Virus record (IMG/VR): IMGVR_UViG_3300020312_000122
Coordinates: 1 to 31,300 of that record
DNA: 31,300 nt
Origin: a virus
Strand: one strand, 5' to 3'
Shown: in pieces, positions 1 through 31,300 of the stretch
Numbering within the stretch: position 1 is the stretch's first letter
Layout: each line of letters starts with the position of its first letter
Made by a program: the position numbers and the translations under genes
The notes under the pieces: model-generated
The model's database searches: none
Seen by the model: the letters and a program-made list of their open reading frames with translations, nothing else
What the model was told of the DNA's origin: nothing

Positions 1-3000
1 CTGTTAGTATCTCTGAACTATCATCTATTAAGATTGTTGGTGGATCCATTACTATTACTGGATTCTCAGACAGTGATGAACTCGGTGGTGCTTTCGCTTC
101 TGACTCCTTACTACCTACACAGGCTGCTGTTAAGGATTACATTACTAACAAACTTGGTCCTTATCTAAACCAGCCATTCTCAACTAACGCTGTTCCATCT
201 GCTCTTGTACAGTTAACTACCTCTGGTAAGATTAACATTGAACAGATTCCTGCGTTACGTCCATTCAATATTACCTCTGTAGCATCTACCGCAGAAAGAC
301 TTGCTATCGAAGACGCAAGTGCTGGTGACATTGCTATTGAGACAACATCAACTACATTCGACTTCGCTCCTTCTGCTGTTGATACAGTTGGTGAGTACAT
401 TAATATTCCTGCTCACGGATTAGCAGCTGGTGATGCTCTAACATACTTCCAAGGTACCTCTAACGTTGGTAACTTGGCTGATGGTGCTACTTACTATACC
501 ATCGTACACTCTGTAGGTGCTAACACCACAGACTACATCAAACTTGCTACATCTAAGACAGATGCTCTTGCTGGTACTGCTAGAGACTTGGGACCTGGAC
601 AAGGTTCTGGTACTCATAAGTTACGTACTGAAGGTGCTGCTATATCCTACATTCTTGAGAATGATTTGGATACAATGTACGCAGCATTCACTCCAGATGC
701 TACTGTACAGTACACTCCTTCTAACCTAGTAATTGGTTCTGCTAGTGGTGCTCAAGGTGTTATCGTCAGTTACGATGAAGGTGTCGTCAGAGACATCCTA
801 ATTGATGAAGCTGGTGCTGGATACGCAAGTGCTCCAGGTATTACAATTACTGCTCCTGGTGGCGGTGGTACACAGGCAACTGCTACATGTACCATTACTA
901 ATGGACAGGTCAGTACGATCACTATTACCAATCCAGGTAGTAAGTACTTCACACAACCCACTGTAACCTTTACAGCACCTCCTGTAGGTGGTACACAGGC
1001 TACTGCTCAGGGTGGTATTGCTAGAATTGAAGCTAGATTAGAAATTGAAATTGCTAACAACATCAAGTTATCCGATGTTGACTTCATGCAGGAAGAGACC
1101 AATACAACGGTCACAACAGGTACATACGTACATGACACATACGATATCACAGTATCAGAGACCAATCATGGATTCTCACAGGGTGATATTGTTTACTTGA
1201 ATTTCACATCTGGATCTTCACCTTCTGGTTTCTACTCTATTACTCCTGTTAATGCTAATGAGTATACAGTAACCGCACAGATTTCTCTACTAACATCTGG
1301 TAACTACGAGCGTAAGAAGATTATTGATGTTGTTAGAACAGTTAATACCTCTGCTAAGGATGCGTCTAACTGGACTCAGTTATCATCTACCAACATTGAT
1401 GCTTCTAACATCGTTGCTGGTGTTATTGACCCAGAGCGTTTAGCATCTACAGGTACTGCTAACTCATACACATTCTTACGTGGTGATAGTTCTTACCAGT
1501 ATGCTATTCAGTCAGTTAAGTTCTCAACTGATGACTGTATGGTTGCTGAGTCAAGTCTATCTGACACATCATACATTGAGAAGGTTGAAATAACCAATGC
1601 TGGTTCTGGATACTCTAATGGTACATATCAGAACATCCCAATGTTGGGTGGTAACGTACCTATCTCTGATGCTGGTGTAGCACGTGCTACTTATACCGTT
1701 GCTGACGTTACTACTGGTGGTATTATTGATACCGTAAGTAACCTCAACCAGACTCCTGGATCATATACAGCAAGTCAAACATTTGATGTAGCTCCTTCCA
1801 CTACTAACGGTGCTGGTTTAGGTGCTTCTATCAGATTCACATCTGATGGTGTTGGTACACTTAGTGTTGATCTTATACTACAAGGTGGTTCTGGATACAG
1901 CAGTGGTGATACATTAACCTTCGACGGTCCTCTATTCGGTGGTACCGTACAGCAACCAGTTGAACTTACAGTATCAACATTAACGTCTTCACAAGCATTC
2001 GGTGTCATAACCAGTGTATCTGTGGTGACTCCAGGTACTGGCTACAATGGTGACTTTGTACTTACTGTTCCTAACGAACTTGGTACTCCATCAGTAGCAG
2101 CAACTCTTAATGCTAAGAAGGGTGTACTTCCACGTTACTTTGGTAACGCTTCTATTGACCTTAAGAAGGCAAACAAACTTACTCCAACTACTCTTCAGGC
2201 TGGTGGTTCAGTCTTCGGTAACTACGGTATCGCTAAGTTCCGTAAGAACGTTGCTGAACAGGCACTAGGTGACCAGACAGAAGGTGGTTTCGTTCTTACA
2301 GTTAATGGTGAGGTCTCTATTGACCAAGGTGCTGGTTCTAAACTGAACGCAGACAAACTAGACGGTAACGAAGGTGCGTTCTATCAGAATGCTTCCAACC
2401 TTGTTGAAGGTGTCATTGATCCACAACGTCTAGCAAACACCACTTATAACATCTCCATATCTGGTACAGCAGACTTCTCTAACGTACTATTCGCAGAGAC
2501 AACTGCTCCATCTTCTGCTAATGCTAACCTTGTATCCGCTGCTAACGTTGGTGGTCAGTTAGCTCTTAGAAGTAACAGTGTTAACGGTATTCCTACTGAT
2601 GCTGGTGGAACTAGAAATGGTGTTCTAACATTCAGAAGATCTGCTACTGGTAACTCTGTTGCTCAGTTAGCATTCTCCGCTACAGATAACTTATACCTAC
2701 GTGGTAACAGTGACACTGGTACTGTTTATGGTAACTGGGCTAAGATCTGGACTTCTGAGAATGATGGTCCTCCCGACCTCAACGAACCTCGTCGTGGTAC
2801 ACTCCCTGGTCCTAATGCTGACTTCCTTGATAATCAGCAGGGCTTATGGTATCAGCAAGGCTATAACATTCATGACCAAAGAACAGTTGGTGTTCTAGGC
2901 GATCCCGCACTACCAACACTTCTAGGTCGTAACAAGTTTGTCGCTGATAACTTCTATGTTGTATCTTCTGGTGAGAAATATCAGCTTTACATACCTAACT

Positions 3001-4769
3001 ACTTCGCAGCAACTGGAACAGATCCAGTAGGTAACTTATCAGCAGGTGGAACATATACAATCTATGCTGATGACGCTGCTGTTAACAACATCGGTACTAT
3101 CACAGTTGATGCTGGTGGTATTAATGAAGTTGACGACACCACAACAGGTGCTAAGTATACACTTGTTACTGGTTCTATCGCTTTCGTTGGTGCTTATACT
3201 AATAAAGACATTAGAGTCTTCGGTCCTAACCCAGGATCTAAGTGGACTGTAACCTCTTCTAACCTACTCACAACAGGTGCTTCTCAGGTATTCGCTCTAA
3301 GCAATACTGCTAACGGTGCTCTTCTTGAGATGGGTAGAGCAGGTATCGTATCCACCCCAATGTTCGATATCAGAACTGGTGGTCTATCTAATGACTACGA
3401 TATCAGATTTGAATTCAGTGGTGGTGACGCAAATAATGGTAACGGTCTCATAGATATCAAGTCTAGTGCGGTTACTATTAACAGCAACACTGTATGGCAC
3501 AGTGGTAATGATGGTGCTTCATCACAACTCGATGCACACTATGTTGATGGTTGGACTCAATCAATTAATAATACTGCTAATACCTTAGTACGTAGAAACT
3601 CAACAAATGACATTTACATCAGTGATCTATATGCTGATCAAGGTATATTCAGTAACACTGGTACATCTATATTACAACTTGCCGATGGTAATGGTATTAA
3701 CCTAGGTAAGGCAACAACTAATGTTCTTTCTATTAAAGGTAGACAGAGCAGTAGCGTTGGTTACATTAGATTTGGTAATGATTCAAATAGCTTCGGATGG
3801 AATGGTACACACCTATCATACAATAACGTTTATTTCCGTAATGGTCGCTTGGGTATTGGTGATAATAACCCAAGTGTCTCACTAACTTCATCTGGAGATG
3901 CTAAGTTTGGATCTACAGGTAGAGGAGCTAACACAACAGTAAAAGCACTCGCAGGTGATTCCTATCAGTGTGGTTTTGAAGCATACGGTAATAACCAAGG
4001 TACAGGTTACTTGTACGTTGGACAATCAACTGCCTATGGTGGTGGTATTGCCTACAACGGAGATAACTCACCTGGTGCGTTCAACTCTGAGCAAGGTGAT
4101 GATATAACCTTCTACAGAAGGAACAATGGTACTGATACAAGGGTTGCTAAGTATCGTTATAACGATTCTACTTTCCACTTCTTTGGTCAGATTCAATCAC
4201 GTGTAGCACAAGGAACTGCTCCATTTATAGTTGCTTCTAACACTGTTGTTAGCAACTTGAACGCTGACTTACTTGATGGTTATACAGCAACTGGACTACC
4301 TTACTTGGGTAACCAAGTCAACCAGTGGCAGACTTCTAATGAGGGTCAGAGACGCTTCTACTTCTCTAACAACTCTCATACATACTACAGTACTGGTAGC
4401 AACTACTACTGGAGAAACGATGCTGACTATAGTATCGCATCTCTATCAGATGGTGGTCATTGGACATTATATGAACCAGGTAATGACACTACTCAGACAT
4501 CCTATAGGATGCAGATTAGAGGTGACAATGGTTTAGATATTGATTGTGATTCTGTTGGTGCCTCAGGTGGTCAAAGGTCGGTTGTCCTACGTGCTGATGG
4601 ATCTAAACAGTGGATAGATAGATATGGTATTATCAAGAGAAATAACCAAACTATCTCAGAAAGTATCACTATAAATAATGGTGACTCTTGCGCCTCTTAC
4701 GGTCCGCTAACAGTCAGCTCTGGCTATACAATCTCAATCGCATCAGGCGGTTCTTGGGTAATTCTCTAA
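1..4769 (+). CDS. Long tail-fibre-like virion protein, 5' end outside the window
   Basis: The reading frame is open from base 3 with no stop to 4769, giving at least 1588 residues. The first in-window start-like codon (TTG at 474) lies mid-domain, so the true start is upstream. Near 780-1010 there are repeats of the GxGYxxxP type (GYASAPGITI) with Gly/Thr/Val-rich strands, and related GSGY or GTGY units near 1600 and 1890-2050. Later segments carry classic phage-fibre signatures: LNADKLDG followed by VEGVIDPQRLA (about 2340-2435), VWHSGNDG (about 3490), and LNADLLDGY at 4257. The C-terminus ends in a strand-rich cap, GPLTVSSGYTISIASGGSW. This composition fits a trimeric beta-rich fibre. Three candidate tip adhesins follow directly, with a 6-nt gap to the first, which supports a tail-fibre or baseplate-fibre role. 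The exact fibre type is not decidable from this piece. Confidence 0.85.
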   Translation, partial: VSISELSSIKIVGGSITITGFSDSDELGGAFASDSLLPTQAAVKDYITNKLGPYLNQPFSTNAVPSALVQLTTSGKINIEQIPALRPFNITSVASTAERLAIEDASAGDIAIETTSTTFDFAPSAVDTVGEYINIPAHGLAAGDALTYFQGTSNVGNLADGATYYTIVHSVGANTTDYIKLATSKTDALAGTARDLGPGQGSGTHKLRTEGAAISYILENDLDTMYAAFTPDATVQYTPSNLVIGSASGAQGVIVSYDEGVVRDILIDEAGAGYASAPGITITAPGGGGTQATATCTITNGQVSTITITNPGSKYFTQPTVTFTAPPVGGTQATAQGGIARIEARLEIEIANNIKLSDVDFMQEETNTTVTTGTYVHDTYDITVSETNHGFSQGDIVYLNFTSGSSPSGFYSITPVNANEYTVTAQISLLTSGNYERKKIIDVVRTVNTSAKDASNWTQLSSTNIDASNIVAGVIDPERLASTGTANSYTFLRGDSSYQYAIQSVKFSTDDCMVAESSLSDTSYIEKVEITNAGSGYSNGTYQNIPMLGGNVPISDAGVARATYTVADVTTGGIIDTVSNLNQTPGSYTASQTFDVAPSTTNGAGLGASIRFTSDGVGTLSVDLILQGGSGYSSGDTLTFDGPLFGGTVQQPVELTVSTLTSSQAFGVITSVSVVTPGTGYNGDFVLTVPNELGTPSVAATLNAKKGVLPRYFGNASIDLKKANKLTPTTLQAGGSVFGNYGIAKFRKNVAEQALGDQTEGGFVLTVNGEVSIDQGAGSKLNADKLDGNEGAFYQNASNLVEGVIDPQRLANTTYNISISGTADFSNVLFAETTAPSSANANLVSAANVGGQLALRSNSVNGIPTDAGGTRNGVLTFRRSATGNSVAQLAFSATDNLYLRGNSDTGTVYGNWAKIWTSENDGPPDLNEPRRGTLPGPNADFLDNQQGLWYQQGYNIHDQRTVGVLGDPALPTLLGRNKFVADNFYVVSSGEKYQLYIPNYFAATGTDPVGNLSAGGTYTIYADDAAVNNIGTITVDAGGINEVDDTTTGAKYTLVTGSIAFVGAYTNKDIRVFGPNPGSKWTVTSSNLLTTGASQVFALSNTANGALLEMGRAGIVSTPMFDIRTGGLSNDYDIRFEFSGGDANNGNGLIDIKSSAVTINSNTVWHSGNDGASSQLDAHYVDGWTQSINNTANTLVRRNSTNDIYISDLYADQGIFSNTGTSILQLADGNGINLGKATTNVLSIKGRQSSSVGYIRFGNDSNSFGWNGTHLSYNNVYFRNGRLGIGDNNPSVSLTSSGDAKFGSTGRGANTTVKALAGDSYQCGFEAYGNNQGTGYLYVGQSTAYGGGIAYNGDNSPGAFNSEQGDDITFYRRNNGTDTRVAKYRYNDSTFHFFGQIQSRVAQGTAPFIVASNTVVSNLNADLLDGYTATGLPYLGNQVNQWQTSNEGQRRFYFSNNSHTYYSTGSNYYWRNDADYSIASLSDGGHWTLYEPGNDTTQTSYRMQIRGDNGLDIDCDSVGASGGQRSVVLRADGSKQWIDRYGIIKRNNQTISESITINNGDSCASYGPLTVSSGYTISIASGGSWVIL
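4670..4677 (+). promoter_or_regulatory. Possible intragenic late promoter (TATAAATA)
   Basis: This is a perfect match to the T4 late -10 element, on the coding strand about 100 nt before the first glycine-rich adhesin and inside the fibre gene's last codons. It could give the adhesins separate late transcription. It may also be chance, because the bases encode Thr-Ile-Asn in a beta-rich tail and the distance to the start codon is longer than at the other candidate promoters here. Confidence 0.3.
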
Positions 4770-4775
4770 AAAACT

Positions 4776-5528
4776 ATGAGTCGATTATACGTAAATAACC
4801 TGAGATCATACTCAGGTTCAACTATTACTATTCCATCAACAACAGCGTTGTCGTTGGGTGGTAAGAAGATTGATGAGAATTCTGTTCTACCAAGTGCTTC
4901 AGGTCAAACTAATAAAGCGGTAGGTAGTGACGGAGAATCAATTATATACGATACATACGGTGCTACATCAATACAAGCTTTTGGAAGTTCTGGTAGTTAT
5001 ACTAAAGGAACTGGTGTCAACACTGTTATGGTGAGACTGGTTGCTGCTGGAGGTGGTGGATCAGGACACGGTGAGTGTGGTGGAGCTGGTGGATTCTGTG
5101 AACGTATAGTTGATGTTAGTGGTGTTTCCTCAGTCTCAGTTGTTATTGGTGTAGGTGGAACTGGTACATACTACTCAGGTAGATGTGGTCAGGGAACTGC
5201 TTCATCATTCGGTTCATTCTGTACTGCTACAGGTGGTGATGGTGCTAACCAAACATATCAGCACGCTGGTGGTTTAGGTGGAGTTGGAACTGGTGGAGAT
5301 GTGAACATGTATGGGGGCGGTGGATCTGCTCACGGAAGATATAATGGTGCTGGTGGGTATTCATTCTTTGGTGGATGTGCTGCTAGAGGTCACCCTCGTG
5401 GTGGAGACTATTCTCGTAACCACCAAACACGTTCTGCTCCTGGTTCGGGAAGTGCTAATGCTTGGCATAGATCTTATCTGGGACCACAAGGTATGAGTGG
5501 AATGGTCGTTGTCTGGGAGTTTAAATAA
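4776..5528 (+). CDS. Glycine-rich tail-fibre tip adhesin-like protein, copy 1
   Basis: This is a 250-residue protein and the first of three tandem paralogues. The N-terminal 35 residues (YVNNLRSYSGSTITIPS...LSLGG) form a short beta module like those that attach small cyanophage fibre proteins. A linker of about 60 residues follows, then a glycine-rich region from about residue 90 to the end with runs such as AAGGGGSGH, GGAGGF, GTYYSG, GGDVNMYGGGGSAH and the closing GMSGMVVVWEFK. Polyglycine stretches broken by aromatic and His residues recall the receptor-binding motifs of T2/S16-type gp38 adhesins and the Gly-rich domain family. It starts at ATG 4776, 6 nt after the fibre stop. It is probably a receptor-binding or tip component; that role is inferred from composition and position, not from a confirmed homologue. 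Confidence 0.8.
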   Translation: MSRLYVNNLRSYSGSTITIPSTTALSLGGKKIDENSVLPSASGQTNKAVGSDGESIIYDTYGATSIQAFGSSGSYTKGTGVNTVMVRLVAAGGGGSGHGECGGAGGFCERIVDVSGVSSVSVVIGVGGTGTYYSGRCGQGTASSFGSFCTATGGDGANQTYQHAGGLGGVGTGGDVNMYGGGGSAHGRYNGAGGYSFFGGCAARGHPRGGDYSRNHQTRSAPGSGSANAWHRSYLGPQGMSGMVVVWEFK

Positions 5529-6290
5529 ATGAGTTTACTTAAAGTTAATACATTAGTACCCCAATCAGGGTCGAATGTAACTATCCAGTCAGGATATACA
5601 CTTAGACTAGGTAGCAAAAACCTAGACTCTTCTAGTGTTATGCCATCTCCTAGTGGTAATAATGGTAGGATCCTTGTAAGTAATGGATCAGCTCGTAACT
5701 GGGAAGATCATGGTGCTGTATCTATGCAGGTATGGACATCAAATGGAACATGGTCAAGACCGACAGGAGTTAAAAGAATTTTAGTTAGAATCTGTGGAGC
5801 TGGTGGAGCAGGTTCTGGAGTAGGAGAAGCTGGTGGTGCTGGTGGATACTCCGAAGAGATTATTGATGTTACTGGTGTATCATCTATATCTGTCACAGTA
5901 GGACAGCCTGGATCATGGGGTGGTACATACTACTCTGGTGGTGCTGCCAATGGTGGATCAACATCATTTGGTAACTATTTGTCTGCTGGTGGTGGAAATG
6001 GTGCTAACCGTAATTACCAGCACTGTGGAGGACTTCCTGGGGGTGGCTCAGGTGGTCAATTAAACATCTATGGTGGTGGTGGATCAGGTCATGAATATTG
6101 GTCTGGTATGCCTGGTGGTGGATCCTTCTTTGGTGGTGCTGGTGCTACTGGTCATCCACGTGGAGGTCACTACGCTTATAACTATCAATACAGGGCTGCT
6201 AAGGGCAGCGGTGGTTCTCCTGGATACCACACATCTCGTAGAGGTGCTAGGGGAATGGCAGGTGTCGTATGTGTCTGGAATTTTAGGTAA
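5529..6290 (+). CDS. Glycine-rich tail-fibre tip adhesin-like protein, copy 2
   Basis: This 253-residue paralogue of the preceding gene begins on the base directly after its stop codon. The layout is the same: an N-terminal beta module (LKVNTLVPQSGSNVTIQSG), a linker with the motif NWEDHGAVSMQVW, and a glycine-rich C-terminal half (GAGGAGSG, GGAGGYSEEIIDVTGVSSI, GTYYSGG, YQHCGGLPGGGSGG, YGGGGSGHEYW, closing GMAGVVCVWNFR). The framework strands are alike among the three copies, but the residues between the glycines differ, as expected for surface loops under receptor-driven diversification. It is probably a tip adhesin or an alternative receptor-binding subunit. Whether the three copies form one heteromer or are alternatives cannot be read from the sequence. 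Confidence 0.8.
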   Translation: MSLLKVNTLVPQSGSNVTIQSGYTLRLGSKNLDSSSVMPSPSGNNGRILVSNGSARNWEDHGAVSMQVWTSNGTWSRPTGVKRILVRICGAGGAGSGVGEAGGAGGYSEEIIDVTGVSSISVTVGQPGSWGGTYYSGGAANGGSTSFGNYLSAGGGNGANRNYQHCGGLPGGGSGGQLNIYGGGGSGHEYWSGMPGGGSFFGGAGATGHPRGGHYAYNYQYRAAKGSGGSPGYHTSRRGARGMAGVVCVWNFR

Positions 6291-6292
6291 CT

Positions 6293-7048
6293 ATGTCAAA
6301 CGTTTACTGTAATGAACTCGACGCAGCGTCGGGAAGTACTATACTAATACCCTCTGGATATAACTTATCCTTGGGTGGAACTACCATGAATGCTAGTTCA
6401 ATACCTCCTTCCCCTGAGGGTAAGGCAGGTCAATTTTTGATTAGCGATGGTTCAGAAGCTACGTTTAAGCACATAGGTCCAGCAAGTATACAGACATTCT
6501 ATAGTAGTGGTTATTGGTATAGACCAGATGGTATAAACAGAATCATCGTTCGCGTCGTAGGTGGCGGTGGCGGTGGATCAGGTCATGCCGAGTCAGGTGG
6601 TGCTGGAGGATATTGCGAAGAAGTTATTGACGTACGTGGTATATCAAGTGTATACTGTACAGTCGGTTCAGGTTCTGGAAGTGGTACATACTACTCTGGA
6701 AATGGTGGCGGGGGTAACACGTCTTCCTTTGGAAACTACTGCTCTGCTTATGGTGGACTAGGTGCTAACCAAGTTTATCAGCATTGTGGTGGACTGGGTG
6801 GCGAGTCCAGCGGTGGAAATCTAAATATCATTGGTGGTGGAGGCATTGGTCACATGAACTACTTTGGTCATGGTGGCGGTGGTTTCTTTGGTAATGGTAC
6901 AATGAGTGCTCACGGTAACTGGGCACAGGGCACACGAACTTCACAGTTAAGAGCTGCTAGAGGTGGTGGTGGGACATCTGGATATCAGCGTTCTTATCAA
7001 GGAGCGAATGGTATGGCAGGTGCGGTTATCGTTATGGAGTTTCGCTAA
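6293..7048 (+). CDS. Glycine-rich tail-fibre tip adhesin-like protein, copy 3
   Basis: This is the third tandem paralogue, 251 residues, starting 2 nt after copy 2. It has the N-terminal module (VYCNELDAASGSTILIPSG), the linker motif HIGPASIQTFYSSGYWYRPDG, and the glycine-rich adhesin-like half (VGGGGGGSGHAESGGAGGY, GTYYSG, YQHCGGLGGESSGGNLNII, GGGGIGHMNYFGHGGGGFF, closing GMAGAVIVMEFR). The elements TYYSG, YQH and GG-x-N-x-x-GGGG are shared by all three copies. The stop codon TAA is also part of the CTAAATA late-promoter element of the next transcription unit, so this gene marks the end of the fibre/adhesin block. Confidence 0.8.
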   Translation: MSNVYCNELDAASGSTILIPSGYNLSLGGTTMNASSIPPSPEGKAGQFLISDGSEATFKHIGPASIQTFYSSGYWYRPDGINRIIVRVVGGGGGGSGHAESGGAGGYCEEVIDVRGISSVYCTVGSGSGSGTYYSGNGGGGNTSSFGNYCSAYGGLGANQVYQHCGGLGGESSGGNLNIIGGGGIGHMNYFGHGGGGFFGNGTMSAHGNWAQGTRTSQLRAARGGGGTSGYQRSYQGANGMAGAVIVMEFR

Positions 7049-7051
7049 ATA
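7045..7051 (+). promoter_or_regulatory. Late-type promoter element CTAAATA
   Basis: CTAAATA, a variant of the T4 late -10 box (TATAAATA) reported for cyanomyoviruses, sits 23 nt before ATG 7075 and includes the stop codon of the third adhesin. It is the last good promoter candidate before the overlapping halogenase/oxygenase genes, so it probably drives 7075 and possibly the whole cassette. Confidence 0.6.
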
Positions 7052-7074
7052 GTAAACAGGATTCAAAAAGAAAC

Positions 7075-7590
7075 ATGGCTAAAAGTTGTCTAGTAGACTA
7101 CCGAGGCTTTATCACGGACGTTGTTGATGTTGGTGATGAGTTTGAGGTTTATCAGGGTGATGATGCAAAGTGCAAGTGGGTAACTTGCGATGATGATAAC
7201 GTCACAAACCTATGGGTACTCTATAATGGAGAGTTCTTTAATAGCGAAGATCGCTTAGAACGTAACCAACAAATGAAAAGAAAGGTTGAGTACGGCCAAA
7301 TCGAGGACCAGCTCGATATGATGTATTGGGACCAAGTTAATGGTACGACCACATGGAAGGATCATGTAACAGCAGTTAAGGCAAGTATTGTCAATCAAGC
7401 CGCTGCTGATGCTGATGCTAATTTCTATGCTGGCAAGAAAGAATTTGAGATGGGTACAGAAGAGACTCCAGCATGGAATAGTCTTCCTGCTGACAAGCGT
7501 GCTAAGAGGACTAACTTCAAGAACGCTACAGTCTATGAACCTGGATGGGGTCCAGACCCTGTTACGGGACTACCTAAATACATCGGATAG
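7075..7590 (+). CDS. Small tail-associated protein of unknown function
   Basis: This is a 171-residue acidic protein that I do not recognise by name. Residues 70-86 (KVEYGQIEDQLDMMYWD) match a pattern often found in small phage proteins beside tail fibres (R/K-x-x-YxxIxDQLDxxYWD). It is followed by a helical segment (TWKDHVTAVKASIV) and a Pro/Gly-rich C-terminus (YEPGWGPDPVTGLPKYIG). The N-terminal 50 residues look like a small beta domain. It starts at ATG 7075, with AAAGAA just upstream and a late promoter element 23 nt away. It links the adhesin block to the halogenase cassette and could be a virion component or a fibre-assembly factor. Confidence 0.7.
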   Translation: MAKSCLVDYRGFITDVVDVGDEFEVYQGDDAKCKWVTCDDDNVTNLWVLYNGEFFNSEDRLERNQQMKRKVEYGQIEDQLDMMYWDQVNGTTTWKDHVTAVKASIVNQAAADADANFYAGKKEFEMGTEETPAWNSLPADKRAKRTNFKNATVYEPGWGPDPVTGLPKYIG

Positions 7591-7607
7591 GACAATAAGA
7601 CTTTGTT

Positions 7608-9173
7608 ATGAAAATTGATAAAATTTGTATCGTAGGCGGTGGCACTGCTGGTTGGATGTCAGCCGCTACATTGATTAAATCATTTCCGAATAAAGAAATA
7701 ACACTCATAGAATCTGAAGACATCCCGACGATTGGGGTAGGAGAATCCACTACCCAATTCTTTAGGGACTGGACTAAGGAGATGAATATCTCCGACTCTT
7801 GGATGGATGAGTGTGAAGCAACATATAAGTATAGTGTAAAATTTGAGAACTTCAGTGAGTATGGTGACTTCCACTACCCATTCTTTGATGGTGGCCCACC
7901 TGCTAATTCAAACTGTGATATTTTAGAATGGTTCTTTCACTTACAGGCATCTGGTGGTAAACCAGATATGTCCTTTGCTGAGTGGATGGTTCCATATTGG
8001 AAAGTAATAGAAGATAATAAGGTAGTAGTAGATCAGTTTCAAAGTTTCGATTACTCGAAGAATTCAGGGTATCACTTTGATGCTTCTAAGTTTGCTCAGT
8101 GGTTGAAGAGAGAGTTCTGTGTCCCTCGTGGAGTAAAGCATGTTACTGATACTATCAACAACTTCGAGAAAGATTTCTCAGGAAATATAACCACTCTCTT
8201 TGGTGAGAAAGGTGAGTATCAAGCCGATCTCTATATTGATTGTACAGGATTTAGATCTCTTCTATTAGGAGAGTATATGAATGTTGAGTGGGAATCATTC
8301 CCATGGTTAATTAATGATCGTGCTTGGGCAGCGAGAGTCAAGTACAAGGATGAAAGATCTGAGATGCTAAACCATACCAGGTGTGTAGCACTTGATAATG
8401 GTTGGGTTTGGCATGTCCCATTAACAACTAGAATGGGAGTAGGATATAACTTTAGTAGTCAGTTCGTATCACCTGAGGTGGCCAAGTTAGAGTTCATGGA
8501 GTTCTTAGGAGACCATGAATTGATTGGGGAACCTCGTTTAATAGAATGGAAAAACGGAGTAGCAAAACAAATATGGTCTAAGAATGTTGTAGGTCTTGGT
8601 TTATCTGGTGGGTTCATTGAACCATTAGAATCTAATGGATTACTCAGTGTACATAACTTCGCTGTGTTCTTAGCAGATGCTTTGTCAATGCATGATGGTA
8701 AAGTCAATACATTGATGAGAGATCAGTTCAACCATAGATGTCGTAAACACTTTATTTCTTTTGCTCACTTTGTGGCTAATCATTATATGATGACCACTAG
8801 GGATGATACCCCATACTGGAAATATATCAGTGAGGATATAGATTATCTTTCTGACATGGCAAGGGATGAATATAGAGCATACCCATTTGATAAGTTCCCA
8901 TTAAGGATGGATCAAATATCTGAATGGGCATGGCAGAATCTGGCTGGTAATGCTTACATTGCTGCTGGTCATAGACATACTCCTGCTACTTCATGGACAT
9001 GTGATTATATGGAGAAACGTAAGAACATTGATTTGGCTTCCTTCGCTAAGTTAGAATCAGGATACCAACTCAGTGATGAGATAATAGCAGACATTAATAA
9101 ATTCCCTAACCCGTGTGATTTTTATTATAAAGATGTCGCTGGAATAGACATGCCTCATTATATACATGGTTAG
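7608..9173 (+). CDS. Flavin-dependent halogenase (tryptophan halogenase family), copy 1
   Basis: This 521-residue protein has the length and landmarks of the PrnA/RebH family, which uses reduced FAD, O2 and halide to make hypohalous acid that a lysine relays to an electron-rich substrate. Visible are the FAD-binding GGGTAGWM at 10-17, GVGEST at 43-48, the catalytic lysine K74 in ATYKYSVKF (aligned with PrnA K79), the halogenase signature WVWHVP at 266-271 (WxWxIP with Ile to Val), and GGFIEPLESNG at 334-344, whose E341 aligns with PrnA E346. No flavin reductase gene is present, so reduced flavin would have to come from the host or from elsewhere in the phage. The cyanophage Syn10 enzyme VirX1 is a characterised relative with iodinating activity. 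The substrate here is unknown. The next gene overlaps by 8 nt. Confidence 0.92.
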   Translation: MKIDKICIVGGGTAGWMSAATLIKSFPNKEITLIESEDIPTIGVGESTTQFFRDWTKEMNISDSWMDECEATYKYSVKFENFSEYGDFHYPFFDGGPPANSNCDILEWFFHLQASGGKPDMSFAEWMVPYWKVIEDNKVVVDQFQSFDYSKNSGYHFDASKFAQWLKREFCVPRGVKHVTDTINNFEKDFSGNITTLFGEKGEYQADLYIDCTGFRSLLLGEYMNVEWESFPWLINDRAWAARVKYKDERSEMLNHTRCVALDNGWVWHVPLTTRMGVGYNFSSQFVSPEVAKLEFMEFLGDHELIGEPRLIEWKNGVAKQIWSKNVVGLGLSGGFIEPLESNGLLSVHNFAVFLADALSMHDGKVNTLMRDQFNHRCRKHFISFAHFVANHYMMTTRDDTPYWKYISEDIDYLSDMARDEYRAYPFDKFPLRMDQISEWAWQNLAGNAYIAAGHRHTPATSWTCDYMEKRKNIDLASFAKLESGYQLSDEIIADINKFPNPCDFYYKDVAGIDMPHYIHG

Positions 9174-10734
9174 AATTTGTATAGTAGGTGGTGGCTCAGC
9201 AGGATGGATGACTGCTGCTGCTTTTCGTAAGATATTTCCAGATTATAAAATTGATTTAATTGAGAGTCAGACTCTACCAAAGATGAGTGTTGGTGAGTCT
9301 ACCCTCGGACATTTTAATAGGTATCTTGATCTTATTGAAGTACAAGATCATGAGTGGATGCCAGCTTGTAATGCCACGTATAAAGTATCCATTCAGTTCA
9401 GTAATTGGAAAGGTACTGCTGATGTATTTCAGTATCCTTTTGGTGATACAGATTATACTGATGGTGGGCTGGTAGATTGGTATCATATCCATAACTTATA
9501 TCCAGATGAGTTCCCAGATAATACCTTTGCTGAATTTTATAATCCAATATCATACCTGGCTCAGACCAATAGAGTATCAGACCCTAAAGAATATATTCGT
9601 AACTACAATCCCAAATGGAACAGAGCATATCACTTTGATTCAGATAAGTTTGGTGCTTGGTTAAGGAACAATAGATGTCAAGAAGTCGGTCATTACTATG
9701 ATGACATAGTAAAGTGTACCTATGACACTAAGTGTAATATAGACAAACTAATAGGTGCTGGTGGTACAGAATATGAAGCAGATTATTATATCGATTGTAC
9801 AGGGTTTGCTTCTAAACTCTTAGGTGGAATGATGGGAACTCCATGGATTGATTTTCCTTTCCTACCTAATGACAGTGCTATAGCAGCGAGGATTCCATAC
9901 GAGAATCGTCGTGAACAGATGATTAATACTACAGATGGACATGCTATGCCTGAGGGGTGGGTATGGACTATACCCCTATGGAATCGTATAGGTAAGGGTT
10001 ATGTATATTCTAGTCAACAGCATAGAGATGATCCTGAGACTATCTTTAGAGAACACTTAGGTACTCGTGGTAAACCCTATGAGGGTGATGTCCAGCATAT
10101 TAAATTTATGCATGGTAGAAGACAGAATGCCTGGGTAAGAAATGTTATTGGTATTGGATTATCACAGGGGTTCTTGGAACCTTTGGAATCTACTGGACTG
10201 TTCACTACACATGAGAATATTATAAGATTAGTTGATGTCTTCCAACGTAGAGATGGGTTCGTATCACAACTTGATGTAGATGGATACAACCACACAGTTA
10301 ACTTTGAGTTGGAAGCAATGAAGGAGTTTATTGAGATACATTATTATCTCTCTCCTCGATGTGATACTGCCTACTGGAGACAGTTCCATGAAAATGCTCC
10401 TCTCTCTGAAGATGAGTTACAAGATAAGATTGTCAGATCTCCACGTTTATACCAGGAATTAATTCATTGCTGGAATATCTCAAATGCCCCATCAGGACTG
10501 GGAGGTACGACATACATTGCTGCTGGTTTAGGGTACCATCCTGCCACACCAGCGACTACCAAATACGTTCTAAATAGAGATGAGTATTCTATTAGTGAAG
10601 CTAAAGAATCTATAGGTAGGTACAGACATTACAAGAAAACTGTGCTAGAATACCTTGAGAAGCAACCAGTACATTATGATTATCTCTTGAAGAACATTTA
10701 TGGTAATGATGAATCCTTTGAATTTACTTCGTAA
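9166..10734 (+). CDS. Flavin-dependent halogenase (tryptophan halogenase family), copy 2
   Basis: This is a second, clearly diverged 522-residue halogenase directly after the first and overlapping it by 8 nt. Key features are intact: GGGSAGWM at 8-15, SVGEST at 41-46, the relay lysine K73 in ATYKVSIQF, a canonical WVWTIP at 265-270, and QGFLEPLESTG at 334-344 with E341. Compared with copy 1, it differs in the residues after the relay lysine (VSIQF against YSVKF) and in the 85-150 region that lines the substrate pocket in this family, so the two enzymes probably act on different positions or substrates. The pair looks like an old duplication or two separate acquisitions, not a recent copy. Its 3' end overlaps the next gene by about 35 nt. 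Confidence 0.92.
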   Translation: MVRICIVGGGSAGWMTAAAFRKIFPDYKIDLIESQTLPKMSVGESTLGHFNRYLDLIEVQDHEWMPACNATYKVSIQFSNWKGTADVFQYPFGDTDYTDGGLVDWYHIHNLYPDEFPDNTFAEFYNPISYLAQTNRVSDPKEYIRNYNPKWNRAYHFDSDKFGAWLRNNRCQEVGHYYDDIVKCTYDTKCNIDKLIGAGGTEYEADYYIDCTGFASKLLGGMMGTPWIDFPFLPNDSAIAARIPYENRREQMINTTDGHAMPEGWVWTIPLWNRIGKGYVYSSQQHRDDPETIFREHLGTRGKPYEGDVQHIKFMHGRRQNAWVRNVIGIGLSQGFLEPLESTGLFTTHENIIRLVDVFQRRDGFVSQLDVDGYNHTVNFELEAMKEFIEIHYYLSPRCDTAYWRQFHENAPLSEDELQDKIVRSPRLYQELIHCWNISNAPSGLGGTTYIAAGLGYHPATPATTKYVLNRDEYSISEAKESIGRYRHYKKTVLEYLEKQPVHYDYLLKNIYGNDESFEFTS

Positions 10735-11518
10735 GAAGAAACCAAGAGCAAGATTTTTTTCCTTAGTACATGGAGTACATACACTCCACCCAATAACTAA
10801 AGCTGCTGATCTAGACAGAGAGTGGCGAGCAGAAGAGAGAAAAGATTTTCAAGAACGATTAGGTATTTGCCCTCTCAGTAAGATGATTGAGGGTATCCAT
10901 AATCATCCCAATTCTATTGGGAGATGTCCTGCTATCAATCAGATTATGAGGACTGGATATATTGTCCATGCTCCTGCTGATTTTAAAGTACATACTAACG
11001 GGGATGGTCATACCATTCTATTCACACAGACAGGTTTCAGTCCACCTGGATCTGACTATGTGGTGCTTCATGATGAGAACGTATCTAAATGGTTACTAGA
11101 TAGTACGAAAGACAATACTATCGATCAGGTAGTAAAAGTCAATACTACATGGCGTGTACAGGCAGACGATGACATCGTATTCTTACAACAAAAAGTACCA
11201 TTCGTTAATGAAACTCGCTTCTCAGCAATACCTGGTATTCTCGATCCACGTTCTGCTTATGAGGTCAATGTCCAATTATGGTGGCACGTCCTAGAAGGAG
11301 ATGAATGTATTAAAGCAGGGACACCCCTGTGTATGTACGTACCTATCTCTAGAAAACTATTAGAAGAATTAGAAGTTGATATAGATACCGCTACTCCAAA
11401 CGATTATAGGTTGGAGGAAGAGTTTATGTTTACAGCATATAACCAATTCCCTGAGAACGTTACTGTTACTCAGAGACAGTTGAAGACTAATAAAATATTG
11501 AGGAAGTTTTGGAAATGA
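10700..11518 (+). CDS. Unknown protein of the halogenase/oxygenase cassette
   Basis: This is a 272-residue soluble protein whose family I cannot name with certainty. Its motifs are CPAINQIMRTGYIVHAPADF (76-95), a TWRVQ...FLQQKVPF segment (150-168), AIPGILDPRSAYEVNVQLWW (176-195) and IKAGTPLCMYVPISRK (204-219). This arrangement (Cys-Pro, then a strand with W-x-V/I, a P-G-I-hydrophobic-D strand, and a closing GTPL-x-x-hydrophobic-x-P) resembles a beta-rich family of unknown function that I associate with marine phages and halogenase neighbourhoods. No HxD metal triad is evident. The start could be ATG 10700, 10706 or 10709, all inside the end of halogenase 2. The stop overlaps the next start as ATGA. 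It may be a substrate-handling partner of the tailoring enzymes; this is a guess from context. Confidence 0.75.
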   Translation: MVMMNPLNLLRKKKPRARFFSLVHGVHTLHPITKAADLDREWRAEERKDFQERLGICPLSKMIEGIHNHPNSIGRCPAINQIMRTGYIVHAPADFKVHTNGDGHTILFTQTGFSPPGSDYVVLHDENVSKWLLDSTKDNTIDQVVKVNTTWRVQADDDIVFLQQKVPFVNETRFSAIPGILDPRSAYEVNVQLWWHVLEGDECIKAGTPLCMYVPISRKLLEELEVDIDTATPNDYRLEEEFMFTAYNQFPENVTVTQRQLKTNKILRKFWK

Positions 11519-12123
11519 CTCATCATGCTTTGTTCGCAGTCCCAGTAGAGAAGGGTCGCATCATACCAAGTGAATATGATGAGGCACATACTGAGACTTG
11601 TTTAAATAAAATGTTCTTAGATAAAACTCTTGGTGAGTTTGAAGGTGAGACTGGTTTATCTACTGGACCACAGGTATTAAACTTACATGAGTTTGAAGAG
11701 TTACAATGGTTATTCAAACCATTAACTCTAGCAGTTAGGGACTACTGGGTAAACGTCCTGGGTTATAGAAAGATGATGTATGTTGATGCTCATGATGCTT
11801 GGGCTAACAAACATTTCGCAGGTGATAGTACTGTGGCTCACAACCATAGAGATGGTTGGTGGGGTCAGTGTCAGGTCTCTGGTGTATTCTATTTCAGGAA
11901 ACCTAGAGGGTCATCTAATATACACTTTATAAACCCTAACGATTACTTATTGCGTATGACACCGTATGCGTGTATGATAGGTACTAACGATCATTCAGTT
12001 GAGTGTCAGGCAGATGAGTTTGAGTATCTCTTATTCCCATCATGGTTGAAGCATAGGGTACCACCAAGCAAAGTTCAAGGACCACGTATTTGTATATCAT
12101 TTAATTATTATGGACATGATTAA
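11515..12123 (+). CDS. 2OG-Fe(II) oxygenase, TIGR02466-like
   Basis: Starting from ATG 11515 (an upstream in-frame TTG at 11509 is less likely), the protein has 202 residues. It shows the pattern of the phage-abundant 2OG-Fe(II) oxygenase group: VAHNHRDGWW (H109 and H111 as likely iron ligands), then VSGVFYFRKP (121-130), then LLFPSWLKHRVPP (172-184) with distal His H180, and a closing GPRICISFN with R191 as likely 2-oxoglutarate anchor. Enzymes of this fold couple decarboxylation of 2OG to hydroxylation or similar oxidation, and several act on protein side chains. The first base of its ATGA start overlaps the stop of the preceding gene, indicating translational coupling. The substrate is unknown. 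Confidence 0.85.
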   Translation: MTHHALFAVPVEKGRIIPSEYDEAHTETCLNKMFLDKTLGEFEGETGLSTGPQVLNLHEFEELQWLFKPLTLAVRDYWVNVLGYRKMMYVDAHDAWANKHFAGDSTVAHNHRDGWWGQCQVSGVFYFRKPRGSSNIHFINPNDYLLRMTPYACMIGTNDHSVECQADEFEYLLFPSWLKHRVPPSKVQGPRICISFNYYGHD

Positions 12124-12928
12124 CGGAAATTTTATGAAGGTATTACCTATACCTCGACACATGTATGATGGTTCTAAGATCATTAAACCAGCAGAAGAGT
12201 GGACGTTTAAAAACTTCAGTACACACTGGGTGGTAGATAATATATTTGTTGAAGGTGGTATAGATTTACTTAAAGATATATGTGAGTGTTATCCTATAGA
12301 GGATATGAACAATCAAGAGACTGCGTTCGATCCCAATCCCTTCATTGTTCATCATATACCTTACTGGTTATTCAATCCTCTTGCTACAGCAGTGAGAGAC
12401 TTTGTTGTCATAAATTATTTTAAGAGACCCAAAGAGGAGTCTTGTATTAATGATGAAAGATTATCTGAGTGGGCTAATATCTTCATAAGAAGTGAGTCCA
12501 ACCCAGTTAGATTTAGTGCTATGCCTCATGTTGACTATCCATATGATGAGGGTTTCATTTCAAACTTATGGTTATCAGAACATGAAAAAGGAGAAGTCGG
12601 AACAACACTCTATGAGTATAAAGGACAGATTGATGAGGGAAGGTACGATTTCCAAATCGATCCAAATCACCACCTCTATAAAAAGTGGCATAGTTTGTAC
12701 GGAAGCGGTAAAGAAAGAGCACCCTGGAGTAACTTTACAGACAAGGAAGCTTTCGAGTGGGGATTCAGAAAAGTAGGATTTGCTGAAGGTAAGCATGGTA
12801 CTATGACAATATATAATGCTAATACTCCACACTCACCATACATTGCTGACACTGTGGACTTTAGATGGACACATTGCTTTGGGTTTAAATATACCCCACT
12901 GAACTTACACTACGCACCTGAGTTATGA
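12110..12928 (+). CDS. Putative 2OG-Fe(II) oxygenase-like protein with HxD motif
   Basis: This 272-residue protein carries MPHVDYPYDEGFISNLWLS at 138-156, where H140 and D142 form an HxD metal motif, followed by GTTLYEYKG (164-172), then ANTPHSPYI with H241 and an Arg at 252. The order HxD, GT-x-hydrophobic-Y strand, distal His, Arg fits a double-stranded beta-helix oxygenase. The PHVDYP string recurs in the oxygenase at 13763. The spacing between HxD and the distal His (about 100 residues) is larger than usual, with a charged insertion at 173-225. The N-terminal region (30-120) matches nothing I know. ATG 12110 overlaps the previous gene by 14 nt; ATG 12134, preceded by GGA at a suitable distance, is an equally good start and would give 264 residues. 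Confidence 0.7.
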   Translation: MDMINGNFMKVLPIPRHMYDGSKIIKPAEEWTFKNFSTHWVVDNIFVEGGIDLLKDICECYPIEDMNNQETAFDPNPFIVHHIPYWLFNPLATAVRDFVVINYFKRPKEESCINDERLSEWANIFIRSESNPVRFSAMPHVDYPYDEGFISNLWLSEHEKGEVGTTLYEYKGQIDEGRYDFQIDPNHHLYKKWHSLYGSGKERAPWSNFTDKEAFEWGFRKVGFAEGKHGTMTIYNANTPHSPYIADTVDFRWTHCFGFKYTPLNLHYAPEL

Positions 12929-13206
12929 TTTTTTGGATTGGATTTACCCTCATGTTTTTTAATGAGGGGTTTGTTATGATGCGACATGTATCACCCTTCT
13001 TTGCTAGACTTAGAGATAAGGTTATGAAGAAGCTAGGTGATAAGTTGTGGTGGAGACTACATGGCACATTAGATTGGTTATGGATATCATTAGTAACTTG
13101 TGGACTAATAGTTAACTCTCATAGAGTTTTACATATAATGGTATTAGCAACTTTCTGGACACTCTCCTGGTTGATATTTTATTTACCAAGATGGATTAAA
13201 AGATGA
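12925..13206 (+). CDS. Small membrane protein
   Basis: This is a 93-residue, strongly hydrophobic and basic protein. Hydrophobic stretches at about 1-18 (MIFWIGFTLMFFNEGFV), 48-65 (TLDWLWISLVTCGLIV) and 69-88 (LHIMVLATFWTLSWLIFYL) suggest two or three membrane segments, with a basic amphipathic loop between the first and second (ARLRDKVMKKLGDKLWWR). No family is recognised. It overlaps both neighbours by 4 nt (ATGA), so it belongs to the oxygenase operon. It could localise some cassette enzymes to the membrane or act independently on the host envelope; the sequence does not decide. Confidence 0.65.
   Translation: MIFWIGFTLMFFNEGFVMMRHVSPFFARLRDKVMKKLGDKLWWRLHGTLDWLWISLVTCGLIVNSHRVLHIMVLATFWTLSWLIFYLPRWIKR
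12947..12968 (+). repeat. Inverted repeat at the start of the small membrane protein gene
   Basis: CCCTCAT and ATGAGGG form a 7-bp perfect stem around an 8-nt T-rich loop, 20 nt into the coding region. It is relatively GC-rich for this genome. It could slow translation or moderate readthrough in the operon, but no T tract follows it and chance cannot be excluded. Confidence 0.3.
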
Positions 13207-13766
13207 TACTGGATGAGATATTCCCAACACCCATATGGATATTTGATTTAGACTTTGATCTAAATGATATGGCATACTATTGTCATAGAGTACAGCATGA
13301 GGATAAAGGTAGAGAAGTATCTAACGTAGGTGGTTGGCAGTCAAATGATATACATGAATTTGATGGAACACCACTAAGACCCTTCGTAGATTGGTGTGAG
13401 AAAGAGATAGTACATATGTCAAAGGATCTAGGTTGTGGTGGAGACACTCCAATAATGGATAATATGTGGATCAATATCAATCCTAAAGGTAGTTTCAATC
13501 AACCCCACGTACACCCTGTGTCAAGGTTCTCTGGTGTATTCTATATCTCTGCCCCTGAGAACTCAGGTGATATATGTTTTACTAGAGATGGTAATGACTA
13601 TGCTCTGGGATCTATCTGTCCAAACAATACTAGATACAGTAGTGCTCAGTGGATGTATGCTCCTAAGGAGAATCGTGCTATAATATTTCCAGCATGGGTA
13701 AAACACCAAGTTCTACCAAATGAATCTGATGAACTTAGAATATCATTGGCATTTAATTTACGATGA
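13203..13766 (+). CDS. 2OG-Fe(II) oxygenase, TIGR02466-like
   Basis: This 187-residue protein has the full pattern of this oxygenase group. It begins with the typical LDEIFPTPIWIFDL (3-16), followed by MWININPKGSFNQPHVHPVS (88-107) with H102 and H104 as probable iron ligands. Next come FSGVFYISAPENSGDICF (109-126), then AIIFPAWVKHQVLPN (159-173) with distal His H168, and ELRISLAFN with R179 for 2OG binding. It is a compact catalytic domain with no extra module. It overlaps the membrane-protein gene by 4 nt and the next oxygenase by 4 nt. A role in hydroxylating protein or small-molecule substrates is plausible; the substrate is unknown. Confidence 0.88.
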   Translation: MILDEIFPTPIWIFDLDFDLNDMAYYCHRVQHEDKGREVSNVGGWQSNDIHEFDGTPLRPFVDWCEKEIVHMSKDLGCGGDTPIMDNMWININPKGSFNQPHVHPVSRFSGVFYISAPENSGDICFTRDGNDYALGSICPNNTRYSSAQWMYAPKENRAIIFPAWVKHQVLPNESDELRISLAFNLR

Positions 13767-14377
13767 AAGAATTTAAAAACTTCCTACCACAATCACTAGC
13801 AGATGAACTCCATGATATTATGACTGGAGATCACTTTCCATGGTATTGGATTGATGATGTAACCACTGCTCCTGAGGATAGGACAGCAGTACCAGAATAT
13901 TATACTAACCAACCTGGTATGCATCATACCCCATATATTGATGGTAAGGTGAGTGAGTGGTTTGGTCACTATAATTTTCTCTATCATTATATCGTTGACG
14001 CATTAGAATTAGATCAACGTCAATGGTATCTTGCTAGAATAAGATGTGGATTAAACTTCCCCACTCTTAAGTCAGAACACATGGCACATAATAATCCACA
14101 CGTGGATTATCCAGAGACTGAGAGAGGTGAACATTTTACATGTCTATATTATGTCAATGAATCAGACGGTCCAACAGTAGTCTTTAATGAAAAGAAAGAG
14201 TCTGATAAGTATACCATTGCTTATAAGTGTCATCCAGAAAAGAATAAACTGTTTGCTTTTGATGGAAAGCATTACCATGCTAGTTCATGTCCAAAGGAAC
14301 ATGATGTTAGAATAGCAATAACTATTAACCTTGCTCAGAGAATGCCTAATGTGGACTCAGTTATTAGAGGCGCGTGA
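13763..14377 (+). CDS. 2OG-Fe(II) oxygenase, prolyl-hydroxylase-like
   Basis: This 204-residue protein shows HMAHNNPHVDYPETERGEHF (106-125), where H113 and D115 make the HxD motif. It is followed by TCLYYVNESDGPTVVFNE (126-143), then KLFAFDGKHYHASSCPKE with H172 (or H170) as the distal ligand, and DVRIAITINL with R183 to bind 2OG. The YVNESDGPTVVF strand pair is typical of the prolyl-4-hydroxylase-like branch, a different subgroup from the TIGR02466-like genes at 11515 and 13203. Its N-terminus starts with a short helical KNFLPQSLADELHDIM, as is common in these enzymes. It overlaps the previous gene by 4 nt and the following JmjC-like gene by 29 nt. Confidence 0.87.
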   Translation: MKEFKNFLPQSLADELHDIMTGDHFPWYWIDDVTTAPEDRTAVPEYYTNQPGMHHTPYIDGKVSEWFGHYNFLYHYIVDALELDQRQWYLARIRCGLNFPTLKSEHMAHNNPHVDYPETERGEHFTCLYYVNESDGPTVVFNEKKESDKYTIAYKCHPEKNKLFAFDGKHYHASSCPKEHDVRIAITINLAQRMPNVDSVIRGA

Positions 14378-15074
14378 CCTCATCCACCATGATGGTGCGG
14401 TACATATAAAAGGGTTCTTACATGAACCAGAGAAATATTTGAATTGGAGATATGTAGAGGATGCTCTGGCTCGTGGTGATATGGGTTGGGAGTTAATAAA
14501 CTCTGATGGTACTAAGAAAGATATACCAATGTATAAACCTTTCTGGTCACCTATACCAGTGTGTGAGAAAGAAGTTGTATGGCAACACTTAATCAATGGT
14601 ATGGGTTTTGTTATAGTTGGATATAGTGTATCTAATGATCGTACAAGACAGTTATGTTCTTCTATTGAACAGGAGTTTGATGTCAACTGTTGTATCCATG
14701 TATATGGTGGTAGAGGTTTAGGTGGATCATTTAACACACATTATGATCACTTCCCTAATATTATAATACAGGCCAAAGGTACTACACCATGGAAAGTCTA
14801 TAAGAATAAAGCGACTGCCATGTATCATTCTCGTAATGAGTCACCACATCCTGATGAGGAAATGGTAGTAGACTGGGAAGGAGATATGAACCCAGGAGAT
14901 CTCCTCTATATACCTGATAGAGCTTTTCATAGAGCATCACCTAATGGTGAAAGATTATCCATGAGCATACCATGTATGCCTACCATTTATAATAGTGACC
15001 ATTATGACAGACGTAGCTACACGTTCCCCAATACTGAAAGTATGGAAAGAAGCACTTCCTCTACCAGTAGTTGA
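14349..15074 (+). CDS. JmjC/cupin_4-type 2OG oxygenase
   Basis: From ATG 14349 the protein has 241 residues; an in-frame TTG at 14331 is a weaker start. The central GSFNTHYDHFPNIIIQAKGT (126-145) has the HxD pair H131/D133 and the conserved Gln of QxxGxxxW (Q141...W148). MNPGDLLYIPDRAFHRASPN (180-199) supplies the distal His H194 after the GDxLYxP turn that is diagnostic for cupin_4/JmjC ribosomal-oxygenase-like proteins such as YcfD/RoxA. Relatives hydroxylate Arg or His side chains of proteins, so a protein substrate is credible here too. The N-terminal 60 residues (HHDGAVHIKGFLHEPEKYLNW) resemble the usual entry into the fold. It lacks the long C-terminal winged-helix part of cellular homologues. 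Confidence 0.83.
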   Translation: MWTQLLEARDLIHHDGAVHIKGFLHEPEKYLNWRYVEDALARGDMGWELINSDGTKKDIPMYKPFWSPIPVCEKEVVWQHLINGMGFVIVGYSVSNDRTRQLCSSIEQEFDVNCCIHVYGGRGLGGSFNTHYDHFPNIIIQAKGTTPWKVYKNKATAMYHSRNESPHPDEEMVVDWEGDMNPGDLLYIPDRAFHRASPNGERLSMSIPCMPTIYNSDHYDRRSYTFPNTESMERSTSSTSS

Positions 15075-15621
15075 GTTCGCGTATACTGAATTTAGATTAA
15101 TGAGAGATGCTTTACTTGCCATGGGCAGTAAAGAGGGTTATAATGATCCTACAGTGCCAGGATGTTTTTCTTGGTATTCACCGTTATGCTTTGAAGCATT
15201 GAGTTTATATGTACAACCTAAAGTAGAGAAAATGTTAGGTACGGATCTCCTTCCTACATACTCTTATGGTCGCATATATACTGAAGGCAGTGAGTTAGAA
15301 AAGCACACTGATCGCAGATCATCTCAGTTAGCAGTTAACGTTTCTCTTGCTAGAGACATTCGATGGGATCTCCATTTTGAATGGAAAGGGCAAGACTTGA
15401 TGGTTGACTTAAAGCCTGGAGATGTGGTAATATACTCTGGAGATACTATTCCTCATTGGAGGGACAAGTACACAGGTAAGGAACATGTAAATGCTTTCCT
15501 ACAATTTGTCTATGCTGATGGTCCTTATGCTGATCTTAAGTATGACACTCGCCCATATCTTGCTACACCTTATCAGATGACGGCACAACATATACAAGAC
15601 GAAGTAAAAAATTATGTCTGA
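15004..15621 (+). CDS. 2OG-Fe(II) oxygenase
   Basis: Starting from ATG 15004 (a GTG lies in frame at 14995) the protein has 205 residues. The core reads LPTYSYGRIYTEGSELEKHT (83-102) with H101/D103 as the HxD motif, SQLAVNVSLA (107-116), DLKPGDVVIYSGDTIPHWRD (135-154) with distal His H151, and KEHVNAFLQFVYADGPYAD at the end of the fold. PGDxxxYxGxxxPHWR is typical of small phage and bacterial 2OG oxygenases. The start overlaps the JmjC-like gene by 71 nt, the longest overlap in the cassette; ATG 15100 is an alternative that would remove it but would truncate the first helix. It is the last recognisable enzyme of the cassette. Confidence 0.85.
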   Translation: MTDVATRSPILKVWKEALPLPVVEFAYTEFRLMRDALLAMGSKEGYNDPTVPGCFSWYSPLCFEALSLYVQPKVEKMLGTDLLPTYSYGRIYTEGSELEKHTDRRSSQLAVNVSLARDIRWDLHFEWKGQDLMVDLKPGDVVIYSGDTIPHWRDKYTGKEHVNAFLQFVYADGPYADLKYDTRPYLATPYQMTAQHIQDEVKNYV

Positions 15622-15892
15622 TGAAACTACCACCACTCCTGAAACTCAGGAATGGACTTTTGATCGGGTATGGGATGACTTTGTTAGTCAACTCATAACA
15701 GCCAGAGAAGAGGTTAAAGAAAAAGAAGACGAGCTTGAAAAGAATTCCAGTCTTATGACACGGATTGATTTGAGTGAAGTTAATGACGCACGCAATAAAG
15801 TGATGCGTTTAGAGGGTGCTTGTGAAGCACTAGATATTGTTCGTACCAAAGTTATTGGTGTGGAATCACGTATTAAAAGAGAGGACTCGTAA
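15614..15892 (+). CDS. Hypothetical coiled-coil protein
   Basis: This 92-residue protein is rich in Glu, Lys and Arg, with heptad-like helices at about 20-47 (DDFVSQLITAREEVKEKEDE) and 55-90 (LSEVNDARNKVMRLEGACEA). No catalytic motif or membrane segment is seen. ATG 15614 overlaps the oxygenase stop by 8 nt, and the stop shares its last base with the next start (TAATG). It looks like a small oligomeric helper or structural peptide; the function is unknown. Confidence 0.7.
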   Translation: MSDETTTTPETQEWTFDRVWDDFVSQLITAREEVKEKEDELEKNSSLMTRIDLSEVNDARNKVMRLEGACEALDIVRTKVIGVESRIKREDS

Positions 15893-16110
15893 TGACTATC
15901 GAAGAAATGATTACCGACTTTACTGAACAGCAGTCTAAAGTCAGAGCAGAAATAGCAGACATCAAAGAAGCACTTAAGGCAAGGGAAGAACAGAACCTTC
16001 GCTTAGCTGGAGCAATAGAAGGACTTCGTTTGGCAAGTCAAGATAACACTTCAGCAGATGAATCTGCTACAAGAGAAGCAGAAGGAAAACCTGCTGTGAA
16101 AGTTAAGTAA
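15892..16110 (+). CDS. Hypothetical small coiled-coil protein
   Basis: This 72-residue protein has one long charged helix (residues 3-48, MITDFTEQQSKVRAEIADIK onward) and a flexible Ser/Thr/Glu/Lys tail. It is similar in design to the preceding gene and shares one base with it, so the two could pair. It is the last plus-strand gene of the cassette. Its end overlaps the convergent minus-strand gene by 8 nt. Confidence 0.65.
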   Translation: MTIEEMITDFTEQQSKVRAEIADIKEALKAREEQNLRLAGAIEGLRLASQDNTSADESATREAEGKPAVKVK

Positions 16111-16396
16111 CTTCCATACCTAAAAACTTTGATGAGATCAGATCATGCTTCTCATCAAATTCATAACGCTGACGGCTATGGGTTTTATCTCCTTGAACTA
16201 TGAGATAATATCTATGGCCGTATATATTTTTTGTGACACCTATGGATAATATGGGGCGGTCTTCATATTTCTGACCTACATCATAAGGTATAGTTTTTGG
16301 ATCTCCAGTGAAAGGAGCTTGCATCCTAGACCATAGATGCTCTCTAGTTCTGTACTCACCTATCGGTGCGTTTCTATCTCGAATGGTACCAGGCAT
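16103..16396 (-). CDS. Hypothetical protein, the only minus-strand gene
   Basis: This is a 97-residue frame in a 329-nt stretch with no plausible plus-strand gene. Its composition is that of a folded small protein (MPGTIRDRNAPIGEYRTREH, ILSIGVTKNIYGHRYYLIVQ, KFLGMEV) with several aromatic and basic residues and no low complexity. The first half looks flexible; the second half alternates as beta strands. No strong ribosome-binding site precedes ATG 16396 on its strand. Because it points against late transcription, it might be expressed early, or its orientation may be a relic of insertion. No function is recognised. Confidence 0.6.
   Translation of the reverse strand: MPGTIRDRNAPIGEYRTREHLWSRMQAPFTGDPKTIPYDVGQKYEDRPILSIGVTKNIYGHRYYLIVQGDKTHSRQRYEFDEKHDLISSKFLGMEVT
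16128..16159 (+). repeat. 10-bp inverted repeat near the convergent gene ends
   Basis: TTTGATGAGA and TCTCATCAAA form a perfect 10-bp stem with a 12-nt loop, 18 nt after the stop of the plus-strand operon. On the minus strand it is followed by GTTTTTAGG. It could act as a weak terminator or transcript 3'-end stabiliser for the cassette, although it lies within the last codons of the minus-strand gene and has no plus-strand T tract. Confidence 0.4.
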
Positions 16397-16402
16397 TTGT
16401 TC

Positions 16403-16410
16403 TATAAATA
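16403..16410 (+). promoter_or_regulatory. T4-type late promoter TATAAATA
   Basis: This is a perfect match to the T4 late promoter element, 29 nt before ATG 16440 in the short intergenic space after the minus-strand gene. With transcription starting a few bases downstream, the leader would be about 20-25 nt. An AGAGGA at 16415-16420 is too far (about 19 nt) to be an ordinary Shine-Dalgarno site. This promoter should drive 16440 and probably gp13-gp16. Confidence 0.8.
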
Positions 16411-16439
16411 CAAAAGAGGATAATACTGACCCAATATAG

Positions 16440-19400
16440 ATGGCAACCCTATTAGTAAAGGTCGCGGATTCTACAACTCTGTCTGGTGCTCAAACAGCAA
16501 TAATCAGTCAGCATAGCTATTTAGAAGTTGTACGTTCCTTCAGAACCTTTAAGACTATTGAATTTAAGGCTCCCAGTGAGGATCAGGATTCAATCGATTC
16601 AATCAGAAAATTACCATACGTAGTTGGTGCTACTTATGATAAGGAGTTTTCTATTGCTCCTGTAGAAGAGAAAGTAGAAACTGTAGAGTTTACGAATGAT
16701 GTGATTGAGGAGGCAACTGCGTCTTCATCACCTGATGCTGATAATAAGAATACAAGAATTTTAACTGGATCTGGTGGTGGTACCATTTATGTAAAGGTTG
16801 CTAACTATAGTGGTAATCTCCGTTTCCAGTTCTCAAGTACCCAAGGTGGTGTCTACAGTAGGATATCAACCTACCAAGGTTTCACACAAGGTGGTACATA
16901 TACATTTGACCAAGCAGATTCTTCAAACGCTGGTCACAGAATATTATTCTCATTAACTCCTGATGGTACCCATAAGGATGGTACAGATTATACTACTGGT
17001 GTAACTACTGCTGGTACTCCAGGATCTTCTGGTGCTTATACACGTATTACTATTGGTGCTTCAACTCCATCTGTGTTATACTGGTACAATGCTAGTAACT
17101 CAGATTATGGTGCTTGGGATGATAGTCCCCTAAGATATGGTTGTCTTGCTGTACATGATTTCTGGCATCTTGATAGAATTACTAAACAAAATAGAAGCTA
17201 CTTAAATGGACAATACTATACTACGGAAGAGGCTGATGGTGTTGACCTGTACGTTCTTGATACTGGTGTTAGAGGAGCGTCGCGCCCGACAGGAAACAAC
17301 GTAGGATTACATCCAGAGTTATTTGATGTAACTAATAACGCAGACTTAAATGGTTTGTCTGAACAACAGGCATATCGTGTCTACGAAGTCGCAGGATACA
17401 ACTCAGGTTATACGGTAAACGGAAATGCTAACTCGAACGAAGATGATAACGGTCACGGGACTGAGTGTGCTGTGCTTGCTGGTGGTATTAAATCAGGTGT
17501 TGCGAGAAAGATCAAAGTCTACGGTGTAAAATGTTTTAGTTCTGCTGGTAGTGGATCACTCTCAGGTATTATGAATGCCTATCAGGCTGTTATAAACCAT
17601 AATGATTCAGGACATGCGAACTACAAAGGTAACACTAGACCAGCAGTTATTAATGCTAGTTTTGGTCCAACGACTCCTAGTGGAGCATTCCCATATATCG
17701 AATTAAACGAATCGGGAACTGACGCAGGGTTTGACATCGAACTATATGACGAGACAGAGAAAGAAGTAGTAGATGCTAATATAGTTCTCGTTAGATCTGC
17801 TGGTAATGGTTTCAAAGACTCTGGTGATAACTTCGCTGGACCTTTACAGACAAGATTTAAAGCTGGTGCTAGATCATCAGGTTATCAGGATGGTGACGTA
17901 AACATCTTTGATGTGAACATACCATCTATATCTGTAGGTGCTACAGATTATAATGACAGATGGGCAGACTTCTCTAACTATGGATCAGGTTGTACAACTA
18001 CTGCTCCAGGTCAACACATAACATGTCCTGCTTATGACTGGACTACCAATACAACATACACTTCAGTAAGTAACTATGTAAACATTGGTGGTACATCATT
18101 CTCTGGACCGATTGTTGCTGGTGTTGTATGCCAATTCATTGGTGCTAATGATTATCTCCTTACTACCAATACTCTACCTACCCTATGTAAGAACTGGGTT
18201 AGACAGAGTGGTGGTGCTGGTAAATACAATGCTATCAGTAGTGAAGCATACCCTATTAATAGTGCTAAGGAAATTAAACTACCAGACAACCCATTTGAAG
18301 TTTCTAATGGTAGTAATCAAGTAAAGGTTAGTTTTAACTCTGCTGACTCATCTGAGTTTCTAAACAGAATTGGTAAGAAGATTCAGTTAAGGACTCCTTC
18401 TATGCCTACTGTTGGTGGTATAAACATTGGAGATGCTACTAGACAATGGCATGGAATCATAGCACAGGATCCTTCTAATAATAATATAACAATTCAATTA
18501 ACCAACTCTGGTACATCAGATGCTACTGGTGGTGGTTCTGGTAACTACATGGCAATCATATCTGATACCCATGAGGTAACAGATGGTCCTACATTTGCTA
18601 ACGTAGCTCTGTATGCTGAACTTGATAGTGAAGAGGCAGGTCACACAGGTAGAACTGTTGATCAACTTCCAGTTGATACAGGTGTTGACTTTAACTTCCA
18701 AGACACTGGTTCACTCCTTAGTAAAGTAAGAGGTTTATTTACCAAGTATATTAATAAGAGTATAGCTTGGCATAGATCACCAGGTGGATTACATTCTACT
18801 GGTGGTCCTCAGACTGAGAGTGGTAGAGTGTGGTGGAAAACCACAGGAGCTACCGCTGGTACTTACTATGCTCAGTGTACTGCCCATACAAACATGTATG
18901 GTACTATTAACCTCAGTGGTAGTGGTGGATCTGCTATTAGGAAATGGAATGTTACAGATGCTGGAAATGGTGCTTATAATTTCGCAGAGCAGAATGTAGC
19001 ATCAACATCATTGATGATCAATGTAACCAATACTGGTAGTAGTGACTACACTATATCTGGTACTGATAGAGATACTACTCATAGTTCTGCTGCTGATCCT
19101 GGAATAAAAGTATGGATTGGAGATACAGTAACCTTTGCTGTTAACGCAACTGGTCACCCCTTCTATCTTAAGACACAGGCTGGTACTGGTACAGGAAATC
19201 AGATATCATCAGGAGTATCAGGTCAAGGTTCTGAGGTAGGTAACGTTGTATGGAATACAACAGGAGCTACCGCTGGTACTTACTATTACCAATGTGAATT
19301 CCATGGTGGTATGGTTGGATCTATTACTCTTGCTCAACCAGGAGAATCAGGTGATGACATAACAATTAATTCTACTATTGGAGATGTCTTAGTATTTGAT

Positions 19401-22271
19401 GTCAATGCTACTGGTCATCCATTTGTCATTAAGGATACTCAAGGCAGTGGAACATCTAATCAAGTTACATCAGGAGTTGGTGGTGATGGATTTGCTAACA
19501 GTTCAGTCAAATCTATTCAAGCTGGTATTAACACATTTACAAGTTATGCTAGTGAACCATTTAATATAAGAGAATATACAATCACTGGAGATAGTTTATC
19601 TGGAACAGGTTTATCATTGAATACCACTACTGGAGAGCTAAGTGGTACTGTTACATCGAGCTATCAAGATGGTTTCTATCTTGTGACAGTCAACGAACTG
19701 ACCAGTGGTGAATCACAAAGTTATAATTTCCACACAACTGGAACTGGTGTGGTAGTAACTATCGGATCGCAACCTCAAAATGCTAACATTGAAGCGGGTG
19801 CTGGAACAAACGCTACCTTCGGTCCACTGAATGCTAGTACGTCCGATAGTTCTACCATTACCTATAAGTGGCAATACACTACAGGTGGGTCGTGGGCAGA
19901 TATAAGTTCTCTTGCTGGACATAGTGGTGAGACAACAGATACATTAACTGTTGATGATGACTATGCATATAATGGATGGCAGTACCGATGCGTCTGCGAT
20001 TCTAATACAGCAGCAACTACTACAACTACTAATGCTGCTACATTAACAGTATACAGAACGGTTACAGTTGATACCCAACCAACAGCCCAGTCCGCTGTCG
20101 CTCCTGCTGCTGCTACATTTACAGCTGCTGGTAGTACAGCTGATGCTGCTGCTGTAACTTATCAATGGGAAAAATCAGAAGATGATACAGCATGGCATGT
20201 CATCTCTGGTGCTACAAATAATACATATACCACTACTGCTACAACATATGATCAAGGTGGTACTCCACCAGGATCATTTGATGCTGATCATAATGATTAC
20301 TTCAGAGTAAAAATTAATGCTGTTGGAGCATCTGAGGTCACCTCAAATAGTGCTATCTTAACAGTTACACGAACTATTACTATAACAGATCAGCCTGATA
20401 ATGAAACAGGATCTATAGGTGGTACTAGAACATTCACTGTTGCTGCTACTTTATCTGATGGAGACAATAGTGATGTAGTATTCCAGTGGCAATTATCTAT
20501 TGATGATGGTAGTAACTGGAGTAATATAGGTGGTGCTACAAGTGCTTCGTATACTACACCTACATTAACAAACCAGATGGATGAGTATCAATATAGATGC
20601 TTCCTATCTGCTCCTGGTGCTACTAATGTAATATCTAATGCTGCTGTACTACAGGTAGAAACCGTACAAGTTTCAGTAACAGCACATCCAACTAATCAAT
20701 CTGCTGATGAGACAGGTACGGTTACCTTTACTTGTGCTGGTACGGTAGACAACAGTGCTATAACCGCACTATTAAATTCTTCCTTCGGAGTAGGAAACTG
20801 GGTAACTCCTTCAGGTGGTGGTGCTTCTGCTAAGGCTGAGACTGCTGCTGACCCTGAATTATACAATTCTATATGGAGTGATCACACACCAACACTAACA
20901 TATCAGTGGGAGAAATCAGATGATGGTGGTAGTAACTGGTCATCAGTGGCTGGTGCTACTTCTGACTCATACACAACAAATGCTCTAACTTATGCTGATG
21001 ATCATGACGATCAGTATCGTTGTGTATTAGATGCTACAGGTGCTGATGCTGCTGCTACAACAAATGCTGCTACTGTAACAGTATACAGAACTCATCAGAT
21101 TACAACTCAACCTTTAAACGCAACAGGTAATGAGGGTGGAACAGTAACCTATACAGTTGCTGGTTCTACATCTAGTGGATCGCATACTTATCAATGGCAG
21201 AAGTCTGACGATACTGTCAACTATAACAATATACCTGGTGCTACTGCTGCTACATACCAGACTCCATCTCTTGTATTTGCTACTGATAATGAAGATAGAT
21301 TCAAGTGTGTTTTAAGTTTGGTTGGTGCTCAATCATCCCTTACTTCAACGTACGCTAACTTAACAGTTCTGAGAGTTATTACTATCAGTGCTCAACCACA
21401 AGATGCTACTGTTGTTGAAGGTAACGCAGCAACATTTAGTATTACTGCTGCTATAACCAGTGGTGCTATTAACTACCAGTGGCAGAATTCAACTGACTCT
21501 GGTGCTAATTGGTCTAATATTATAGGTGCTACTTCTGCCTCATACACAACACAAGCGATGCCGTTCCCAACGGTTAACAACCAGTATCGTTGTGTACTTT
21601 CTAATAGTAATGCTATATCAATTACATCTGATGCTGCTAACATAACAGTTAATGAATCTGAATTTGTATCACCACCATCTACTATATCTGTCAATATTGA
21701 TACTGATACAACCTTAGCATATAATAGACAACCAACATTCACTACTGCTGCTTTCAATAGTCAGTACGCAGGTTCTACTCACTATGCTACTTACTGGTTA
21801 GTTAAGAGAGTTAGTGATAACACTGTTGTATATGATACATCACAGATCACAGTTCCTGACTTGTCTGCTGGTGATACAGTAAACTTAACTACATTTACAG
21901 TACCATCTAGTTACCTAGATTTTGATACAACTTACTCAGCACAAGCTAAGTATAAAGATAACGCAGGTTTAGTATCATCCTATGGTAATCCAACAGTTTT
22001 CAAGACACCAGTTGTAGATCAACCTGTTATACAGGCATTTACTCCAGCATTTAATCCAACGATTAATGTTATAACTCCAGCAATTAAAGGTGGGTATGGT
22101 CACAATTCTACTGACTGGCAGTTCTCTCAAGCAGAAACCTTCTTGAATATTGAGCACCAATCATTAGGAAACTCAACCAACTTACTACAATACACTTTAC
22201 CAGGTGATGTAAATTTATTACCTACAACTACATATTATGTACGTGTGAGATTTAACGTCGATACAGTTTAA
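16440..22271 (+). CDS. Giant virion-type protein: subtilisin-like protease with cupredoxin-like and Ig-like domains
   Basis: This is a 1943-residue multidomain protein. Residues 1-75 resemble a subtilisin propeptide (TLLVKV..., then KLPYVVGATYDKEF). Residues 235-590 are an S8 peptidase domain with Asp in DLYVLDTGV (D274), His in DNGHGTECA (H339), oxyanion Asn in SAGNGF (N456) and nucleophile Ser in GGTSFSGP (S553), so the triad is intact. Residues 780-1020 hold cupredoxin-like segments with amicyanin-style C-x2-H-x2-M motifs (C813/H816/M819 and C952/H955/M958). Six Ig-like repeats span about 1105-1737 with TYQW...YRC motifs, then a beta-rich fibronectin-like tail of about 200 residues. It lies just upstream of the neck genes and behind a late promoter. 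It is probably a virion surface or tail protein that may process itself or cut host surface proteins; location and activity are inferred. Confidence 0.85.
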   Translation: MATLLVKVADSTTLSGAQTAIISQHSYLEVVRSFRTFKTIEFKAPSEDQDSIDSIRKLPYVVGATYDKEFSIAPVEEKVETVEFTNDVIEEATASSSPDADNKNTRILTGSGGGTIYVKVANYSGNLRFQFSSTQGGVYSRISTYQGFTQGGTYTFDQADSSNAGHRILFSLTPDGTHKDGTDYTTGVTTAGTPGSSGAYTRITIGASTPSVLYWYNASNSDYGAWDDSPLRYGCLAVHDFWHLDRITKQNRSYLNGQYYTTEEADGVDLYVLDTGVRGASRPTGNNVGLHPELFDVTNNADLNGLSEQQAYRVYEVAGYNSGYTVNGNANSNEDDNGHGTECAVLAGGIKSGVARKIKVYGVKCFSSAGSGSLSGIMNAYQAVINHNDSGHANYKGNTRPAVINASFGPTTPSGAFPYIELNESGTDAGFDIELYDETEKEVVDANIVLVRSAGNGFKDSGDNFAGPLQTRFKAGARSSGYQDGDVNIFDVNIPSISVGATDYNDRWADFSNYGSGCTTTAPGQHITCPAYDWTTNTTYTSVSNYVNIGGTSFSGPIVAGVVCQFIGANDYLLTTNTLPTLCKNWVRQSGGAGKYNAISSEAYPINSAKEIKLPDNPFEVSNGSNQVKVSFNSADSSEFLNRIGKKIQLRTPSMPTVGGINIGDATRQWHGIIAQDPSNNNITIQLTNSGTSDATGGGSGNYMAIISDTHEVTDGPTFANVALYAELDSEEAGHTGRTVDQLPVDTGVDFNFQDTGSLLSKVRGLFTKYINKSIAWHRSPGGLHSTGGPQTESGRVWWKTTGATAGTYYAQCTAHTNMYGTINLSGSGGSAIRKWNVTDAGNGAYNFAEQNVASTSLMINVTNTGSSDYTISGTDRDTTHSSAADPGIKVWIGDTVTFAVNATGHPFYLKTQAGTGTGNQISSGVSGQGSEVGNVVWNTTGATAGTYYYQCEFHGGMVGSITLAQPGESGDDITINSTIGDVLVFDVNATGHPFVIKDTQGSGTSNQVTSGVGGDGFANSSVKSIQAGINTFTSYASEPFNIREYTITGDSLSGTGLSLNTTTGELSGTVTSSYQDGFYLVTVNELTSGESQSYNFHTTGTGVVVTIGSQPQNANIEAGAGTNATFGPLNASTSDSSTITYKWQYTTGGSWADISSLAGHSGETTDTLTVDDDYAYNGWQYRCVCDSNTAATTTTTNAATLTVYRTVTVDTQPTAQSAVAPAAATFTAAGSTADAAAVTYQWEKSEDDTAWHVISGATNNTYTTTATTYDQGGTPPGSFDADHNDYFRVKINAVGASEVTSNSAILTVTRTITITDQPDNETGSIGGTRTFTVAATLSDGDNSDVVFQWQLSIDDGSNWSNIGGATSASYTTPTLTNQMDEYQYRCFLSAPGATNVISNAAVLQVETVQVSVTAHPTNQSADETGTVTFTCAGTVDNSAITALLNSSFGVGNWVTPSGGGASAKAETAADPELYNSIWSDHTPTLTYQWEKSDDGGSNWSSVAGATSDSYTTNALTYADDHDDQYRCVLDATGADAAATTNAATVTVYRTHQITTQPLNATGNEGGTVTYTVAGSTSSGSHTYQWQKSDDTVNYNNIPGATAATYQTPSLVFATDNEDRFKCVLSLVGAQSSLTSTYANLTVLRVITISAQPQDATVVEGNAATFSITAAITSGAINYQWQNSTDSGANWSNIIGATSASYTTQAMPFPTVNNQYRCVLSNSNAISITSDAANITVNESEFVSPPSTISVNIDTDTTLAYNRQPTFTTAAFNSQYAGSTHYATYWLVKRVSDNTVVYDTSQITVPDLSAGDTVNLTTFTVPSSYLDFDTTYSAQAKYKDNAGLVSSYGNPTVFKTPVVDQPVIQAFTPAFNPTINVITPAIKGGYGHNSTDWQFSQAETFLNIEHQSLGNSTNLLQYTLPGDVNLLPTTTYYVRVRFNVDTV
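18843..18869 (+). repeat. 27-nt exact direct repeat, copy A (cupredoxin-like motif)
   Basis: This stretch, encoding the TTGATAGTYY strand just before the first copper-type motif, is identical over 27 nt to 19260-19286. The flanking sequence is similar but diverged. Exact nucleotide identity inside a repeated protein domain points to recent duplication or gene conversion. Confidence 0.8.
19260..19286 (+). repeat. 27-nt exact direct repeat, copy B (cupredoxin-like motif)
   Basis: This is the second copy of the repeat at 18843-18869, 417 nt downstream, just before the second C-x2-H-x2-M motif. The pair could recombine and add or delete one 139-codon unit in frame (417 is divisible by 3). Confidence 0.8.
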
Positions 22272-23080
22272 TGGCAAAACCAGCAACTAGGACTGCTCTT
22301 ATAGAGTATTCCCTCAGAAAACTGGGAGCACCAGTTTTAGAAATTAATGTAGATGATGATCAGATAGATGATCTGGTAGATGATGCTGTTCAGTTCTTTA
22401 ACGAGAGGAACAGTGATGGCTACATGAGAACTTTCTTAAAGTATAAGTTTGATCAGGCTACTATAGATCTGATGAAGTCTGATACTACAGAAACTGTAAC
22501 ACAGGTAGGTGCTAGAGCAACAGAATTTCTTACACAGAATAATTTCATTGAGATGCCTGAGCATGTAACTCAGGTGGTTAAGATATTTGATTTCACTTCA
22601 AAGAATACTACTAACATGTTTGATGTTAGGTATCAGTGGAGACTTAACGATCTTTGGGACTTGACCCAGACTGAGATCTTAACATATGAAATGGTTAACA
22701 GGAGGATGGAAGATATCTATTGGTTACTAGAGGGTCAGAAGCAATTAAGATTCCAGATGAGAGGGGATAAACTCTATATGGATCTAGACTTTAAGACTGA
22801 TGTTAACGATGGAGACTTCTTAGTATTTGACTGTTGGAGAGCATTAGATCCTACAGTAGATGCTGATTTATATAATGACATCTTCCTCAAGAGATATCTA
22901 ACTTCTCTTATCAAGAGACAGTGGGGTCAGAACCTTAGTAAGTTCAAGGGTGCTCAGTTACCTGGCGGTATCACTATGAATGGTGAGGAGTTATATCGAG
23001 AGGGTCAGAGAGAAATCGATGAACTCGAAGAGAAGATGATCAGCACTTATGAAATCCCACCAATGGATATGATTGGATGA
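22271..23080 (+). CDS. 13: Neck protein gp13
   Basis: This 269-residue protein is the T4-like gp13 head-completion or neck protein. The N-terminus TALIEYSLRKLGAPVLEINV followed by DDDQIDDLVDDAVQFFNERN is the hallmark of cyanomyovirus gp13. In the T4 model, gp13 joins gp14 at the filled head's portal vertex and prepares it for tail attachment. It starts on the last base of the preceding stop (TAATG) and ends overlapped by gp14 (ATGA). Length is close to the family norm (T4 gp13 is about 309 aa), with no inserted domain. Confidence 0.93.
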   Translation: MAKPATRTALIEYSLRKLGAPVLEINVDDDQIDDLVDDAVQFFNERNSDGYMRTFLKYKFDQATIDLMKSDTTETVTQVGARATEFLTQNNFIEMPEHVTQVVKIFDFTSKNTTNMFDVRYQWRLNDLWDLTQTEILTYEMVNRRMEDIYWLLEGQKQLRFQMRGDKLYMDLDFKTDVNDGDFLVFDCWRALDPTVDADLYNDIFLKRYLTSLIKRQWGQNLSKFKGAQLPGGITMNGEELYREGQREIDELEEKMISTYEIPPMDMIG

Positions 23081-24408
23081 GAAACGTATTTTTTACTCAC
23101 GGAACTCGGAACGAACAGTTCCTACAACAGGATCTTACTGAAGAGTTTATCAAGATGTTTGGGATGGATATATTGTATATCCCCAGACAACTGGTACATC
23201 AAGATGGTGTATTCAATGAAGAGGTTGCGTCTGAATTTGACGATAGCTATCTGATTGAAGCATACCTAGAGAACTTTGATGGGTTCCAGGGTGGTGGAGA
23301 TTTATTAACTAAGTTTGGTATTAGACAGACTGATGAGATAAGTATGGTTATCTCTCAGCAAAGATTTCAGGATTTGATATCACAATTCCTTCTATTAGAT
23401 AAGGACATCGTTGTTGGTGATAGACCACAAGAAGGGGATCTGATATTTTTTCCATTAAGTTCTAACTATTTTGAAATCAAGTTCGTAGAACATGAAGAGC
23501 CGTTCTATCAACTTGGAAAGAATTATGTTTATAAGCTTAAAGCAGAACTCTTCGAGTACAGTGACGAGCAGGGAGAATTCTTTGCTGGTGACGATGAGCT
23601 TATAGATACAGGGTATACAGTACAATACTATTATCTGGTTACACCAGGTCAATCAGCAGCCGCATCGCCTATTATCAGCAATGGATCGATCACCCAAGGA
23701 GTCGTCACTACAAACGGAAGTAAGTACAATTTCACTCCTAGTGTTACTTGCAGTGGAGACGGGAGTGGTTGTACTGCTCACGCTGAGATGATTGTAGTTA
23801 ATGTATCTGGATCAGTCCCAACCAGAGTCGCAACCTTTAACCCTACTGTAGTTAACGGTAAGATGACTGGATTAGAAATTTTAGATGGAGGTGCTGGATA
23901 TGATGTATCTAGATCTAGTATTGATTTCAGTGATCCTGCTAGTACAGGCACCAAACCTGTGGTTACCCCGACTTTTGACTCAAACGGTTCGCTTACTAAG
24001 GTTGAGATCACTAATGAGGGGGAGGGTTACGACTCGGTAGAAAGGATAGTTATTGATAGTGGTGGTACAGGATATACTACTGCTAGCTTTACTGTTCAAT
24101 CTGTACCCACTGGTTTGTCAGGTGAATTTACTGATGGTGAGACTGTTACTGGTAGCACTTCATCTGGTACAGCACTATTGGCAGACTGGGATAAGGCAGA
24201 GGGATGGCTCAAACTTAAAAACCCAACTGATGACTTCTCTATTGGTGAGCAGTTAGTTGGAAATACTTCTGGCGCGTCTATCTATATACATAGTTTTAAT
24301 GCGATGAAGACAACTGATACTAAATTCTCAGACAGTACCTTGTTTGAAACAGAAGCTGATGACATCTTAGACTTTAGTGAAGGAAACCCATTTGGAATAG
24401 CTACTTGA
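23077..24408 (+). CDS. 14: Neck protein gp14 with a large inserted beta-repeat domain
   Basis: The first 185 residues (VFFTHGTRNEQFLQQDLTEE, FGMDILYIPR, ISMVISQQRFQDL) and the last 35 (KFSDSTLFETEADDILDFSE, then GNPFGIAT) match T4-like gp14, the neck component acting with gp13. The protein has 443 residues against about 256 in T4. The excess lies at about 190-395, a Gly/Ser/Thr-rich stretch with GAGYDVSRSSIDF, EGEGYDSVERIVI and GTGYTTASFTV units like the GxGYxxxP repeats of the fibre at 1-4769, followed by a DGETVTGSTSSGTALL segment. The insert sits near the C-terminus and would project from the neck as a decoration or whisker-like element. It overlaps gp13 by 4 nt. Confidence 0.92.
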   Translation: MRNVFFTHGTRNEQFLQQDLTEEFIKMFGMDILYIPRQLVHQDGVFNEEVASEFDDSYLIEAYLENFDGFQGGGDLLTKFGIRQTDEISMVISQQRFQDLISQFLLLDKDIVVGDRPQEGDLIFFPLSSNYFEIKFVEHEEPFYQLGKNYVYKLKAELFEYSDEQGEFFAGDDELIDTGYTVQYYYLVTPGQSAAASPIISNGSITQGVVTTNGSKYNFTPSVTCSGDGSGCTAHAEMIVVNVSGSVPTRVATFNPTVVNGKMTGLEILDGGAGYDVSRSSIDFSDPASTGTKPVVTPTFDSNGSLTKVEITNEGEGYDSVERIVIDSGGTGYTTASFTVQSVPTGLSGEFTDGETVTGSTSSGTALLADWDKAEGWLKLKNPTDDFSIGEQLVGNTSGASIYIHSFNAMKTTDTKFSDSTLFETEADDILDFSEGNPFGIAT

Positions 24409-24409
24409 T

Positions 24410-25414
24410 ATGTTAGGTGCTTACACATACAATAAAGTAATCCGTAAATGCGTAATTGCTTTCGGTACACTTTTCAATAACATCGAAGTCCGTAAGGAAG
24501 TTGGTGGTTCTACCTATCAGAAGATGAAGGTACCCCTTGCTTATGGTCCGAAACAAAAATTCTTAGCAAGACTAGAGCAGCAACCAGATCTCAACAAGAA
24601 GGTTGCTATTACTCTACCTCGTTTGTCATTTGAGTTGACAGGTATAACTTATGATAGTACTAGGAAACTTAGTCCTATTACTATTGATAAAAAGAAAGAT
24701 GCTGCTGGTGCTGTAAGAAAGATATACACTCCTGTACCATATAATCTAGAGTTTAGTTTGTCTATACTATCAAAGACAAATGATGAAGCATTAGAAATTA
24801 CAGAACAAATACTACCTATATTTCAACCATCATATAATGTTACTATAAAAATAATTGATGAAGTAGATGAGTATCGTGACATCCCTATTGTATTAAATAA
24901 TTTATCATACGCAGATGAGTATGAGGGTAACTTTGATCAAAGGAAGTTAACTACCATTGACATGTCCTTTACTGTCAAATCGTATATCTTCGGACCTACT
25001 CAGACAGGCAAGCCAATCAAGAAAGCAAAGGTCGATTACAAGACTGGTACCGATGTGGCCAATTCACCACGACGTGTATCATATACAGTCGAACCAAAAG
25101 CTTTACGTGATAAGGATAGTGATGGCACAGGTCTAACACTTACTGCTCAGGTATCTGCTAAGTCAGCAACACTTCAAGTTACTGATTCAACAGTCTTTAG
25201 TATTGGTGACTACATTGAAATTAACAATGAAGTCATGAAGATTAAGACTAAACCAGATGGTACAAGCATTACTGTCTTACGTGGACAGAATGCTACTGAT
25301 CAAAATGCTCACGCTAGTGGATCTGTTATAGATGTTATTACAGCAGCTGATACTGCTCTACTAGACAGTGATGATGACTTTGGATTTAATGAGATGACTT
25401 CTTTCTATGGATGA
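24410..25414 (+). CDS. 15: Tail sheath stabiliser gp15 with an extra domain
   Basis: This 334-residue protein is recognised as T4-like gp15, the ring that caps the head-proximal end of the contractile tail and binds the neck. Family features include YNKVIRKCVIAFGTLFNNIE (7-26), KMKVPLAYGPKQKFLARLEQ (38-57), LPRLSFELTGITYDSTRKLS (69-88) and the C-terminal DIPIVLNNLSYADEYEGNFD (157-176). Residues 245-310 are an addition relative to T4 gp15 (272 aa): a small beta domain with DSTVFSIGDYIEINNEVMKI and ITVLRGQNATDQNAHASGS, a module common in phage structural proteins, inserted before the final FGFNEMTSFYG. It begins 1 nt after the gp14 stop and overlaps gp16. Confidence 0.92.
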   Translation: MLGAYTYNKVIRKCVIAFGTLFNNIEVRKEVGGSTYQKMKVPLAYGPKQKFLARLEQQPDLNKKVAITLPRLSFELTGITYDSTRKLSPITIDKKKDAAGAVRKIYTPVPYNLEFSLSILSKTNDEALEITEQILPIFQPSYNVTIKIIDEVDEYRDIPIVLNNLSYADEYEGNFDQRKLTTIDMSFTVKSYIFGPTQTGKPIKKAKVDYKTGTDVANSPRRVSYTVEPKALRDKDSDGTGLTLTAQVSAKSATLQVTDSTVFSIGDYIEINNEVMKIKTKPDGTSITVLRGQNATDQNAHASGSVIDVITAADTALLDSDDDFGFNEMTSFYG

Positions 25415-25823
25415 ATTTAAAGGTTTGGATAAAGCATTCAATACTATGGGTGACGTAATGCCACCTGAAAATGGTTGCCAGCCTAGAAAAGAGAAACTAA
25501 AAAAAGTTTCTGATGATCAGGTAGGAGATGACCATGAGTATGCTAGAGCTCAATTATATTCCCTTATCGAAAAGGGACAGGAAGCTGTTGATGGTGCTTT
25601 AGATGTAGCACAAGGCAGTGACCACCCCAGAGCATATGAGGTAGCAGGACAGTTAATCAAACACGTCGGTGACGTTGCTGATAAACTTATGACTCTTCAG
25701 AAGATGACTAAAGAAGTCAAGGAAGAGAAAAAGAAAGGTCCATCTACTGTCAACAATGCTCTATTTGTAGGAAGCACAGCGGATCTCCAGAAGATGTTAA
25801 AGAATGCTTCCAAAGATAAATAA
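25407..25823 (+). CDS. 16: Small terminase subunit gp16
   Basis: This 138-residue protein is in the position and format of T4-like gp16, the small terminase that binds DNA and regulates packaging by gp17. It is charged and mainly helical: a central helix pair (DDHEYARAQLYSLIEKGQEA, then SDHPRAYEVAGQLIKHVGDV) and a C-terminal LFVGSTADLQKMLKNASKD. DHPRAYEVAGQLIK is a strong family signature among cyanophages. It overlaps gp15 by 8 nt. Unlike T4, where gene 17 follows and overlaps, gene 17 here is almost 5 kb downstream. Confidence 0.9.
   Translation: MDEFKGLDKAFNTMGDVMPPENGCQPRKEKLKKVSDDQVGDDHEYARAQLYSLIEKGQEAVDGALDVAQGSDHPRAYEVAGQLIKHVGDVADKLMTLQKMTKEVKEEKKKGPSTVNNALFVGSTADLQKMLKNASKDK
25815..25822 (+). 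promoter_or_regulatory. Late promoter element GATAAATA
   Basis: This NATAAATA late element overlaps the last codons and stop of gp16 and lies 23 nt before ATG 25846. The spacing to the start codon matches the candidates at 7045 and 27371, supporting a real promoter for the accessory genes between gp16 and gp17. Confidence 0.7.
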
Positions 25824-25845
25824 CTCAGGAACCAACTAAAAAATC

Positions 25846-26385
25846 ATGACCGTATTAAAAGTAGTACAGGACGGACCTACGACTGACGTGGGTAGTGCTG
25901 CTAACACACAAAGCGCAGCATTATCAGTCAAGACAGGTGTGTACCGATTCGCAGTGGACATCGCCAAGGGTGGATGTGCTATTGCTATAGGTGGCAATGC
26001 TAATGCTACCAACTCAACACTCTATGTTGAGAAAGGAGAGTCAGTAATACTGAAAGGAGATAGTCCCGTAAGAGTGGGTATCACTGGATGTACTGCTGCT
26101 AACCCAACAGTTTTTACAATCGAAAGATCAGGTGGAAATCATAACCAATTCAAGGTAGGTGATTATGTCACAGTAACTGGTTCCTCTGTGAATGATTACA
26201 ATGTATCCCACCAAGCAATTACCGCAGTAACTCCCACAACGTTCACAGTTGCTGTGGATGGTTCAGGATTCAGTGCTTTCTCAGGTACTGCTGAAGCTAG
26301 GTTGTCTCAGAAGTATGCTATCATGCCTAAGACAGGTTCAGGTTCTACAGTTTATTGTACTGAAGTACAGGTAGTTAGTAACTAA
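25846..26385 (+). CDS. Probable virion-associated beta-rich protein
   Basis: This 179-residue protein of Ala, Gly, Ser, Thr and Val-rich strands looks like a small phage structural protein. The N-terminal half (SAALSVKTGVYRFAVDIAKG, YVEKGESVILKG) resembles a compact decoration domain. The second half (NQFKVGDYVTVTGSSVNDYN, AITAVTPTTFTV) is the 'position-dependent transition' module seen in phage fibres, with residues that recall the NANEYTV-type unit in the fibre at 1-4769. No enzyme motif is seen. It follows a late promoter element and shares one base with the next gene. Confidence 0.7.
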   Translation: MTVLKVVQDGPTTDVGSAANTQSAALSVKTGVYRFAVDIAKGGCAIAIGGNANATNSTLYVEKGESVILKGDSPVRVGITGCTAANPTVFTIERSGGNHNQFKVGDYVTVTGSSVNDYNVSHQAITAVTPTTFTVAVDGSGFSAFSGTAEARLSQKYAIMPKTGSGSTVYCTEVQVVSN

Positions 26386-26612
26386 TGACAGCGGTAAGAC
26401 TGAATGAGTATGGGAAATACTATTACGTCGAGTTGGTTTGGCGTGGTAGAATGTATCGCGTCCAGATATTTTTCCCTAGTCTCCAGAAGCCGCAACGTCA
26501 GGAAATACAAAAACAAGCTAATAAAATTTATCCAGGTGCTAGAATACTATCATACGTTGAGGCAGGTAAAACACCTGACCTACCAATGATTTATGCCTTA
26601 GATGTAACATGA
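26385..26612 (+). CDS. Conserved-looking small hypothetical protein
   Basis: This 75-residue protein has a beta-strand N-terminal half (YYVELVWRGRMYRVQIFF) followed by a short helix (PQRQEIQKQANKIYPGARIL). It reads like a small folded basic protein. ATG 26385 overlaps the previous stop (TAATG), and the stop is overlapped by the next small gene (ATGA). No family is recognised; it could be a DNA-processing helper given its place between terminase genes, but this is only contextual. Confidence 0.65.
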   Translation: MTAVRLNEYGKYYYVELVWRGRMYRVQIFFPSLQKPQRQEIQKQANKIYPGARILSYVEAGKTPDLPMIYALDVT

Positions 26613-26788
26613 TGCAATTTAGAGAAAGCGATGTTGATTTAATTATCGACACTATGAACAAGTATAAGGATTACATAGGGAGCATTGAAGAGTTCAAGAG
26701 AATTGAACATGTAATCCACAAGGTCGAGAACTATCGACATGAAATAGAATGTATAGGTGAGCAGTGCGAAATACATGAGTTGGCATGA
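26609..26788 (+). CDS. Small charged helical protein (59 aa)
   Basis: This short frame fills the gap between 26612 and 26775. Its ATG overlaps the preceding stop as ATGA, and its end overlaps the next start by 14 nt, the same coupling pattern as its neighbours. The product begins MMQFRESDVDLIIDTMNKYK, continues DYIGSIEEFKRIEHVIHKVE and ends IGEQCEIHELA. It is mostly amphipathic helix, acidic at the ends, with two Cys near the C-terminus. No function is recognised. Confidence 0.6.
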   Translation: MMQFRESDVDLIIDTMNKYKDYIGSIEEFKRIEHVIHKVENYRHEIECIGEQCEIHELA

Positions 26789-27374
26789 TCTTAGAAACAC
26801 TTCCCAGATAATCAGTGAGAAGCTTCCAGATGAAATCTACGAGGATTTAATCTGTAGGACACAATCAAGACGTAAGGATAGCGATTGGAATTATAACGAT
26901 AGACTTGTAGGAGCATTGGGACAACAGTCCAGTTTAGAATGGGACTATAAGATAGAACAATACTTAACTCGTTATGCAGCACGTCTATGGAATGATATCC
27001 ATCAGACATGTCCATGGGAATTTAAAGAATGTAGGGACGTTAGTTCCTTTATAAAGCTTAGGGATCTCTGGGTAAACTTCCAGAGACCTGGTGAATATAA
27101 TCCTATGCACTGCCATAATGGTATTGCTAGTTTCGTTATCTTTATAGACTTACCATATGGTAAGGAAGAAAAGAAAGATCATCGCTGTAATGGATCTTTC
27201 CAATTAGAGAACGATGTATTAGAAATAGATCAGAGTTGGAATGGAATAATCATTATGTTTCCATCCCACGTTAGACATGGAGTCTATCCATATAAGTCTA
27301 CTGATAGAGAACGAGTTACTGTAGCAGGTAATTTGGTATGGAACGTTGATGGACCAGGTGAAGAACACTACTAA
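26775..27374 (+). CDS. 2OG-Fe(II) oxygenase, TIGR02466-like, between terminase genes
   Basis: Starting from ATG 26775 (an in-frame GTG at 26757 is less likely) the protein has 199 residues. The signature LWVNFQRPGEYNPMHCHNGI (98-117) gives H112 and H114 as iron ligands. It is followed by ASFVIFIDLPY (118-128), then GIIIMFPSHVRHGVYPYKST (157-176) with distal His H168, and RVTVAGNLVWN to close the fold, with R178 or R180 likely to bind 2OG. It belongs to the same broad group as 11515 and 13203 but carries a longer N-terminal domain and a charged KEEKKDHR loop at 130-137. It lies far from the main cassette, inside the packaging region, under late control. The substrate is unknown. Confidence 0.82.
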   Translation: MSWHDLRNTSQIISEKLPDEIYEDLICRTQSRRKDSDWNYNDRLVGALGQQSSLEWDYKIEQYLTRYAARLWNDIHQTCPWEFKECRDVSSFIKLRDLWVNFQRPGEYNPMHCHNGIASFVIFIDLPYGKEEKKDHRCNGSFQLENDVLEIDQSWNGIIIMFPSHVRHGVYPYKSTDRERVTVAGNLVWNVDGPGEEHY

Positions 27375-27377
27375 ATA
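27371..27377 (+). promoter_or_regulatory. Late-type promoter element CTAAATA
   Basis: CTAAATA overlaps the stop codon of the preceding oxygenase (TAA at 27372-27374) and lies 22 nt upstream of ATG 27400. It has the same spacing and the same stop-codon overlap as the element at 7045. Confidence 0.6.
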
Positions 27378-27399
27378 TATTAGTGTGATAGGTATTACC

Positions 27400-27639
27400 A
27401 TGAGCGAAGTTCCAGAAGATCGTCTCACAGCGCAGTTAGATTTTGAAGATGACATGCGTGAGAGTCCAGAATATTACCGAGAATACCTAGTGCAACACCA
27501 CGATGAGTATCCAGAAGATGTCCATTGGGATCATATTGTGGATAAGTGGGTATTATACTATGACGGTACCATCCTTTTCTTTGATCAAGAAGACGAAGCA
27601 AGGGAATGGTGGCGGCTAAATACCCATAGTAGAAAGTAG
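27400..27639 (+). CDS. Small acidic hypothetical protein
   Basis: Starting from ATG 27400 (an in-frame TTG at 27346 would reach into the previous gene and across the promoter), this is a 79-residue, strongly acidic, Trp/Tyr-rich protein. It contains SEVPEDRLTAQLDFEDDMRE, HWDHIVDKWVLYYDGTILFF and a terminal EDEAREWWRLNTHSRK. The central strand-turn-strand (DKWVLYYDGTILFF) looks like a small beta hairpin. No family is recognised. A late promoter element lies just upstream. Confidence 0.65.
   Translation: MSEVPEDRLTAQLDFEDDMRESPEYYREYLVQHHDEYPEDVHWDHIVDKWVLYYDGTILFFDQEDEAREWWRLNTHSRK
27616..27622 (+). promoter_or_regulatory. Late-type promoter element CTAAATA
   Basis: CTAAATA near the end of the small acidic gene lies 32 nt before ATG 27655. 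It is the likely promoter for the 1049-aa fibre gene and for gene 17 behind it. Confidence 0.6.
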
Positions 27640-27654
27640 TCTAAGAAATTAGTA

Positions 27655-30600
27655 ATGTCCCTGACAATCAGAAGATTGCCTGAACAGGATAATAATCTTG
27701 TTAGGCCACCAAGTAGTATAGTACCATCACAGAATGGTGATGTTGTATTAGAAGCAACTTCCAACACAGTCCTTACAATGAAGTTGAAGGGCACAGATGG
27801 TGTTGTCAGGAACTTCGACGTTGGTGGTGGAGGATCCACCATTGGTACTGAATATGATATTCGTGCTATTGCTGATACCTCACCTGCTTGTATTTTTAGA
27901 CTTACATCATCTTACTCAGTTATAGATGATATCAAATTCTCTGGTACTGCTAATCAGATTATTGCGTCTCGTGTAAACGACAACGAGATGAATTGGGCAT
28001 TCCCAACTGATGTTACTTTCCCTAATGATGTCACAATTACTGGTGACCTCACAGTTAATGGAACCCAGACTACAGTTAATTCTACCACCGTTCAGGTGGA
28101 TGACAAAAATATAGAACTTGGTACTGTTGCCACTCCTACTGATGCTACTGGAGATGGTGGTGGTATTATTCTTAAAGCTGCTGCAGATAGATCAATCCTT
28201 TGGTCTAATACAAACGATGCTTGGACATTCAACCAGCACGTTTTCCCTGACGCTGACTCTACCTATGACATAGGTAGCAACACAATACGTTGGCAGAACA
28301 TCTATGCTGATGCTGCTAACATTACATCAATTACAGGAGCACTGACAGGCAATGCGGACACTGCAACTACTTTGGCTACTGCTCGCAACATTTCGGGCGT
28401 TAGCTTCGATGGGTCGCAAAATATCGACTTGGTTACTGACAACGTTCAGGAGTCAGGAACACCAACCAATCTCTACTTCACCGACACTAGAGCGAGATCT
28501 GCGGTTTCTGTCACTGACGCTGGAGGCGATGGTTCCCTCGCTTACGCCTCAGGCACAGGCGTATTTACATATACTGGTCCTAGCTCCGCAGAAGTTAGAG
28601 CACATTTTTCAGCAGGGACGGGAGTTGGAATCACATCTGGATCTATAAGTATAGGTCAGGCAGTAGGAACTGGTGATAGTGTAACCTTTGCTGGTATCAC
28701 TGGACCTCTTACAGGTAATGCTGATACTGCTACTGCATTAGAGACAGCTCGTACTATAAATGGTGTATCCTTTAATGGTACTGCCAACATAACACTGGAT
28801 TTAGATGACATAGCAGAAGCATCATCTACTCCAACAAACTTATTCTTTACCAATGAGAGAGTTGACGATAGAGTATCTGTTTTATTAACAGGTGGTACTG
28901 GTATCAACAAGTCTTATGATGACTCAGCAGACTCTCTAACTTTATCAGTAGACTTCACTGAATTTGATACAGATAATATAACTGAAGGTTCTACTAACGT
29001 ATTCTATACACCTGCTCGTGCTCGTGGTGATATATCTGTCACTGACTCAGGTGGAGACGGAGCACTATCATATAATAATTCCACAGGTGTTATAACTTAC
29101 ACTGGTCCCAGTGCTGCTGAGACTAGAGGACATATATCTGTCACTGACTTAGGTGGTGACGGTTCATTAGGATATAATTCCTCAACAGGTACTATAACCT
29201 ACACTGGTCCCTCTGCTCTGGAAGCAAGAGCACATCTCAGTGGTGGTACAGGTGTAACTTATAGCTCCTCAACAGGTCAGATTTCTATTGGACAAGAGGT
29301 AGAAACTAACTCTGATGTTACCTTTGGTGAGGTAACTATTGGTGCTAGTGGAACTAGAAACCTTCTCATACAAAACACAGACAACGTTGGTACTGTAGAA
29401 TCTGTTGCTAACTTAACCTTTAAGCATAGTGGTATTGACTTTACTCAAGACAATATTATTGCTGATGGTAATGACTTAGGTCACATAGACTTCAGAAATA
29501 ATGGTGGTACTAAGGTAGCACAGTTTGGTTTCCGTAAGAGAAACACACAAGGAAGTAAACTTTCTTTTGAAGTAGACGCTAATGATAATGGCACACCTAA
29601 CTTAGAAGTTGGTGATACTAATATAAGCTTATCTTCTACTAACGTAGATGTAACTGGTACTGGTACATGGACTGGACAGTCTCTTACCTTACAACTAGAT
29701 GATGCCTCTGAGAACGTAGGTCCAGACCTAGTTCTTCAGAGAGATAGTGCTAGTGCTGCTACTAATGACCTACTTGGACGTATTAAATTCCAAGGTAGGA
29801 ACACAGGTAATGCTGCTGACGTTGAGTTTGCTGCCATTACATCTAAGATCCACTTTGATACTCAAGGATCTGAGAGAGGATTAGTAAACTTCTCAGTTAT
29901 AGATGCTGGATCACCAGTCAATACTATGACACTACGTGGTGGATTAGTTGGTCTTAACATAGAGGAACCAGCAGGTCAGCTACACGTCAAGGGTAGTGAC
30001 ACCACTGACCAAATTATTATTGAGAACACAAGTAACTCATCGACTACTGCTCCTGACCTTGTACTGTATAAATCAGGTACTATAGCATCAGGACATCAGC
30101 CAGGACGTATTGATTTCAGAGGTAGAAATGCTGCTGACAATGCTAACGTTACCTATGCTGGTATCTTCGCTGAGGTTACAGGAACATCTAACTTAGCAGA
30201 AAATGGAGCACTTAAATTCTATACTGTACAGGCTGGTACTCTTTCGGAAGCAGCGCGTATTACAGAATCTGGTCACTACAAGCTTCAGGCAGATAAGGGT
30301 ATTGACTTTAGTAATCAGACAAGTCTGGCTGGTAAGACATACGAAATTTTTGATCATTACGAAGAGGGCTCTTACGCAGCAACGCCAGAATTTGCTTCCA
30401 CAATTCGTGCGGGCATGTCAACGACTTCCACTGGTTACTATACTAAGATCGGTAGAACCTGCCATGTTCATGCGAAAGTCACAGTAAATATTATTGATGC
30501 TGCTTTGATCGGTGGTACTCTTAAGTTCCCACTCCCATTCCAACCTGCCATCTCATGTGCTGACAATGCTATAGCACGTGTATTGATGGAGACAGATTCA

Positions 30601-30804
30601 ACTCACTTCTTGAACCAGTCACAAGCAATCTTCCTTGACGATAGTAAGGATATGATTGTATCCCATGCTGGATCACAAGACCAGTGGGTTGTACTACAAG
30701 TTTTAAATGCTGACTATCAGAGATCATCAGTCATCACTGCTGGTAACTGTGCTGTTGGTAGTACCGCTGTATTCCTAGACTTTACATATAGAACTGCTGC
30801 ATAA
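27655..30804 (+). CDS. Tail-fibre-like structural protein between gp16 and gp17
   Basis: This is a 1049-residue fibre protein. The N-terminus (LTIRRLPEQDNNLVRPPSSI) leads into a shaft with DVTITGDLTVNGTQTTVNST (about 123-142) and DADSTYDIGSNTIRWQNIYA (about 200), both typical of phage fibres. Then come repeated TPTNLYFTDTRAR-type spacers and 34-residue TD-x-GGDGxLxYxxxTG units. A beta-helical middle carries DLVLQRDSAS and DFRGRNAADN repeats. The C-terminal 190 residues begin FDHYEEGSYAATPEF and GYYTKIGRTCHV, the pattern of a fibre head or knob domain. A late promoter precedes it, and its last base is the first of the gene 17 ATG. It is probably a side or tail fibre, given its place away from the main fibre block. 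Confidence 0.87.
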   Translation: MSLTIRRLPEQDNNLVRPPSSIVPSQNGDVVLEATSNTVLTMKLKGTDGVVRNFDVGGGGSTIGTEYDIRAIADTSPACIFRLTSSYSVIDDIKFSGTANQIIASRVNDNEMNWAFPTDVTFPNDVTITGDLTVNGTQTTVNSTTVQVDDKNIELGTVATPTDATGDGGGIILKAAADRSILWSNTNDAWTFNQHVFPDADSTYDIGSNTIRWQNIYADAANITSITGALTGNADTATTLATARNISGVSFDGSQNIDLVTDNVQESGTPTNLYFTDTRARSAVSVTDAGGDGSLAYASGTGVFTYTGPSSAEVRAHFSAGTGVGITSGSISIGQAVGTGDSVTFAGITGPLTGNADTATALETARTINGVSFNGTANITLDLDDIAEASSTPTNLFFTNERVDDRVSVLLTGGTGINKSYDDSADSLTLSVDFTEFDTDNITEGSTNVFYTPARARGDISVTDSGGDGALSYNNSTGVITYTGPSAAETRGHISVTDLGGDGSLGYNSSTGTITYTGPSALEARAHLSGGTGVTYSSSTGQISIGQEVETNSDVTFGEVTIGASGTRNLLIQNTDNVGTVESVANLTFKHSGIDFTQDNIIADGNDLGHIDFRNNGGTKVAQFGFRKRNTQGSKLSFEVDANDNGTPNLEVGDTNISLSSTNVDVTGTGTWTGQSLTLQLDDASENVGPDLVLQRDSASAATNDLLGRIKFQGRNTGNAADVEFAAITSKIHFDTQGSERGLVNFSVIDAGSPVNTMTLRGGLVGLNIEEPAGQLHVKGSDTTDQIIIENTSNSSTTAPDLVLYKSGTIASGHQPGRIDFRGRNAADNANVTYAGIFAEVTGTSNLAENGALKFYTVQAGTLSEAARITESGHYKLQADKGIDFSNQTSLAGKTYEIFDHYEEGSYAATPEFASTIRAGMSTTSTGYYTKIGRTCHVHAKVTVNIIDAALIGGTLKFPLPFQPAISCADNAIARVLMETDSTHFLNQSQAIFLDDSKDMIVSHAGSQDQWVVLQVLNADYQRSSVITAGNCAVGSTAVFLDFTYRTAA
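28504..28605 (+). repeat. 34-codon fibre repeat, outlying copy
   Basis: This encodes a unit beginning VSVTDAGGDGSLAYASGTGV and ending VRAH, aligned residue for residue with the two tandem units at 29032-29235. Its nucleotide sequence is more GC-rich and uses other synonymous codons, so it is an older or separately acquired copy. Confidence 0.75.
29032..29235 (+). repeat. Two tandem 34-codon fibre repeats
   Basis: Two adjacent 102-nt units (29032-29133 and 29134-29235) encode ISVTDSGGDGALSYNNSTGV... and ISVTDLGGDGSLGYNSSTGT.... They are the same length and mostly alike, consistent with tandem duplication in a fibre shaft. Confidence 0.8.
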
Positions 30805-31300
30805 TGCCTTCGTCATCCCAAGACTTCTATCTTGGTAACCCCAACCTGAAAAAGGTTGGGATGGATATTGAATTCACCCAAGAACAGATTGAAGAATGGA
30901 TCAAGTGTAAGAGTGATCCTGTATATTTTGCTATCAATTACATCAAGATTGTATCTCTTGATGAAGGTATAGTCCCATTTAAGATGTGGGATTTCCAGAA
31001 AGAACTGCTGGAGAAATTTCATAACAACAGATTCAACATTGCTAAGCTGCCTCGTCAGACTGGTAAGTCCACCACATCGGTGTCGTACTTGCTTCATTAT
31101 GCTTTGTTTAATGATAATGTTAACATCGGTATTCTTGCTAACAAGCTCTCTACTGCACGAGATCTTCTAGGAAGGCTACAACTTGCTTATGAACAGTTGC
31201 CACTCTGGATGCAACAGGGTATAGTGGCATGGAACAAAGGATCAATGGAGTTAGAAAATGGATCAAAGATACTGGCTGCTTCTACGTCTGCAAGTGCTGT
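30804..31300 (+). CDS. 17: Large terminase subunit gp17, N-terminal part (3' end outside the window)
   Basis: The frame runs from ATG 30804 past the window end, 165 complete codons. After a short leader (FYLGNPNLKKVGMDIEF) come the helical KSDPVYFAINYIKIVSLDEG, the adenine-recognition MWDFQKELL (Gln65) and Walker A LPRQTGKSTT (82-91). IGILANKLSTARDLLGRLQL and GIVAWNKGSMELENGSKILA follow. These match the T4 gp17 packaging ATPase closely (SRQLGKTT, VGILAHK, IVEWNKGSIELDNGS). The Walker B and nuclease domains are beyond the edge. Gene 17 shares one base with the fibre stop (TAATG). Confidence 0.95.
   Translation, partial: MPSSSQDFYLGNPNLKKVGMDIEFTQEQIEEWIKCKSDPVYFAINYIKIVSLDEGIVPFKMWDFQKELLEKFHNNRFNIAKLPRQTGKSTTSVSYLLHYALFNDNVNIGILANKLSTARDLLGRLQLAYEQLPLWMQQGIVAWNKGSMELENGSKILAASTSASA
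30840..30860 (+). repeat. GC-rich stem-loop inside the start of gene 17
   Basis: CCCAACCT and AGGTTGGG form an 8-bp perfect stem with a GAAAA loop, 36 nt after the gene 17 start. No T tract follows, so it is not a standard terminator. It encodes the conserved-looking NPNLKKVG, so part of the pairing may be a by-product of the protein sequence, but an mRNA or packaging role is possible. Confidence 0.5.

Follow-up and report, generated by a model that had tools for sequence, protein, structure and literature searches.

A halogenase and oxygenase gene cassette behind viral tail-fibre adhesins and its possible role in tailoring them

Genes and signals at the locus

The window, by which we mean the whole 31,300-nucleotide stretch of viral DNA that was analysed, carries at positions 7075-16110 two flavin-dependent halogenases (FDHs) with intact catalytic residues, together with six oxygenases of the 2OG/JmjC type, in one chain of overlapping genes. 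Upstream of the enzyme genes, a tail fibre gene is followed by three Gly-rich adhesins and by protein T, which leads into the FDHs. The features are as follows.

474..4769, +, tail fibre protein of 1431 aa, adhesin platform (PHROG phrog_5342, E 3e-230)
4670..4677, +, late promoter element of T4 type, TATAAATA, 106 bp upstream of adhesin 1
4776..5528, +, Gly-rich adhesin 1, candidate substrate (PHROG tail fiber families, E 1e-41; PF21722 slightly below cut-off)
5529..6290, +, Gly-rich adhesin 2, candidate substrate (PF21722 above cut-off; phrog_863, E 5e-52)
6293..7048, +, Gly-rich adhesin 3, candidate substrate (residues Tyr134, His164, His187 and His207)
7075..7590, +, protein T (phrog_1787, E 4e-22)
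7608..9173, +, flavin-dependent halogenase 1 (PF04820, E 2e-94; VirX1 6qgm, E 1.6e-92)
9166..10734, +, flavin-dependent halogenase 2, the closer of the two to VirX1 (PF04820, E 9e-98; VirX1, E 4.2e-130)
10700..11518, +, protein J, phrog_7084, dUTPase-like beta fold (AlphaFold pLDDT 85)
11509..12123, +, putative 2OG-Fe(II) oxygenase (PF13759/TIGR02466)
12110..12928, +, 2OG-type oxygenase, HxD...H...R (alignment of 24 homologues)
12925..13206, +, small protein, hydrophobic-looking by eye, phrog_31495 (rare, in 3 related loci)
13203..13766, +, putative 2OG-Fe(II) oxygenase, HxH (PF13759/TIGR02466)
13763..14377, +, 2OG-type oxygenase, HVD...H...R (2OG-set grouping and motif)
14331..15074, +, JmjC_2 (ribosomal-oxygenase-like) predicted protein hydroxylase (PF08007, E 1.7e-15)
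14995..15621, +, 2OG-type oxygenase, HTD...H (motif)
15614..15892, +, small conserved cassette protein, phrog_20247 (PHROG and cassette-family grouping)
15892..16110, +, second small protein, kin of the 15614 product (profile match, E 6e-5)

The open reading frames agree with the initial annotation, which had described an FDH/oxygenase gene chain behind a fibre and three adhesins. Adhesin 3 and T are separated by 26 bp and T and FDH 1 by 17 bp, while neighbouring genes from 7608 onward overlap by 4-80 bp. Sigma-70-like promoters and terminators within the cassette showed no excess over shuffled sequence, and at the DNA level the window gave no match to phage records.

The closest exact copy of the late promoter element upstream of the cassette is the one at 4670. 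Counted within the window alone, the element did not exceed chance, so only its positional conservation is informative: of 55 related loci, 18 have a late promoter no more than 250 bp upstream of their first adhesin, where about 0.01 would be expected. The late element placed before the cassette by the initial annotation is upheld by its conserved position in relatives and not by its count in the window. This comparative evidence strongly supports a predicted late setting for the adhesin-cassette block.

Regarding the adhesins, one scored above the PF21722 cut-off and two slightly below it, with further support from the PHROG 'tail fiber' families. The AlphaFold model of adhesin 3 (pLDDT 79) gave as its best PDB fold match the fibre of cyanophage Pam3 (7ypx, E 4.9e-7); searched against PDB sequences, the adhesin profile found no match. 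The adhesins show the features of a Gly-rich tail-fibre adhesin of the gp38/Pam3 type: a Gly-rich distal domain, a fold match to solved fibre tips and a place after the fibre gene. Protein T is also found after fibre or carbohydrate-binding genes in phages without an FDH beside it, and is probably a fibre or adhesin assembly factor.

Both FDHs have VirX1 (PDB 6qgm) as their nearest solved structure and carry the GxGxxG motif, a WxWxIP-type motif, the catalytic Lys and the catalytic Glu. In 20 aligned phage FDHs, the positions of the catalytic Lys, of WxWxxP and of EPLE were kept, the single exception being a Tyr at the second Trp. Together with the PF04820 and VirX1 matches, these active sites bear out the earlier call of two intact enzymes; they are predicted halogenases, in vitro activity being known for the homologue VirX1 only.

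The oxygenases are more diverse. An H-x-D/E...H facial triad is present in the 12110, 13763, 14331 and 14995 products, with H-x-D...H...R/K patterns in the 12110 and 14995 products. In the 12110 product, H140, D142, H241 and R252 are invariant across 24 homologues, as expected from the HxD noticed initially, and a PDB search with its profile gave no useful match. The profile of the 13763 product matches the 13203 product (E 1.5e-26), which places it in the 2OG set. In the 14331 product, H137, D139 and H200 are invariant among aligned homologues, and its profile resembles NO66, MINA53 and YcfD, with the NO66 histidyl hydroxylase as best PDB match (E 2e-12). Of the five clear 2OG/JmjC motifs claimed initially, those of the 13763, 14331 and 14995 products held; among the PF13759 members, 13203 shows H-x-H and 11509 has an ambiguous metal motif. 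For these two the word 'clear' goes too far, and their family placement comes from Pfam only. Two PHROG names look wrong: 'DNA endonuclease V' for the 13763 product, which has the HVD...H...R motif, and 'ferrochelatase' for the 14995 product, which has the HTD...H motif. Protein J was considered as a missing flavin reductase or a further 2OG oxygenase, and both were ruled out by its weak dUTPase-like fold (Foldseek E 5.5e-4, TMq 0.29).

Linkage of the cassette to the adhesins

A search with the adhesin alone retrieved 59 viral loci, 47 of which carry an FDH. When linkage was scored only where at least 2.5 kb follows the last adhesin, the proportion was 45/48, an obligate-looking linkage that answers the conservation check proposed with the initial annotation. 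The FDH starts a median of 557 bp downstream of the adhesin end (73 loci). The order of fibre, adhesins, T, FDH(s) and oxygenases recurs in ten cyanophage isolates at two genomic sites: immediately before gp13 (S-RIM44, Sf-FP1 and Sf-FR1), and in a fibre region away from gp13 (Syn10, P-TIM40, S-SZBM1, S-WAM1, P-RSM6 and S-CREM1), in several cases immediately after gp5. The syn9 block is identical in kind to that of Syn10. In six loci (L037, L039, L079, L082, L151 and L156), some of them near-identical to each other, the enzyme block is inverted and yet adjoins the adhesins. Other cyanophage FDHs lie far from adhesins (S-B64, S-MbCM6, P-SSM2, S-PM2 and Syn1), and in cellular genomes the adhesin profile gave two distant matches among the matches listed, with no FDH on those contigs.

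One could argue that the linkage has no functional meaning, fibre regions being hot spots for insertion. Indeed, at the gp13 site the cassette is accessory and most gp13 loci are without it. A hot spot should gather other cargo, yet 539 of the 569 cassette ORFs fall in these same families, inverted cassettes still adjoin adhesins, and the adhesin homologues at the five loci checked to be free of an FDH differ at key residues; we find such hitch-hiking highly improbable.

The published reading of phage FDHs is that of auxiliary metabolic genes (PMC10452541, PMC2984593, PMC9964418), which would act on host metabolites (free Trp, say, or another aromatic compound), for instance yielding an antibiotic-like product or changing host chemistry, the position beside adhesins being incidental. 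It fits the many free aromatics that VirX1 halogenates in vitro (PMC8407142). We nevertheless regard it as unlikely, given that the enzymes are paired almost without exception with one adhesin family, at two sites and in either orientation, and that the cassettes contain almost only these families and T. Moreover, Pfam and NCBIfam searches found no biosynthetic partner: the core gene of a secondary-metabolite gene cluster is absent from the window, as initially stated, and from the related cassettes.

A third alternative is that the enzymes of the cassette build a small moiety, derived from a glycan or an amino acid, with which the fibre or the cell surface is decorated, as Iyer et al. proposed for the halogenase and carbamoyltransferase cluster of P-SSM2/S-SSM6a (PMC7824862). 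In S-SSM7, Gly-rich fibre-tip genes, an FDH, a 2OG enzyme, carbamoyltransferases and heptose/nucleotide-sugar genes do stand together before gp13. However, the S-SSM7 Gly-rich proteins are not matched by the window-type adhesin profile, and neither the window cassette nor its relatives contain sugar or carbamoyl genes, which makes this option very unlikely here.

Adhesin residues and possible maturation of the tail tip

Residue conservation was assessed for adhesin 3 in 193 homologues. Tyr134 (in GTYYSG) and His164 (in YQHxGG) are present in 208 of 211 adhesins from all 79 FDH-linked loci, which are not independent of each other. The five homologues that were checked to have no FDH nearby carry neither residue; they are distant from the linked adhesins, so the pattern may be a subfamily marker. 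FDH-linked adhesins are also richer in His (4.5 vs 1.5%) and Tyr (4.9 vs 2.6%) than ten unlinked Gly-rich proteins, and Gly-rich ORFs beside other FDH lineages showed no Tyr/His enrichment. The presence of the JmjC gene did not correlate with adhesin His content, nor did FDH number with Tyr, Trp or His content. Higher oxygenase numbers went with more His and less Tyr, a correlation confounded by kinship.

The near-obligate pairing, the two sites, the inverted but adjacent blocks and the residues that track the FDH strongly support a functional link between cassette and adhesins, and suggest chemical modification by the virus of the tip with which it binds its host. The cassette could instead modify the host receptor or cell surface, for superinfection exclusion or release from debris, the tie to the adhesin reflecting a shared receptor. 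The link to a receptor-binding protein and the late timing fit this equally well, while it does not by itself predict that adhesin Tyr134 and His164 follow the FDH, and we consider it distinctly unlikely.

We think it probable that the cassette serves to tailor the phage's own tail-tip adhesins after translation, late in infection. The initial annotation had proposed tailoring of virion structural proteins; the adhesin link and late setting agree with it, with the Gly-rich adhesins as the favoured target among virion proteins and not structural proteins in general. Counting against this reading are the FDHs of other cyanophages that lie far from adhesins and the many small molecules that VirX1 accepts in vitro (PMC8407142), and neither the comparison of JmjC presence with His content nor that of Gly-rich ORFs beside other FDH lineages favours it. 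The substrate, the halogen used, the sequence of steps and the gain to the phage are inferred as follows. Late in infection, a single transcript from the promoter before adhesin 1 would yield the three adhesins, protein T as a probable assembly factor, the two FDHs and the six oxygenases, with reduced flavin presumably supplied by the host. The FDHs would act before the tail fibre is assembled or while this happens, halogenating adhesin side chains that are either aromatic or His; Tyr134 is the most conserved candidate, followed by His164. The halogen may be iodine or bromine, given the preference of VirX1. The JmjC enzyme would probably hydroxylate His164, His187 or His207, and the remaining oxygenases further adhesin residues. 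The modified residues might adjust or strengthen binding to the receptor, or else stiffen the tip or cross-link it.

Findings on other systems favour this reading. Both peptidyl Trp and NRPS-bound peptidyl Tyr are known substrates of FDHs, and in vancomycin the FDH acts on the NRPS-bound Tyr only once this is hydroxylated (PMC12615548). NO66 and MINA53 hydroxylate His within Gly/His-rich peptides (PMC9994133), and in gp38, a Gly-rich adhesin, Tyr residues of the receptor loops are important for infection (PMC12892980). The chances seem evenly balanced for a more specific version, an obligatory maturation in which cyanophages halogenate and hydroxylate particular Tyr and His residues of their own receptor-binding tips, possibly giving a cross-linked or quinone-like group. 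The prediction specifies Tyr134 and His164, and a virion mass-spectrometry experiment exists for S-CREM1 (PMC9964418).

The literature surveyed files VirX1-type viral halogenases as metabolic genes and names no natural substrate for them; 2OG oxygenases are placed there among genes for DNA repair, nitrogen-related genes or unassigned metabolic genes. Should the adhesin prove to be the substrate, these supposed auxiliary metabolic genes would count as machinery of virion assembly, viruses would provide an example of protein halogenation, and phage-host recognition in the ocean would have a further layer of chemistry.

Comparison with known systems

The P-SSM2/S-SSM6a cluster also combines a phage FDH with 2OG/cupin enzymes (PMC7824862), but includes carbamoyltransferases, unlike the window cassette, and the P-SSM2 FDH belongs to a different branch and is not beside window-type adhesins. 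The flavoproteins QhpG and LodB have an FDH-like fold that oxidises protein Trp (QhpG: PMC7876137); their chemistry is hydroxylation, not halogenation, and the window FDHs show only weak NCBIfam similarity to them, far under the family cut-offs. The RiPP peptide halogenases MibH and SrpI are FDHs whose substrates are peptides of ribosomal origin (PMC12615548), although these are short precursor peptides and the literature surveyed reports no virion protein substrate.

The JmjC_2 ribosomal oxygenases NO66, MINA53 and YcfD are the closest profile relatives of the 14331 product and share its invariant HxD...H, but act on ribosomal proteins and have solved chains of 373-489 residues, against 247 for the phage protein. 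Adhesins of the gp38 and Pam3 types have a Gly-rich distal receptor-binding domain like those of the window, and no modifying cassette is described for them in the literature surveyed. Finally, VirX1, the FDH of cyanophage Syn10, belongs to the same enzyme family as the window FDHs. It has been characterised with free aromatics only, in work that does not establish its substrate in the phage (PMC8407142), and the Syn10 FDHs are sited, as in the window, in a homologous block of fibre, adhesin, T, FDH and 2OG/JmjC genes.

Gene content of the cassette

The cassette is a single chain in which neighbouring genes overlap or nearly touch. Behind a tail fibre come three Gly-rich adhesins, protein T (phrog_1787) and two flavin-dependent halogenases (FDHs), and then protein J, six 2OG-Fe(II)/JmjC-type oxygenases and small proteins.

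474-4769: tail fibre, heading the chain of adhesins, T, FDHs and oxygenases
7075-7590: protein T
10700-11518: protein J

As the initial annotation had claimed, both FDHs are intact, with the catalytic Lys, the Trp motif and the EPLE region kept. VirX1, from Syn10 (PMC8407142), is nearest to both, and the two FDHs of Syn10 sit within a cassette homologous to that of the window. The clear 2OG/JmjC motifs also claimed (H-x-D...H) hold for the products starting at 12110, 13763, 14331 (JmjC) and 14995, but not for the two PF13759 members (11509 and 13203), one having H-x-H and the other being ambiguous, with oxygenase assignment by family only. Protein J was ruled out as an oxygenase, showing a weak dUTPase-like fold. 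The PHROGs/GenBank names 'DNA endonuclease V', 'ferrochelatase' and 'minor coat protein' on cassette oxygenase families are probably wrong. A seventh 2OG-type gene (PF13759, 26757-27374) is located outside the cassette and follows the small terminase gene.

Pfam models identified gp14, gp15 and, weakly, gp16 homologues (neck, sheath-stabiliser and small terminase) in the 31.3-kb window, and its gp13 gives 40-43% in alignment to annotated gp13. Judged by sequence, this is a T4-like phage. Its host is very probably cyanobacterial, since two relatives, on 189- and 200-kb contigs, encode a photosystem reaction-centre protein. Regarding the late element proposed before the cassette, the two window copies of the T4-type late promoter element TATAAATA, at 4670 (106 bp before adhesin 1) and 16403, are by themselves no more than chance. 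Its position does recur: 18 of 55 loci carry it within the 250 bp preceding the first adhesin, where 0.007-0.010 would be expected per 250 bp. The exact copy at 16403 directly precedes a gene (16440-22271) whose 1943-aa product contains a subtilase domain and which lies before gp13.

Linkage of adhesins and halogenases

Using the adhesin alignment alone as IMG/VR query, we found an FDH in 47 of 59 loci among the matches listed, and in 45 of the 48 listed loci with at least 2.5 kb beyond the last adhesin; the linkage searches were seeded with FDH-linked phages, and the loci are not independent. The median adhesin-to-FDH distance was 557 bp (73 loci). The order fibre-adhesins-T-FDH-oxygenases is collinear in ten isolates, directly before gp13 in S-RIM44, Sf-FP1 and Sf-FR1, and away from gp13 within the fibre region, just after gp5 in several, in Syn10, syn9, P-TIM40, S-SZBM1, S-WAM1, P-RSM6 and S-CREM1. 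Conservation of the linkage across cyanophages, which the initial annotation had proposed to check, is supported in the loci examined. Six loci, some of them near-duplicates, have an inverted enzyme block that still touches T.

The chains hold little other content, with 539 of 569 ORFs belonging to the same families, and the whole set is absent from most gp13 loci of related phages. No PF21722 protein was found on 37 related gp13-locus contigs without the set. Among eight further complete cyanophage genomes, one passed the cut-off in two of four with an FDH and in none of the four FDH-free. Two minimal loci have adhesins, T and a single FDH; L153 yielded no oxygenase, and L162 none above the threshold used. 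This suggests that the FDH is the core partner of the adhesins. Adhesin-T-FDH modules with one oxygenase or none occur in these two and in L139, L155 and L157, one of these contigs being 354 kb long. Four of the five encode a further protein of ~410 aa between T and FDH, which matched phrog_1458 in both modules scanned.

On the FDH tree, adhesin-linked enzymes are clustered (14 changes vs 51 in shuffles) and spread over several branches. The FDHs of S-B64, S-MbCM6 and P-SSM2 lie on branches without window-type adhesins nearby. The S-PM2 copy (NC_006820, 121319-122608) may be broken, because its match contains one in-frame TAA.

Adhesins as candidate substrates

The adhesins match tail-fibre families in PHROG. 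When adhesin 3 was modelled with AlphaFold (pLDDT 79), its top solved-structure match was the receptor-binding fibre of cyanophage Pam3 (E 4.9e-7, TM 0.48); domains of this type form the distal receptor-binding tip in Pam3 (PMC9608196) and in gp38 of PP01 (PMC12892980). Across 193 adhesins, Tyr134, His164 and His187 (adhesin 3 numbering) are 97-98% conserved and His207 88%. Of the 211 adhesins encoded at 79 FDH-linked loci, 208 carry both Tyr134 and His164; the pair occurs in none of five homologues checked as lacking a nearby FDH (L146, L159, L164, L270 and S-B64, whose FDH sits elsewhere in the genome). This tracking is a strong clue rather than proof, as the five homologues are distant. Besides, His and Tyr content is higher in FDH-linked adhesins than in ten unlinked Gly-rich proteins. 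Two predictions failed: adhesin His content does not go with JmjC presence, and there is no Tyr/His enrichment in the Gly-rich ORFs that accompany other FDH lineages. In such IMG/VR lineages (e.g. L036, L055, L072, L088), the FDH has 2OG genes nearby and is preceded, at a distance of two to four genes, by a Gly-rich ORF.

One could argue that the cassette instead makes a small glycan or amino-acid-derived group decorating the fibre or the cell surface. The adhesin-FDH neighbourhood of S-SSM7, which is unlike the window's and includes sugar and carbamoyl genes, keeps this explanation alive. There (L267/L258, 92-116 kb, before gp13), Gly-rich fibre-tip genes accompany carbamoyltransferases, 2OG genes, an FDH and heptose/nucleotide-sugar genes.

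Precedents for the proposed chemistry

The nearest relatives of the cassette JmjC profile are NO66 and MINA53, which hydroxylate histidines within Gly/His-rich segments of ribosomal proteins (PMC9994133; PMC4556315). FDHs are able to act on peptides, and that of vancomycin requires prior Tyr hydroxylation (PMC12615548); the FDH-like QhpG acts on a Trp residue within a protein (PMC7876137). Phage FDHs have been treated as metabolic or antibiotic genes (PMC10452541, PMC2984593, PMC9964418), and those of P-SSM2/S-SSM6a have been assigned to a cluster for a secondary metabolite or a capsule (PMC7824862). In the literature found on phage FDHs and related enzymes, there was no proposal of virion protein halogenation.

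With moderate confidence, we consider tailoring of the tail-tip adhesin the best explanation of the cassette. Phage-encoded modification of virion proteins is of an already known kind, e.g. mycobacteriophage glycosylation; adhesin halogenation and hydroxylation, if true, would be new chemistry within it.
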